From Chrysophaeum taylorii (Eukaryota; Sar; Pelagophyceae; Pelagomonadales; Pelagomonadaceae), in assembly GCA_029834535.1 (NCBI GenBank), contig JAQMWT010000163.1, positions 1 through 64,000 on the forward strand: a DNA stretch of 64,000 nt. Direction: 5' to 3'. Positions within the stretch are counted from its first letter, which is position 1. The number at the start of each line of letters is the position of its first letter. Positions 1 to 64,000 of the stretch are shown here, piece by piece. A program made the translations under genes and the position numbers. The notes beneath the pieces were generated by a model. The model ran no database searches. It had not been told where the DNA came from and saw only the letters and a program-made list of their open reading frames with translations.

Positions 1-27
1 TCGCTCTGAATGGGTTGTTCGACCATG

Positions 28-362
28 TTCTATCCCGCGTGAAAAGCGAACTCCGCATGAACGAGAGTGCAGCCACTCGATCCAGCGATACTCCGCATAT
101 TTATGCATGAAAGAAGAAGAAGAGCCTGTAGTTCCTCGCTCAAGACCGTGACAATTTGCGACAGACCATCACAACTCGCCCTCAATTCTCCTTTCTACAC
201 TCCTCTTCTAAAAGCCATGCGATTTTTTTTTTCCCGATACCGCGCGCCACGGCGCTGGGATAATCCTAAGCCCAACGCATTGGACTGGCCTCTAGGTGCT
301 TAGTTAGTCAGTTCGTTCTCTCCCGCGTGAAACACGAACTCCGCACTAACGAGAGTGCGGCC
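28..362. repeat. diverged direct repeat pair with hairpin
   Basis: Two copies of a segment of about 47 bp lie at 28-74 and 316-362 in the same orientation and differ at several positions. Both contain a CCCGCGTGAAA...CGAACTCCGCA core. In the second copy CCGCACT (341-347) and AGTGCGG (354-360) form a perfect 7-bp stem around a 6-base loop; the stem is imperfect in the first copy. This could be the edge of an old mobile element, but no coding part can be tied to it. Confidence 0.5.
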
Positions 363-968
363 GTACGACCCTGTGGATCAGCCTTTTCCCCGAAGTGGCG
401 CCGGAGGCTTAAAAGTAGCTTCCGAAACCCTTAATTAATCCAGATTTTCTAGCACGAAAATGGGGATCGCCATATAAATCGAGATTGCATTTTGTATACC
501 TCCCGGAAAGCGGGCTACTAGCGCCTCGATTCCAGGACTTGGCGCCTCGCTATCACTCTTCGGATGCTCGATGTTGGCGATCCTTCCGGCGTCGCGGTCT
601 TCCAACAGTGTCTTCGTCTCTTGCATATTGAACTAGCGCCCGACTTCCGACCGTCGTTCTTTTCCTTCCGCCGACGCGCAGCCACCATACTGAACCATGC
701 ACTCGTACTCTTTCTCTTTTTCACCTCAGCCTTGAGCTGGGTGAGGGTGTGCCTTGCGTAGCCACCGGGACCGACAGTCGTCCGCGCTATCGTCGTGAGC
801 ATGTGGGCGACCTGGAGTTGAGCGCGAACAATCAACTCTGTACAAAATGTCGTAAACCGCGAGCATAATTTGAACCGTTTATAATAGACTATTGACTAGT
901 GTTGTATTTTAAAAATCCTAAGAAAGTATAATAATAAGTCTGATCAATCCTGATCTGAGGCAAGTTTG

Positions 969-1075
969 TTTAAGGTCGACTGTTGCTACAGGAGGGGGGA
1001 TGCGAGCGGTGGCTTGAGGGTTTTGGTGCGTTGTGTAGAGACATGATTGATATGGTCGACTGCTAAGGGTGATGG
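969..1075 (-). repeat. fragments of the dispersed GTCGACTGCTAAG element
   Basis: Two short pieces resemble the common 3' end of the dispersed LINE-like element seen better at 20270-20764 and 40363-40640. GGTCGACTG occurs near 974 followed by GT-rich sequence, and GGTCGACTGCTAAGG occurs at 1054. The match is short and diverged. Confidence 0.35.
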
Positions 1076-1577
1076 GGCGTGCGCGAATGGTGCTTTGATC
1101 GGACTGATCTGAATTAGTTTTTAACTAACATAACGTGTTCTCGCTTGAATCTCTCTCAACAGATCTGGATAGATCAAGCTTATTATGCACAAAGAGCCCA
1201 AAGAGAGGCCACGCGGACGAAAATAGGGTCGTTACGATCAAGCTTTCAGAGGCTCTACACGTCGCGCCGTGACTCCAGAGCGTCCATCGACTTCGAAACG
1301 GACGAGGACGATATCGATGCGGGCTTCGCCGGAGAGTGGCGGTTACGCGTAAAGCCGAGTTCGGCATTTGTGTTCGGAAGGAGGCCGATTTGCAAAAGAA
1401 AACGGTTGACGCCACCGGTAAGCACGGCTAAGTAAAACATAGTCAGCAGCGCAACGGCGTTGTCGTTCAAGTGCAAAATACAAAGCCTACGCTCCTATAA
1501 GCGTGCTGCTCTCGTCGTGATGGACATGTAGACTCTATCGTTGCGCATGCAAGAAGCCAAACATGCTCGGAATCTTC

Positions 1578-1991
1578 TCACCGACGAAGACCCAGCCCAA
1601 ATCCAAATATAGCCCGGAGCACTTCCCGCGAGCTCATGACGGTCCTTATCAGCCGCTCTATGCAGTTCAAGTCAGGCGGCTCTACTCGGGAAAAGCGATT
1701 GATAAACATATGCACAACAGCGTCATCCGCCAAAGGCACGAGCTGACGATCCAGGATCATTCGCTGGAATCTGTCGAGAACATCAAACTTAGGTGCATCC
1801 AAATGAGGAGAAGAACACGGCATGGTCAGCGTTGTCTCGAGCGGGCCTTGTTTGTGGATGTTGCTCTGCGATTGTTCGCATGTTGATGGATGTGTATGGT
1901 AGTGAAGCTTGGTAGCATTTTTATCAGACATGTATGATCGTGATAAAAACTGCAAAGTTGTGATTGAACCTGTAGCTTTGTGATCAAGCAT
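1578..1991 (-). CDS. unrecognised open frame, possibly part of a decayed gene
   Basis: An open frame of up to 137 codons reads towards lower coordinates. A well-behaved stretch includes DAPKFDVLDRFQRMILDRQL and a following segment rich in Val, Arg and Ile. Composition is protein-like, with no low-complexity run, but no family is recognised and no start is clearly preferred. An internal ATG gives MSDKNATKLHYH near the N-terminus. It may be an exon, a decayed element ORF or chance. Confidence 0.22.
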   Translation of the reverse strand: MLDHKATGSITTLQFLSRSYMSDKNATKLHYHTHPSTCEQSQSNIHKQGPLETTLTMPCSSPHLDAPKFDVLDRFQRMILDRQLVPLADDAVVHMFINRFSRVEPPDLNCIERLIRTVMSSREVLRAIFGFGLGLRR

Positions 1992-3215
1992 AGAATATGT
2001 GCGCTACATCAAACTTGTCGTACGTGTATCTAACTTTGAACAACCACATCAAACTTGTGGTGATTGAGACACTCGTTGATTACAGGCTTCGAGTTGGACG
2101 GATGGTGTCAGCGATCTTCGAGTTAGATTGAGGTGGTTGACATCTCTTTTGCCATTGAGATGCCGCGGTTCGTATTTGCCGTTTTCCTCTTCCAGTGCTC
2201 TTTTACGGCGCAGCGGCAGCGGGAGATCGTGCTGCGGAGGGGGGCTCGAGTTGCTCGAGGTGGAGGTGGATATGGAGGAGGTGTTCTGCTGTGGTTGTGC
2301 GAGGTGTTGATGCAGGCGTAACGGCACGTCTTCGCGTTGCAGTCCCATATCCCAGCTGTAGTACAGCAAAGATGCGAGAATGGACCCAGCTCAGCCACGG
2401 CTTGACGTGGGGAAATGTTGGCGAGGCTGAGCATCGCCGCCCAGACTACCCCAAAATCCTCTCATATCACCGCGCTGGCAGCCTTCGGATCTCCTTTTCA
2501 GGCGGTCGTGGGAGGGAGCCCGCGCAGTGCGTGTACCGCTAGGATCCGCCTAGCCGCATAACCTGTCTCGCACCCACATCATTCTCGTACCAACAAGCAC
2601 TCACGCGCCCCCTTAATCGAAAAGCCTCAATTAGGGAGTTTGATTGTCGCAGCCAAATTTTGTTTGTTTTGTTTGTTTGATCAATGCATGTGGAAGTTTT
2701 TTGTGTAGTGAGTGATCAAGGTACAAATTGACTTAAGTGGAGATAAAACAACTTTAGAGCAACGTGGGGTTTGGTCAAACTTGATTGACACGAGCTTCTT
2801 GCGTCAAGATCAAAAAAATTATGTGATCTTCCGCAAACAACAAACATGCATCAACAAATTTGATCAATCTTCTAGGAGTATAGTAGTCAAACAAACTCGT
2901 TGTGTCGGGAGCTTGACCGAGATCTCCTCTCTTGGCACGAAACAAAGCACCACGATCACCCACAAAGTGTGAACAAGAGTGAATCGTGCGCAAAAACCCG
3001 CTGCTGATGCCTCGAGCGCTCGTGGGAATGACACGCACACCTCGCCGCCCAGGAACGCCATAATCAATAATATGGGATGGCGCTGTGCAGCAGAGCATAG
3101 GGGAGGGGAGCGAACATGATCGCAGCGCGATGTATATGCCTCACAGTACAATGCAATACAATGCAATGCAGTGCAATGCAATACAATGCAATGCCTTGCC
3201 TGGCATTGAAAAGCG
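1992..3215. other. gene-free stretch
   Basis: No gene is supported. The stretch is A/T-richer than the genes around it and has short overlapping open frames on both strands without recognisable motifs. A short degenerate run of AATGC-type repeats lies at about 3150-3195. Confidence 0.5.
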
Positions 3216-3331
3216 GGGCCTGCTACGTGGACCGACGAGCGACGGAGATTTCGGGAGTCGGAGATGTTGGGAAGGTAGGGGAAAAGGGGATGAATTGGGA
3301 AAAAAAAGAACGGACTCATCCGCGGTGGTGG

Positions 3332-3720
3332 TGGTGTAATAATTGGCGGCCGGAGATCGTGGAGAGGGGGGGGCGTCGCAGCTCTGCCCATATGGCAGCA
3401 GCAGCAGCAGTAGTAGCAGAATCAGGAGGTCGGTCTAGTGCTGCTCTTGCAATAAAAAGAGAGGCAGAGCACGTAGAAAAAAGCGAACCGCAATATATAT
3501 GATATGCCCCACGAGGCCTGCGACGCGGACCAAGCGACGGGGATGCTGGGGAGCTCGTAGGGGTCATTCTCGAGTAGTGGAACCAAGAAAACTCATTCGC
3601 GGTGGTGGTGGTGGTGGTGGTGGAATTGGCGGCCGGAGATCGTGGAGAGGGGGGGCGTCGCAGCTCGGCCCATGGCGGCAGCGGCGGCGGCCGCAGTAGT
3701 AGTGGCGAGGCCGGCGGTCG
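3332..3720. repeat. duplicated 3' end of the NIT-domain gene
   Basis: A segment at about 3332-3440 is repeated at about 3593-3720. Both have a GGTGGTGGTGG run, then ATTGGCGGCCGGAGATCG, a G-rich stretch, CGTCGCAGCTC, and a GCAGC/GCGGC run. The right copy encodes the His-rich C-terminus of the NIT-domain protein. The left copy lies just beyond its stop and looks like a diverged duplicate of the gene end. Weaker similarity extends upstream of each copy (about 3220-3300 and 3515-3580). Confidence 0.65.
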
Positions 3721-6598
3721 CTCTGGCGCGGGGAGGTTTGATAATCGCGGGGATGTCGTCGGCGGCTCGATCGCGGGCGGGCTGAGCATGAGCGTGAGCA
3801 TGAGCATGAGCATGAGCATCAGGGAAGTCGGACGAGGTCTGGGAAGCGTCGTCCTGGTTATTCGAGGAGTCGTCGTCGTGGGAGTCGTCATCGAGCATCC
3901 ACGAGGAGAGAGGGGCCCAGCGGCTGAGGAGGTCGCGGTAGTGAAGGCGCCTCGTCTCGAGTTTGAGGACGCGCCTTTCCGTAGAGTCGCGGTAATCGAT
4001 GTAAGCGCGCATGGCACGCAAGCCGACGAGGAGCGTCGCGACAAAGCAGGCGAGGAGGGGGGCGGCGAGGCGGACAGCGCGGCGCTCGAGGCCGCGGCGG
4101 GCCTTTTCGGCTTGGGCGTGGACGGCGAGCGCGAGAGATTCGCTAATTCTATGAAGGTGATCGATGCGGCAGGTCTGGTTGGCCCACCACTGGCGGGGCG
4201 TGAACCAGAGATCGTCGTTCTCCGCCATGTCGTGGAGCGCGAGGAGGAGCTGGGCTTCGAGAGCCTGGTCGCTCCTCCCTTCGTCGAACGTCAAGCTGCT
4301 CGGCGGGCTTTGTTTTTTGTCGTTGTTGGAGACCGAGAAGACGTACTGGGCGGCGTCGTCGAGGAGGTCGGGCGCGTAGTCGAAGAAGCCGCCGCCGCCG
4401 ATCGTGGTCTCGATGTCGCGGAGGCGCCGAAGGAGGGTCAACCGCATCTCGTGCGAGCTGAGGACGCACGCCTCGGATCGGAGACGGTCGTACTCGGTCG
4501 CGTACTCGTGAGTAGCGAACGCGAGAAACGACGACAAGTAGACGTCCTGCTGGGCGACGACCTCGCGGAGCCGCACCAGAGCCGAGAGCGACGGCGACCG
4601 CGCGACTATCCTCCTCGGCATCGTCGTCGTCGCCGTCGTCGTCGTCGCGCTTCGGTTCTCGACTGTCGAGCCGTCGGTCGCGACGACGTGGAGGTTGGCC
4701 ATGACCCGGCGGTGTTGCACGAGGATGGACTGGCGGTCGGCGGTGAGGGCGAAGGCGAGCTCGGCGGATACGACGCCGCGTTCGATCCCGGCCTTTTCCT
4801 TGAAGGCGGCGAGGTTGACGTAGGCGTACAACAAAGACGCGGCGAGAGAGGGTCCTGCCCGAAGATTTCTGACGAGTTCGACGCAGGCGTTCGTCGCCAG
4901 GCGGAGCAGGTTCCGGTTGACGCCCGTGTAGAACTCGAAGGAGGCCGCCCGCGAGGGAGCTTCCTCGCTGCTCGGGGCGACCGACTGGAGGTAGGACAAA
5001 ATAGCCGCGAGCTGGCGGCACCGGGACGACTTGCACGAGTCTTTTCCGGGCTTTTCGACCGCCGAACACGCGGCGGTAGACCGGCGGAACTCGGGAGAGT
5101 CGCGGCGGCGATTCGCGTTGATCCCGAAGATGGGCGCGACCAGCGCCGCCATCTCGTGCGGCGGCGGCTGCGCGAGGGTCGTCGCCCCCGGCGACACGTC
5201 GGCGTGTCGCAGGAGGGCCTCGAGAGCAGCGCACAAAGCGTCGTCGGTGCTGTCGTACTGGAGCTCGAGGTCGCGGAGCGCGTCCCGCGACTGCTTGCGG
5301 TTCCCGAGGTAGGTCGACGCCAGGCCGCGTTCGAGCTGCGTCTCGTGCACGGCCGCCCCTATCCTCAGCACGAGGCTGGTCGCGAGGTATCTCTCGACGC
5401 TCTTCGTCGCCGCCGCGTGTTCCGTCCATAGCTGCCTCGCCTCGATGCCCGTCGTCACGCCGACGACCCCGATCGCCGTCGCCAGCAAAAACACCAGAGG
5501 AAATTCGCGACGCTTCTTCTTCTTTTCCTCGACGACCCAAGGAAACAGCCGCCGCTCGCCCTCGGTCAACGAGTCCAGAAAGTAAAAGTACGCCGACGCC
5601 AAACCCCAGAAAACGCCCGGCGCTTTTCGAGAATCCTCGGAGGAGGAGGAGGAGGTCTGGCTTTCATCTCTTGCGCGTTCCGAGGAGGACGAGGCCTTGG
5701 TCTCCTCCCAGGCGCGCGAGTCGTCGTCGTCCTCGGCTTCCTCGGTGGCTGCTTTGGTGGTCGCCTCCCGCGCGCGCGACGACTCGTCGGAGGCAGAGGG
5801 GGCTGCTTTGGTCTCCTCCCAGGCGCGCGACTCCTCGTCGTCGTCTGCTTCCTTGGTTTCCTCCCAGGCGCCGCGAGACTCGTCGTCGTCGTCTGCTTCC
5901 TTGCGCGAGGTCCAAGCCTTGGTTTCCTCCCAGGCCGCGGACGACGCCTTGCAACAATCCTCCGCGGGCTCTTCGCTCAAGACACCCTCGCTCAAAAGGG
6001 TGCGCCGGAGGTCGAAGGGCTGCTGCTTCTTCTTCGGCGGCCGCTTCGGGGGGCGCTTCTTCGCGCGAACGTAGGTCTGGAAGGCCGCGCGCCATCGATC
6101 GCGCGCCCGCCTCACGAACGACGTCGGCCACTCGAACAGGGTCTGCTTTCGGCTTTTGAACCCGAGCGCCCGGAGCGTCCCCGTAGCAGCCCTCCGAAAG
6201 TACTTGGCCAGGGCTAGGACGCCCTTGGCGACGGCGATGACGCCGCGTCGAGACGACCGAACCCACGCCGAAATCGTCGCGCGGTTTGTCGCCATCGCGC
6301 ACGACGCGATAAACATGACGAGGCCGACCATCCCCGTTCTCGCGAGACACGCGGCCGCCACGATCACGTCCGCGAGAAACACGCTCGATACCACGCTCAC
6401 GCACAACCCGACGCGGTGCTCGGGGTCGAGGCGGCAGAACCACCCGGGAAACAACCCGCCCTCGTCCCGGCACATCCTCACCACGTGCTCCCTCGACCCC
6501 GGCGAGAACTGCATGACCACGGCGCCCCCCAGGATCACCAGCACCCGAGTCCTCTGGGACGAAGCGGACGACGAGGCGGACGCCAAAGATTCCTCCAT
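3593..6598 (-). CDS. NIT-domain (nitrate/nitrite-sensing) membrane protein
   Basis: This 1001-residue protein has the two halves of a NIT domain at about residues 400-620. The first is ETQLERGLASTYLGNRKQSRD; the second runs from FYTGVNRNLLRLA to YAYVNLAAFKEKAGIERGVV, matching the family pattern of an LQxERG helix and a later KExAGxER helix. NIT domains are known as extracytoplasmic sensors of nitrate and nitrite. Membrane segments are visible at about 364-385 (FPLVFLLATAIGVVG) and 841-860 (LAAPLLACFVATLLVG), so the NIT domain should lie outside the cytoplasm. Further hydrophobic segments occur at about 18-32 and 63-108. An acidic region at about 235-330 repeats AWEETK five times. The C-terminus has HAHAHA and eight-His runs. 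No kinase or cyclase domain is seen, so the output is unknown. The start is the ATG at 6598 (MEESLAS); the frame is open for 18 more codons without another ATG. Confidence 0.8.
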   Translation of the reverse strand: MEESLASASSSASSQRTRVLVILGGAVVMQFSPGSREHVVRMCRDEGGLFPGWFCRLDPEHRVGLCVSVVSSVFLADVIVAAACLARTGMVGLVMFIASCAMATNRATISAWVRSSRRGVIAVAKGVLALAKYFRRAATGTLRALGFKSRKQTLFEWPTSFVRRARDRWRAAFQTYVRAKKRPPKRPPKKKQQPFDLRRTLLSEGVLSEEPAEDCCKASSAAWEETKAWTSRKEADDDDESRGAWEETKEADDDEESRAWEETKAAPSASDESSRAREATTKAATEEAEDDDDSRAWEETKASSSSERARDESQTSSSSSEDSRKAPGVFWGLASAYFYFLDSLTEGERRLFPWVVEEKKKKRREFPLVFLLATAIGVVGVTTGIEARQLWTEHAAATKSVERYLATSLVLRIGAAVHETQLERGLASTYLGNRKQSRDALRDLELQYDSTDDALCAALEALLRHADVSPGATTLAQPPPHEMAALVAPIFGINANRRRDSPEFRRSTAACSAVEKPGKDSCKSSRCRQLAAILSYLQSVAPSSEEAPSRAASFEFYTGVNRNLLRLATNACVELVRNLRAGPSLAASLLYAYVNLAAFKEKAGIERGVVSAELAFALTADRQSILVQHRRVMANLHVVATDGSTVENRSATTTTATTTMPRRIVARSPSLSALVRLREVVAQQDVYLSSFLAFATHEYATEYDRLRSEACVLSSHEMRLTLLRRLRDIETTIGGGGFFDYAPDLLDDAAQYVFSVSNNDKKQSPPSSLTFDEGRSDQALEAQLLLALHDMAENDDLWFTPRQWWANQTCRIDHLHRISESLALAVHAQAEKARRGLERRAVRLAAPLLACFVATLLVGLRAMRAYIDYRDSTERRVLKLETRRLHYRDLLSRWAPLSSWMLDDDSHDDDSSNNQDDASQTSSDFPDAHAHAHAHAHAQPARDRAADDIPAIIKPPRARATAGLATTTAAAAAAAMGRAATPPLSTISGRQFHHHHHHHRE

Positions 6599-6753
6599 GT
6601 GAGCTCGACACACTTCCCACCTTCCCAGTTCGCAAAAACAAACAATCCCCACAACTGCACCTGCAAGAAGGGTAAGGATCCAGGTCCCATGGGGTGTGTG
6701 TGGGGAAGCGCATAACCAACCACACGCGAAGTTGTTTTTTTTTGTTTAGGCTT

Positions 6754-6827
6754 CTTCGGCAAGGGGGGATCGTCTGGCGGCTCTGGCAGCCTTCGGCAAG
6801 GGGGGATCGTCTGGCGGCTCTGGCAGC
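6754..6827. repeat. two tandem 37-bp units
   Basis: Two identical head-to-tail copies of a 37-bp unit (6754-6790 and 6791-6827) begin CTTCGGCAAGGGGGGATCG. They lie about 150 bp upstream of the NIT-domain gene start. A role in its promoter is possible but unsupported. Confidence 0.85.
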
Positions 6828-9800
6828 CTCCGCCAAGGCCTCCTCGACAGACTTTCTGGGGCGGCGATTGTTTCCCAACGCCTTTTTGTTCCTATTCACG
6901 TTGACGTATGCGGCTTGATTGCCCGTAAAAAACCGTCGCCGTCGCCACGAAGCCCGTAGTCGTTGGTTTGTGGTCGCTGGGTGTTCGACCACCGTCGTTG
7001 GACGCCCGTCGCCTTCGCGAGAACTGCCTACGCCAGGATCCGGGACGCGTCGATGCATCAAGTGGCACGACGCGCAGCAGTACGAAGTGCCGAGTGCCTT
7101 CCGCGCGACGAACCGCGCGCTGCTTCACATTCCCCCCACAATCCTAACAGCAGGTCCGGTTGGACTGGTATTCGTCGGTGTATGCCGACGAGACGTTGTC
7201 GCGCTTGGAGATCTCCCTGGCCACCCGCTTCTCGGGCGCGCTGTCAACCCCGACTTTTTATTGCCTTCTTCGGCCCGAGAAACTTCGCGGCACGGTCGCC
7301 GTACCCGAGCCTGCTTACCCGCAATCCCGGCGGCGCGACGCGGCTTTTTGCCACTCCCCCCCGCCACGACTGCTTGCGCTTGATCAGCGCTATGTGCTGG
7401 AGCTTGCACCTGTTGCTGTTCTCGATGATTATGTGCCTCGGTCGTGGTTCCCGAGGTACGTCTTGAGCGCGTCGAGCACGTTCTCCTTTGTCCAGGGGTT
7501 TTCTGCGCCGCTCGTGGTCGATGTCTATTTCCAACGGCGCTTGAAGATCCTCAGATTCGTTCTCCCTTTTGCCCAGCGGCTGTTGCGCCTCCGGACGTGA
7601 TTCTCGTTTGTTCCGCATGTCCCTCGCAGAGAGACCCGCAATGTCGTCCACAACGCGTTCTGGTCCCCCCATGGGTCGCGGAAGTGTGAAGTGCGTCGCG
7701 CCCTTCGGCTTGGGCCTTTTCGTGCAGGCACGCACGTTTCATGTTGAGCTCGCGAAAGTCCTGGTTCGCGGATTAATTGGTGTCCTGTTGGTCCTCTGAG
7801 CGGCAGTGCTGCTGCTGCTGCGTTGGGACGTCGACGCGAGGCGGAGACGTCGAGGGTGCCTCGTGACTCAAAACGAAGCGTTTCGAGGTGGGTTTGGTGG
7901 CTTGGCGTCGCGCTCTTTCGGGACGACGACGTCGAGGGCGACGACTTGATCCGATTGCCCTGGTGTCGAAGCTGTCGTCGGTTGAGGAAGCTGGCGTCAT
8001 GGACTTTTCCCAAACTCGACGAATAGACGAGGTCGATCCTGGACTTGGCGGCGAGGACTGACTCGAAGGTGAATAAGGAGCTGAAATGGAGGCAGCTGCT
8101 ACCTACCATTCACGGAGAGCGAGGGTGAGCTGGCGCCGTGCGTCAGTAAGAAAAGTAAGGAGTGCATAGCGCGACTGCGATGGTCGAATGACGACAAGAT
8201 CATCGCATATTATCGGGCGCAAGCCATGTACTGGGCGCACGCCGCGGGAAAGCCAATTGGGCACCTCGAGGCGTCGAGACCCCGAGTGGTGCATCGAGAG
8301 TACACGGAAAATGGCCGCGTGCCGGCGCAAAGCGCACGCGTGCCGCGCAGCCACGCTCTCTGAAGAGAAGAGCGCGAAAGAGCTGCGGGTGGGGAGCGTC
8401 GACCACCGCGGTTTGTTTCTCCATGGGGCGCAAGGCAGCGCAAGGCGGCGGCTCATGAGCCGGCGACGGGCAGGCATCGCCAGCGGCGGCCACGGAGCCG
8501 GGTCAGCCTCGCGCGCAGACGCCGCGTCAGCCTCGCGTGTAGCAGGCGCAGCGGTCGGGCCATCTCGTCGCGCTCGTTAGGCGCTGGCCTCCCGCGCTCG
8601 AATCCTTGAGGGCTCGGTGGCTAGGGCCCATCTCGCGTGAAGCCTCATCAACCCGTCGCGGATTTGGCTGCAGAATCGCCGACCGGCCCACTTGCCCGCG
8701 CCTCACCGAGAGGCGAACCTCTCGCTAACGTCGCAGATGACCTGGCAGGCAAGGCGGCGTGCCTTCGGCAGGCTCACGTGTCTCGAGCGGAGCCTCACGC
8801 ATTCCTCTGACACGCGTAGAAAATTGCCTCGCGCGTGACGCGCGCGTTGTTCGAGGTGGCGATCCACGCTCGCTTTGCGAGCCTTGCCGAACGAGGCACA
8901 ACAAGCGCGTTGACGCCCAGGGTCGCTAGGAGGGCTCGGCTGGTTGCTGTTGCCAGGATTCAGGATTTCTACTTCCCGGGCGAAAGTGATCCGCTCTCTC
9001 GCGGTGGGTTTGGTGATTGTCGGCACTTCCATAAAGAGCACTTTTTGCCTTTTCAACCCGCCATCCAGTCGTCTTTTTTCTTCAAATGGAAATCAAAAGC
9101 CGCCTTGACTTTCCTCAGCATTACTTCTTCGACGTTCGACCACATCGACGACAAAGCTGAATATTCGCGGCTCGTGGCTGGCGCTGTCTCTCGCATACTT
9201 CGACGCCGGATCTGGAAATGACGCGTAGTCGAGCCACATTGCGGCATCGCCCCGACGAGCTCGGTAAGCACTTCGCTTCGCTCGGGGCCTTTCTGAGGCT
9301 AGCGGCATCTTGGATCGACTTCGCCCGTCGTCGGCGCCGACGTGCGAATCGCAAGTTTTCGTCGTCGTCATGACCCCCGCGAGGTCCAGCGAGAGCCCGG
9401 CAAAACCCCCAAGACGCCGCGCAGACGATGGTAGTTCGCCACAGCTTCTGCCGCTCCGTAAAACTCTAGATTTCCGGAGTTGTTGTGCCAAATGTGGTCT
9501 ATTGACTTGTTCTTCTGCTCATGATCCCCGCTCTGCCAACAAAGTCTCAGCCGTGTCAAGGTGCTCCGCGAGTCGAACGACGCGTTGGCGACGGTCGCTG
9601 CGCAGGCACGGCTAACGTCGACTGCGGGCGCGCCGCAGGAGCCACTCGAGACCCGGCGCCGGATCGTGAAGGCTCCAGGATCTCAAGAATGCGGCCAAGG
9701 AATGTCAAGAATGCGGCCAAGGAATGCAGGCATCAGGGGCTGCGGGCAATCATCAAAGTTGTGCGACGGCGAGGATGCGGCGCGGGCGGAGAATACGACC

Positions 9801-10410
9801 AGTGCCGACGACGCTGATGGTAGGATCACTGTGCCAAAGGCCAGGGCCCCGCGGCAACGCTACGCGAAGTAAGGAGGCCGAGGACGAAGTGGTGGCCATT
9901 GTTGCGAGATGAGATGAGGTGAGGTGATGTAAAATGCCCGGTCTGGAAGGTAGGTGACTGTCATCGCGAGGGTCTCGTTAACGAGGCCATCTCAGCACCT
10001 CATATCGCCAAGCTCGACGACTCCGGGAAGTTGGAGCGCGACGAAACATGGCCATCGCGGGCCACCAGCGCCTTGTTTCGACGCTAATCGCGCCAAGTAG
10101 CGGTGGACTTATATTAGCATGGCCACCACTACGAGACCTTCTACTCTACCGAGATACTGACACGTGTAAATTAAGGCGGCGCCGCAAGACCCCACCCCCC
10201 CGTGGGCGAGCGCTTTGTAGGCGGGCGGCCAAAGTGAATGAATATGAAGTGAAAACATTGGAGTTCCGGACACAGACAAAACAAATTTGAAGTGAAGCGA
10301 ACGCAAACCAAGTTCAATGATGAGCCCAGTGCATTCCCAACGCTGCTGGAAAAGGCAGAAAAAGGCTGACGCAGTAGCGAGTGATGCAGACGTTCGTGAG
10401 TTAAAAAAAA
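6828..10410. other. gene-poor interval between the NIT gene and nitrite reductase
   Basis: No confident gene. Open frames of 100-190 codons occur on the minus strand (7525-8109, 7244-7735, 9093-9491) but match no family I recognise, and neighbouring frames are equally open because of the base composition. It could hold decayed mobile-element ORFs. The promoter of the nitrite reductase gene must lie near its right end. Confidence 0.45.
9683..9726. repeat. two tandem 22-bp units
   Basis: Two perfect copies of a 22-bp unit, TCAAGAATGCGGCCAAGGAA plus TG, lie at 9683-9704 and 9705-9726. No associated gene is seen. Confidence 0.9.
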
Positions 10411-12072
10411 ATGCGGAGGTTCGTGAGTGTCGTCGTCGTCGCAGTGACGTCAGGTCTGGAGATTCCGGTCGTGTCGCGGCGCACGGGGATCTCGTACTTG
10501 CCGTCGTCCGCCGTGTCGCGGGCAAAGGCGGGAAACAAAATCGAAAAGACAAAACTTGCGAAGGACCCAACGAATGCGTGGAGTGATTTGCATGCGTACG
10601 CCGCGGCGATTCGGTCCGGAGAGTTGAGCATCGAAGAGGTCGAGGCCGGGGACGCGAACATCCGGCTGAAATGGGCGGGATTGCTGTCGCGGTTCAAGAA
10701 GACGCCGGGAAAGTTCATGATGAGGCTTCGGACGCCGAACGGAATTGTTTGCGCGAAAACGCTTCGCGCGTACGCCGACGCCATCGAGCCCCACGGCGGG
10801 GTTATGGACATCACGACGCGGCAGAACGTCCAGTTGCGTAGACTGCCGTTGGAGGCCGCGGCGGACCTCGTCCGGGAGCTCCACTCGAATCACAACGCGA
10901 CGTCGTTCCAGTCGGCGATGGACAACGTCCGGAACGTTGTCGGGTCGCCCCTCGGCGAGCACGATTTGGTGGACACGCGACCCTTTTGCAACGCGCTCAA
11001 CGACCTCGTATCCCTAAACCCGGAGACCGGGGAGAGAGGGAACCCGCGGTGGGGGAACCTCCCGCGAAAGTTCAACATAGCCGTGTCGGGCGGAAGAGAC
11101 GATTTCGCGCACGCGAGAATTAACGATATCGGACTCGAACCCGTGCCCCGCGGGGACGAGATGGGCTTCAACGTCGTGGTTGGCGGCTACTTTTCGATCA
11201 AGCGAGTGGCGTCGGCGGTGGATTTAGACCTTTGGATACCGGCGGACGTGAACGTCGTCCTCGATCTTTGCTCGGCTATCCTCGAGATCTTTCGCGACGA
11301 GGGGGCAAGAGGGGACCGCCAAAAGGCGCGTTTAATGTGGCTGGTCGAGGAATATGGTATCCCCGCCTTCCGGGCGCGGGTCCTCGAGAAGGCGGAGGGT
11401 TTACCGCACGACGCGGCCCAACGCTGGGAGGACGACTACGGCAGCCGTCGGGAATTGCTCGGGATTCACCCCACGCACGTCGGCGTCCACGTCCCCGTCG
11501 GGCGCCTCTCCGTCGACGAGATGCGGCTGCTGGCGGACCTCGCCGACGACCACTCGAACGGCGAGCTCAGGCTCACCGTGGAGCAGAACGTCTTGTTTCC
11601 CAACGTCAAAAGTCCAGACGCCCTCGTCCGACGCCTTACCGACAGACTCGCGGTCGACCCCGGCCACATCAAAGGACACACCGTCTCCTGCACGGGCGCC
11701 CAGTTCTGTCCGCTCGCGATCATCGAGACGAAGCACCTCGCCGAACGAGTGTCCGCCCGCCTCGACGACCTCGTCTCTACCGACCGGCCCGTTCGCATCC
11801 ACTACACGGGCTGCCCGAACTCCTGCGGCCAAGTCCAGCTCGCGGATATCGGCCTCATGGGCGCGCCCGCGCGCCGCTTGGATCCAATATCCGGCAAGAC
11901 GAAGGCCGTGCCGGGCGTCAACGTTTACCTCGGCGGCGACGTCGGCGAATCTTTTACCCTCGTCACCGAACCCGTCCTCAAGGGAATCCCCATAGATGAC
12001 GAAGACGACCTCGTCGACAAGCTCGCCGACCTCGTCGTCGAACACTTCCAAGGTGTCCGCCGCCACCATTGA
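10411..12072 (+). CDS. nirA: ferredoxin-nitrite reductase, plastid-targeted
   Basis: The 553-residue product reduces nitrite to ammonium with electrons from ferredoxin, the second step of nitrate assimilation, in the plastid. It has the two-fold sulfite/nitrite reductase layout: RTPNGIVCAKTLRAYAD and TRQNVQLR in the first half; FNIAVSGGRDDFAHARINDI and VGGYFSIKR in the middle; and the four Cys ligands of the [4Fe-4S]-siroheme centre in SCTGAQFC (Cys427, Cys433) and GCPNSC (Cys468, Cys472). Length fits plant and algal enzymes. The first 20 or so residues (MRRFVSVVVVAVTSG) form a hydrophobic leader followed by a Ser/Arg/Lys-rich stretch, consistent with bipartite import into a complex plastid. 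The start is an ATG after a run of A. No intron is needed. Sulfite reductase is the alternative; the nitrite assignment is favoured by overall resemblance to NirA. Confidence 0.92.
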   Translation: MRRFVSVVVVAVTSGLEIPVVSRRTGISYLPSSAVSRAKAGNKIEKTKLAKDPTNAWSDLHAYAAAIRSGELSIEEVEAGDANIRLKWAGLLSRFKKTPGKFMMRLRTPNGIVCAKTLRAYADAIEPHGGVMDITTRQNVQLRRLPLEAAADLVRELHSNHNATSFQSAMDNVRNVVGSPLGEHDLVDTRPFCNALNDLVSLNPETGERGNPRWGNLPRKFNIAVSGGRDDFAHARINDIGLEPVPRGDEMGFNVVVGGYFSIKRVASAVDLDLWIPADVNVVLDLCSAILEIFRDEGARGDRQKARLMWLVEEYGIPAFRARVLEKAEGLPHDAAQRWEDDYGSRRELLGIHPTHVGVHVPVGRLSVDEMRLLADLADDHSNGELRLTVEQNVLFPNVKSPDALVRRLTDRLAVDPGHIKGHTVSCTGAQFCPLAIIETKHLAERVSARLDDLVSTDRPVRIHYTGCPNSCGQVQLADIGLMGAPARRLDPISGKTKAVPGVNVYLGGDVGESFTLVTEPVLKGIPIDDEDDLVDKLADLVVEHFQGVRRHH

Positions 12073-12786
12073 TCGGCTCCTGTCCTGTGTGCGCCGTTGC
12101 CGCGCGATCATTTATTCCTTCGTTCGACTGCACATACCCACCACTGGCAGCATCTGTTGTCAGCGACCGACACCCTCGAACTTCGCCTGTCACCAACAAT
12201 GCGCCCTTCTTCTTCTTCTTTTAAGTCTGCTACTCGAGTCTCTCTTCTCGAGTCTTTCTTCTCGCTTCTCACTTCCCACTTCCCACTTCCCACTTCCGCG
12301 GGGGTGTCTATCATTCTCGGAAGGAAGGAAGGGAGGAAGGAAGAAAAAGGAATGAATGAATTCGGGTGATTGATTGCTGTCGGTCGGTCGGTCGATCGGA
12401 GCCCTACATTGGCTCGGGTGTGCGTCTTGTTTCAATTTCTAGCACGAGACGACTCCGCTCGCTCTTTGGAAATCATCATCGGGCTGATGTTGGGAGTATC
12501 GTATCGCGGGACCTACAGAAGACGCAGGGGCTCCAGCAATCATCCTCCACATCAACAGCGGAAACGACCGTGCCGTTTCTTAAGGCTATGGCGCCGGCGC
12601 CCGTTGAGGGATGAGCCCGCGGTGGCCTCTGATGTACTTGGGTCGCTAGTAGAGGCCAGCCGAGTGCATGGGGCGTAGGCCAATCCCAGCACCGGGATCA
12701 GAGTCACCGGGCGATCAGGCAAAGGTTGTTCTAAAGGATGATTGAGGGTGATGGTCAGTCGCCAGTTGTCACGGTCTTAAACGAAG
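12073..12786. other. 3' flank of nirA with simple repeats
   Basis: No gene is supported. It contains short pyrimidine-rich repeats, including CTTCCCA repeated about three times at 12270-12296 and a GGAAGGAA-type run at 12320-12350. Confidence 0.6.
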
Positions 12787-14330
12787 GATTACCAAGTCGC
12801 CATTGTTGGTTTGTGGAATTTGCGGAGTACCTTGTTGAGACTCCTGCCGTACGTCAACTGTGAGGACCTGCGGGGGCGTTCAGAGGCGCACCAAGCGGAG
12901 AGCATATTGAACCCGAGGAGGCGGTTCCAGGGCATGCGAGCAACATGGACCCAGCGGAGTTGTCGGAGAGAGTAGCCTCCTGGCCAGGGCGCTGGAGGAG
13001 GGTTGAAGTTTTGAAATAATGTTGCCAGGTCTGGCGCCGACGCGCGCGCGCACTTTGCATGAAACCACCGTAGGCGATTGTACACAACCTCGATTAGGCA
13101 CCATTGGTTCTCCAAAAAAAAGTGGAGGAGGATGATGGCGAGTATGAGACCGACGGAGACAGTTCGCTCGACGGAGCGCGCCTAAAGCCGCTGGCCGCCT
13201 TGTTCAGACGAGAGAGAGCCAGCGTCCTCAAACAATCGCGAGGGAGTACCGTGCCCAGGTAATAAACAAACGTAGTCACCACAGAGATACGACGACCGGC
13301 GCTTACGTCTAATTCGGAGAGGCCAGATTGCCGGGTTATTGTAGATAACGCACGGTTTGGCAACGAATAGTAAATATCTCGGATCTCGACTCTTTCCCAG
13401 CTTAGCGACCGCCCGCGTGGACTTCCATACCCCATCTGGCACGACGATCGGGGAACGAAAACGCCACATCATCTGCATACGCGGGCACTTCTTCGAGTGC
13501 GACTTCCTCAGTGCCACGTTTTGTATCGACGTCCAGTGAGTACGATGGTCTTTCTTCATCTTGAAAACGCACGCTGGTTCCCGACCTTCACGTCTTCGCC
13601 ATGAGATTGAGAAAGGCCGCCACGTATAGAACGAAAAGAACCGGACCTAGGACATCAACCTGCTTAACGCCGACGAATGAGTCGATCGAAGCGGTAGCGC
13701 TGGAGGCGGAGACCCGCACTTGTATACTGTGGAGCGGTATGATGAGGCGTACGAATTTCACTAGAAACACCGAACTTCGATAGCGCTTGCTATGTATAGT
13801 AGTTCCCGCGGGACCCTGTCTGTCGACAGCCTTGACGAGATCAATGAATAGGACCCACGTTTCCATGTCATGCTCACGACGCTTCTTCATTGCCATCTTC
13901 AGGCTGCTGACGCTTGCGTCAGCAGTCCCCCGTTCCGGCCGAACTGCGATTCGTGTTTTAGCTCAGCGGAGATAACGCCGAGACGCGCGCGAATGATGTT
14001 GGAGACAGTATATTGCGCGACCTCGAGCATCATGACGTCGCGCTAAGAACCTCGCAGCGATACGTTACCTTTCCTCCACAAAATACCGGCAAAAGGTCGG
14101 TATCCCATTCTCCCAGTTGTTATTTCTCGGACGACCAGATATATCATGTACTACAGTTCTGTTGATGCCAGCGTGCTCTGACCACCCCAGCGAGCGTCCG
14201 GGATGTCCTCCGTACGAACGCCCGATGCCCCAGCAGCTGACAGACTGAGCTGCCGCACAGGACGACGATTTCGCCATCTGACTGACGGCACAACATTAAG
14301 TTCATTGCGAATTGGGAGCTGTGCTATATC
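12787..14330 (-). mobile_element. decayed LINE (non-LTR retrotransposon) with reverse transcriptase remains
   Basis: Minus-strand fragments follow LINE reverse transcriptase order across different frames. An upstream part near 14000-14150 includes NIIRARL and ESQFG pieces. RPERGTADASVSSLKMAMKK (about 13940) is followed by WVLFIDLVKAVD, the first catalytic block. GVKQVDVLGPVLFVLY near 13600 follows. The YADDVAF catalytic box is at 13468-13479. FVYYLGTVLPRD and LSRLNKAASGF lie near 13250, and a basic C-terminal tail near 12850. The frames are shifted relative to each other and carry stops, so the copy is dead. The 5' end is not defined, no endonuclease was found, and the clade cannot be assigned. 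Confidence 0.8.
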
Positions 14331-15165
14331 CCCAATGACGCCTGCGCGTCAAAACAAGGTTGCCGGCTATCGAGTTTCGCGAAAACTTGCACGGATCACA
14401 TCGGCATTCTCCTGAGGTGTTGAACAGCGCGCACTATCTGGTTTTTGCACAAGCGCCTGTCGTGACGTACTATCCTTGGACAAACCGCTCTAAAGACGGG
14501 CGATTATCTTGTAGTATCGCGACGTGCCACCAGGCGACTGACAACCAGCATTCAACCCGGGTCGCGTCCAGTTGCGGTCCGGAAACCCGAGGAGTTTGTT
14601 GAGCTCGGTGTCGTGGATTATATCGACTGGCCCGTCTAAGGGCGTGCAACTAACGTGTTGTCGCTCTGACTGGTGACCTTATTAAAAACCACCGGAGGGG
14701 TTCTTCGCAGGATGGAAGGTGGGCGCTACAAAATGAGGGAAGGCCACCAAGACGCCGATGCAGCCGGCGGCGGCCTCCTCTCCTCTCCTCTCCTCTCCTC
14801 TCCTCCCCTCTCCTCCAATGGATGCGCCAATCGGGGGGATACTGGTCGCCCCTCCGTTCGTTCGCAGGAGAGTCAAGTCAATGGGGCATGCGGAGACGAC
14901 GCGACAGGAGAATGACGGTCTCATTGAAGTGGAGCGCTGGTTCGGCGAATGTTCGACAGTTGGGTGAGGTCCCGTTGGTTTAGGGTTGTTGTCTTTTCAG
15001 AAGTTAATATTTTTTTGTTGCAGGTCGCTGACGTCGAGTTTTTGGGAATCCCAAAATAAATACACGTGAGCACAACACTTAGGTTTCGGCCTGTATATAT
15101 CTACGTATAGTTTTCTGAGTCTTCTCGTTGGGGCGCCTGCTTTTTGAAGTTTGAAGTTGAACAAC
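14331..15165. other. intergenic, upstream of the ankyrin gene
   Basis: No gene is supported. A (CTCCT)n microsatellite lies at about 14774-14815. A T-rich tract ending TTTTTTGTTGCAG near 15021 looks like a splice acceptor, so an upstream noncoding exon of the ankyrin gene is possible but unproven. Confidence 0.4.
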
Positions 15166-16110
15166 ATGCGGCTGGGGGACGTGGCCGAGGGCGCGAAGCG
15201 CGACGCGTCGAATGACGTGACTGCGGGCGTCCGGGCATTGGGGCTGATGGACGACGGCGCGCAAGCGATGTGCTGGAGCTGGCGCACGAGGGGTCCTTCC
15301 GTGTGCGGCTGCTACGAGGAATTGTTCGACGAGTGCCGCGATGGCAGCGCTGCGTGCGTGTCGCAGTTCCTCGAGGCCGGGCTGGACGCCAACTGGAGCG
15401 ACGAAAGGGGCCGGACCGCTTTGTACGTTGCGTGCTGCGACCACCGGCCGAATACTAGCATCGTTGCGGCGTTGCTGCGCGGAGGCGCCAACCCGGCGCT
15501 CGCGCCCAACGGCAAGCCTCCGCTGTGCGTGGTGTGCGCGCACGACCGAGATCCCGAGCGGGCGCGGCTCCTCCTCGATGCGGGCGCTGACCCGAACGAT
15601 GCGAGATACCCCGGCCACAGAACGCCTCTCGCGCTCGCGGCGAGGGTTGGAGCTACGGCCGTCATATTTGTTCTCCTCGCGCGCGGCGCCTTGCTCAACG
15701 TCCGGGACGACCACGGTTACACTCCTGTCGACATTGCCTGCGACCGCGGCTGCGTCGACGCGCTCCGGGCCTTAGTTGATCATAATTCGCACCTCCGCTC
15801 GTGTCCAACGGCGCCGTGGCCCGCGAATCTCCCCTTCGCCCTGCCCCCCACTTCCACGAACGCAGACACCGATCCCCGCGTCAGCGACGTCCTCCGCCGC
15901 GCCTTTGGCGGTACCATCTTCCCCGATCCCCCCGCCGAGCCCGAGACCCCCCCCTCCACGCCCCGCCGCCCCGTCCACCCGATCGCTGCCCTCCTCCGCC
16001 ACGACGAGGCCCACAAGTGGCTCGACCTCCGCCTCTCGAAGCGTCGCGCCTTCCTCGAGGGTCGCGCCCCCCACCACCGCGGCCGGGCCAAGCACCGCCG
16101 CCTCTGGTAG
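15166..16110 (+). CDS. ankyrin-repeat protein
   Basis: This 314-residue protein has about four ankyrin repeats at roughly residues 45-210. Visible repeat cores are GRTALYVACCD with VAALLRGGANPALAPNG; KPPLCVVCAHDRDP with ARLLLDAGADPND; HRTPLALAARVGATAV with LLARGALLNVRDDHG; and YTPVDIACDRGCVDALRALV. After a Pro-rich linker, the C-terminus is basic (LSKRRAFLEGRAP then HHRGRAKHRR). Ankyrin repeats bind other proteins; the partner is unknown. The start is the ATG at 15166; the frame extends 5 codons further with no other ATG. The next gene starts only 55 bp beyond the stop. Confidence 0.85.
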   Translation: MRLGDVAEGAKRDASNDVTAGVRALGLMDDGAQAMCWSWRTRGPSVCGCYEELFDECRDGSAACVSQFLEAGLDANWSDERGRTALYVACCDHRPNTSIVAALLRGGANPALAPNGKPPLCVVCAHDRDPERARLLLDAGADPNDARYPGHRTPLALAARVGATAVIFVLLARGALLNVRDDHGYTPVDIACDRGCVDALRALVDHNSHLRSCPTAPWPANLPFALPPTSTNADTDPRVSDVLRRAFGGTIFPDPPAEPETPPSTPRRPVHPIAALLRHDEAHKWLDLRLSKRRAFLEGRAPHHRGRAKHRRLW

Positions 16111-16165
16111 GTATTGTATACAGAATAATGTTATCACACACAACGACTCGTTCCGTTGAAAAACG

Positions 16166-16533
16166 ATGGGAGTTGGGCCCGTGCTCTTCCGGGCGGCAAA
16201 AGAGTTGTGCGGCCGGGTGTGCTTGCTGTCCGTGTTGGGGTTCGAGCGCGGTCTTTTGATCCACGCCGTCGAACCCTGGACGTTGAGCGTGAGCGTGCTG
16301 CCGCTCGGCGAGGCCGAACTCCGGAACCTCGACCCTCCCGAACTCCTCGCGCGTTGGCTCGGCAAGATCTCGCTGCCACATCGCCATCGCCTCACGCGCG
16401 CCGAGTGGGCGACCGTCGCAGAGTGGCTCCTGGACCGCCTCGTCCTCGAACCGGCACGGGTCGTCCGCGGACCGGCCGTCGAGGTCCTCGACCGCCATTT
16501 CGTCGTCTCTATTTCGGCACCGGGTCTCGAGAC

Positions 16534-16570
<37 letters not shown>

Positions 16571-17011
16571 TCGGAGGATATCGACGTTTTTTCCAGAAAC
16601 GAATACGGTCGCATGCGCGCCGCGGTCGACGCCGACCCCGTGCCGATCGCCTCGTTCGGAGTTAACGAATACGCTCGCCTCAGGGCGACGGCCCTCGCCA
16701 TCTCTCGAGCGCCCCGACCTGATCCTGAAAGATCTCCTCCCACGGTGATGACGGCGCCCCTCGCGGAGCCTCGTCGACAACCGAAAGATCGACGGCCACG
16801 GACGACGCCGACCCGCCCTCGTGGTGGTGGTGGCACGCCGGTCGCCGGGCTGGACCGGACGGCGCTTGGCCCTAGTGGTGGTGGTGGCACGCTGGGCACC
16901 AGGCTGGACCGGACCGCGCTACGTCCTAGTGGTGGTGGTGGCACGCTGGGCACCAGGCTGGACCGGATTGAGGCCGCGCTTCTCGAGAAGCTGGCCGCGC
17001 GCGCGGCGTAG
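16166..17011 (+). CDS. hypothetical acidic protein with Gly-rich C-terminal repeats
   Basis: Function is not recognised. The 281-residue product starts with a hydrophobic/mixed N-terminus (MGVGPVLFRAAKELCGRVC) and a globular-looking segment (ELLARWLGKISLP, WATVAEWLLDRLVLE). A run of 12 Asp encoded by (GAC)n follows at about 125-136. The C-terminus carries three tandem copies of an 18-residue unit, GGGGTLGTRLDRTALRPS (54-bp DNA unit, about 16820-16980). The same DNA has a long open frame on the minus strand (15772-17301) that reads mostly Arg/Ser. I prefer the plus strand for its ATG, spacing behind the ankyrin gene and mixed composition. Confidence 0.6.
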
Positions 17012-17420
17012 CGACGCGCTCGACGACGACGACGGAAGACGCGACAGCAGCTCTGATGTCGTGGTGAGCCTTCCGGAAAGGTGGCGCTGCGATGAATACC
17101 ACGGACGCCTTCATGCAGCAGCAGCATCGCCTGAGCTCTAGCGCACTCACGCCAGCGACGATGATAGACAGACAACGGGCGCCCTAGAGGAGGCGAAAGC
17201 AAGAACAAGAGCTTGGTCACCAGCTTGGAGACGTCTCTCTCTCGAGATGTGGTCGTTTCCGGAAAATCAACCGTTCTCGTGCACGGACGGCATCGTGCCA
17301 CCGTGGACCCGACCTTTTGCCTCTGGGCTTAATAGCATCGCCGCGTCATCAACAACAAAACGAAAAGAGGAGACCTCCTCGCGCGGACCGACGACCTTGG
17401 TTGGTCGGCTATAAAACTAA
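17012..17420. other. convergent intergenic gap
   Basis: A tail-to-tail gap between the acidic protein gene (+) and the secreted protein gene (-). Nothing recognisable was found. Confidence 0.5.
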
Positions 17421-18659
17421 CTAGCCACCGTCGCCGGCGCTTTCAGAACAGCCCGGCGTGTGGCGGAGGGCCGTCGCGGTGTAGGACCGAAAGCTGGCGG
17501 CTTGGAGCGTGTAGCGAGAAATGTGGCTCTCGGGGAGGGTGTGGGAGAGAGAATCCTCCTCGAGGAAGAGGCAGTGCTTGTTGTGCTTGACAAAGGTCCC
17601 GGGGACCCCATGATGGACGAAAAAGTGGACGTCGTCGTTTTCCACAACGAAGCCGTCGACGACGTGATCATTAATCTCTCCGTGGCCCGTGGGAATGGCC
17701 TTGACGAGGGGGGTCGGGGGCGAGAAGTCGACGCCGTTGCAGGATAGGGCGGCGAATATCGCCGCCTCGGACGAAAAGGAGTCGTTGTAGGTTGCCGAGA
17801 AAAGGCCGACGAGCGCGGCCTCCGTAAAGGGATTTTTCGCGACAAACGCCGTATAAATGTCGCCAAAATCGTTGGCGAGCGAATGGTTCGAGAAGATGCG
17901 GGCAAAGGCCGACGGACCACGCGCAAATCTGACGAGGTCGAAGGAGTTCCAGCCTTTGCTATTGGCGGACGCGACCGAGACGAAGCGACCTCCGCCGGCG
18001 GGATTCGTGTTAGCTCTCGCGTACACGAGTAGTCTGGATCCCAGGTCCGCGAGCGCAAAACGACCGTCGTACTGGCAGTAGGTGTACTTGAGACGTCGCT
18101 CGACGCAGCCTGGCGAGGCTTCGTCGAGCCCTCCGTCGCTCGTTTGGTACGAGCCGTTCTCGACGTCGCTTCTCGACGTCGCGGACATCCGCACCGTCCT
18201 CCGCAGCCGCACCATGGCGTCGTGCCTGTGCCCCTCGACCGGCATCTTAGTCATCGTCTGCCCACCCATGCCCCAGAAACCCGCCGAGTCTAAGCGGACT
18301 GCCAAGTTGTGCGCGACGCGAGGGTCCGCGGTGACGTTGCGCTCGTCTCCGCAGCCCCGGAGCATCGCATCGCAGCCCAGGCGCACGGCGACGCGCGCCA
18401 TACCGTCGGCGTGCGGCCAGCGTCCCGTCTTGGAGGAAAGCCACACCTCGTCCCCAAACGAGGGGTTTAGGCGACCCACGTCGACGACGCTAAAGTACCG
18501 TTGCGGATCTCGGTCCCCGAACCGCATCACCACCACGCTCGATCTCACCAACAGGGGCTCGAGAATACGCTCTGTCGGCACGGGCACTGCGTTCAAGTCC
18601 GCATACGCGCACTCGGCGGCGGCGGCGCTGGCCATTGAGAGTCCCGTCATCACGAGCAT
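17421..18659 (-). CDS. secreted protein, glycosidase-like beta-propeller fold suspected
   Basis: The 412-residue protein starts with a signal peptide (MLVMTGLSMASAAAA, then ECAYADLN). Blade-like segments follow: RYFSVVDVGRLNPSFGDEVW, GRFALADLGSRLLVYARANT, GGRFVSVASANSKGWNSFDL, IYTAFVAKNPFTEAALVGLF, and DHVVDGFVVENDDVHFFVHH. The alternation of short beta strands with Asp/Gly turns suggests a five-bladed propeller such as in glycosidases, but no catalytic motif can be assigned and there are no Asp boxes. Several Cys suggest disulfides. The ATG at 18659 is chosen; the frame extends 5 codons more without another ATG. The family call is an impression, not a match. Confidence 0.6.
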   Translation of the reverse strand: MLVMTGLSMASAAAAECAYADLNAVPVPTERILEPLLVRSSVVVMRFGDRDPQRYFSVVDVGRLNPSFGDEVWLSSKTGRWPHADGMARVAVRLGCDAMLRGCGDERNVTADPRVAHNLAVRLDSAGFWGMGGQTMTKMPVEGHRHDAMVRLRRTVRMSATSRSDVENGSYQTSDGGLDEASPGCVERRLKYTYCQYDGRFALADLGSRLLVYARANTNPAGGGRFVSVASANSKGWNSFDLVRFARGPSAFARIFSNHSLANDFGDIYTAFVAKNPFTEAALVGLFSATYNDSFSSEAAIFAALSCNGVDFSPPTPLVKAIPTGHGEINDHVVDGFVVENDDVHFFVHHGVPGTFVKHNKHCLFLEEDSLSHTLPESHISRYTLQAASFRSYTATALRHTPGCSESAGDGG

Positions 18660-18830
18660 CGTCAATGGCGGCAAGAATTTTTTTTTTCCGTTATTATTGT
18701 GCAGTTATTATCATTATTACGCGCGTCGATCGGATTGAGGGGTCTCGGGTCGAATCTAAAGAACAAAAGAAGAAAAGGCCGCGCCCGGCGCCGCCTTCGG
18801 TAGGAGGAGGAAAAAAAGGCCGCCCCACCG

Positions 18831-20096
18831 TCACGCTGTGATGGGGCGTCGGAGGCGGTGGAAGGTGGTGGCCGCGGTTTTGGAGGTGAGGTTGGCGGGC
18901 CTGAGCGCGGCGATGAGGTTGATGACGCACGCTTTTGCGAAGCGCGGCGAGCAGCGGAGGAAGTGGAGGTCGATGAGAAAAGTGTCGAGACAGATGAGGC
19001 AGTACAAGAGGCAGAAGAGGAGATCGACGAGGAGACAGACCTTGTACCAGAAGCTGAAGCGGTCCTCGTCTTTGTGGGAAAGGACGGGAGGGGGGGGTCG
19101 TTTGACGCGGGGCTGGAGGTGGTGCGTCATTTCTGTGGCAAAAATGGCGTTGAGGCGGTGTTCGAAGAGGAAGGGCATCGAGTTGGCGCAGCAGAGGACG
19201 AGAAAGGAGCAGGGGATGCCGATGAGGAGGCCATCGCGGAGAATCGCGCGGAGCTCGGCGAGCAACCCCGAAACGAAAAGATCGTTGAGGTGTCTCATGA
19301 CGGCAGCAGCATCCTGGAGCGCGGCCTCCCTAGCGCAGGCCCAGAGGACCGAGGGACGACACAAAAAAGCGCCGTAGCGCGCGACGTGGTGGTCGACCAG
19401 CACTTGGAGCGTGTGGCGGGCGGCGAGGCGTTCTTGCTGGTCGCGATCGTCGAAGAGCCGGAACGCGATCTCTTGGGCCATCGGGAGCGCAGCGAGGGTA
19501 GCGGGGTCGAAAAGCATCAGGAGATCGACGAGGTCCGCGTGGGCGCGCGCCGTCCGCGCGCCGTAGTCCTCGCCGCCGCTCATGACTTTCCGGAACACGA
19601 CGTCGGCCGCGCGCGCGTCCCACTTTCGCGCTCCGCGCGCGACAACCCAGAGACCCCGCGGAGATTCGGTCGCGAGCCTCACGGCCACGCTCACCGTCGC
19701 CTCGTCCAGCATCGTCCCGAGGACCTCGACGGCGGCGACGTTGTCGTCGTCGTCGTCGCGAGCTCGCGCGACGATAGCCGCGAGAGGAATCGATAACCCT
19801 CGTTGCCGCGAGAGCTCGAGCGCCTGCCGCCGCACCCGGGCGTCGCCGTCGGAGACCGCGCGCCGGATCTCCTCGCTCCCCGCGCGCGACAACGCGGCGG
19901 CGCGCAGCACGGCGACGCGGTCGCGGCAGTCCCTCGTCGCCAGCGCGAGTTTGACGATGCGTCGCGCTGGCAGCGCATCGGCCCACTCGCGGCAGGTCGC
20001 GGCGACCCACGCCGCCTCGGAGGCCAGAATCCACTCGCCCACGAGCCACGGCAGCACCGTCCTCGCCCTATCGCTGCTATCGTGTGAACCCATCAT
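18831..20096 (-). CDS. HEAT-like repeat protein with hydrophobic C-terminus
   Basis: This 421-residue protein begins with an F-box-like stretch (LPWLVGEWILASEAAWVAATCREWADAL). Paired helices typical of HEAT/armadillo repeats follow at about 40-260: ALATRDCRDRVAVLRAAAL, IRRAVSDGDARVRRQALEL, VAAVEVLGTMLDEATVSVAV and later ones. Two strongly hydrophobic, Cys-rich segments lie near 295-315 (LLIGIPCSFLVLCC) and 350-385 (CLLVDLLFCLLYCLICLDTF) and may be membrane helices. The start is a double ATG at 20096. An F-box would suggest an SCF ubiquitin ligase adaptor, but the motif is weak and membrane helices would be unusual with it. Confidence 0.6.
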   Translation of the reverse strand: MMGSHDSSDRARTVLPWLVGEWILASEAAWVAATCREWADALPARRIVKLALATRDCRDRVAVLRAAALSRAGSEEIRRAVSDGDARVRRQALELSRQRGLSIPLAAIVARARDDDDDNVAAVEVLGTMLDEATVSVAVRLATESPRGLWVVARGARKWDARAADVVFRKVMSGGEDYGARTARAHADLVDLLMLFDPATLAALPMAQEIAFRLFDDRDQQERLAARHTLQVLVDHHVARYGAFLCRPSVLWACAREAALQDAAAVMRHLNDLFVSGLLAELRAILRDGLLIGIPCSFLVLCCANSMPFLFEHRLNAIFATEMTHHLQPRVKRPPPPVLSHKDEDRFSFWYKVCLLVDLLFCLLYCLICLDTFLIDLHFLRCSPRFAKACVINLIAALRPANLTSKTAATTFHRLRRPITA

Positions 20097-20269
20097 CTTC
20101 CTTCGCAGTCAAGTCTCGGTCAGTCTCTCTTGTGCAGAGAAGACACGTTGAAGTCCCGTGCCTTCAACCACAACCCTCCTTCTTCTGGCCGTTGGGGGGG
20201 ATGTCCTTACTACTAATCTCCAGATGTTTGTTCGTTTTGTGGGGTAGGAGGGATGTGCGTAGTATGTTG

Positions 20270-20764
20270 TTTGTCTTTAAATGTCGACTGCTAAGAGGGG
20301 GGTGTGTGTGGGGAGCATGAAGGATGTGGGTGGGTTTGTGGGGTCTGAGGGATGTAACTGACGGGCGGAGATAAGTACGCGGGACCTAGTCGGGGTCATC
20401 GCCGAGGCGTGGGGCAGGCGAAGAGAGGACGGGCCCCGCCCGTAGGTCGTACGCATGCTGCCGCCGGACGTATGTGCGACGAAGGGTGACGTCCTGCTGG
20501 GATCGGGCGGCATGGGTGGGGTTCCCCGAGGCGGCGACATGGGTGAGGGCGGCGAGGGCACAGCGAGCCCGGCCTAATGCGTTGGCGATCCCCCACTCAC
20601 GGTAGATGCGGCGAGTTTGGGCCGCCTTTGCCTCTGTGAAGTTGGCGCAGCCGCTTACCACCCAGGTTCGCGCAGCGATGCGCTCTGCGCATGTTTGGGC
20701 GAGAGCGTGGCACGCCGCGCTGGCCTCACCGAAGGCACCAAAGACGAGGCCGTGTGGGGCATGA
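20270..20764 (-). mobile_element. 5'-truncated LINE-like element, longest copy of the dispersed family
   Basis: On the minus strand the sequence codes for PHGLVFGAFGEASAACHALA ... YREWGIANALGRARCALAAL (20764 to about 20570). This Gly-Phe-Gly-Glu and Arg-X-X-Tyr layout resembles a C-terminal segment of some algal retroelement ORFs. About 290 bp of noncoding sequence then ends in CTCTTAGCAGTCGACATTTAAAGACAAA at 20270 (given here only as a descriptive end). At least eight other sites share this end and are cut at different 5' points, the usual sign of LINE insertion. The coding resemblance is from memory and weak; the shared end is directly visible. Confidence 0.55.
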
Positions 20765-20768
20765 ATGC

Positions 20769-21763
20769 AGGGTAAGGATCATGTAGGCACACGAGCCAAA
20801 CATCGATCCTCCAAGGCGTCGACGGCGACCTCGCAGACTATTTCCACGACCTGCGGCGGCTCCTCTTTTAGCCAGCGCGCCATTCTCACGCCCCGTCGAA
20901 ACTATGTTGTCGATGCTGACAACGCGCGCATGAATGACCGCGGCCTTTTTGTCCCGGAGACGAGGTGTCGGAGTTCTTTTCGGCCGACTAGGTTGGGTCG
21001 GAAGACGACGCCTCGCTCTTTACAGTCGAGTTTTCAACTCCCTGACAACCAACGGCATGCTGACTTTGATCGCGAGCTTAAGGTCTTCGCAACCTCGACC
21101 CGTCGCACGGCCACTGCAACGGCACCAGATACATGATCGATCGTGTCGTTGTCACCGAGGCTCCTCCAACCTGTATCCCTTAAGGCCCGCCGACGCCAAA
21201 CGATCACCAAGAGCCAGGGCCAGACGCCCCGCGAGGTCGGCGTCCTCTTGCCCACAAGCCCGTCTTCTGCCACGTCCAGCTCGACGTGGCTTTCTGTCGA
21301 TCGGCAACCCCGAGGATATCCTCTTCTTGGTCGACGACTCCACCCTACTCCACACGTGCTCCGCAATACCGATAAGCCCCCTCCCGGCGTCTACACGCGC
21401 ACTGTAGGTGAACTTACTGGAACCAGGTGAACTTGCTGATGTTGGAGATTGGGACTAGGTGAACTTAGTGACCAGGCGAACTTACTTGGGACCAAGTGAT
21501 CTAACTGGGGTTTTAAAAAGTAAACGCAAAGGTTAGCGGCGTGTGCGGGTCTAAGCAGCTTAGATTGGCGGGGGTGAGAGCGACGAGTTCAAAGGAGAAT
21601 GAGGTGAGTGGATGTGAGCACGAGTGGGTTTGCGCCGAATTTACAGGGGTAAGAGATTGGGATTAGGTGAACTTACTGGGACCAGGTGAACTTACTGGGT
21701 CCAGGTGACCTTACTGGGGTTAGTTAGAGATAGGGACTAGGTGAACTTACTGGCCTGCACTTG
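20769..21763 (+). repeat. Helitron-helicase-derived satellite unit, solitary copy (U0)
   Basis: A solitary copy of the unit described at 46656-47687, in plus orientation. The helicase-derived part lies at about 20815-21400 and includes the LRNLDPSHGHCNGTR region in one frame and TITKSQGQTPREVGVL in another. The noncoding GAACTTACTGG repeats follow. It ends sharply at GGCCTGCACTTG (21763) next to unique sequence, only 11 bp from the stop of the HA-repeat gene. The first 20-30 bp of the unit are missing or diverged. Confidence 0.8.
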
Positions 21764-21774
21764 TAATAATGTAT

Positions 21775-22473
21775 TTACGAGGGGGTCGAATCGACGTCCA
21801 AGTCCAGGGATCGGAGGTAGTCGAGTCGTTCGCTGGAAAGGAGGCCCTTGGCCGCAGCTCGGCGCTGCGCGTCGCACCAAGCGCGGAGAGGCGATCCGAG
21901 TGGCGGCTCGGCGTGGCCATGGCTCGCATGGAAATCGCGAAGCTCGCGCCAGTATTTCATGAACTGCGACCCACACCGACGGATCGAGATCCACTCGAAC
22001 CCCGCCTCCTCGAGCTGCGCGAGTTGCGTCGTCGCGAAAGCGCCCCGGCCGCGCCGTCGCACCGCGGCGACCCAGCCGCCGAGCCGGGGGTTCGCTTTGT
22101 ACTTTTTCGGCACTTGCCCGTCGCCGTGCGAAGTCGAGTAAGCCGCGAGCTCGACGACGCGCTCGTCCCAGTCGGTCTCGACGTCCTCGGGCGCGCTCGG
22201 AGACACCCACGAGAACCCCACAGCATCGAGCTGATCGATCTTCGCCGCCTCCAGTTTGTCGTGAGACCGCAACCGCCGCTGCGTCTGACACCATCGCCCA
22301 AGCTCGTTCCCCAGCGGCGCGTCCGCCGTGCCCCACTCCCGCCGATACGTCACGAGCTCCTCGTACATGTCATCCCATGCCACTGTCGCCGACAGTCCCA
22401 CAACTCCCGTCGGCCCTGGCCTCACTGACACGAATGCCCCACCTCTGGCAATGAACAAGAAGAAAACCAGCAT
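21775..22473 (-). CDS. helicase-associated (HA) repeat protein with plastid-type leader
   Basis: The 232-residue product has three HA repeats (Pfam helicase-associated domain) and no helicase: WDDMYEELVTYRREWGTADA with LGRWCQTQRRL and LDAVGFSWV; WDERVVELAAYSTSHGDGQV with LGGWVAAVRRR and LEEAGFEWI; and KYWRELRDFHASHGHAEPPL with LRAWCDAQRRA and LRSLDLDV. These repeats are three-helix, DNA-binding-like modules that are abundant in stramenopile algae. The leader MLVFFLFIARGGAFVSVRPG is a signal peptide with an AF cleavage-site motif like those of heterokont plastid proteins. Role unknown; plastid nucleic-acid binding is inferred. The ATG at 22473 is chosen; the frame extends 3 codons upstream with GTG only. 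Confidence 0.8.
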   Translation of the reverse strand: MLVFFLFIARGGAFVSVRPGPTGVVGLSATVAWDDMYEELVTYRREWGTADAPLGNELGRWCQTQRRLRSHDKLEAAKIDQLDAVGFSWVSPSAPEDVETDWDERVVELAAYSTSHGDGQVPKKYKANPRLGGWVAAVRRRGRGAFATTQLAQLEEAGFEWISIRRCGSQFMKYWRELRDFHASHGHAEPPLGSPLRAWCDAQRRAAAKGLLSSERLDYLRSLDLDVDSTPS

Positions 22474-23154
22474 CGTCACCACTAAAAATGTAGTAGGCCG
22501 TTGTTGGAGCCGTTATCTTTGGGGGTTGTGCATTATGACGAGCGTAGAATCGTGTGAATAATCGGGGTCGCCTCCGAAGCCAAAAACATGCGTGCTCCCA
22601 GAGCACCAAGAGCACCCCCCCGGAGGTCCGGAGGGGCGGAGACAGACAGACAGCACGGGAAGGCGGATTGTGGTGTATCAACACGCAGCTGCCATGGGCT
22701 GTTGTAATGCAGGACGCTCGGCTATTGAGCAAGATTGAACTGTAAAAAGCTGCCACGGACGCGCACAACAGCACAATACTTCCATGGCACGCAACAGCAC
22801 GAGGCTGCCATATGGACGGCAGCTGCCTTCGACACCACCAAAGAAGTGTCCTACTACCTAGCGGCGAAGAGAGAATTATTTTAGGCCGCAGCAATTTTTG
22901 GGCAGGGCTCTAGTGGTAAAATAATGAGTAATAAAAGTGCGAGGGTCATAACATCGTTTTTACAAACTACAACTGACTAACGAGCGAAGAACTATGAAGG
23001 CGCAGTAGTATATGAACGGCTACGCCGCCGCCGCCGCCGCCGCCGAGAAAATTATTGGAGAGTCGAGCACGGTATGAGGAAGCGGGGAACAAATGAAACA
23101 CGAGCACGCATCGTCGTCGCACGAGAGTCGCTCGAGGAGCTGTCGCGCCCTCTA
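22474..23154. other. gene-free gap with (GCC)n run
   Basis: No gene is supported. A trinucleotide (CCG)n run of about eight units lies at 23022-23045, just downstream of the sialic acid synthase gene. Confidence 0.5.
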
Positions 23155-24057
23155 CTACTTCTTGCGGTACTTGAGCTTGGCGCGCTGCTCGTCTTCAATA
23201 CCGAGAATCTCCGTGGATTTGAGGGTCAAGGCCTCGTACGTGCCCTCGAGGTCGCGGCAGAGCTTCCCGAGGCCGGGCGGCTCGAGCGAGGCCGCGTGGT
23301 CGGTGCCTTTCCACGTGCGATCTTTGGTGAAGTGACGTTCGATCCACTTGGCCCCAAGCGTGTACGCGGCGATGTCGATAGCAATGCCGAGGTGATGGCC
23401 GGAAAAGGCGAACTCTTTGATGCGATGGCCATAGCATTCCTGGAGGCGAACGAGTTCCAGCATGCAGACGTCTTTAAATGGTACGGGGTAGCCGCTCGTG
23501 CAGTTGTAAATCACGAGGCGATCCTTAGCCTGGCCTGTCTCCTCGAAGAATTTAACAACATCCTCGATCTCCTGCTTGGTCGTCATCCCGGTAGATACGT
23601 GGACGTTCCCGCGGTACTCGTCGCGCAGTACCTTGAGCATCTCAAAGTGGTTGTTGCACGCGCTCGGGACCTTCAAAAAGTTGCAAGGAATTTGAATCAT
23701 CTCGCGCGCGGACGTTACGTCCCAGACGCTCGTCGCCCACTCTACTCCAATCTCTTTGCCGTACTCGTACAGCTCGACGTGCTCATCCTTCGACAACTCG
23801 AGAAATTCGCGGTGCTTGCCGTAGGTCTCGCCGTACGAATTGTGCGGTACCGGGTGCGGCTTGTTGTACTGCTCCTCGGTCAAGAGCTCGCGCGGGGTCC
23901 GCTTCTGGAACTTGGCGTGCGTTGCCCCCGCTTCCTTGGCGAGCTTCATCAACTCCTTGGCGATCTCGACCTGGCCCATGTGGTTGCATCCGATCTCGGC
24001 AACCACCTTGCACGGCTCGTACCTCGCGCGCGACCCCTCCAACATCGCAGAAACCAT
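23155..24057 (-). CDS. neuB: sialic acid synthase (N-acetylneuraminate synthase, NeuB type)
   Basis: The 300-residue protein is a NeuB-type TIM-barrel synthase, which condenses phosphoenolpyruvate with an N-acylated sugar to make a nonulosonic acid such as sialic acid. Hallmarks are VVAEIGCNHMGQVEIAKELM at about 18-37, THAKFQKRTP near 46, STGMTTKQEIEDVV near 155, and WIERHFTKDRTWKGTDHAAS with LEP near 237-262. The usual C-terminal SAF (antifreeze-like) domain is absent: the protein ends about 40 residues after the LEP motif, against a normal length of about 340-360. Substrate (neuraminic, legionaminic or other) cannot be told. There is no signal peptide, so it is probably cytosolic. The start at 24057 (MVSAML) is the first ATG after an upstream in-frame stop. 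Confidence 0.88.
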   Translation of the reverse strand: MVSAMLEGSRARYEPCKVVAEIGCNHMGQVEIAKELMKLAKEAGATHAKFQKRTPRELLTEEQYNKPHPVPHNSYGETYGKHREFLELSKDEHVELYEYGKEIGVEWATSVWDVTSAREMIQIPCNFLKVPSACNNHFEMLKVLRDEYRGNVHVSTGMTTKQEIEDVVKFFEETGQAKDRLVIYNCTSGYPVPFKDVCMLELVRLQECYGHRIKEFAFSGHHLGIAIDIAAYTLGAKWIERHFTKDRTWKGTDHAASLEPPGLGKLCRDLEGTYEALTLKSTEILGIEDEQRAKLKYRKK

Positions 24058-26178
24058 CTTCGTCGATGTCTTCGTCTGACGCCTATGAAAGAGAAATCAA
24101 TTTTCACTGGTCGGTCGGTCACCACTGGCCGGTTTGACCGTTGGGGAAATTTTCCGATCTTCTGATGGTGACTACTGTAGGCAGTCAGGGTGTACCGTAC
24201 CATTCCCAACAATCGTGTCCTGTGCCATGGAAACAAAAGGCAATGTGGTGGGTGACCCACGTCGTGGCGAGAAGCGCTCCTGCAGATAGCATTTCCGCCT
24301 GTTTAATTATTAAGCTGGTCTGTCTCCAGCACGATCGGAGACGAGTCTTCTAGACGGAAACCGTTTTTTAGCGTCGCTTTACGATCGTTGCCGACGCTGC
24401 GACGAGGAGAGAGAGTTAGTAGCTCCGAAAACGTAAAATGGGATCCACCGACGAAACACGCACAAGTACTGCCACGCGCCACCACGCGACTGTTCTCTTG
24501 GATTGCGTTCGCGCCATCTTACGTCCGATCACAGAGACACGCGTGTGTCCGGACGGCGCGCCCTCCAACAAATAGTCGCACCAATGTGCTACTTTTGCGG
24601 TCTGCGGGACCTCGTCGTCCTCAAAAAGTATCAGATGCTCCAAAAATAAGGGTCATTGCGCAGGGCTATGGGGTAATCGTTATCGAGGACTGCAAGAGCG
24701 CTTCCACTTCCTTCATTTAGCCACAATATCTGCGTCTCGCAGATCCAAGTATAGCCCGGCAATTTCGCTTTCACGAGAAATATAGTGTGCCGCGGTATTT
24801 ATCTCAAGGAAAGTGTGCCTTCGAGACTCTCCCTCCTTGAGGCTCTTTGTGCAGACGCCTACGTCAGCGCTCGCGCCAATCGCGTTCGGCCCGTTTGGGG
24901 TCCTCGTCGCCACCGCGCCAAGAACACCATGCTCGGGGTGACACTTGTGAGTCTTGCGACTGTTTCCCATAGACTCTTGAGACGTTCGACGGCGTAAGTT
25001 GACGCGATGACGAGGGAATGAGGAGCAACCCCGCGTGCCGTTTGTTTTGATTGCTTCGTGACGTGACGGCGAGTCGTCGCCGGGGGAAGGTCTTTCGTTG
25101 GAACGACTGCTGTTGGTCGTTGTGGCGAACAGCAACACCGCGAGTTCACGCGCAATATGCCTATGACTACAACGACGACGACGTTGCTTAGAACCACAGT
25201 CTCCCCTGCCGTCTGTCTTTAAAATGTCGACTGCTTGTAAGAGGTGGGTGCTGCTTGAGCGGTTTGGTGTGTTGTGTGGGGTATGCCTGACGGCCTGCCT
25301 TCCGTATTATTATCTCTTTGCTTGCTAGAAAGAGAAATTACCTATAGGAGAACTTCGGACTTTTTTCTCGCGATAAACCGCGTCGTGGCGAGCGACGGCG
25401 GACCGCCACGCGGCTCGGGATGACGAGACAAACCGTCCGGCGGCCAGCGAGGCGGGAGACCACCCGCCGCCCATCGCCGACTTCCGAAACTGAAGAAAAC
25501 GGGGCACGACCGGATGAAATACGCCCGGATGATGATCGTGAAGGGCGACCAGTTCGACATGGAGTTGCCGATCCTCGTGAAGAGGAGTCGAAGGGACCAT
25601 CGGCCGTAGAAGAAGCATCTGATTTGGGAGGTGCTGCAGGGTGACCCGGTGCTCCCAGCGTCCACGCGATGCCATATCCTTCGCGCGGACTGCCGCGCCG
25701 GCCACTAATCTCTTGGCGAAAAACCGATGCCAGAAGTTGGATGAGATTCGCTTGTTGGAAAGAAAGGCTTCGGCCGCCGCGACGATGGAGGGCGCTAGAG
25801 GTACGAGCCGCGCATGGTGGTCACGGAGATCGGCGTACTAATTACGACTTGCTGGTATGAGGCTCCGATTTAGGGATGGACGCACATTGAACTTCCCGTT
25901 TTTGCGATCCGTTTAGTATCCAACATCCTGAAAAACTGAGCTGGCGACGACGGTTTCGCCAACAACAACGCATTAATCACCCGAAGAGCTTTGGTCAACG
26001 TCAAAAACTCTTCGAGAGGACTAGAAGTTTTTCAACCAAAGGATTTCTTTGGGATCGATCAATCCGTTGAAGAAACTTTTAGGAGTATACCACTACAATT
26101 GTTGGTTTGTATATCTCAATCGAAAATCTCTTCAAAAGAAACAAATGAAAAAATCTATTTGTTTCGAAACCGCCTATA
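24058..26178. other. gene-poor interval
   Basis: No confident gene. Minus-strand open frames at 24713-25138 and 25325-25705 have protein-like stretches but no recognised family. A fragment of the dispersed LINE-like element lies at 25204-25300. Confidence 0.45.
25204..25300 (-). mobile_element. short 5'-truncated copy of the dispersed LINE-like element
   Basis: CTTTAAAATGTCGACTGCTTGTAAGAGG at about 25206-25235 is the common end of the dispersed family (minus orientation), followed by GTGTGTTGTGTGGGG-like sequence and TGCCTGACGG, in the same order as in the copy at 40363-40640. The copy is diverged and cut after about 90 bp. Confidence 0.55.
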
Positions 26179-27273
26179 ATGATGCGTTTAGGATGGCTCA
26201 CGGTCATGGTCCCCGTAGCGCTCGGAGCCTCGAGACACCCGTTGTTGATGAAGGGTCGCGACGAGATTCAGCGTGTTATGGCCGAGGTCCACAAGACTAT
26301 CGAGGAGGTGCCGTGCAGGGGCGAGGCGTCGACGAGGCCTCGGTTGGGCATCTGCGTGAGCGGCCAAATGCAACGGTTGGCCCTCGAGAGCAAGATGCGT
26401 CAATTCATCGAGCCCAATTCTGACGAATATGACATAGACATCGTTTTTGTTCTTGCCGGCGGCGCGGCAAATTTCGTCAACAAGGGCTCGGACTCGGGCG
26501 GTCACGGATTTTGGACGAAAGAGACGATCGCAGAATCGTTGAAGTCGCACGTCGAGAACGCCACCTACGTCATCGACGACGCGCCGCAGTGGCCAACGCC
26601 CTACGTCGAGCCGGAGTACGTTCGAATCATGGACAAAGATTGGGTGAACCACACGATTCGCACGGGCGCGCACGTCAAGCAATGGTTCTCCAACTTCCGC
26701 TGCTGGCGACACCTCTCTCTCCGCAACAGGCAAATCGACGGCCGGTGCACGAGACCTTACGACGTTGTCGTCAAACTCAGGGACGATACGGCCTTCTACC
26801 AACCGATGAGCCTTGCTGCGACGAAGCACGTCTGGATCGGAAGCGTCATGACCTCCAACTGCTACAGTTGGGGAGGTGTCAACGACAAGGCGTCTGTCAT
26901 GGCGCCGCGCTGGATGTGGGCCTACCTAGCCGGCCCAATTTACCTCTACTACTTCGATTTTGCTTCGCTTCAAAGCAAACTCCACGTCGGCAATCCGGAG
27001 AATGTGTTGAAGAGCGCACTTGCAAGGTACGAGGTTCGACTCCGAACGGTCGACTCCGACCGCTTCCCATTTTACACCTCGAGGTTCAAGCCCGCCTCTA
27101 GGCACCCCTGCTTTTCCTTTTTCGAGATGATGATGTTTCCCGTCCAGTACTGCTTCCCAGTCTCTTGCGGCCTCCGTAGAATACTCTGGGACCAGAGATG
27201 CGAACCGGACCAGAGCGGCTTCAAGGGCGACTTATTGTATGGTGGCCACTGCGGCTACCTCCGTCCCTACTAA
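26179..27273 (+). CDS. secretory-pathway glycosyltransferase-like protein
   Basis: The 364-residue product begins with a hydrophobic leader (MMRLGWLTVMVPVALGAS), so it should enter the ER or be a type II Golgi protein. LGICVSGQMQRLALESKM and YDIDIVFVLAGGA near 70-105 look like the first strands of a GT-A-like fold. YDVVVKLRDDTAFYQPM near 195 has an Arg-Asp-Asp that could serve as the DXD metal site. VWIGSVMTSNCYSWGGVNDK and MAPRWMWAYL follow. This arrangement is seen in poorly characterised eukaryotic glycosyltransferase-like proteins. Many Cys near the C-terminus suggest a lumenal domain. Donor and acceptor are unknown. The first of two adjacent ATGs is used. Confidence 0.6.
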   Translation: MMRLGWLTVMVPVALGASRHPLLMKGRDEIQRVMAEVHKTIEEVPCRGEASTRPRLGICVSGQMQRLALESKMRQFIEPNSDEYDIDIVFVLAGGAANFVNKGSDSGGHGFWTKETIAESLKSHVENATYVIDDAPQWPTPYVEPEYVRIMDKDWVNHTIRTGAHVKQWFSNFRCWRHLSLRNRQIDGRCTRPYDVVVKLRDDTAFYQPMSLAATKHVWIGSVMTSNCYSWGGVNDKASVMAPRWMWAYLAGPIYLYYFDFASLQSKLHVGNPENVLKSALARYEVRLRTVDSDRFPFYTSRFKPASRHPCFSFFEMMMFPVQYCFPVSCGLRRILWDQRCEPDQSGFKGDLLYGGHCGYLRPY

Positions 27274-27592
27274 CTTATCGGGATTTTGGCGCCCATGGCA
27301 AAGCAAAAGAGTGACTCTGTCGCTCACCAGATGCATGCGGTCTAGGACCTCGGCGCCTTTAGGGACGAGACGGGACGGGACAGAGCACGGGTGATCGCTG
27401 GGGCTTTCGCTGCCACGATTCGGTCAGGCTCAACAGCCTCTCTTGACATCACCACACCCCCCCCTCCCCTCTTAGCAGTCGACCTTTAAAGACAGCAGAC
27501 GTAGACACTATTTTGTGACGTGTCGTGGGGAGAACAAGGGTCAGAATCAAGGGTCAGGTTGGCTGGACGCAGTAATTACCGAGGTAAGCGCG
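27274..27592. other. intergenic gap with LINE-like 3' end
   Basis: Plus-oriented 3' end of the dispersed element at about 27440-27507 (CCCCTCTTAGCAGTCGAC, then CTTTAAAGACAG), about 85 bp upstream of the hydrolase ATG. Otherwise nothing recognised. Confidence 0.6.
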
Positions 27593-28543
27593 ATGGGCCG
27601 GCGGACGTGGATAGCGCGGCTCCGCGGGCTCGTCCTGATGGTGGTCTACGATGCCGCGCGGGAGTGGCTGTGGCAGATGATATGGCGGTCTCGACGGCCG
27701 CGGCGACGCGACCAGATCGTCCGATGCGAGGACGGTGGCGAGATGGCGCTGCACCACCTGTACGAGGAGGAGGGGGAGGGCGTCGGCGTTCTGATCCTCC
27801 ACGGTCTCACGGGCGATGGCGTTGATAGTTTCGCGCACGAGCTCGCGCGCGGGATACGGTCGTTAGGGTTTGGTCGCGTCGCGACGTCGAGCCGTCGAGG
27901 CTGCGGCGAGCTGCGGTTTGGATCGACGTCCATATCGCACGCCGCGGCGGAGGCTGACGTGGCTGCGCTCGTTGACGCGTTCGATTGTCGTAGCCTCGTC
28001 GTAGTCGCCGCGAGCTTCGGCGGACTCCTCGCTCTTCGGTACGCGGCTAACCCTAGCCCGAAAGTCTGCGCCGTCTTTTGCGTTTGCCCGATAGTCTCGC
28101 CAGCGAGGAATGAAAGATACGTAGCACAAATGCCTTTTGGCCGGCGAATCGATGCCGCCGTCGCGCAACGTCTCGTGTCCCAATTCAACCGCGCGCGTTA
28201 CCCCGCCGTTCTCCCGAAAGTCGATCGCGTACGCGATTTCGACGGCGTCGTCACCGTCGCCGCCGCAGGATTTTCCTCGGTAGACGCTTACTACGCCGCG
28301 GCCGAAGCCTCCAATGTCGAGGTCCGCGTGCCGACCATGCTCTGCAACGCCGCCGACGACCCCGTCGTCGATCCTGCCGCACTCCCGTCGTCGACGGGTC
28401 AGCTTCGCGTCCATCTCACGCCCTCGGGCTCGCACTGCGGAGACCCCCGAGGCATCCTAGCCCAACTCGTTGTCTCGCTTCGCGGGGGCACCGGGAGCTA
28501 CCACGCGCGCGCCCTTGCCGCATTCCTCGCGGATGTGCTGTAA
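27593..28543 (+). CDS. alpha/beta hydrolase, YheT/ABHD1-3-like
   Basis: The 316-residue protein has the alpha/beta hydrolase core. GVGVLILHGLTGDGVDSFAH (oxyanion-side HG motif) is followed by GRVATSSRRGCGEL, the RGCG signature of the YheT/ABHD1/ABHD3 group. The nucleophile elbow VAASFGGLLALRYA has Ser in an A-x-S-x-G setting instead of G-x-S-x-G. The acid is probably in NAADDPVVD and the base in PSGSHCGD. Members act on esters, including phospholipids (ABHD3). An N-terminal hydrophobic/amphipathic helix (LRGLVLMVVYDAAREWLW) may anchor it to a membrane. The ATG at 27593 is used; the frame runs 26 codons further upstream with GTG only. Confidence 0.78.
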   Translation: MGRRTWIARLRGLVLMVVYDAAREWLWQMIWRSRRPRRRDQIVRCEDGGEMALHHLYEEEGEGVGVLILHGLTGDGVDSFAHELARGIRSLGFGRVATSSRRGCGELRFGSTSISHAAAEADVAALVDAFDCRSLVVVAASFGGLLALRYAANPSPKVCAVFCVCPIVSPARNERYVAQMPFGRRIDAAVAQRLVSQFNRARYPAVLPKVDRVRDFDGVVTVAAAGFSSVDAYYAAAEASNVEVRVPTMLCNAADDPVVDPAALPSSTGQLRVHLTPSGSHCGDPRGILAQLVVSLRGGTGSYHARALAAFLADVL

Positions 28544-30545
28544 AGCGAGCGTTTGCTTTTCCCGCGAGCGACACGTCATGCTTAGTTAGTCAAAAAAAAA
28601 AAGCTCCTCCATCAAGCAACGTCACGGCGGATGAGGACGTAGTTGCGTTCTTCTCTTTCTTCTGCAGTTTGAGCTTTCTCCCTCCCGCGAAGAAGCGGGG
28701 ATCGGCGTGGTCATCCGACGGAATAAACTCCTCCGGGGTGGACGCGGACTGCGCCGCAATGTCGCCGTCGTCGAAGACACGTATATCCGAAACTTTGTTT
28801 GCGAGCAGGTGCGTACAACACGGAATTCGCATGCCTAACGACAGTAGGTGTCCGCAGCTCTGGCGCAAGGAAGTGTTTAGTAGCGCCGTCCAGATTAACC
28901 TCGTCCCGGAACGAAGAGCTGAGTAGCGTCGTCCAGATCAGTCTCGTCCGACGGTCGACATTGGGACTTGGGGTGGGGTGTCGTATGCCTACTGGGGGGG
29001 CAGTCCGGCGGGTGATCATCATTTCACCTTGATTAGCGAGGGTTCGTTCGATGCCAGTCAGCTCGTACACTTTGCGGGCCGGAGGTATATGCCAGGCGCC
29101 CGACAACGGCCGACTTCCATGAAACTGTAACTGCGTGATTCGACTGACTTTCTTTGTGATAAGCAGGATCCGTGCACGAAGGGCATGCGTACGATGCCAA
29201 CGAACGGAAACCTTGCCAAATGCTGCACTGCGGACGGACTCACAATATTGTCGCGCGCCGTTCGCTCCAGATCATTCGCAAATGCGCGTAGAATAGCCGA
29301 GTGTGCGTGCCAAAGCGCAACTTAATATGTTCGTCGCGCGTGCGTGGAGCTTACACGTCTTAACGGGGGTATTTTATTATTTACGCGCGCGCTTTTAGAG
29401 TTCCACGAGGAGCAATAGCGGACCTCTACGCGGAAGGTTGGCGGAAGCCAGAAAAAAAATGCCTGGCCGTGTCGCCACGGGGCATTCACTGACTGTCGCG
29501 AGCAAATCTGTTTCCTGTAGACCTATTTCACATAATCGAAGCCGTAGTAGAAATCTCCGCAGGCATTTTGGCGCGCTCAGTGACTCGAGCTCAGACATTG
29601 GCCGTGAAATCTGAGTGACGGCGCCCAAGAGGGCGAAGCCATCAAGGAAATTTACCGTGCCAGACTGGCATGCGCGGCGGCCCTTGGTTTCTCAGTCGCG
29701 AATCGACGTCACATTGCCTATTGTGAACGAATGCACGTAACCGGAAGTCGCGGCACGTTTGGTCGTCTCGCAGCAAAGAGCATCAGATTTGGCAGAGCCA
29801 AGAGTCACGCAAAAGTAGCACCGTCTTGAAAGACAGCATCGTACATCAGGTCGGGAGTCGGTCTTCACCCAATTGTCATCAACGAGAACGAGCGTGTTGG
29901 CGAGAGCGAGCGAGACCAGCGCCGAGACGAGGGCGACGCGACGGCCAGGGCGGTAGGCCGACGCGATGGCCGCTTGATAATTTGAGAACGCCCAAGGCAA
30001 CTGGTAGAGTCCTGTCGCGCACCGTTGGCAGGGTCGACCGCGCCGCAGAGGCGCGTCTTTGACTGTAGATCCGACGCGATTATTGTCGTATTTGACGAGG
30101 AGGAGGTATTAGAAGTCATTGGCCATTCAGCAAGAAAGATTCAAACTCCACGAGAGTTCGTTCTCCTTGGTGGTACGCCGCCCTCGGCCGTGCTGTGGCA
30201 TGCCGTTGTGAGGAGGCTGGGAAGTCAGCGAGAAGGCTGTCATCCAGCGCACGCAATATGTCTTAGATTATGAGGGTTAGTTGTTTCGCCAGCGGTGTCG
30301 TCGAGAGTATCAGGAGCCTGAAAAAAAAAAAAAACTTGAAATTGAATACTGCGCTTGATGTCGTCCAACTCTGCGAGTGCTGCCGCCCTGCCTCAGCCAA
30401 TCGATCGGTCTCCGCGTAAACGTTGACGTCACTACAACGTCAAACATAACGTCAAATAGAAGTATCTCGCCCAACTGTAATGGTTTAACATACATCACTC
30501 TTAATACTATTTCCTTTCATTTTTTTTTTATTGCTTCTGTGTTAT

Positions 30546-31217
30546 TTGAGCCCGGGCGGCTTCAAGTATGACGTCAAAATAGTCTCTGGCACCAAAATAA
30601 CCAAACCTCGACTCCTTTGAGCCTATTTAGCGAGCGACATGGGGTCGGTCGGCTTCAAGTTATGATGCAACATGGCCAGGCTTCGAAAGTCACGTCGCGA
30701 TTGGCATGCCGCCTTCCATCGAACGTAATCCTAGCGCCCGTACGTCATGTCGCCGCGAATTTCTCGGGCGCGCCGCGTCAAGCAACCAACGACTCCGCGC
30801 GTTTCTTCTCGGAAGCTCACACGACACGAAAGCAACACCTACTCGGCTAGCGACGACCTCAACCTCAATCTGCACTTCTGGGCGAATCGCAGCGCTGTGC
30901 GCGGCAGCCATTCCGAAGGGGTTAGCGTGATGATGATCAGCCTGTTGATCATCTCGATCACGAGCTCTGATCTGCCCCCATTTGGTGTAAACGCTTCCGC
31001 CCCAACCCGTCGTGACGAGATTATGATCCTGGTTGCACCTTTAAACATCATCACTTATTGTTCTTTTTTTTTTTTCGTATCGATTCTTCCTTTAAACATC
31101 ATTTTTCGCTCTGTTTCGCCTCTTTTTCTGCCGCGTCATTTGAGCCTGGGGGCGGCTTGACGTATTATTGACGTCAAAATAGCCTCCGGCACCAGAATAG
31201 CCTCGACTCCTTTCTCA

Positions 31218-31230
<13 letters not shown>
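30546..31230. repeat. diverged direct repeat pair of about 90 bp
   Basis: Segments at about 30546-30640 and 31139-31230 share TTTGAGCC, GGGCGGCTT, TGACGTCAAAATAG, CTC(C/T)GGCACCA and CCTCGACTCCTTT in the same order. They lie about 590 bp apart in the same orientation. They may be ends or internal copies of an unidentified element. Confidence 0.55.

Positions 31231-31253
<23 letters not shown>
31219..31253. repeat. (CT)n microsatellite
   Basis: An uninterrupted CT dinucleotide run of about 16 units. Confidence 0.95.
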
Positions 31254-31256
<3 letters not shown>

Positions 31257-32240
31257 CGTATTTTCCTTCCGATTCCTATTTTCGGATTTGGCCGCTTTTT
31301 TCGGAAGAATGTGAGTGTCTCAAACCATGGGATGACTCGACAGACGGTAATGCTCCGAACGCATAACGACATCTCATCATCCGTCTCAATAAAATCATGA
31401 GCAGACTAAAGCAATCCGACCAACCACCCCCGAGATCTCGGGCAGATAGACAGATGGACAGCACAACCACAACAAGTTCCGCAAAAACCACCATCCTCAA
31501 AACTTAGCCTTCCTTATAGAAATTTAAAAACAAAAATCCTCAAAAAGGTAAGGGGCAAGTCGTCGACTTTGTCGACAACTTAGGGATGCGGGTATTCCGC
31601 GTTCCACCTCCTCCTCCAAGGCATTCGATGTCATTTCCCTCGGCGGCGAGTAGAGGGGGATTTATAGTCTCTCGGTCGAACTCGACTGCTACGTTCTCGG
31701 TCCAGGCGCGGGTACTCTCATAAATGATTGGGGACCGCAGTTTTTGTGCATAAATAAATCTCACTCATGACTTTTTGTCGGCTGAATTTCGTCGGTTTCT
31801 TGCCTCGAGGATACGCGCGGCTCAAGCCCGCGCACGGTTGTTGTTGTTGGCAGCCAAGTAATCATTCTTTTTGCGAGCCGCGCAAGGAGCAGTCTCGCAC
31901 TCCGCCAATGACCGATTTTCCGCGTTGCGTGACTACCGAGCTCCTCTCTCTGGCGCGGACGTCGAGGATTCGCACGCGACTGGCATCCTTACGGGCCCGC
32001 TCCAGCAGCGGGCGCAAGGAGTCTGGCAAAATTCTAGATGGAGCACGATTGATTGATTTTCTGGCTTGTTACAGAAACACGATTAAGCATGGCGACGTTC
32101 ATATCTGGGGCAGTGTGAAGATGTTCGATAATCGGGAGCGGGCGCGAAGGGCCGCGCAATTAGAGAGGAGCGCGCACAACATATCAGAAATATATAAGTG
32201 AGAGAGGAGAGGATGACGACTTGGTAATAATACAACACGG

Positions 32241-32267
32241 TTGTCGTCGTCGTCGTCGTCGTCGTCG
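32241..32267. repeat. (GTC)n microsatellite
   Basis: About nine GTC units lie between an A/T-rich stretch and a small hypothetical gene. Confidence 0.9.
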
Positions 32268-32395
32268 AAATTGGAATAAAACACAGTATGCGACATTTTC
32301 AGGACGAGCAGCAGCTGGTCAAAAACGGGCCCCTTGGCGGGCGAACGTTGTTTGTGAGAGGAGGCGTGTGATAACGTCAAGGTAAAATGTGGCGG

Positions 32396-32761
32396 TCACG
32401 GCATAATCACGACCGGGGATGCGAGGAGACCGAGCATCCCAGCACACTTATAGTCGGCCTGCTGCGGCGCGACGGTCGCGGGGCGGTCGCGATTAGGCTT
32501 CCACCTCGCGACGACGGCATCGCTCTTCTTTCGGGCCTTAGCGGCGGCGGGAAGCGCGTCGTCGGTCTCGGGTCTGGCGTCGTCGCAGGTTGCCATGAGC
32601 ATTGATTGCAGACGTTTGATTTCCTTTTTCTCGAGAACGTCGAGTCTCGAGTGGATAGCGGTAACGCGACGCTTCTTCGTGCGGAGTGGAGGCGGGTCTG
32701 CGCGCACGATGCGGCGCGTGGGGGTCTCGATCGGCTGCGGAATGGGTTGAGCCACCGACAT
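32396..32761 (-). CDS. hypothetical small protein
   Basis: A 121-residue ATG-started frame. It has a Pro-rich N-terminus (MSVAQPIPQPIETPTRR), a basic patch (LRTKKRRVTAIHSRL), a helical segment (DVLEKKEIKRLQSMLMATC), an Ala/Lys/Arg-rich stretch and a hydrophobic end (CAGMLGLLASPVVIMP). No family is recognised. Real gene status rests only on the ATG and reasonable composition. Confidence 0.35.
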   Translation of the reverse strand: MSVAQPIPQPIETPTRRIVRADPPPLRTKKRRVTAIHSRLDVLEKKEIKRLQSMLMATCDDARPETDDALPAAAKARKKSDAVVARWKPNRDRPATVAPQQADYKCAGMLGLLASPVVIMP

Positions 32762-34183
32762 GCTTGCGACGCGTCTATGGATAATGTGTCGACTTCTCTC
32801 TCGCGCGCGCGAGACCCCTGCAGGATCTTATTTTCTTTCTTATGCGAGGAGCACGAGCGTGCCAACGAAATGAATCAGGCAGGTCCCTTGGTCGACTGCC
32901 GGTTGGGGAGGTTGGAGAAGGTTTTGGTCACCTCAAGTCTAGGCTCACAGGGACTCTGGGATAGTCGTAGGGCAGGTTGACTGCACCTTGCTCGCTTTAG
33001 CTCTCTCAAGTTCTCGGAACTACGCATGTGCCTTGGAAGGAATTTAAATGTCGACAATTCCTGTCGAATTGCCCCTAGAGAAACATTGATGGTCCCAACA
33101 ATCGCTGAGACTGAAACGTTTAAGTCTACAGAACTGTCAGAAAATCGAAAAGAAAGCGTCGCTTTGAAATTCTGCCCACCTGCTCGCTCTGCATATCTGC
33201 ATACTCTCGCACCATACAAAAACGAGAAGGCAAGAAGCTTCTCGAATGCATGCCGGGGGGATGTAGAAGGGCAGTCATACTAGTAACAACACCACCACCA
33301 CCACCTAGGTAGAAAATCAACATCCTGGCTCTTTGTGTTGTTGTTATATGACTATGCTTAGCTTTCGGCGCCCCTCGTCTACAGGCCCGTGATTCCGGAC
33401 TGGCTCCTGTCGGTCCGGCCTGGCTCCCATGCTCGGGAGAGGTTTGAAGTTAGTTAGTTTAGTTAGACTATACTTAGCAACACTCCTACTGAGGCTCATC
33501 AGAGATCCAGCCAGAATTGTAATACGAAGCATGAAAACAGAAAAGTACCAACCACCAAAGGCAACCAACCACTGAGGACGGCGAATGGAAGAAGCAAAAA
33601 AAGGGCAAAGCAATGAAGAAGGCGGGGAGAGGCGGAAACACAGTGAGAAGCAAGCAAGCATATGGTGAGAGAACAAGAAAAAGAGCGCATCTTGAGATGA
33701 GGCGCAAGAGAGGTGTAGAACCACCGAAGGGGGCACAGCGCATGCAAGGGGGGGGCATCAAGCAAAAGCAAGCACGGGGATTATTATTAAATTTTGGTGG
33801 TCGAGGAGAGAGAAAGGCTGGGACTTGGTTTCGAGACAGCGCGGCACAATTGTGTGCCGCCGTCGTCGACGCTATCACGAACGGGGCAATCCAAGGCCGC
33901 CGCCGCCGCCGCCGCCGCATGTTCGCCGCATGTTCGCCAAGGCGAGAGGAAAAACACGCCAATACAAAGGGGGGAGGGGCGTCGGTAGAGTGATGAGAGC
34001 CCGCGCAGCGCGTGTTTCAAGAAGAAGAAGAAGAAGAAGAAGAAGAACGTGTTGTTGGTTATTATGGTTTGCAACTACTCCCGGGCTCAAAAGCAGCAAC
34101 CAGAATGGATGATCGCTCGCTCCAGGGAAGAAGAGAAACCCCAATACGCAGTCGCGATCTTTAAGTTAGAGCCGGGCCTCTCT
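32762..34183. other. gene-poor interval with microsatellites
   Basis: No gene is supported. It includes a (CCA)n run near 33288-33304, a (GCC)n run near 33896-33918, and an (AAG)n run at about 34020-34047, 3' of MutS2. Open frames on both strands are low-complexity. Confidence 0.45.
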
Positions 34184-36697
34184 TTAGAGTCGAGAATCCC
34201 TCATCATCGGGGAAAAAACGACCTCGGTGAAGGCATCACCCCCGTCGGAAGAGTCGGCCGGTTTGGCTGAGGCGACGTGGCGCTGGCGCTTGGCCCAGGC
34301 GCGGAGGCCCTTTTTGAGGACCCCCGTGCCGTGGCCGTGGAGGATAAAGGCGTAGGGATGACGTCGGCCCCTTTGTTGTTGGAGGAGTCGATGGAGGAAG
34401 ATATCGGCCTGGATCTCGGCGTCCTCGAGGGTCAGGCCGCGGACGTCGAGGGTGTTTTCGGCCGTGCGGATGCGGCTTTCTGTGCGATCGTCGTCCGCCG
34501 CCAGGATGGTGGTAGTCCCGGGGGTGGGGAGATCAGCGTTGTCTCGGAGCGCGTAGGCGGCGCGGCGACTCAGAGCGTATTGTTGATTTTTCCGTACAAA
34601 GCTACGCTGGCGGTTTTTAGTTGTTGTTGTTTTTTCTTCCTCCGGCGCGAGCGCGAGGTCTTGGGGTTTGAGCTTGAGGGGCTTGGTGACGGCTTGGAGG
34701 GCGTCGATCTGAACCCGGACGAATTTGTTGTTGTTCGCTCGATCGACGACGGTGCCGCGCTGCATGAAACCGAGGCCCGGCTTGAGGATGACGACGCTGG
34801 TTTTGAGGTCAGGTATGGCCGTCAAGGGTTCGAGACCCTTGGCTTGCGCGTTGGATGCCTGGGCTTCGGTCTCGGCGGCCTCGCGCTGCTCGCGGAGCGC
34901 GTCGCGCTTGGTCTCGGTCGGCTCGAGGGCCGCGAGATTCGCCTCGAGGGCTTCGAGGCGCGACTGGTAGATGCGGGCCGCGTCGGCGCGCGCTTGCGCT
35001 GTTTCCTTGTCGGCGCGATCTCGAGCACGTCGGGCCTCGCGGATCGCGTCGGATGCTTCCTCGCGGGCCGCGACGGCCTCGGCCTCGGCTCGTCGGGCGT
35101 CGGCGATCGCGACCTCGAGGTCGCGAGCGAGATCGTCGAGGCGCGACTCCTCGGTCCCGAGGATATCTTTGGCGCGGTCGACGACCGCACAAGGGAGAGG
35201 CACGCGTCGCGCGGCCTCGAGGGCGCGGCTCTCGCCGGACATCCCGTACTCGCAACGGAACGTCGGTCGGCCTTCCGAGTCGGTCGTCATCGCGGCGACC
35301 TCGAATCCGGCGTCATTGTTGTTTGTGGCGAAGTCTTTGAGGGGGGCGTGGTGCGTGGTCGCGACGCACAAGGCACCCTCCTCGACGAGGCGTTCGAGGA
35401 CGGCCCGCGCGAGGGCGGCCCCCTGGACGGGATCGGTGCCCGACCCGAGCTCGTCGAGCAGGACGAGGGCCCCGGGCCGGGCCGCTCTCAACGCCGCGTC
35501 GACGATCCGGAGATGACCGACGTAGGTGGAGGTCGCCCCGAGCTCCTGGGCGTCCCCGACGTGCGCCAGGATCGGGTCGAAAAAACCGACTGTCGCTCCG
35601 CGCGCGGGCACGGGCACGCCGAGCTTGACGAGGCAAGCGGCGAGGCCGATCGCCTTGAGGAGCACGGTCTTGCCGCCGGCGTTGGCTCCCGAGATCACGA
35701 GGCACCGCGTCGGGTCCCCCAACCGCACGTCGTTACCCACCGGGCTCTCGAGCAGCGCGTGCCTGAGGTTGGAGGCCGTGAAACGGACGCCCGACGCGAC
35801 CTCGGGGATTTCGCCGTTCAAACGCCGGCCGACCTTCGCCCTCGCGGCGACGCCGTCCACGACTGCGGCCTGGAGAAGGCACTTCTCGAAAGCCGCCGAG
35901 TTGTTGCGCACCGCGCAGCTCAGCACCGCGAGGGCGGCCGTCTCCTCGCCGCGGACGCCGGCGAGCGCGGCCTTCCACGCGTTCGTGGGACCGACCAGCG
36001 CCGGCGGCTCGACGAAGAGCGTGCGCCCCGAGCGCGACGCGCCGTGGACCAAACCGCCCCGCGGGGCCCGGGTCACCGCCACAACGAACCGTCCGTCGAG
36101 CTCCAGGAACTCGCCCGCGTCGGCGAGCGCGAGGCCCTCGAGGGCCTTCGCTTTTGATTTTTCGATCGTCGAGCGCGCGAGGCGCTCGCGACGCCGCGCC
36201 GCGGCCAGCGCCGGGAACACCGCGTCCGCGAGCCGGCCGTCCTCGATGGCATCGGGGAGCGGCTCGCACCGCGCGGCGCGCACGGCCTCGGGGTCGAGGG
36301 CGAGGCCGTCGATGCCCGCGACGATCTCGGCGAGGCTCGCCAACGCGTCGCCGGCGTCGCGCACGGCGACGAGCTCCTCGAGCTCGAGGGTCAAACCCCG
36401 CACCGCGCGCCCCAAGCACTCGTCGACGTCCGCGTCGAGCGAGGCGAGACACCCAAAGTCGTCCGCCGGGAGCGCCGCGACGAGGGCGTACCTTCGCCGC
36501 GCTTCGCATTCGCTTTCGGCAAGGCACGCCTCGACGCGGTCAAACCCCTGCCGGCCGCGGTGGGTCTTCGCGGCGCGCCGCAGCTCCGCCACCACCTCGT
36601 CTACCCCGAGCGCGAGGTACGACGCCGCACGGGAGGCAGGCGCGACGACCGCCGCCGCCGTAACGGCGGCGGAAGCCAGGAGGGTCCACCTCATCAT
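34184..36697 (-). CDS. mutS2: MutS2-type ATPase, probably plastid-targeted
   Basis: The 837-residue protein has the complete MutS2 plan: core and lever helices (about 40-330), and the MutS ATPase with Walker A GANAGGKT (about 337-344), FFDPILAHVGDAQELGATST and Walker B LVLLDELGSGTDP (about 410-422). A long Ala/Arg/Glu coiled coil follows (about 525-615). The C-terminal Smr nuclease domain (about 750-815) has LDVRGLTLEDAE and HGHGTGVLKKGLR. MutS2 differs from mismatch-repair MutS; family members suppress recombination or act on collided ribosomes. The leader WTLLASAAVTAAAVVAPASR suggests a signal peptide and import into a plastid or another secretory-derived compartment. The ATG at 36697 (of two adjacent ATGs) is used; one GTG codon precedes it. 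The gene is divergent from the EGF-like gene. Confidence 0.93.
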   Translation of the reverse strand: MMRWTLLASAAVTAAAVVAPASRAASYLALGVDEVVAELRRAAKTHRGRQGFDRVEACLAESECEARRRYALVAALPADDFGCLASLDADVDECLGRAVRGLTLELEELVAVRDAGDALASLAEIVAGIDGLALDPEAVRAARCEPLPDAIEDGRLADAVFPALAAARRRERLARSTIEKSKAKALEGLALADAGEFLELDGRFVVAVTRAPRGGLVHGASRSGRTLFVEPPALVGPTNAWKAALAGVRGEETAALAVLSCAVRNNSAAFEKCLLQAAVVDGVAARAKVGRRLNGEIPEVASGVRFTASNLRHALLESPVGNDVRLGDPTRCLVISGANAGGKTVLLKAIGLAACLVKLGVPVPARGATVGFFDPILAHVGDAQELGATSTYVGHLRIVDAALRAARPGALVLLDELGSGTDPVQGAALARAVLERLVEEGALCVATTHHAPLKDFATNNNDAGFEVAAMTTDSEGRPTFRCEYGMSGESRALEAARRVPLPCAVVDRAKDILGTEESRLDDLARDLEVAIADARRAEAEAVAAREEASDAIREARRARDRADKETAQARADAARIYQSRLEALEANLAALEPTETKRDALREQREAAETEAQASNAQAKGLEPLTAIPDLKTSVVILKPGLGFMQRGTVVDRANNNKFVRVQIDALQAVTKPLKLKPQDLALAPEEEKTTTTKNRQRSFVRKNQQYALSRRAAYALRDNADLPTPGTTTILAADDDRTESRIRTAENTLDVRGLTLEDAEIQADIFLHRLLQQQRGRRHPYAFILHGHGTGVLKKGLRAWAKRQRHVASAKPADSSDGGDAFTEVVFSPMMRDSRL

Positions 36698-36729
36698 CAC
36701 AACGGAACTTTTTTGTTGCTAAAGAAGTA
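36698..36729. promoter_or_regulatory. 32-bp divergent gap between two start codons
   Basis: Only 32 bp separate the ATG of mutS2 (36697, minus) from the ATG of the repeat-rich EGF-like gene (36730, plus). The gap is T/A-rich with a run of T. Any shared promoter must overlap one or both 5' coding regions, unless one gene really starts further in or has an upstream exon. Confidence 0.5.
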
Positions 36730-39700
36730 ATGAAGGAGTGTGCGAGTCGACGTCGTCGGGTGCTGTGGTGGGTCGCTCTCCTGCTGGCCTCGGCTCGCGC
36801 CCTCGATACCTCGGCGTTGGAGAAGGACGTGAAGCGCCTCGGCGAACTCCTCCGCGAAAAGCAAACCCTCGCGTCCGACCTCCAAGGGGAGACGACACGG
36901 TTAATCGCCAGAGCACTGCCCGATGAAGGAGGCTCTCCCGCGGCGGCCAACCAGACACCCGAGGACCGCGCCGATCCAACCCTCGAAGAGTTTCCCGCGA
37001 AAAAAGAGAGTGAAGAGGCGCCGCGAACGGGCCAGATGGAGTTGGATGAGCCGACGGAAGCCGAAGAGGCGCCGCCGGCTGATGGGAAAAAAATGCTCGC
37101 GCCACCAGCTGACGGGGAAAAGCCATCTCAAACGCATGGCCAGATGGAGTTGGATGAGCCGACGGAAGCCGAAGAGGCGCCGCCGGCTGATGGGAAAAAA
37201 ATGCTCGCGCCACCAGCTGACGGGGAAAAGCCATCTCAAACGCATGGCCAGATGGAGTTGGATGAGCCGACGGAAGCCGAAGAGGCGCCGCCGGCTGATG
37301 GGAAAAAAATGCTTGCGCCACCAGCTGACGGGGAAAAGCCATCTCAAACGCATGGCCAGATGGAGTTGGATGAGCCGACGGAAGCCGAAGAGGCGCCGCC
37401 GGCTGATGGGAAAAAAATGCTCGCGCCACCAGCTGACGGGGAAAAGCCATCTCAAACGCATGGCCAGATGGAGTTGGATGAGCCGACGGAAGCCGAAGAG
37501 GCGCCGCCGGCTGATGGGAAAAAAATGCTCGCGCCACCAGCTGACGGGGAAAAGCCATCTCAAACGCATGGCCAGATGGAGTTGGATGAGCCGACGGAAG
37601 CCGAAGATGACGGGGAAAATGTGCTCGTACCACCAGCTGTTGGGGAAAAGCCACCACCAACAACGCATGGCCAGATGGAGTTGGATGAGCCGACGGCTGC
37701 CGAGGATGCCGAAGAGGATGGGGAAAATGTGCTCGCACCACCAGCTGTTGGGGAAAAGCCACCACCAACAACGCATGGCCAGATGGAGTTGGATGAGCCG
37801 ACGGCTGCCGAGGATGCCGAAGAGGATGGGGAAAATGTGCTCGCACCTCCAGCTGTTGGGGAAAAGCCACCACCAACAACGCACGGCCAGATGGAGCTCG
37901 AGGAGCCGACGGGTGCCGAGGATGCCGAAGAGGCACCACCGGCTGATGGGAAAGTTCACGAACTACCAGCTGATGGGGAAAAGCCACCACCAACAACGCA
38001 CGGCCAGATGGAGCTCGAGGAGCCGACGGGTGCCGAGGATGCCGAAGAGGCACCACCGGCTGATGGGAAAGTTCACGAACTACCAGCTGATGGGGAAAAG
38101 CCACCGCCAACAACGCACGGCCAGATGGAGCTCGAGGAGCCGACGGGTGCCGAGGATGCCGATGAGGCACCACCGGCTGATGGGAAAGTTCACGAACTAC
38201 CAGCTGATGGGGAAAAGCCACCACCAACAACGCACGGCCAGATGGAGCTCGAGGAGCCGACGGGTGCCGAAGAGTCGCCACTCGCTGACGAGAAAGTGCC
38301 CGCAATACCAGCTGATGGGGAAGAGACACCGCCAGCGCCTGGCCAGATGGAGCTCGAGGAGCCAACTGGAGCCGATGATGTTGAGGCGCCACCGGTTGTC
38401 AGAGAAGCACCACCACTCGCACCACCAGCTGATGCGGAAGAGCCGCCAACAGTGCGCGGCCAGATAGAAGTTGATGATGAGCCGAAAGGTGAGGATGCTG
38501 AAGAGGCACCACTTGCTGCTGGGGAAGAGCCGCCACCACCAGCGCCTGGCCCGATGGAACTCGAGGAGCCGACGTTAGAGGAGCCAACCGAGGCAAAACC
38601 AGGCGATGGGGAAACGAAAGTCGAAGAGGACCCGACGGAGCTCGACGCGGGCGTGTTGGAGACACAGCTCGAGGAGGAGGAGGGGGGTGATGCACACCTC
38701 GAGGGTCCTCGCGACGAGGTACCAGCTTTTTTTCCCGAGGAACCCACGGTCGTGGATGTGCCGCAGGTCCCACCAGTCTTGTCGAAGTCCGACGACGAAT
38801 TGGGGGAACTTCCCGACGGCGAGACGACGACGCTGGGTATGGAAGACGACGCGATGAGTCCTCACCCAGGGGATCCCCCGGGGGCCGAGGACGGGACCCC
38901 AAGCGAGGAGGACAAGTGCGCGTGCTCTGGTCGCGGCAAGTGCCACCACGTCGACGGCGAGGAGTGCTGCGTGTGCTTTGGCGCGTACTTTGGCGAGCAG
39001 TGCGAGTTGGGCGGGTGCGAGAGCTTTCTCGATTGCGAGTCGTGCTCGAGCGCGACGCACACGAGAGGCTGCGGGGGTCGTCACCGGCGTGTCGAGGCGT
39101 CGTTCCGGGGCGGTGGTCGCGGGCGATCGCGCGGTCGCGGCGGCCGCGGTTTGAGGCGCCAAGAGTTTCTCGAGGACCAACAGCAGGCCCCCGAGCGCGG
39201 GCAGCGTCCGCGCGGGCGGGTCCGGGAAGGCCCCGCGTGCGCGTGGGAGTCGGGCAGGTGCCGCGACTTGATGGAGGGCGAGCGGCCGTCGACGTGCGAG
39301 GACGACGTCCAAGAGGCGCCGCAAGAATTTGACGACCAGACCAGGGTCGCTCCGCTCGGCGAGGAGATGGACGAACCCAAGGCCGGCGAGGAGACGGACG
39401 AACCCAAGGCCGGCGAGGAGACGGACGAACCCAAGGCCGGCGGGGAAAAGGACGAACCCGAGGCCGGCGAGGAAAAGGACGAACCCGAGGCCGAACCCAG
39501 TCCGGCGTGGAACGAGCTGGACATCGCGCAGACCAAGAAGCAGATCCTGTGGGCGATCGAGAACCCCAAGGCATTCGCCGACGTTAGTTTGGGAATTCCG
39601 GCACTCGGAATCGCTCTCGTGCTGGTCGCGCTCTGCGCGTGCGCGCGTTGTCGCGCGCGCGCCCCGAGCGCTCCGACCAGCGCCGGCGCGATGCCGTACA

Positions 39701-40161
39701 AGCAGGTCCCCACGCAGGAGCCCCGGCCAGACGAGGAGCAACCCAAGCCGACGACAAAGCAAGACACGCTCGTGCCCCAGCACACCCCGGCCTACGACTC
39801 TCCCCCGCGGCGCCCTCGCAAGCCATCCAAGGACGACGGCGACGATCCCTTTGCCAACCTCGGTATTTCTGCAGCGCCCAAGTTTGGGGAGGGCGGCCGC
39901 GGCTCCTCGTCCGTACCGGCCGTCTCCTCGTCGACCGCGCGCCCACAGGTCCCCGTTGCCACAACGACTAGGCCACAACGTCAGTCCGCGAGAAAACAAC
40001 GCCAGCCGCCACCCAAGCCCTCGACCAAGACCCCTCCTGCCGTATCCAAGAAGACGACAACGACGACGAAGAAGAAGAAGGCCCCGCCCACGGCGACGGC
40101 CCTCATGGACGTCGCCGCCTGGGAGAACGATGACGATCTCGATGACATCCTCAACAGCTGA
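36730..40161 (+). CDS. repeat-rich, EGF-like type I membrane protein
   Basis: The 1143-residue protein starts with a basic signal peptide (MKECASRRRRVLWWVALLLA, then SARALDTS) and a short coiled coil (LEKDVKRLGELLREKQTLAS). An acidic, Pro-rich repeat region runs to about residue 620. An EGF-like Cys-rich module follows at about 730-775 (CACSGRGKCHHVDGEECCVC, GAYFGEQCELGGC). Then come an Arg/Gly-rich part, five EMDEPKAGEE-like 10-residue repeats near 878-918, and one membrane helix at about 955-978 (LGIPALGIALVLVALCACAR). The Pro/Lys-rich tail contains DDPFANLG and ends ENDDDLDDILNS. The layout suggests a cell-surface protein with a long stiff ectodomain and a cytoplasmic tail. The ligand is unknown. 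Start is the ATG at 36730. No intron is needed. Confidence 0.78.
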   Translation: MKECASRRRRVLWWVALLLASARALDTSALEKDVKRLGELLREKQTLASDLQGETTRLIARALPDEGGSPAAANQTPEDRADPTLEEFPAKKESEEAPRTGQMELDEPTEAEEAPPADGKKMLAPPADGEKPSQTHGQMELDEPTEAEEAPPADGKKMLAPPADGEKPSQTHGQMELDEPTEAEEAPPADGKKMLAPPADGEKPSQTHGQMELDEPTEAEEAPPADGKKMLAPPADGEKPSQTHGQMELDEPTEAEEAPPADGKKMLAPPADGEKPSQTHGQMELDEPTEAEDDGENVLVPPAVGEKPPPTTHGQMELDEPTAAEDAEEDGENVLAPPAVGEKPPPTTHGQMELDEPTAAEDAEEDGENVLAPPAVGEKPPPTTHGQMELEEPTGAEDAEEAPPADGKVHELPADGEKPPPTTHGQMELEEPTGAEDAEEAPPADGKVHELPADGEKPPPTTHGQMELEEPTGAEDADEAPPADGKVHELPADGEKPPPTTHGQMELEEPTGAEESPLADEKVPAIPADGEETPPAPGQMELEEPTGADDVEAPPVVREAPPLAPPADAEEPPTVRGQIEVDDEPKGEDAEEAPLAAGEEPPPPAPGPMELEEPTLEEPTEAKPGDGETKVEEDPTELDAGVLETQLEEEEGGDAHLEGPRDEVPAFFPEEPTVVDVPQVPPVLSKSDDELGELPDGETTTLGMEDDAMSPHPGDPPGAEDGTPSEEDKCACSGRGKCHHVDGEECCVCFGAYFGEQCELGGCESFLDCESCSSATHTRGCGGRHRRVEASFRGGGRGRSRGRGGRGLRRQEFLEDQQQAPERGQRPRGRVREGPACAWESGRCRDLMEGERPSTCEDDVQEAPQEFDDQTRVAPLGEEMDEPKAGEETDEPKAGEETDEPKAGGEKDEPEAGEEKDEPEAEPSPAWNELDIAQTKKQILWAIENPKAFADVSLGIPALGIALVLVALCACARCRARAPSAPTSAGAMPYKQVPTQEPRPDEEQPKPTTKQDTLVPQHTPAYDSPPRRPRKPSKDDGDDPFANLGISAAPKFGEGGRGSSSVPAVSSSTARPQVPVATTTRPQRQSARKQRQPPPKPSTKTPPAVSKKTTTTTKKKKAPPTATALMDVAAWENDDDLDDILNS
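37030..38600 (+). repeat. coding minisatellite, about 15 units of 36-39 codons
   Basis: The first five units are nearly identical at exactly 108 bp, beginning at 37030, 37138, 37246, 37354 and 37462. Each encodes GQMELDEPTEAEEAPPADGK plus KMLAPPADGEKPSQTH. Later units diverge in steps (GQMELDEPTAAEDAEEDGEN, then GQMELEEPTGAEDAEEAPPA, then shorter forms). This gradient suggests recent expansion at the 5' side. The minus strand and another plus frame are also open through the array, which is why they yield long spurious frames. Confidence 0.93.
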
Positions 40162-40362
40162 GGTGAGTTGAGGTGAACAACCACCTCTCACACCACAATC
40201 CTCCTCCTCCTCCTTCTTCTTTTTGGTGGAGGGTCCCTCGCGTTGTCGTCTTCACACGCTTCGCGGCGTTATCCGCCCCCCAATTATTAGTTTTACTTCT
40301 GCAACCACAACTCTCCGAAGGTTTTCTTTCTTTTTTTCTTTCTTTCTTCTTAGTATTTGTCT
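40162..40362. other. 3' flank with pyrimidine-rich run
   Basis: T/C-rich tract (TTTCTTTCTTT type) near 40321-40352, before the LINE-like tail. No gene. Confidence 0.6.
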
Positions 40363-40640
40363 TTAATAAATGTCGACTGCTAAGAGGGGTGGGGGTGTGG
40401 GGAGCATGAAGGATGTGGGTGGGTTTGTGTTTCTGGGGTAGGAGGGATGTGCCTGACGGGCGGAGATAAGTACGCGGGACCTAGTCGTCGGGGTCATCGC
40501 CGAGTCGTGGGGCAGGCGAAGAGAGGACGGGCCCCGCCCGGAGGTCGTACGCATATGCTGCCGCCGGACGTATGTGCGACGAAGGGTGACGTCCTGCTGG
40601 GATCGGGCGGCCTGGGTGGTGGGTGTGTGTTCCCCGACGA
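40363..40640 (-). mobile_element. 5'-truncated copy of the dispersed LINE-like element
   Basis: Nearly identical to 20270-20560 over most of its length. It has the common end (GTCTTTAATAAATGTCGACT, GCTAAGAGG), GAGCATGAAGGATGTGGGTG, GACGGGCGGAGATAAGTACG, GGGCAGGCGAAGAGAGGACG and GCCGCCGGACGTATGTGCGA. The match with 20270-20764 is lost near 40620-40640. It lies just upstream of the phospholipase-like gene. Confidence 0.75.
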
Positions 40641-40708
40641 GGCGGATTTGTCCCACCAGAATTCTGGAACCACCCACACCCCTCCTTTTAGGTAAGCGTT
40701 GGGGTCCG

Positions 40709-41515
40709 ATGTCGGCGGCGCGGCGAGTGGTTGTTGTCGCGTTGATAGTCGCAGCGCAGGAGGAGCTGTTCGGCGGGAAGAAGGCGTGCAACCCGTACCG
40801 GTGTCCCAAGGGCCAAGAGCCCGCGCCGAAGCGGCCGCTGAAGCTGACGTCGACGGGCTCGTGCAACGGCCTCGGCTCGGGGGGCGGCATGAGCATGTTC
40901 TCCGCTCAAAAAATCGACGATCCCCTCGCGCACTGCTGCGACGTGCGGCAGGCGTGCGACCAGATCTGCGGGGCTTCCCTGAAAATGTGCGACGAAGCGC
41001 TCGAGCTGTGCATGAACACGACGTGCGCCTCCGTCGAAGACAAAGAGGACTGCGACAGGAGCGCGGGTATCCACCGCCTCATGACCCAGCTCGGCGACGG
41101 CTGCAAGAAGTTCGTGCCGGCCCAGGCCCAGGGCTGCCAGTGCTTCGCTCCCGACAAGGCCAAGCGCCGCCGAGAGCAGGTCTTGACCGACCTATACAAG
41201 AGGTACGCGCCGGACTCTGTCTCCAAGGTCAAGGGCCTCGTCAAGAAGGCCACTACACCCAAGAAGTACGCCACCCTCCTCGTCAAGGTCGTCGAAAAAT
41301 ATCCGGCCGCCATCAAAAAGGTCCAGGACCAACAGCAGGCCTACTTCGAAAACATCCTCAGGAAGGCCAAGGCTGACGAGGCCAACAAGAATAACAAGGG
41401 CTCCTCCGGGCAGAAACCAGACCCACCTCCGCAGGAAGAGGAGGACAGCGATGATGCGGATATCGTTGACCTCGACGACGCGCCGCCCGACCACGCGGGC
41501 GGCGACGAACTCTAA
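40709..41515 (+). CDS. group XII phospholipase A2-like protein lacking the catalytic His-Asp
   Basis: The 268-residue protein has a signal peptide (MSAARRVVVVALIVAA) and the Cys framework of group XII secreted PLA2: CNPYRCPKGQEPAPKRP, SCNGLGSGG, AHCCDVRQACDQICG, KMCDEALELCMNTTC and a later CKKFVPAQAQGCQC. In active enzymes the CC-x-x-His-Asp-x-C segment supplies the catalytic His and the Ca-binding Asp. Here these two positions are Arg80 and Gln81, so hydrolysis is not expected; vertebrate PLA2G12B also lacks the His. A Lys-rich helical extension follows, then an acidic tail ending GGDEL, an xDEL-type signal that may retain it in the ER. The ATG at 40709 is chosen; the upstream open frame lies in the LINE-like repeat and lacks ATG. 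Confidence 0.8.
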   Translation: MSAARRVVVVALIVAAQEELFGGKKACNPYRCPKGQEPAPKRPLKLTSTGSCNGLGSGGGMSMFSAQKIDDPLAHCCDVRQACDQICGASLKMCDEALELCMNTTCASVEDKEDCDRSAGIHRLMTQLGDGCKKFVPAQAQGCQCFAPDKAKRRREQVLTDLYKRYAPDSVSKVKGLVKKATTPKKYATLLVKVVEKYPAAIKKVQDQQQAYFENILRKAKADEANKNNKGSSGQKPDPPPQEEEDSDDADIVDLDDAPPDHAGGDEL

Positions 41516-42091
41516 TCATCACGTGAAGACTCTTCTCAGGACGAGTGGTACCATGAAGAGGGTGGGTTGCGTGCCGAGGGACGACGTCTCAGACCGTCAT
41601 AGCCGCTTTCAACGCAACTCTACTCTGGGACCACGTAGCTAGCTACGTTGCCCCAGAACGCGAGGGTCCCAGTGGACGCGGCCAGACTTGAGTAGTCGTA
41701 GCTCGCCATGGCGATCCACCAGGCTTGCATCCCAAAACGAGGTCAGCGCATCTCAACTGAGGCCGCGACGCCGCGCAACTCGGTGTCCCAGAGACACGCC
41801 GTCGCGTCGGCGCTCCGGACGCAGGCTGTCCCCTGAGGCGCCGCCGCTCAAGGCGTGTTTGTTTCCCGCGGTGCCCCGCGATCAGAACCCCTCCGAAATC
41901 GAAGACAAGTCGTCGCAGCAAAGGGTCGCGGCACGACTCTGTGCACCTCGTAACCTCCCAGTCGTCGCCGCCATCGTCGCGGACGAGCCGCCGAAAGCAC
42001 CCGCCCGTGTCGCCCGCAAGCCCGCCCCACATAAAACAACGAACACCCGACATTAGAAACAACGGATCAATCAGATGATTGAACTAGTCCC
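41516..42091. other. intergenic gap
   Basis: No gene or repeat is recognised. Open frames on both strands are short and Arg/Ser-rich. Confidence 0.5.
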
Positions 42092-43036
42092 ATGTTGCCG
42101 TGGGTTGTTCTGGTCGCAGCCGCGACTAGGTGTCGCGCGCTCGGCCCCGGGACGAGCGGCGGCTACGACTGGCGGTTTTTCGCCGCCGGCGGCATCTCGG
42201 CCGCCGTCTCGCACGGGTACACGACTCCGTTGGATGTCATAAAGACGCGCATGCAGACCAACCCCGAACTTTACAACGGATCTGTCCCCGTCGCGATACG
42301 CGAGATCATCGAGACCGAGGGGGCCTTGTTTCTGTTGTCGGGCCTCCTCCCGACCTGTGTTGGCTACGGGGTCGAAGGTGCCTTGAAATTCGGGTTTTAC
42401 GAATTTTGCAAGCCAATATTCGCTACGGTATCTTCGTCGGAAGTTACGAATCTTCTGCTCGCCTCGGTCGTCGCCGGCGCCATCGCGAGCGTCGTGCTGT
42501 GTCCCGCCGAAGACGTCCGTATCCGCCTTGTCTCCGAACCCACCTACGCTTCCTCGGCAATCGACGCCTTCCGGAAGCGGGTCGTGGACGACGGACCCCT
42601 CGCCAGCTTCTCCGCCCTGCCCGCGATGATATCCAAGCAGGTCCCCTACACCATGGGCAAGCAGGTATCCTTCGATTTTATGTGCGAGCTCGTCCACGCG
42701 ACCCTCGTCGCACTCTTCGCCGGTAAAACCCTCGAATCCCTCGACTCCTTCACCCCCGCCATCGCCGCACTTCCCGCGGCCGTCGTCGCCTGCGTCCTCT
42801 CGCACCCGGGCGACACGGTTCTCACCGAGTTTTTCAAGTCGGGCCCCCACCCAAACGGCGTCCTCGGCTCCCTCGCGGCCCTTGTCGAAGACACGGCAAA
42901 TACCTACGGGGCCTTCCGAGCCCTCTTCACCGGCATCAAGGCCAGGCTCCTCCACGTCATCGGCATCATCTGGATCCAACTCGTCATCTACGACAAAATC
43001 AAGCAGCTCCTCGGCCTTCCGGCGACGGGGCACTAG
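42092..43036 (+). CDS. mitochondrial carrier family protein, phosphate-carrier type
   Basis: The 314-residue protein is a three-repeat solute carrier (SLC25 family). Repeat 1 has FFAAGGISAAVSHGYTTPLD then VIKTRMQTNPELYNG, close to the phosphate carrier signature with an HG before the PxD motif. IIETEGALFLLSGLLPTCVG and YGVEGALKFGFYEFCKPIF follow. Repeat 2 has LCPAEDVRIRLVSEP, and repeat 3 a degenerate LSHPGDTVLTEFFKSG. Phosphate import into an organelle is the likely role. The N-terminus (MLPWVVLVAAATRCRALGPG) looks like a signal peptide, which mitochondrial carriers do not normally have, so another membrane such as a plastid envelope or the ER is possible. ATG at 42092. Confidence 0.87.
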   Translation: MLPWVVLVAAATRCRALGPGTSGGYDWRFFAAGGISAAVSHGYTTPLDVIKTRMQTNPELYNGSVPVAIREIIETEGALFLLSGLLPTCVGYGVEGALKFGFYEFCKPIFATVSSSEVTNLLLASVVAGAIASVVLCPAEDVRIRLVSEPTYASSAIDAFRKRVVDDGPLASFSALPAMISKQVPYTMGKQVSFDFMCELVHATLVALFAGKTLESLDSFTPAIAALPAAVVACVLSHPGDTVLTEFFKSGPHPNGVLGSLAALVEDTANTYGAFRALFTGIKARLLHVIGIIWIQLVIYDKIKQLLGLPATGH

Positions 43037-43594
43037 CTGTGTCGGCGCGCGGAAGAATCTGATAATTAATTCGTTTCTTTTTGTTTTAATCGTGTACAGG
43101 ATGGATGGATGGATGCCCCAGTTACCACTAGGACCGTTCTCCTCCAAGAGCGAGGAAAGGTAAAGGAAAAATAGAAATGAAAACCGCTACGTCGACGACG
43201 TTCGGCGCCCTCCTTCAAGGCGGAATGAAGAAGATATTAAAGACTGACGATGGGGTGTCAGAGTGTTTTGAGTAAGTACCAGTATCTCTTCCTCCTCAAT
43301 ATGATATTCTTCGTACGTGGAATTCATATGAGGCAGGAAACTAACTACTAGAGAAGTTTGACCACAACACAAACGGCGCGCGAACCGCCAGTTCTTCTTC
43401 CCAGAACGCGTGCAGAAGCGTTGGATTTGTTGTTTTTTGAGGAGAAACATCTCGTTGGCGATAGTAGGTCGTATCTTTGTATACTGGCCTTAACAGAAAA
43501 ACGCACGCAGGATGTAAGGACAACTCAACAACCAGCCCCAGTCGAAAGAAGAGTCGTCTGAAGAGCCATCGTCGTCGTGATCTTTGTTATCGAC
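43037..43594. other. intergenic gap
   Basis: A/T-rich with no recognised gene. A short tandem GGATGGATGGATG run lies at 43100-43112. Confidence 0.5.
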
Positions 43595-44359
43595 ATGAAG
43601 CGCTACCGAGAGAGCACGACCACGACGATCGCGCTCGAGCGGGTGCTGGTGGTGCTCGCGCTGCCCGAGGTGAGGAGCTTCGCGAGCGTGTGCCGGAAGT
43701 GGGCGGCGGCCGCGCGGACCGAGGCCGTATGGAGCGAGTTCCTCTTGCATCGCTTCGCCGTCTACGCGCACGTCCCGCGGGTGGTACTCGGACCACCGAG
43801 CTACGAAATGGTCAAGGCGGCCGTCCGCGACGAGAGACGTACGCGCTTGACGCTCGACGAACTGTGCTCGATGCGGTGGTACTTTCGATTCAAGCGAGCG
43901 GCCGGCGAGTCGTGGATCGCTGTCGATCCCTACTGGTGTCACAAGCCCGCGACCGTCGTGCGCTTCCATCGCGACGGCTCTACCTCGCGCGCGGGCGCGG
44001 GCGGCTTCATGGCCGACCTCAAAATCGAGTGGCGATGGGGCTATTCCAACACGTCGAGGCCAGCCTCGGGCCGACCGTGCGACCGCGTCCGCGTGCGGGT
44101 CGACGGCCAGGACGTCCCTTACTACGTCGTCTCGCGACACCCCGTCCACAAGGGCTTCCTCATGCAGAGCTGTTGGGCCCTCTACACGGCTTTTCCCATG
44201 CCTCGCCCCGGCGAGGATCCCCACCTCGACGACGACGCCCTAGACGTCGGCTTCGAGCAGCAAGCCGCGGAGGCTCTTCAGTACAATTCGGCTCAGCGTG
44301 CGAGCCACGCATATGTCGACGTCGACGCCCTCGACGCGATCCTCCGCGGGGATGCCTAA
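43595..44359 (+). CDS. F-box-like protein
   Basis: The 254-residue product starts MKRYRESTTTT. It has an F-box-like stretch at about 10-50: IALERVLVVLALPEVRSFAS, VCRKWAAAARTEAVWSEFLL. In F-box proteins this region binds SKP1 in an SCF ubiquitin ligase. The remainder (residues 85-254) includes LDELCSMRWYFRFKRAAGES, WIAVDPYWCHKPATVVRFHR, a beta-rich part and VSRHPVHKGFLMQSCWALYT; such a domain is common behind F-boxes in algae but has no function I can name. The ATG at 43595 is chosen; the frame extends 6 codons with GTG. Confidence 0.65.
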   Translation: MKRYRESTTTTIALERVLVVLALPEVRSFASVCRKWAAAARTEAVWSEFLLHRFAVYAHVPRVVLGPPSYEMVKAAVRDERRTRLTLDELCSMRWYFRFKRAAGESWIAVDPYWCHKPATVVRFHRDGSTSRAGAGGFMADLKIEWRWGYSNTSRPASGRPCDRVRVRVDGQDVPYYVVSRHPVHKGFLMQSCWALYTAFPMPRPGEDPHLDDDALDVGFEQQAAEALQYNSAQRASHAYVDVDALDAILRGDA

Positions 44360-44868
44360 ATCCTCGCGGCTATCAACCACGCTCCCCACGCCCACCGCAC
44401 AACAACCCCGCCTCCCGACGACGACGACGACGACGATGATGAAGATGATCTCGCATCCTCGTTCTGAACACAAAAACAATCAATCCGACGAATGCGCGCC
44501 TCGCCTCGGTCGATGATGTCGTCGCGGCGGTGGTGGTGGAGGCACGCGCGGCGTCGGGATCAGGTGCAGCAGCCGCTCTCTGGCGCTCACTGGCGACGAC
44601 GACGACGACGACGACGACGTCACCTCGACGAATTCGCTGTTGCTTTTTCTCCATATCATCATCATCACATGTACGAATAATATTTACGCTACGGAACGCG
44701 AAGCGCGTGGTATACAGTATAGTCCAGTAGTCTCCAGTAGTTAGTGGCTTCTTCTCTGCGGTGGAGGGAGGGAGGGAGAACATTCCCGGGTAAACGGTTT
44801 CACTGAAACTTGAAGAAGCTGTTGAGTTGGGTGTCCGTTTTCAGAAAAACGCGAGTACTTTCGGGAAG
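44360..44868. other. intergenic gap with (GAC)n runs
   Basis: Contains (GAC)n at about 44418-44437 and 44596-44618 and a GGAGGGAGGGAG run near 44763. No gene is supported. Confidence 0.55.
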
Positions 44869-46647
44869 ATGGACCTCGTCAAGGCTCAGAAGGATGCCGA
44901 AGAAGCGCGGGAGGCGCGCAAGGCCGAGGCCATCGTTGCGCACCGACTGTTCGAGAAGGAAAGGTTGGCCAAGGCCGCGGTCAGCGTTGCGCGCAAGCGA
45001 GCGCGCGCGTCGCAGCGGCTTGCGCGGGCAGATCGCGAGTTCGAGGAGACGCGACGTGAGCTCGAAGAGGCCGAGAAACGCCGCCAAAAGCGTATCGAGG
45101 ACCGCCAACGCATGCATGAAAGAAAGGCACCGCCGCCACAAGAAGAGGTGGTGCCCGCTGCCGAGAAGGAGAAGCGGCGCTCGAGATATATTCTAGAGGC
45201 TGCGGCGCGCGCCGACGCGGCCGAGGCCGCCAGGGCAGCGGCGCAGGCCCAGCGGGCGCTCAAGAAGATGAAAAATGTGGCGCCACAATCGTCCCTGGAG
45301 GTGGTGGTGGGACCGCCGAGCACCTCGACGGCCGACCGGCGACAGCGCAGGGACTTGCTCGAGGCTCTGGCGGCGCAGGCGCGCGCGCGCTGCACGGTCG
45401 AGGGGCTGCGGGCGATGGTGTCTCGCGCCGTGGCGTTGGGCCTCGGCGACGACTGCCCCGAGCTCCTCGAGGCGCGCCTCAAGGAGCACGCCCTCGCCGC
45501 CGACAAAGCGCGCGCGGTTATCGAGACGACCGGCCGCGAGCACGCGTACGCGAAGGAACAGCACGAGACGCTCGTTAGCCAGGGGTACAACCGCGCGGCC
45601 GATCGCGCGCGGCGAACAATGGACGACAAATGGCGAAAAAACCTCGAGGCCAAGGGCGCGCTCCAGTACCACGAGGCCCGGCACGACGAGGCCAGAAGGT
45701 CGCTCGAGCGCGAGCGGGACCGTCGCGAGACCCGCGAGCTGCCACCGACGATGCTCCTCGAGGACCGGGCCGCTCGTCGCGAGGACTACGACGAAACAAA
45801 AAAAACCGAGCCACCCGGACGTCGTCGCGCCGCGAAGCCGCCGCGGGTCAGGCCAGCGCAGGTGTTGGTGGCGGCACCGGAGGCGGAGGAGAAAAAACGT
45901 CAACTGATCGAGGCGCTGCGCTCGCACCGCGAGGCGCGCGCCGACGCGCAGCGGTCCGAGGCGGCGAGGCATCTCGAGGCGCAGCAGGAGGCGCGGGCGC
46001 GCGCCAGAGAGGTCGCCGGACTCGACAAGGCGCGACGGACCGCCGAGGCGCGGGAAATCGCGCAACGCGCCGACGCCGCCAAGGCCGCCACCGCCGCGGC
46101 CAAGGCGACGGCGCGCGAGGCCGCGCGCTTCAGAAAGGAACTCGAGGCGGCGAGTTCGTCGTCGTCTCGGGCGAAGCTCGAGTACGAGGCCCGCAAGCAC
46201 CGCGCCGCTGCCGACGCGGCGCGGCACGCGGTCGACGACCTCCAGAAGCGCCGCGAGGAGCTCGTCGCCGACCGCGAGCGCGGACGCGCGAAGGATCTCT
46301 CGTCGATCGTCTTCGATGCCGTCGCCCGCGCGCGCGACGCGATCCAGCCACCACCAGAAGAAGAAGAGACTCCAGAAGTGTTCTCGAGGCTCGCGCTCCA
46401 CTTTCGGCACCCCTCCTCCGCCGCTCTCAACATGAGCCTCGAGCTCCAGATCCCCCCAAACTGGAACCGCAAGCCGAGCCGCAAGCTCATCGACGTCTTC
46501 GCGAAGAACTACGTCGCGCGGCGGAAGGGTAGCCTCGTCTCTCCCGAATCCCTAAAACTGACCACGCTCACCGGGACGTGCGTGGCGCGAGAGACGAAAG
46601 TCCTCGATGTCCTCGACCTCGGCGCCTTGCGAGTCGTGTCCCCATAA
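44869..46647 (+). CDS. long coiled-coil protein with small C-terminal domain
   Basis: The 592-residue protein is almost wholly Ala/Arg/Glu/Lys helix with heptad character (for example RADREFEETRRELEEAEKRR, and ARADAAEAARAAAQAQRALK), interrupted near residues 135-150 by a Pro/Val linker and near 310-340 by a Lys/Pro/Arg linker. The last 85 residues are globular: LALHFRHPSSAALNMSLELQ, NRKPSRKLIDVFAKNYVARR, LKLTTLTGTCVARETKVLDV. That layout resembles a small beta-grasp-like domain, but this is only an impression. Such proteins often serve in cilia, centrosomes or cytoskeleton. The ATG at 44869 is chosen; the frame extends 14 codons with TTG. The satellite array starts 8 bp beyond the stop. Confidence 0.65.
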   Translation: MDLVKAQKDAEEAREARKAEAIVAHRLFEKERLAKAAVSVARKRARASQRLARADREFEETRRELEEAEKRRQKRIEDRQRMHERKAPPPQEEVVPAAEKEKRRSRYILEAAARADAAEAARAAAQAQRALKKMKNVAPQSSLEVVVGPPSTSTADRRQRRDLLEALAAQARARCTVEGLRAMVSRAVALGLGDDCPELLEARLKEHALAADKARAVIETTGREHAYAKEQHETLVSQGYNRAADRARRTMDDKWRKNLEAKGALQYHEARHDEARRSLERERDRRETRELPPTMLLEDRAARREDYDETKKTEPPGRRRAAKPPRVRPAQVLVAAPEAEEKKRQLIEALRSHREARADAQRSEAARHLEAQQEARARAREVAGLDKARRTAEAREIAQRADAAKAATAAAKATAREAARFRKELEAASSSSSRAKLEYEARKHRAAADAARHAVDDLQKRREELVADRERGRAKDLSSIVFDAVARARDAIQPPPEEEETPEVFSRLALHFRHPSSAALNMSLELQIPPNWNRKPSRKLIDVFAKNYVARRKGSLVSPESLKLTTLTGTCVARETKVLDVLDLGALRVVSP

Positions 46648-46655
46648 TAAAATAC

Positions 46656-47687
46656 CAAGTGCAGGCCAGTAAGTTCACCTAGTCCCAATCTCTAACCCCA
46701 GTAAGTTCACCTGGTCCCAGTAAGTTTCATATAAGTTCACCTGGTCAGTAAGTTCACCTAGCTCACACCAACTCCTTTGAGCTCGTCGCTCTCGCCTCCG
46801 CCAATCTCAGCTGCTTTGATCCGCACGCGCCGCCAACCTTTGAGTTTACTCTAAAACCTTTTACTCTAAAGACCCCAGTATGTTCACCTGGTCCCAGTAA
46901 GTTCACCTGGTCACTCAGTTCACCTAGTCCCAATCTCAAACCCCAGTAAGTTCACGTGGTCCCAGTAAGTTCACTTATAGTGCGCGTGTAGACGCCGGGA
47001 GGGGGCTTATCGGTATTGCGCAGCACGTGTGGGGTAGGGTGGAGTCGTCGACCCAGATGAGTATATCCTCGGGGATGCCGATCGACAGAGAGCCACGTAG
47101 AGCTGGACGTGGCAGAAGACGGGCTTGGGAAAGAGGACGCCGACCTCGCGGGGCGTCTGGCCCTGGCTCTTGTTGATCGTTTGGCGTAGGTGGGCCTTAA
47201 GCGATACAGGTTGGAGGAGCCTCGGTGACAACGACACGATCGATTCTGGTACCGTTGCAGTGGCCGTGCGACGGGTCGAGGTCGCGAAGACTTTAAGCTC
47301 GCGATCAAAGTCAGCATCCCGTTGGTTGTCAGGGAGTTGAAAACTCTACTGTAAAGAGCGAGGCGTCGTCTTCCGACCCAGCCTAGTCAGCCGAAAAGAA
47401 CTCCGACGCCTCGTCTCCGGGAAAAAAGGCCGCGGTCATGCGCGCGTTGTCAGCATCGACAACATCGTTTCGACGGGGCGTGAGAATGGCGCGCTGGCTA
47501 AAAGAGCCGCCGCGGGTCGTGGAAATAGTGTGCGAGGTCGCCGTAGACGGCTTGGAGGATCACTGTCTGTGGCTCTCGCGCCTACGTGATCCTTACTCTC
47601 GCTCCTACATGACCCTTACCCTAAATCGAGGGACAAACAGACAGACAAACAAACAGACAAACATCTGTCGATTAGTAGTTAAGAAAC
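46656..47687 (-). repeat. Helitron-helicase-derived satellite unit U1
   Basis: This is the first of six minus-oriented, head-to-tail units. In unit orientation each has a TGTTTGTC-rich head, about 600 bp derived from the C-terminal half of a Helitron PIF1-like helicase, and about 350 bp of noncoding DNA. The noncoding part has GGTGAACTTACTGG repeats and a conserved GCGGATCAAAGCAGCTTAGA block, ending GGCCTGCACTTG. Recognisable helicase pieces, in differing frames, are FQRAILTPRR, LRNLDPSHGHCNGTR, INKSQGQTPREVGVL and KPVFCHVQLYVALCRS. They match the family's RAILTPxN, LLRNLDxxxGLCNGTR, TINKSQGQT and FxHGQLYVALSR motifs. No frame encodes a whole helicase. Confidence 0.85.
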
Positions 47688-48737
47688 TACAAGTGCAGGC
47701 CAGTAAGTTCGCCAGTAAGTTCACCTGGTCCCAATCTCTAATCCCAGTAAGTTCACCTGGTCCCAGTAAGTTCACCTAGTCCCAATCTCTAACCCCAGTA
47801 AGTTCGGCGTAAGCCCACTCGTGCTCACATCCACTCACCCCACTCTCCTTCGAGCTCGTCGCTCTCACCTCCGCCAATCTAAGCTGCTTTGATCCGTACA
47901 CGCCGCTAGCCCTTGCGTTCACTCTAAAAACCCCAGTAAGTTCACTTGGTCCCAGTAAGTTCACCTGGCCACTTAGTTCACCTAGTCCCAATCTCAAACC
48001 TCAGTAAGTTCACGGTCCCAGTAAGTTCACCTACGTGCGCGTGTAGACGCCGGGAGGGGGCTTATCGGTATTGCGCAGCACGTGTGGGGTAGGGTGGAGT
48101 CGTCGACCCAGATGAGTATATCTCCTCGGGGTTGCCGATCGACAGAGAGCCACGTAGAGCTGGACGTGGCAGAAGACGGGCTTGGGCAAGAGGACGCCGA
48201 CCTCGCGGGGCGTCTGGCCCTGGCTCTTGTTGATCGTTTGGCGTCGGCGGGCCTTAAGCGATACAGGTTGGAGGAGCCTCGGTGACAACGACACGATCGA
48301 TTCTGGTACCGTTGCAGTGGCCGTGCGACGGGTCGAGGTCGCGAAGACTTTAAGCTCGCGATCAAAGTCAGCATCCCGTTGGTTGTCAGGGAGTTGAAAA
48401 CTCTACTGTAAAGAGCGAGGCGTCGTCTTCCGACCCAGCCTAGTCAGCCGAAAAGAACTCCGACGCCTCGTCTCCGGGAAAAAAAGGCCGCGGTCATGCG
48501 CGCGTTGTCAGCATCGACAACATCGTTTCGACGGGGCGTGAGAATGGCGCGCTGAAAGAGCCGCCGCGGCTCGTGGAAATAGTCTGCGAGGTCGCCGTAG
48601 ACGGCTTGGAGGATCACTGTCTGGCTCTCGCGCCGACCTGATCCTTACTCTCGCTCCTACCTGATCCTTACCCTAAATCGAGGGACAAACAAACAGACAG
48701 ACAAACAGACAGACAAACATCTGTCGATTAGTGGTTA
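47688..48737 (-). repeat. Helitron-helicase-derived satellite unit U2
   Basis: Same order and orientation as U1, about 95 percent alike by eye. Its head junction with U3 lacks the terminal TCC (TTG then TAACCACTAATCG), so a few bases are lost there. Confidence 0.85.
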
Positions 48738-49797
48738 CAAGTGCAGGCCAGTGAGTTCGCCAGCAAGTTCACCTGGTCCCAATCTCTAACCCCAGTAAGT
48801 TCACCTGGTCCCAGTAAGTTCACCTAGTCCCAATCTCTAACCCCAGTAAGTTCGGCGTAAGCCCACTCGTGCTCACATCCACTCACCCCACTCTCCTTCG
48901 AGCTCGTCGCTCTCACCTCCGCCAATCTAAGCTGCTTTGATCCGTACACGCCGCTAGCCCTTGCGTTCACTCTAAAAACCCCAGTAAGTTCGCACTTGGT
49001 CTCAGTAAGTTCACCTGGTCACTTAGTTCACCTAGTCCCAATCTCTAACCCCAGTAAGTTCACCTAGTCCCAGTAAGTTCACCTACCGTGCGCGTGTAGA
49101 CGCCGGGAGGGGGCTTATCGGTATTGCGCAGCACGTGTGGGGTAGGGTGGAGTCGTCGACCCAGAAGGATATCCTCGGGGTTGCCGATCGACAGAGAGCC
49201 ACGTAGAGCTGGACGTGACAGAAGACGGGCTTGTGGGCAAGAGGACGCCGACCTCGCGGGGCGTCTGGCCCTGGCTCTTGTTGATCGTTTGGCGTCGGCG
49301 GGCCTTACGGGATACAGGTTGGAGGAGCCTCGGTGACAACGACACGATCGATCATGTATCTGGTACCGTTGCAGTGGCCGTGCGACGGGTCGAGGTTGCG
49401 AAGACTTTAAGCTCGCGATCAAAGTCAGCATGCCGTTGGTTGTCAGGGAGTTCAAAACTCGACTGTAAAGAGCGAGGCGTCGTCTTCCGACCCAACCTAG
49501 TCGGCCGAAAAGAACTCCGACGCCTCGTCTTCGGGAAAAAAAGGCCGCGGTCATGCGCGCGTTGTCAGCATCGACAACATCGTTTCGACGGGGCGTGAGA
49601 ATGGCGCGCTGGCTAAAAGAGCCGCCGCGGGTCGTGGAAATAGTCTGCGAGGTCGCCGTAGACGGCTTGGAGGATCACTTTCTGGCTCTCGCGCCTACCT
49701 GATGCTTACTCTCGCGCCTACATGATCCTTACCCTAAATCGAGGGACAAACAAACAGACAAACAGACAGACAAACATCTGTCGATTAGTAGTTAGGA
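48738..49797 (-). repeat. Helitron-helicase-derived satellite unit U3
   Basis: A full unit of 1060 bp. Its head begins TCCTAACTACTAATCG, directly abutting the GGCCTGCACTTG tail of U4. Confidence 0.85.
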
Positions 49798-50866
49798 CAA
49801 GTGCAGGCCAGTAAGTTCACCTATTCCCAATCTTTAACCGCAGTAAGTTCACCTGTTCTTGTTACGTTCACCTGGTCATTAAGTTCACCTAGTCCCAATC
49901 TCTAACCCCAGTAAGTTCGGCGGAAACCCACTCCTCCTCACACCCACTCACCCCACTCTCCTTGAGCTCGTCGCTCTCCCCCCCGCCAATCCAAGCTGCT
50001 TTAATCCGCACGCGCCGCCATTTACTCTAAAAACCCCAGTAAGCTCACATGGTCCCAGTAAGCAATCCAAGCTGCTTTAATCCGCACGCGCCGCCATTTA
50101 CTCTAAAAACCCCAGTATGTTCACCTGGTCCCAGTAAAAGTTCACCTGGTCACTCAGTTCACCTAGTCCCAATCTCTAACCCCAGTAAAAAGTTCACGTG
50201 GTCCCAGTAAGTTCACCTATAGTGCGCGTGTAGACGCCGGGAGGGGGCTTATCGGTATTGCGCAGCACGTGTGGGGTAGGGTGGAGTCGTCGACTCAGAA
50301 GAGCATATCCTCGGGGTTGCCGATCGACAGAGAGCCACGTAGAGCTGGACGTGGCAGAAGACGGGCTTGTGGGCAAGAGGACGCCGACCTCGCGGGGCGT
50401 CTGGCCCTGGCTCTTGTTGATCGTTTGGCGTCGGCGGGCCTTAAGGGATGATGGTTGGAGGAGCCTCGGCGACAACGACACGATCAATGATGTATCTGGT
50501 ACCGTTGCAGTGGCCGTGCGACGGGTCGAGGTTGCGAAGACTTTAAGCTCGCGATCAAAGTCAGCATCCCGTTGGTTCTCAGGGAGTTGAAAACTCGACT
50601 GTAAAGAGCGAGGCGTCGTCTTCCGATCCAACCTAGTCGGCCGAAAAGAACTCCGACGCCTCGTCTCCGGGAAAAAAAGGCCGCGGTCATGCGCGCGGCG
50701 TTGTCAGCATCGACAACATCGTTTCGACGGGGCGTGAGAATGGCGCGCTGGCTAAAAGAGCCGCCGCGGCTCGTGGAAATAGTCTGCGAGGTCGCCGTAG
50801 ACGGCTTGGAGGATCAATGCCTGGCTCGCGGGCCTACCTGATCCTTACCCTGAATCGGGGGACGTC
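49798..50866 (-). repeat. Helitron-helicase-derived satellite unit U4, head replaced
   Basis: Its noncoding part carries an internal tandem duplication of about 78 bp (about 49984-50060 and 50061-50138). Its head, with the TGTTTGTC run, is missing: the unit stops at CCTGAATCGGGGGAC and is followed by a LINE-like copy at 50867-51084. Confidence 0.82.
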
Positions 50867-51084
50867 ACCCTTCGTCGTACATACGTCCGGCGGCAGCATA
50901 CGTACGACTTAGGGGCGGGCCCGCCCTCTCTTCGCCTGCCCCACGCCTCGGCGATGACCCCGACTAGGTCCCGCGCACTTATCTCCGCCCGTCAGGCACA
51001 TCCCTCCTGCCCCACAAACCCACCCACATCCTTCATGCCCCCCACACACGCCGCTCCCCTCTTAGCAGTCGATTTAAAGACAAA
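50867..51084 (+). mobile_element. LINE-like copy inserted within the satellite array
   Basis: A plus-oriented, 5'-truncated copy of the dispersed family. It starts at GTCACCCTTCGTCG and ends CCCCTCTTAGCAGTCGAT, then TTAAAGACAAA, directly followed by the tail of U5. It replaces the head of U4, so insertion came with loss of about 70-100 bp or by template switching onto the satellite. Confidence 0.78.
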
Positions 51085-52142
51085 CAAGTGCAGGCCAGTA
51101 AGTTCGCCAGTAAGTTCACCTGGTCCCAATCTCTTACCCCAGTAAGTTCACCTGGCCCCAGTAAGTTCACCTAGTCCCAATCTCTAACCCCAGTAAGTTC
51201 GGTGTAAGCCCACTCGTGCTCACATCCACTCACCCCACTCTCCTCCGAGCTCGTCGCTCTCACCTCCGCCAATCTAAGCTGCTTTGATCCGTACACGCCG
51301 CTCGCCTTTGCGTTCACTCTTAACACCCCTGTAAGTTCACTTGGTCTCAGTAAGTTCACCTGGTCACTAAGTTCACCTAGTCCCAATCTCAAACCCCAGT
51401 AAGTTCACCTGGTCCCAGTAAGTTTACCTATAGTGCGCGTGTAGACGCCGGGAGGGGGCTTATCGGTATTGCGCAGCACGTGTGGGGTAGGGTGGAGTCG
51501 TCGACTCAGAAGAGGATATCCTCGGGGTTGCCGATCGACAGAGAGCCACGTAGAGCTGGACGTGGCAGAAGACGGGCTTCGCCAAGAGGACGCCGACCTC
51601 GCGGGGCGTCTGGCCCTGGCTCTTGGTGATCGTTTGGCGTCGGCGGGCCTTAAGGGATACAGGTTGGAGGAGCCTCGGTGACAACGACACGATCGATCAT
51701 GTATCTGGTACCGTTGCAGTGGCCGTGCGACGGGTCGAGGTTGCGAAGACTTTAAGCTCGCGATCAAAGTCAGCATGCCGTTGGTTGTCAGGGAGTTCAA
51801 AACTCGACTGTAAAGAGCGAGGCGTCGTCTTCCGACCCAACCTAGTCGGCCGAAAAGAACTCCGACGCCTCGTCTCCGGGAAAAAAAGGCCGCGGTCATG
51901 CGCGCGTTGTCAGCATCGACAACATCGTTTCGACGGGGCGTGAGAATGGCGCGCTGGCTAAAAGAGCCGCCGCGGGTCGTGGAAATAGTCTGCGAGGTCG
52001 CCGTAGACGGCTTGGAGGATCACTGTCTGGCTCTCGCGCCTACCTGATCCTTACTCTCGCGCCTACCTGATCCTTACCCTAAATCGAGGGACAAACAAAC
52101 AGACAAACAGACAGACAAACATCTGTCGATTAGTAGTTAGGA
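51085..52142 (-). repeat. Helitron-helicase-derived satellite unit U5
   Basis: A full unit of 1058 bp. Head and tail junctions with U6 are intact (TTG then TCCTAACTACTAATCG). Confidence 0.85.
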
Positions 52143-53172
52143 CAAGTGCAGGCCAGTAAGTTCACCTATTCCCAATCTCTAACCCCAGTAAGTTCACCTG
52201 GTCCCAGTAAGTTTCATATAAGTTCACCTGGTCAGTAAGTTCACCTAGCTCACACCAACTCCTTTGAGCTCGTCGCTCTCGCCTCCGCCAATCTAAGCTG
52301 CTTCGATCTGCACGCGCCGCCAACCTTTGAGTGAGTTTACTCTAAAAACCCTTTGCTCTAAAACCCCAGTATGTTCACCTGGTCACTCAGCTCACCTAGT
52401 CCCAATCTCCAACCCCAGTAAGTTCACCTGGTCCCAGTAAGTTCACCTGGTCCCAGTAAGTTCACCTATAGTGCGCGTGTAGACGCCGGGAGGGGGCTTA
52501 TCGGTATTGCGTAGCACGTGTGGGGTAGGGTGGAGTCGTCGACTCAGAAGAGGATATCCTCGGGGTTGCCGATCGACAGAGAGCCACGTAGAGCTGGACG
52601 TGGCAGAAGACGGGCTTGGGCAAGAGGACGCCGACCCCGCGGGGCGTCTGGCCCTGGCTCTTGCTGATCGTTTGGCGTCGGTGGGGCTTGAGGGATACAG
52701 GTTGGAGGAGCCTCGGTGACAACGACACGATCGATCATGTGTCTGGTACCGTTGCAGTGGCCGTGCGACGGGTCGAGGTTGCGAAGACTTTAAGCTCGCG
52801 CTCAAAGTCAGCATGCCGTTGGTTGTCAGGGAGTCGAAAACTCGACTGTAAAGAGCGAGGCGTCGTCTTCCGACCCAACCTAGTCTGCCGAAAAGAACTC
52901 CGACGCCTCGTCTCCGGGAAAAAAAGGCCGCGGTCATGCGCGCGTTGTCAGCATCGACAACATCGTTTCGACGGGGCGTGAGAATGGCGCGCTGAAAGCG
53001 CCGCCGCGGGTCGTGGAAATAGTCTGCGAGGTCGCCGTAGACGGCTTGGAGGATCACTGTCTGGCTCTCGCGCCTACCTGATCCTTACTCTCGCTCCTAC
53101 ATGATCCTTACCCTAAATCGAGGGACAGACAAACAGACAGACAAACAAACATCTGTCGATTAGTAGTTAGGA
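52143..53172 (-). repeat. Helitron-helicase-derived satellite unit U6
   Basis: The last unit of the minus-oriented array. Its helicase part gives the longest open frame in the array (52443-53057). Its TCCTAACTACTAATCG head (53157-53172) abuts a short LINE-like tail instead of another unit. Confidence 0.85.
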
Positions 53173-53203
53173 AGACTGCTAAGAGGGGGGGGTGTGTGTG
53201 GGG
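53173..53203 (-). mobile_element. 31-bp LINE-like end at the array inversion point
   Basis: AGACTGCTAAGAGGGG followed by GTGTGTGTGGGG is the common end of the dispersed family. It separates the minus-oriented array from the plus-oriented unit U7. Confidence 0.65.
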
Positions 53204-54188
53204 ATGTCTGTTTGTCCCTCGATTTAGGGTAAGTATCGGGTAGGCGCGAGAGTAAGGGTCAGGTAGGCGCGAGAGCCAGACAGTGATCCTCCCAAGCCGT
53301 CTACGGCGACCTCGCAGACTATTTCCACGACCCGCGGCGGCTCTTTCAGCGCGCCATTCTCACGCCCCGTCGAAACGATGTTGTCGATGCTGACAACGCG
53401 CGCATGACCGCGGCCTTTTTTTTCCCGGAGACGAGGCGTCGGAGTTCTTTTCGGCTGACTAGGCTGGGTCGGAAGACGACGCCTCGCTCTTTACAGTAGA
53501 GTTTTCAACTCCCTGACAACCAACGGCATGCTGAATTTGATCGCGAGCTTAATGTCTTCGCAACCTCGACCCGTCGCACGGCCACTGCAACGGTACCAGA
53601 ATCGATCGTGTCGTTGTCACCGAGGCTCCTCCAACCTGTATCGCTTAAGGCCCGCCTACGCCAAACGATCAACAAGAGCCAGGTCCAGACGCCCCGCGAG
53701 GTCGGCGTCCTCTTTCCCAAGCCCGTCTTCTGCCACGTCCAGCTCTACGTGGCTCTCTGTCGATCGGCATCCCCGAGGATATACTCATCTGGGTCGACGA
53801 CTCCACCCTACCCCACACGTGCTGCGCAATACCGATAAGCCCCCTCCCGGTGTCTACACGCGCACTATAAGTGAACTTACTGGGACCACGTGAACTTACT
53901 GGGGTTTGAGATTGGGACTAGGTGAACTGAGTGACCAGGTGAAACTGGGACCAGGTGAACATGCTGGGGTTTTTAGAGTAAAGGGTTTTTAGAGTAAACT
54001 CAAAGGTTGGCGGCGCGTGCGGATCAAAGCAGCTTAGATTGGCGGAGGCGAGAGCGACGAGCTCAAAGGAGTTGGTGTGAGCTAGGTGAACTTACTGACC
54101 AGGTGAACTTATACGAAACTTACTGGGACCAGGTGAACTTACTGGGGTTAGAGATTGGGACTAGGTGAACTTACTGGCCTGCACCTTG
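53204..54188 (+). repeat. Helitron-helicase-derived satellite unit U7, inverted
   Basis: A unit in plus orientation, head-to-head with U6. It begins in the TGTTTGTCCCTCG part, so the TCCTAAC head is missing. It ends at GGCCTGCAC-CTTG (one extra C), next to unique DNA. Confidence 0.85.
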
Positions 54189-55107
54189 TTTTCCTCTGTC
54201 CGCAAGACAAGACGACGACGACGATTGGTGGGATCTTCGCTCGTAGTATAATATGAAACAGCGCTCTTCCGGCCAACAGCGCGCGCGATGTTTGCATCGT
54301 TAGAGACGGCGTCTCGTGTGCGCGTGTTGTGGGCGAGTGACGATCAGCTCCAGAGATGCATGTATTTTCCGACTGGGCTGTGACGATTTCTGTTTCAATC
54401 TCCTGACGCTCTTGTTTTCCTTCCTTCACGCCCACTACTCTCGCCTCCGTGCGTCAGGTCTTCTCGCGTAGGTATTTGTTCGTCCAACTCGTCTCCGAAC
54501 GAGCCGGCTCCCAGACGCGGACGACTTGATATTCGGCCGCTCGCGATCAGCCACGAACCACCGCTCGAAGTGACTGTCTTCGCAAGTGTGTCTCCGTGTT
54601 GGGGGCACGTGCTTGTTGGCATCACCATCGTACTACAGCCGAGACGTCGTCGTCGACTTGCACCCCGCCACACCTTCGCAATATACCCTAGTAATAAATA
54701 GTCTCCGTTGTTGCGCGATTGCCACGAACATGCTTGCGGGTGGCGTACACCTAATCTCGCCAGATCCAGATCAGATCCCCCCCCACCCCCCAATCAAAAA
54801 AAAAAACCTCTGTACATGCGTATAGACAAATTACCCAGAAAATGTAGTCACGGGCGATCACGGCAAGCTCGCAGCGCCGAAGAAAAGGGCGCCAGCCAAT
54901 CTTAGAAATCTTGGTGCGCGATGATATGTACACATATGGGGAGAGAAACCAATCGATCGATGTAGCTCTGCTCCGAGTTGTAAACATAGGGTGAGCGCCC
55001 CAGGCGCGCGCAAATAATGAGTGCGTTGACTATACAATAATCTCTCGACGTGTGAGGCCTTCTCGTTCGTCGGGAGGAGGCATCTCGTGACGAACTTTGA
55101 TAGTCCG
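54189..55107. other. gap between satellite array and the CHAT-helicase gene
   Basis: No gene is recognised. It holds an A-run near 54796-54806 and is A/T-richer than average. The 3' untranslated region of the CHAT-helicase gene should lie at its right end. Confidence 0.5.
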
Positions 55108-58100
55108 CTAGCAGGCACCGAGCACCTTACACAGGATCGCTTTGTCGTTCTTAAGCTCTAAGATCGCGTTCTTTGCAGCTTGTTCCTGCGCATGACGTTT
55201 TTTGGAGCCGCTCGCCGGCAGAAAGGCTCTTCCTTCTCTGCATTTCACGATGAAGCAAAACTCGTTAGTGACAGCGCGGGATGTTTCCTCGAGCGTCAAG
55301 CCAAGAAGAGGCAGTTTTTGATTGAGCTCGTTCATCAACATTCTGTAATTTCGTTGTTGTTTGTCGCACTCCACAACACTGTAGAAAATCCTATAGTTGT
55401 CACTTATTGAATTTTCCTGAGGGCTCGGGGACATTTTTTCGCCGAGGTTATCGGAACTGCGATGGCCCCCTCCGTTAGGAGATGGTAGCGACCCGCGTTT
55501 TATTGCACGGTAATATGAGCCCGGCCTGCAAATCAAATCAGCTTGCAATCATAGCAGCCGAACGATCGAAAAAACGAACGAACGATCGAACGAACGAACG
55601 AAAAAAAATGAAGGAAGGAACTCACGGGATGCCTTCGAGCCGCCCTCGATTGTGCAGGTAGGCACATACCACGTAAGCTGCTATGTTCTCCGCTTGCTTC
55701 TTTTGTGACCGCGAAATGGTGCACGGCCATTCTTTCTCGATACCACAACCAGGCGGTACATGCACCGACGCGATGTACCGGCCTTTTTTTTTCTGCGAAT
55801 TAAAGGTGAATGCATTTGGATCGGGCTGTACGCTGTACGTAGGCCGTACACCTTTGCTCCCTGATGTCCTGTGGCAATATTCTGCGAGTATCGCTGGTGC
55901 GTCTTCCTCGACGAACCGACGGGGCCTATCGCTCCTCGCAACTACGACGCTCCGTTGAGAATCCTCCTTCACCAAGTTAATCGCAGCGGCCATCTGGCGT
56001 TCCTTGGCCCGAAACGTGGCGACAACGCTCGCATCTGTAGTGATAAGAATGGTCTTGCCGTCGCACTTTCGTGCCCTGCCTCGCGACTGTTGCAACGCCG
56101 TTGCAGTGGAGGCCGCGTCGAAGCGAATAACAACACGACAGTCGACGATGTCAACCCCCTCTTCTAAGACGCTCGTCGCCACCAAGATTTTCACGTCTCC
56201 TTTTCTAAATTTCTCAACCTTTGCCTGCTGCTCTTTGGCATCCATTCCCGGCGGTCTGGCGAGGACGTCCGAGCAGCTGCTGCTAGGCAACGACGACGAG
56301 CGTTGGCCGTGGCCCACAACGTAATCACACTCGGCATCTGCACGAATTTCGTCCTTGACAAAGCTATTGATGAGAGAAGATAGGTGCTTGCAACTCCAGC
56401 GCGTATTAACGAAAATCAAAACTCTGTCATCAGGATCGCTATCGCTGAGTTCATCGCGCAAGATTTTCCGCAGGGCCGTGAATTTGCTGCTCGTCGCCGC
56501 TTGACCGACGAGATTGTGGTCGGAAGAAGACTGGCACGAAAGAAGGTCCTGAATAAGATCGTCCTTTCCTATCTTGCTCACGTGCGCGTCTAGTGCCTCC
56601 GCGTCTCGCGGTGACGTGGCTCTCAAGTCCTTCCAGTCTTGTTTGAGAAATCGCTCCAAGCACGTTCGCATTGCTCCAAGGATGGAGCTAACACCACAAT
56701 CCACCAAAACGGAATATTGCTCGACGAGGTCGACGATGTGATTCAATACGAAGAACGCGGCGGACGTCGACGACGACTCGCGCGCGTTTGCGAGTGTTGA
56801 TTGGAACTTGCACGATCGGAGCGCGCGGAGCCACGAGGCCATGGTAGCCCGTTTCTCTTCCTGCTCCTCCTTCGTGTGGTGGTCTTGATTTCGTTCTACG
56901 TCTTCGCCAAAACTATTAACAACGAGACAAAACGTGCTCTGATCGATGTTCTTCAGTGCCTGCAGTAGTCTGTTCAAGTATTGTTGCATAATTTTTTCTC
57001 TGTACGCTTCGTCTCTCGATATTTCGACCGTCACGGCGTAAAGCTTTGGCGCGGGGCAGATCTCGTCGAGCTCAAGTTTGTGCTTGATTGGAACCCTCAA
57101 CGATGATTCTCCGAGAATCCAGCACACGTCTTTTATGTTTTGAACGGTCGACTCTTCGCTGTCGCCGTCGGCAGGTGTCGCCGACAGCCCAATGATGTCG
57201 GGACCTGACGGGGATTTAGTAAATTTGGGAAAAATACAAGGAGGATGAAAAGCCGGACTCTGTGCGACGAAGTTTGGGCGGCAACGCGAAGTAGTGGTCG
57301 ATCATAATCCTAACGTAGTCGTGTTTGCCGCGACAATGGTGAGCTTCGTCGACGACGAGGAGACAAAAGTCGGATAGCGCAAACGTATGTTGGTTGAGGA
57401 GGTTCAAGAACAGTCCACCGGTGAAGAATTGAAAGCGCTTAGAAGCGACGTTGTCTCGCACGAAGTCGCATTCTTCACCGCCTGCGCGTAGGTCGGTAAC
57501 ATAAAAAAAATCGTCGCGCGTCACACAACAAGCATGAAAGAGTACAAAGGCCAAACACACGCCAAAAGAAATCATCATCTTCTTCAGGAGCGCACACAAG
57601 CACGGACGCGGCGGTGTGTTTGTGTTTGTGTTTTTGTTTTGTGCGACCGCGAGAACAAGCAGCAGAGGGGTCAGCAAAAAAAAAGTATAAGTAGAATTCC
57701 TCACAATATTTCCCAATATCCTCGAGAGGAACGTCGCCCGCTGCGAAGCATCGGAACGCCCGAGCCTGTTGAAACAAGAGCGGGATAGTCGGCGTGATGA
57801 AGGCCACCTTGAGAGCCCAGTTTTGTTTCGCGTCCGCGGCCTCCCGCATAAGCTGAAACGCAACAGCAGACTTTCCGGCGCCCGTGGGCATGCAAACGAG
57901 ACTGTTCTGGTTTCGGCTCGCGTCGATCATCTCCTGTTGGTAGTTTCGTAGCTTGATTGGCTCGACAGGAATAAACTCGGCGTTCAATTCGTCCGACTCG
58001 TACTGTTCGTCGACGCGGCGCCGTCGTTCGGCGCTCAATCGCGAATTCCTGCGCATCTCGTCGCGCTTAGTCTCCTTGATGGCCCGTGACGTCGGCATGT

Positions 58101-59031
58101 CCAGTAGGTATTTATGGTCTAAGGAAGCACTCTCGAGCTCGGCCTTGGCGAACCGAAAGGCTTCTGGCAGCTTCTGGCCCGACGCGACCCCCGACCAGAG
58201 CGAGCTCGCGAAGCGAATCGCCGTTTCGTCTAAAACCGCGCCATCGTGCGCGATGACCCAGGGGACGCCGCCGTAATCGGCCAACATACGCGCCTGGTGT
58301 TTACCATGGCACGAGTTGATGACGACACCCCGCAATTCGTGGCCGTCTTCGCTAACTGCCTTCTGATACTCGCGGATCGTGTTCGCGAGTCCGACGTCCC
58401 TCGCGACGAGCTTCTTCGTGTCGTCGTCGTCGTCGGTATCGTCGTCGCGACCAAAGGCGAGGGTGCAAAAAGGGTCTTTGTCGTAGCCGTGGCACGAAAA
58501 GTGGACGTAGTGGTAGTAGTCTTTATCTTGAATTGATCGTTGGAGGAGCACGTTCAATTTTCTCAACGATATCGGACCGATATCGACCAATTCGCAGCGC
58601 GGAAGGAAAGCGGGCCGCGGCGTGATGCTGAGGTCCTTATTATCGTCGTCGTCGTCGGGCACCGCATGCTCTTCCAATGCTTTTTCGATCGCTTTTCTTT
58701 CTCCTTCCAAGTCGATTTCGTCCTCGTCTCGAGCGCAAAACTGGATCCAAAGAATTCGAATAGTTGCTGGAGGCCGCGACGCCTGTAGAGACCGTGCCAA
58801 AGCGCAGTCCGTTGGTTCCATCTTGTTGTCGCTTATCCGTTTCAACAGCCTCGAAAGCGCCCCCTCCCATTCCGCTTTGGACTCGAAGAACGGAGGTAAC
58901 AACCCTTCCGGACAGATCCTCCTCAGTCTCTCCTCAGTCTCGCGAGCTGCCATCTTTAGACTGTCTCCCCGGCGCTTGCGACGAGGGGTCTCGATGTCGG
59001 GAAGACGGGGAGACTGGTGGTTCGCAACCAT
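55108..59031 (-). CDS. CHAT protease fused to Dicer-type helicase, Dicer dimerisation domain and dsRBD
   Basis: My model joins four exons (59031-57705, 57481-57269, 57204-55626, 55525-55108) into 1178 residues. All junctions keep frame. Introns of 223, 64 and 100 bp start GTGAGG, GTCGCA and GTGAGT and end in CAG. Domains in order: a CHAT caspase-like protease at about 85-300, with catalytic His181 in HFSCHG and Cys241 in INSCHG; and an SF2 helicase of the Dicer/RIG-I clade, with LRNYQQEMID, Walker A MPTGAGKS (381-388), VVDEAHHC (DEAH 487-490), GLSATP (519-524), LIFVNTR, VATSVLEEGVDI and QQSRGRAR. A Dicer dimerisation (DUF283) domain follows at about 944-1040 (APAILAEYC to YLHNRGRLEG), then a dsRBD at about 1098-1165 (SGSKKRHAQEQAAKNAILEL). 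PAZ and RNase III are absent. An RNA-triggered protease is inferred. An alternative ATG at 59139 lies in a LINE-like tail and adds a poly-Glu leader. Confidence 0.85.
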
Positions 59032-59102
59032 TTCTTCTTCTTCTTCTTCTTCTTCAACAACTACTTTTTTTTCATAGGTTCGACCGAGTTTAAGTAAGAA
59101 AA

Positions 59103-59150
59103 AACTCCCCACACACACCCCCAGCTTAGCAGTCGACATTTAAAGAAAAA
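59103..59150 (+). mobile_element. LINE-like 3' end between two divergent genes
   Basis: CTCCCCACACACACCCCCAG, then CTTAGCAGTCGACATTTAAAG is the common end of the dispersed family. It sits in the 163-bp gap between the CHAT-helicase start (59031) and the sialidase start (59195). It supplies an ATG on the minus strand (59139) in frame with the CHAT-helicase ORF. Confidence 0.7.
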
Positions 59151-59194
59151 ACGCGACTCCCTCCTACTTAACGGACGCGATAATAAAACACTAT

Positions 59195-60287
59195 ATGCAG
59201 GTGTTGTTGTTGGCAGCGTTGGTCATAGTAGTAATAATAATAAGGACGAATGGGGTGATGACCACCACAAGGGGCGTGTTTTCAAATGGTCTGGCCAATA
59301 TCACGTGCTATCGCATTCCCGTGGTGGTCGAGACGAGTTTGCGGTCGCTGTTGGCATTTGCCGAAGCGCGACACGGGTCGTGCAGTGACTCTGCGAGTCG
59401 CGAGATTGCCGTGCGGCGGTCGACGGACGCGGGGCGCAGCTGGGGCCCCGTGGTGTTTGCGGCGGGGCCCCTCGTGCAGAATCCGGTGGCGGCGACGACC
59501 ACCACAAGTGGGCGGGTCGTGTTGGTGTTCGCGTCGAAAAACGCGTCGGGAAATCTCGCAGGCAACGGCGCCGCGTTTTCCGACGACGACGGTTTGAGCT
59601 GGACGCAGCGCGCCGTGGACTTTGGCGTCGCGAGCGGATGGATGCCGGGTCCCGGCGCCGCGGCAGTCCTCGGCGATAGGATTGTAGTCGCATCGCATCG
59701 CGGCCAAAACCAAATCGACTATTCTTCTTACTCGGACGACGACGGCGAGACGTGGACAACGAGTCCGTCGTTCTTGGAGGGCGTGAACGAGGCCGCGATT
59801 TGGCCGAACGGGGGGGGGGGTGATGCTGAACATGCGGAACAAGAACGCGCCGACCGAAGGCAGAGCGATCAGCAGATCTCGCGACGGCGGCGAGACCTGG
59901 GACCCCGTGACGTTCGATCCAACGCTTGTTTCGCCGGTGTGCGAGGCGAGCCTCGTGCGCATCAACGGCAGCCTCTTTTTTTCGAACCCGGCCTCGGCGA
60001 CCGCGCGCGTCAACCTAACCGTCCGCCGCAGCGACGACGACGGCGTATCGTGGCTCGCCTCGACGCTCGTCGTCGACGCGGGACCATCCTACGGCTACTC
60101 GTGCCTCGTTCCCGGTGGGGTCCACGACGCGACGGCCTTGCTGGGGGGTATCCTCTACGAGGCTGCGGGCAAGACGTCCATCGACTTCGCGACCTTTGCG
60201 CTCGACGCCGCCTCGTGGCCGAAGCACCAACCCGATTCTTCTTCTTCTTCTTCTTCTAGAGATGCGCTGGTAGTCGCGGTCAACTAG
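59195..60287 (+). CDS. secreted sialidase (GH33-like), one frameshift at a poly-G run
   Basis: The product has a signal peptide (MQVLLLAALVIVVIIIRTNG), then TCYRIPVVV, with the Arg of the RIP motif at residue 40, and LLAFAEARHG, the sialidase pattern for the first blade. Asp boxes (S/T-x-D-x-G-x-x-W) follow: STDAGRSW, SDDDGLSW, SDDDGETW, SRDGGETW and SDDDGVSW. Five boxes and RIP indicate a six-bladed exo-sialidase that frees terminal sialic acid from glycans outside the cell or in a lumen. The reading frame changes at an 11-base G run (59810-59820). Everything downstream, to VVAVN at 60287, continues in the next frame and is well conserved. A sequencing error in the homopolymer or a young mutation explains this. 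The total length of about 360 residues is normal. ATG at 59195. Confidence 0.82.
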
Positions 60288-60385
60288 TACTATTGCACGA
60301 CGACGACGACGACGATATTATTTTCAGAGCGCAACACGGGGGACCTCGAGTTATGATTATTCATGGCAAAAAAAAAAAGTTGGCG

Positions 60386-61594
60386 TCAGGGAGCCGTCCT
60401 CTCGGAAGCGTCGTCGAGGTTGTCGGTCTCGGCCGATCCCTTTTTGAGGAGCCGGCCCGCAGAGGCGGAGGTGTTTTCGGGCGCTTCCGGAACGGACGGG
60501 GCCGGGTCGGCGGGGGGCGTGCGGTGGATCGTCGGCGGGTCCTGGTCGTCCGAGACAACGAGGAGTAGGGAGGCCTTTTCTTCTTCTTCTTTTTCATCAT
60601 CATTCTGGACATAACTGCGGGTCGTCGCGTCCTGGAGCACAAAAAAAGCGGAAAAGTGCTTTTTCGAGGAGGAGGCAGCCCGGAAGTGGCGGAGGCAGCG
60701 GCGGCGGTGGTGGTCTGGGGAGGTGTCGCCTCGTCGCGCGGCAGCGATCGCGGCGCGCACGAAATTGGCCGACGAGAAGGCGGCGATCTGGGCGAGAAGC
60801 AAGGCGTCGGCGGCCACCCTCAGCACGGCGAGGCCGATGCGCGGCGAGGAGACGACCTGCGCTCGCCACTTGCCCTCGTCTAAAGCGCCGAGTTGCTCGT
60901 TCTGGCGCGAGGCGACGCGACGATTCAATAGGAACAAAACGTCTCTCGCGAACCAGGCGACAACCATCAGAGTCGAGAGACCCGCCGTGTCGCCGCGGAC
61001 ACAGTTCTTGCGGAGCTGGGGTGCGGCGACGAGGACGTCGCAGACGGCGACGCAGGTCCCGACGAATCTCGAGTACGCGTCGCGCGTCGCGAAAAGCCTG
61101 AGCGCGGACGCGGATACGGCGACGACGAAAAGCGAGGCCACGACCACGACTTCGACGTAGGGGGCGAGGTCGTCCCAGGCCCAAAACGAGAGCCTGAGCG
61201 TGCGCCAGAGCGCGGATACGGCTTCGCGGTTCCCTCTGATCCACGTCCGGAACAGCTTTTTTAAGTTGCTCGCGAGGGCCGCGGACGTCGTCCCGTGGCG
61301 CCGCGGCACCGCCTGCTTCTTGCGTCGCGCGGAGATCACCGCGTCCAGCAGATAGAACTGCATAAGAAGGAGCGTGATCGAGTAGACGAGGTACGACCAC
61401 TCGCGGACGCGGCGGATTATCCAGAAGGCGACGCGCAGCACGCTCAACAGCACCACCACCAGGCACGTCGTCGAAGAGAAACCGTCCTTTCCGCTCCGCT
61501 TCACCTCGTACAATTGGGGCATGTACGTGGCGACGGGGTAGAACGCGTACGTCACGCGGGCCGCGCCGCGGGCGACGCTCGACAGCAACAACAT
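60386..61594 (-). CDS. PQ-loop repeat membrane transporter
   Basis: The 402-residue protein carries two PQ-loop repeats. One is near the N-terminus (FYPVATYMPQLYEVKRSGKD, then GFSSTTCLVVVLLSVLRVAF); the second is near 195-235 (VAAPQLRKNCVRGDTAGLST, then LMVVAWFARDVLFLL). About seven membrane helices are expected, as in SLC66 (PQLC1, cystinosin) and related lysosomal or Golgi exporters of amino acids and in lipid flippase regulators. The Ser/Asp/Glu-rich C-terminal tail from about 300 is likely cytosolic and contains DDEKEEEEKASLLLV, whose acidic-Leu motif may sort to endosomes or vacuoles. The ATG at 61594 is used; 15 upstream codons lack ATG. The substrate is unknown. Confidence 0.82.
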   Translation of the reverse strand: MLLLSSVARGAARVTYAFYPVATYMPQLYEVKRSGKDGFSSTTCLVVVLLSVLRVAFWIIRRVREWSYLVYSITLLLMQFYLLDAVISARRKKQAVPRRHGTTSAALASNLKKLFRTWIRGNREAVSALWRTLRLSFWAWDDLAPYVEVVVVASLFVVAVSASALRLFATRDAYSRFVGTCVAVCDVLVAAPQLRKNCVRGDTAGLSTLMVVAWFARDVLFLLNRRVASRQNEQLGALDEGKWRAQVVSSPRIGLAVLRVAADALLLAQIAAFSSANFVRAAIAAARRGDTSPDHHRRRCLRHFRAASSSKKHFSAFFVLQDATTRSYVQNDDEKEEEEKASLLLVVSDDQDPPTIHRTPPADPAPSVPEAPENTSASAGRLLKKGSAETDNLDDASERTAP

Positions 61595-61673
61595 TTTAGT
61601 GTTGGTTTCAAGATAGGGGGTTAGGAGGAGGAAGCTCAAAGGTTAGCGAGAACGTGCGCTGAACAAGTAGGGG

Positions 61674-62718
61674 TCCTAACTACTAATCGACAGATGTTTG
61701 TCTGTCTGTTTGTTTGTTTGTCTGTTTGTCTGTCCCCCGATTTAGGGTAAGGATCAGGTAGGCCCGCGAGCCAGGCAGGCATTGATCCTCCAAGCCGTCT
61801 ACGGCGACCTCGCAGACTATTTCCACGACCCGCGGCGGCTCTTTCAGCGCGCCATTCTCACGCCCCGTCGAAACGATGTTGTCGATGCTGACAACGCGCG
61901 CATGACCGCGGCCTTTTTCCCCGGAGACGAGGCGTCGGAGTTCTTTTTCGGGAGACTAGGTTGGGTCGGAAGACGACGCCTCGCTCTTTACAGTCGAGTT
62001 TTCAACTCCCTGACAACCAACGGCATGCTGACTTTGATCGCGAGCTTAAAGTCTTCGCAACCTCGACCCGTCGCACGGCCACTGCAACGGTACCAGATAC
62101 ATGATCGATCGTGTCGTTGTCACCGAGGCTCCTCCAACCTGTATCCCTTAAGGCCCGCCTACGCCAAACGATCAACAAGAGCCAGGGCCAGACGCCCCGC
62201 GAGGTCGGCGTCCTCTTGCCCAAGCCCGTCTTCTGTCACGTCCAGCGCTACGTGGCTCTCTGTCGATCGGCAGCCCCGAGAATATGCTCTTCTGAGTCGA
62301 CGACTCCACCCTACCCCACACGTGCTGCGCAATACCGACAAGCCCCCTCCCGGCGTCTACACGCGCACTGTAGGTGAACTTACTGGGACAAGATGAACTT
62401 ACTGGGGTTAGAGATTGGGACTATGTGAATATAGTGACCACGTGAGCTTACTGAGACCAGGTGAACTTACTGGGTTTTTTAGAGTAAACTCAAGGATTGG
62501 CGGCGCGTGCGGATCAAAGCAGCTTGGATTGGCGGGGGTGAGAGCGACGAGCTCAAAGGAGTGGGTGTGAGCACGAGCGGTTTTACACCCAACTTACTGG
62601 GGTTAGAGATTTGGACTAGGTGAACTTACTGACCAGGTGAACTTACTGGGACCAGGTGACCAGGTGAACTTACTGGGGTTAGAGATTCGGACTAGGTGAA
62701 CTTACTGGCCTGCACTTG
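61674..62718 (+). repeat. Helitron-helicase-derived satellite unit U8
   Basis: A full plus-oriented unit of 1045 bp. Its TCCTAACTACTAATCG head abuts unique DNA behind the PQ-loop gene, which marks the true 5' end of the unit. The helicase part gives a 204-codon open frame at 61782-62396, including FQRAILTPRRNDVVDADNAR and PGDEASEFF. Confidence 0.85.
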
Positions 62719-63978
62719 TCCTAACTACTAATCGACAGATGTTTGTCTGTCTGTTTGCTTGTCTGTCTGTTTGTCCCTCGATTTAGGGTAAGGATCAGGT
62801 AGGCGCGAGAGTAAGGATCAGGTAGGCGCGAGAGCCAGACAGTGATCCTCCAAGCCGTCTACGGCGACCTCGCAGACTATTTCCACGACCCGCTGCGGCT
62901 CTTTCACCGCGCCATTCTCACGCCCCGTCGAAACGATGTTGTCGATGCTGACAACGCGCGCATGACCGCGGCCTTTTTTTCCCGGAGACGAGGCGTCGGA
63001 GTTCTTTTCGGCTGACTAGGCTGGGTCGGAAGACGACGCCTCGCTCTTAACAGTTGAGTTTTCAACTCCCCGACAACCAACAACATGCTGACTTTGATCG
63101 CGAGGTTAAAGTCTTCGCAACCTCGACCCGTCGCACGGGCACTGCAACGGTACCAGATACATGATCGATCGTGTCGTTGTCACCGAGGCTCCTCCAACCT
63201 CTATCCCTTAAGGCCCGCCGACGCCAAACGATCACCAAGAGCCAGGGCCAGACGCCCCGCGAGGTCGGCTTCCTCTTGGCGAAGCCCGTCTTCTGCCACG
63301 TCCAGCTCTACGTGGCTCTCTGTCGATCGGCAACCCCGAGGATATCCTCTTCTGAGTCGACGACTCCACCCTACCCCACACGTGCTGCGCAATACCGATA
63401 AGCCCCCTCCCGGCGTCTACACGCGCACTGTAGGTGAACTTAGTGGGACCAGGTGAACTTACTGGGGTTTGAGATTGGGACTAGGTGAGCTGAGTGCCCA
63501 GGTGAACTAACTGGGACCAGGTGAACTAACTGGGACCAGGTGAGCTTACTGGGGTGTTTAGAGTAAACTCAAGGGTTGGCGGCGGGTGCGGATCAAAGCA
63601 GCTTGGATTGGCGGGGGTGAGAGCGACGAGCTCAAAGGAGAGTGTGGTGAGTGGGTGTAAGCACGAGTGGGTTTACGCCGAACTTACTGGGGTTAGAGAT
63701 TGGGACTAGGTGAACTTACTGGCCTGCACTTGGTGAACTGAGCGACCAGGTGAACATACTGGGGTTTTTAGAGTAAAGGGTTTTTAGAGTAAGCTCAAAG
63801 GTTGGCGGCGCGTGCGGATCAAAGCAGCTTAGATTGGCGGAGGCGAGAGCGACGAGCTCAAAGGAGTTGGTGTGAGCTAGGTGAACTTACTGACCAGGTG
63901 AACTTCTACGAAACTGGAACCAGGTGAACTTACTGGGGTTAGAGAGTGGGAGTAGGTGAACTTACTGGCCTGTACTTG
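62719..63978 (+). repeat. Helitron-helicase-derived satellite unit U9, extended tail
   Basis: The normal unit ends at GGCCTGCACTTG (63732). A second, partial noncoding tail (63733-63978) follows, ending GGCCTGTACTTG, so the unit is 1260 bp. It directly abuts U8 and U10 head-to-tail. Confidence 0.83.
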
Positions 63979-64000
63979 TCCTAACTACTAATCGACAGAT
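63979..64000 (+). repeat. head of satellite unit U10, cut by the window end
   Basis: TCCTAACTACTAATCGACAG and two more bases start another unit, showing that the array continues past the window. Confidence 0.85.

Follow-up and report, generated by a model that had tools for sequence, protein, structure and literature searches.

A CHAT protease domain joined to the dsRNA-sensing half of Dicer in the pelagophyte alga Chrysophaeum taylorii, a predicted dsRNA-triggered protease

The genome of the pelagophyte alga Chrysophaeum taylorii contains a gene in which a CHAT cysteine protease domain is fused to the dsRNA-sensing ATPase half of Dicer, with the RNase III half missing. This CHAT-Dicer architecture is real. 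It is also undescribed to the extent that a literature search of open-licence papers can tell: among the papers listed, no account of a CHAT domain combined with a Dicer-type helicase was found, in agreement with the first-pass annotation of this DNA, which knew of no eukaryotic protein of such a layout. The protein is predicted to cleave a protein substrate, or itself, in response to dsRNA as a means of defence, a reading to which a probability of roughly 0.5 is given. Dicer/RIG-I helicases are main dsRNA sensors of eukaryotes, and bacteria have RNA-activated proteases in CRISPR-linked systems; one natural protein with an RNA-activated protease and a Dicer/RIG-I helicase would link both worlds.

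Structure of the gene

The gene lies at positions 59031-55108, minus strand, of the window (i.e. the whole 64,000-nucleotide stretch of contig C163 that was analysed) in a 70.8-Mb assembly. A four-exon model with GT-AG introns encodes 1178 aa with 0 internal stops and has the following features.

57705..59031, minus strand: exon 1 (1327 nt), with the CHAT domain and the motifs LRNYQQ and PTGAGKS in the same frame
58780..59031, minus strand: N-terminal segment, residues 1-84
58072..58767, minus strand: CHAT-type protease domain with a putative caspase-like fold, about residues 89-320 (family profile, hhalign, Foldseek)
58486..58503, minus strand: HFSCHG, residues 177-182, with the predicted catalytic His181 (58489-58491)
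58303..58320, minus strand: INSCHG, residues 238-243, with the predicted catalytic Cys241 (58309-58311)
57170..57957, minus strand: helicase domain 1, residues 359-525, split by introns 1 and 2 (Pfam ResIII 8e-18, DEAD 2e-17)
57482..57704, minus strand: intron 1 (GT-AG, 223 nt), junction backed by relatives
57269..57481, minus strand: exon 2 (213 nt, 71 codons), with DEAH at 57339-57350; missing in CTAYLR_009404
57205..57268, minus strand: intron 2 (GT-AG, 64 nt), junction backed by relatives
55626..57204, minus strand: exon 3 (1579 nt), with the remainder of helicase domain 1, helicase domain 2 and DUF283
Within exon 3, minus strand, between helicase domains 1 and 2: stretch occupying the place of HEL2i (putative)
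56045..56482, minus strand: helicase domain 2, about residues 755-900 (Pfam Helicase_C 755-891, 1.2e-17)
56069-56092, minus strand: QQSRGRAR, residues 885-892 (motif position)
55634..55897, minus strand: DUF283 / Dicer_dimer (PF03368), about residues 950-1037 (Pfam 950-1036, 5.8e-7, over cut-off)
55526..55625, minus strand: intron 3 (GT-AG, 100 nt), junction backed by relatives
55108..55525, minus strand: exon 4 (418 nt), with the C-terminal dsRBD-like region and the stop
About 55135-55353, minus strand: C-terminal dsRBD-like region (dsrm E 0.025, 15.6 bits, below cut-off)

As the CHAT domain and the first helicase motifs lie within one exon, the fusion is independent of splicing and is read directly from the DNA. 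The three junctions were compared with two outside relatives (i.e. P0002 and P0003) and a paralogue (i.e. P0182). Residue spacing was equal in eight of nine comparisons, the exception being one extra residue at junction 3 of P0002, and 8 to 18 of the 25 residues around the junctions were identical. An in-frame ATG upstream, at 59139, could add 36 residues to the N-terminus.

The GenBank model, CTAYLR_009404, has 770 aa, starts at residue 71 of the four-exon model, joins exon 1 to exon 3 with loss of the 71 codons that hold DEAH, and ends shortly past QSRGRARK so that the C-terminus is missing. It was rejected as the whole protein since P0002, P0003, P0182 and the second paralogue, P0183, keep both missing parts. 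The annotation drew on RNA-seq according to PMC10366177, and hence transcripts that skip exon 2 could exist as a genuine isoform.

Fold-back and duplicate contig ends occur in the assembly here and the GenBank model differs from ours, both of which would fit two genes, or an assembly error, being read as one. Such an artefact is nonetheless highly improbable, as the paralogues, two single frames that lie on a different contig, and the environmental protein P0002 all show the same order. That the CHAT and helicase parts might belong to separate genes, a refutation named in the first-pass annotation, is in our view excluded by the joint frame of exon 1 and by these single-frame paralogues.

The protease domain

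The other aligned CHAT domains share 34-41% identity with that of the window, and 53 of the 277 alignment columns are invariant. The His of HFSCHG and the Cys of INSCHG, both singled out in the first-pass annotation, are invariant in all four domains, which amount to three independent lines because the two paralogues are near-identical across most of CHAT. Pfam CHAT (PF12770) matched residues 169-303 of the whole protein at E 0.058 (13.3 bits) and the domain piece alone at E 0.0033 (17.4 bits), both below the cut-off of 24, which is a threshold of the library and not a biological feature.

A family CHAT profile was compared with the PDB and matched the SAVED-CHAT protease 8tl0 best (E 8.5e-7), the next match being at 0.24. 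Foldseek of the predicted CHAT model, which is of low confidence (pLDDT 52), also returned 8tl0 as best (3.3e-6). Csx29 and separase, the comparisons proposed beforehand, came first in neither search; both were missing from the PDB profile matches at E<=10, which leaves kinship possible. Using hhalign, a value of 97.2% over 164 columns, with both motifs in register, was obtained against L003, a CHAT locus of the C. taylorii genome that scores over the Pfam CHAT cut-off. An alignment of four of the genome's six distinct CHAT loci, picked by eye, gave 97.8% over 83 columns in the Cys half, as compared to 0.2% for a control with the reversed profile against the four-row alignment; L001 alone gave 0.8%. 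CHAT homology is firm by family profile though below the Pfam cut-off, and His181 and Cys241 fit, as predicted residues, the dyad of CHAT proteases. In the window protein, a search for Peptidase_C50 (PF03568) gave no match at E<=1, and the separase gene of C. taylorii is a separate one on contig C89 (3.0e-34).

A Dicer-type RNA helicase whose CHAT domain has ceased to cut and serves for docking or assembly would agree with the divergence of that domain and its score below the Pfam cut-off, and with the 8 non-synonymous and 2 synonymous changes that separate the C-terminal halves of CHAT in the paralogues. Retention of both His and Cys in 4/4 domains argues against loss of activity, although with so many invariant columns both could be retained by chance at an estimated few per cent; we regard such a loss as unlikely.

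The helicase half

The motifs PTGAGKS, DEAH (residues 487-490), SATP, LVATSVLEEG and QQSRGRAR are present and presumably have the roles assigned to them in the helicase family; an RNA-dependent ATPase is expected from these motifs and from knowledge of the family. The best PDB matches of the helicase were an ancestral Dicer construct (1.3e-41), DCL1 (2.8e-36) and Dicer-2 (6.1e-28), and RIG-I (2.1e-29) and MDA5 (4.1e-26) were also matched. Together with the trees described below, these matches uphold the assignment of the DEAH- and QQSRGRAR-bearing helicase to the Dicer/RIG-I type.

Profile searches gave ResIII, DEAD, Helicase_C and Dicer_dimer matches above the Pfam cut-offs, while CHAT and the C-terminal dsrm fell under theirs. 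The claimed order of CHAT, Dicer/RIG-I-clade helicase and DUF283 was recovered from the four-exon model, Pfam and the family profile, and is repeated in P0182, P0183 and P0002. The proposed dsRBD stood in part: the C-terminal region aligns with the C-terminal dsRBD region of P0002, but its dsrm score is below cut-off. A dsrm match above cut-off (9e-6) does occur in the window protein, but at residues 952-1030, where it coincides with DUF283 and not with the C-terminus. For P0002, P0182 and P0183, the best dsrm stretch lies near the C-terminus and the whole-protein dsrm scores are above cut-off.

RNase III (PF00636) and PAZ (PF02170) were absent in all six proteins scanned (i.e. the window protein, P0002, P0003, P0004, P0182 and P0183). 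At E<=1, Pfam recognized neither CARDs nor the RIG-I C-terminal domain (PF11648) nor TPR in the window protein, and NCBIfam and PADLOC returned helicase-type matches only.

Paralogues and assembly duplicates

A genome-wide search with Dicer_dimer matched five places (i.e. the window gene, an inverted copy of it, two genes 16 kb apart on contig C316 and the end of contig C377), all of which are CHAT-Dicer genes or copies of them. The genome contains at least three distinct CHAT-Dicer genes. The C316 genes, P0182 and P0183, each consist of one uninterrupted frame (1448 and 1486 codons) in which Pfam recognizes a helicase, Dicer_dimer and two stretches of dsrm; their CHAT domains are recognized by alignment, Pfam CHAT giving no listing for either at E<=1. 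The inverted copy (C163:70763-74848) was rejected as an extra member, with 0 substitutions and 10 indels of 1-3 bases in the gene stretch, where all ten gaps sit in the copy; the whole 9.7-kb match has 28 mismatches and 136 gap positions. The C377 copy was likewise rejected: aligned with the second C316 locus over 5254 columns, it has 0 mismatches and 22 gap positions. Each of the two copies appears to be an unpolished duplicate in the assembly.

Helicase blocks of P0182 and P0183 are 95-100% identical, as compared to 26-70% for 60-residue blocks in residues 1-420, a contrast that suggests gene conversion. In seven of eight regions dN was lower than dS; for the helicase, dN was 0.0059 and dS 0.0204 from just 7 + 7 differences, and the DUF283 ratio derives from only three differences. 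The exception was the C-terminal half of CHAT (dN 0.0249, dS 0.0218, ten differences). P0002 shares the N-terminal region of the paralogues (pairwise E 1e-7 with P0183 and 1e-4 with P0182). This long region of P0182, P0183 and P0002 was not found in the window, where the best tblastn E was 0.15.

Relatives outside the genome

Of 7993 candidates scored with residues 350-1178 as query, 613 proteins matched at E<=0.001. Among the best 120 of these 613, GenBank's own record, P0002 (6.5e-160), P0003 (3.2e-128) and P0004 (1.4e-48) were on top, followed by plant Dicers from 6.6e-35; three outside relatives (i.e. P0002, P0003 and P0004) thus scored above the level of Dicer among these 120, in a search that requires shared 5-residue words and so does not prove rarity. 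P0002 is an environmental protein from a 4335-base contig, where a single frame encodes CHAT (15.8 bits, below the Pfam cut-off of 24), a helicase, Dicer_dimer and dsrm, and is, with P0182 and P0183, one of three relatives with the same order, such as the first-pass annotation had suggested seeking. The sequence of P0003 begins within CHAT and continues with helicase and Dicer_dimer; against a CHAT profile built without P0003, its first 95 aa scored 52 bits, with an E of 4.7e-15 in a set of 2002 sequences. The N-terminus of P0004 scored 4.5 bits against the CHAT profile, the best of 2000 shuffles reaching 4.2, and a CHAT part is not established for this protein.

A homologue search with an alignment of four as query matched 63 proteins, and CHAT had no match in the five that were scanned further (i.e. 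P0121, P0122, P0126, P0129 and P0131). The CHAT profile, run over 181 collected proteins, matched none beyond P0001, P0002 and P0003, which are training rows of that profile or duplicates of them. The CHAT part alone retrieved GenBank's own record only (1 protein from 3655 candidates), which is identical to this query over its length, in a search that is insensitive, as it missed P0002. A CHAT search of prokaryote genomes gave 65 pattern matches and 0 relatives, and viral contigs gave 107 pattern matches with 4 distant helicases.

A tree was built of 24 helicases of the Dicer/RIG-I type, Hef serving as outgroup. The helicases of the window, P0002, P0003, P0182 and P0183 formed one branch in it (support 100/99), and a larger group (95/96) added P0004 and the nematode DRH, the latter on a long branch. 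With the DRH row kept, DRH intrudes between P0004 and the CHAT-Dicer helicases; after removal of two long rows, DRH and Amoebophrya, these five helicases and P0004 formed one branch (96/96).

These relatives and paralogues also bear on whether the protein could be an RNA helicase with housekeeping duties and a regulatory protease, acting in RNA quality control or on organelle RNA and not in immunity. No defence link was seen in the window and no relative has a known function, as such a role would allow. However, duplication with a diverged N-terminus and a near-identical helicase looks more like a conflict gene, and three outside relatives above Dicer level, among the best 120 of 613, look more like a conflict than a core gene. 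A housekeeping role is accordingly judged improbable.

RNAi context of the genome

RNase III had one match in the genome, a 358-aa frame on contig C387 that looks plastid-directed, as judged by its N-terminus. Piwi had no genome match, with a positive control that matched in 1 of 14 genomes; the PAZ, RdRP and ArgoL1 searches were also matchless but are uninformative as their controls matched in 0 of 14 genomes. The C. taylorii gene set contains 81.5% of BUSCOs, as given in PMC10366177, and the profile searches go exon by exon so that introns can hide a match; the statement is therefore limited to Argonaute and canonical Dicer not having been found. No Dicer_dimer match lay outside the CHAT-Dicer genes and, combined with the lack of a Piwi match, this makes a dicing role less likely.

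One role tied to RNAi would be that of an accessory that passes dsRNA through its helicase to an independent RNase III while CHAT trims a partner. The single RNase III match could supply the nuclease, and split Dicer parts are described for diatoms, including a Thalassiosira pseudonana helicase with a C-terminal dsRBD, in PMC3145265; this helicase-dsRBD protein is a possible relative of CHAT-Dicer. Against such an accessory stand the missing Piwi match, with the caveats on control, gene-set completeness and introns given above, and the apparently plastid-directed RNase III frame, and we consider it a poor candidate. A tentative extension of the preferred reading is that the protein is an innate sensor, a Dicer-derived dsRNA receptor with its own executioner protease in one chain, that would replace RNAi in pelagophytes, which would have kept the sensing half of Dicer and lost Argonaute and canonical Dicer.

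Proposed function

Under the preferred reading of dsRNA-triggered protein cleavage, the helicase, DUF283 and dsRBD would bind dsRNA of viral or transposon origin and close on it with ATP. Closure would free or cluster the CHAT domain, whose His/Cys dyad could then cut a protein substrate or its own chain, and cleavage would start a defence or cell-death response. We infer that dsRNA is the ligand, that binding is coupled to proteolysis and that the role is in defence. In PMC9729208, CRISPR-linked TPR-CHAT, which uses a His-Cys dyad, is described as being turned on by non-self RNA binding, which in Craspase rearranges the CHAT pocket and switches cleavage on. By analogy with this RNA-switched CHAT, dsRNA binding may switch on the fused protease here.

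The CHAT-Dicer genes are concrete and small enough for expression and testing. They would provide a model, open to experiment, of how marine algae that may be without RNAi defend themselves against viruses, and would be a candidate tool for converting a dsRNA signal into cleavage of a protein.

Comparison with known systems

SAVED-CHAT (8tl0) is the best match to the algal CHAT domain by both profile and, with a low-confidence model, fold, but its CHAT is joined to SAVED, a cyclic-nucleotide sensor, whereas that of the alga is joined to a Dicer-type helicase. Fungal gasdermin-cleaving CHAT proteins have an NLR-type receptor architecture and, unlike the algal protein, no Dicer helicase. They resemble it as a eukaryotic CHAT, placed within a cell-death pathway in PMC10197012. 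Separase (Peptidase_C50) belongs to the same protease clan, CHAT and separase being related according to PMC9729208, but in C. taylorii separase is encoded by another gene. In Craspase (i.e. TPR-CHAT/Csx29 with Cas7-11), CHAT is under the control of RNA recognition, as described in PMC9729208 and as proposed here. Craspase differs in consisting of two proteins with a guide RNA and TPR repeats, whereas the algal protein is one chain without a TPR match in which the helicase is the presumed sensor; a partnership with Cas7-11 and guide RNA would not be expected for a eukaryotic gene.

Dicer (i.e. DCL1 and Dicer-2) shares the helicase and DUF283, but neither RNase III nor PAZ was found in the six proteins scanned, and CHAT precedes the helicase. 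RIG-I-like receptors (i.e. RIG-I, MDA5, LGP2 and nematode DRH) share a related helicase preceded by an N-terminal effector or signalling part, RIG-I and MDA5 carrying CARDs at the position where the algal protein has CHAT; the RIG-I C-terminal domain is replaced in the alga by DUF283 and a dsRBD. The protein may be, as the first-pass annotation put it, an algal counterpart of RIG-I-like signalling.

GenBank's model and probable assembly duplicates

GenBank's 770-aa model of the CHAT-Dicer gene (P0001, CTAYLR_009404) lacks precisely 71 codons, which correspond to exon 2 (window 57269-57481) and include the DEAH motif. The model without this exon could represent a genuine in-frame isoform. A copy of the gene was observed in inverted orientation shortly past the end of the window (G000:C163:70763-74848; L009 and L024) of the C. 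taylorii assembly. Comparison with the window gene stretch identified 0 substitutions and 10 short indels, with all gaps located in the copy. The match on C163 that takes in this copy spans 9.7 kb (window 52186-61888) at 98.3% identity, and the copy itself is probably a fold-back artefact of assembly that escaped polishing. The end of another contig (L010, G000:C168:1-3209) matched window 57387-60616 with 99.2% identity, 4 mismatches and 23 gap positions, and is probably a contig end present in duplicate.

Other features of the window

Window 59195-60287, divergent orientation to the CHAT-Dicer gene: sialidase-like frame (by eye)
Window 46656-54144, 61674-63979 and 20769-21597: dispersed repeat (mutual sequence identity)

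In the window sequence, a stretch of consecutive G lies close to the point where the sialidase-like reading frame is interrupted; the fold-back copy has one frame through this point. The dispersed repeat comprises many stretches of ~0.2-2 kb in both orientations with mutual identities of 84-96%. By eye, from their motifs, two further frames resemble MutS2 (34184-36697) and a nitrite/sulfite reductase (10411-12072).

Paralogues and other CHAT loci

L021:3295-7641 and L022:3190-7650: paralogue frames with a long N-terminal region

This N-terminal region had no Pfam match and is strongly diverged between the two paralogues (P0182 and P0183). It is shared with P0002, an environmental protein with the same domain order as the window gene (E 1e-7 versus P0183). 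Pfam CHAT scored above the cut-off at seven further places in the assembly (C25, C521, C84, C647, C480, C658 and C419; L001-L007), with identical scores for C25 and C521. An NSC motif followed by an F..AFY stretch was, by eye, common to L003, L004, L007 and the window CHAT.

RNase III and viral helicases

The genome search produced a sole RNase III match (L025, G000:C387:27161-27400), in a frame of 358 aa whose N-terminus reads, by eye, like a plastid presequence. Distant helicases on four viral contigs (L026-L029) exhibited 22-27% identity to the helicase part of the CHAT-Dicer family.
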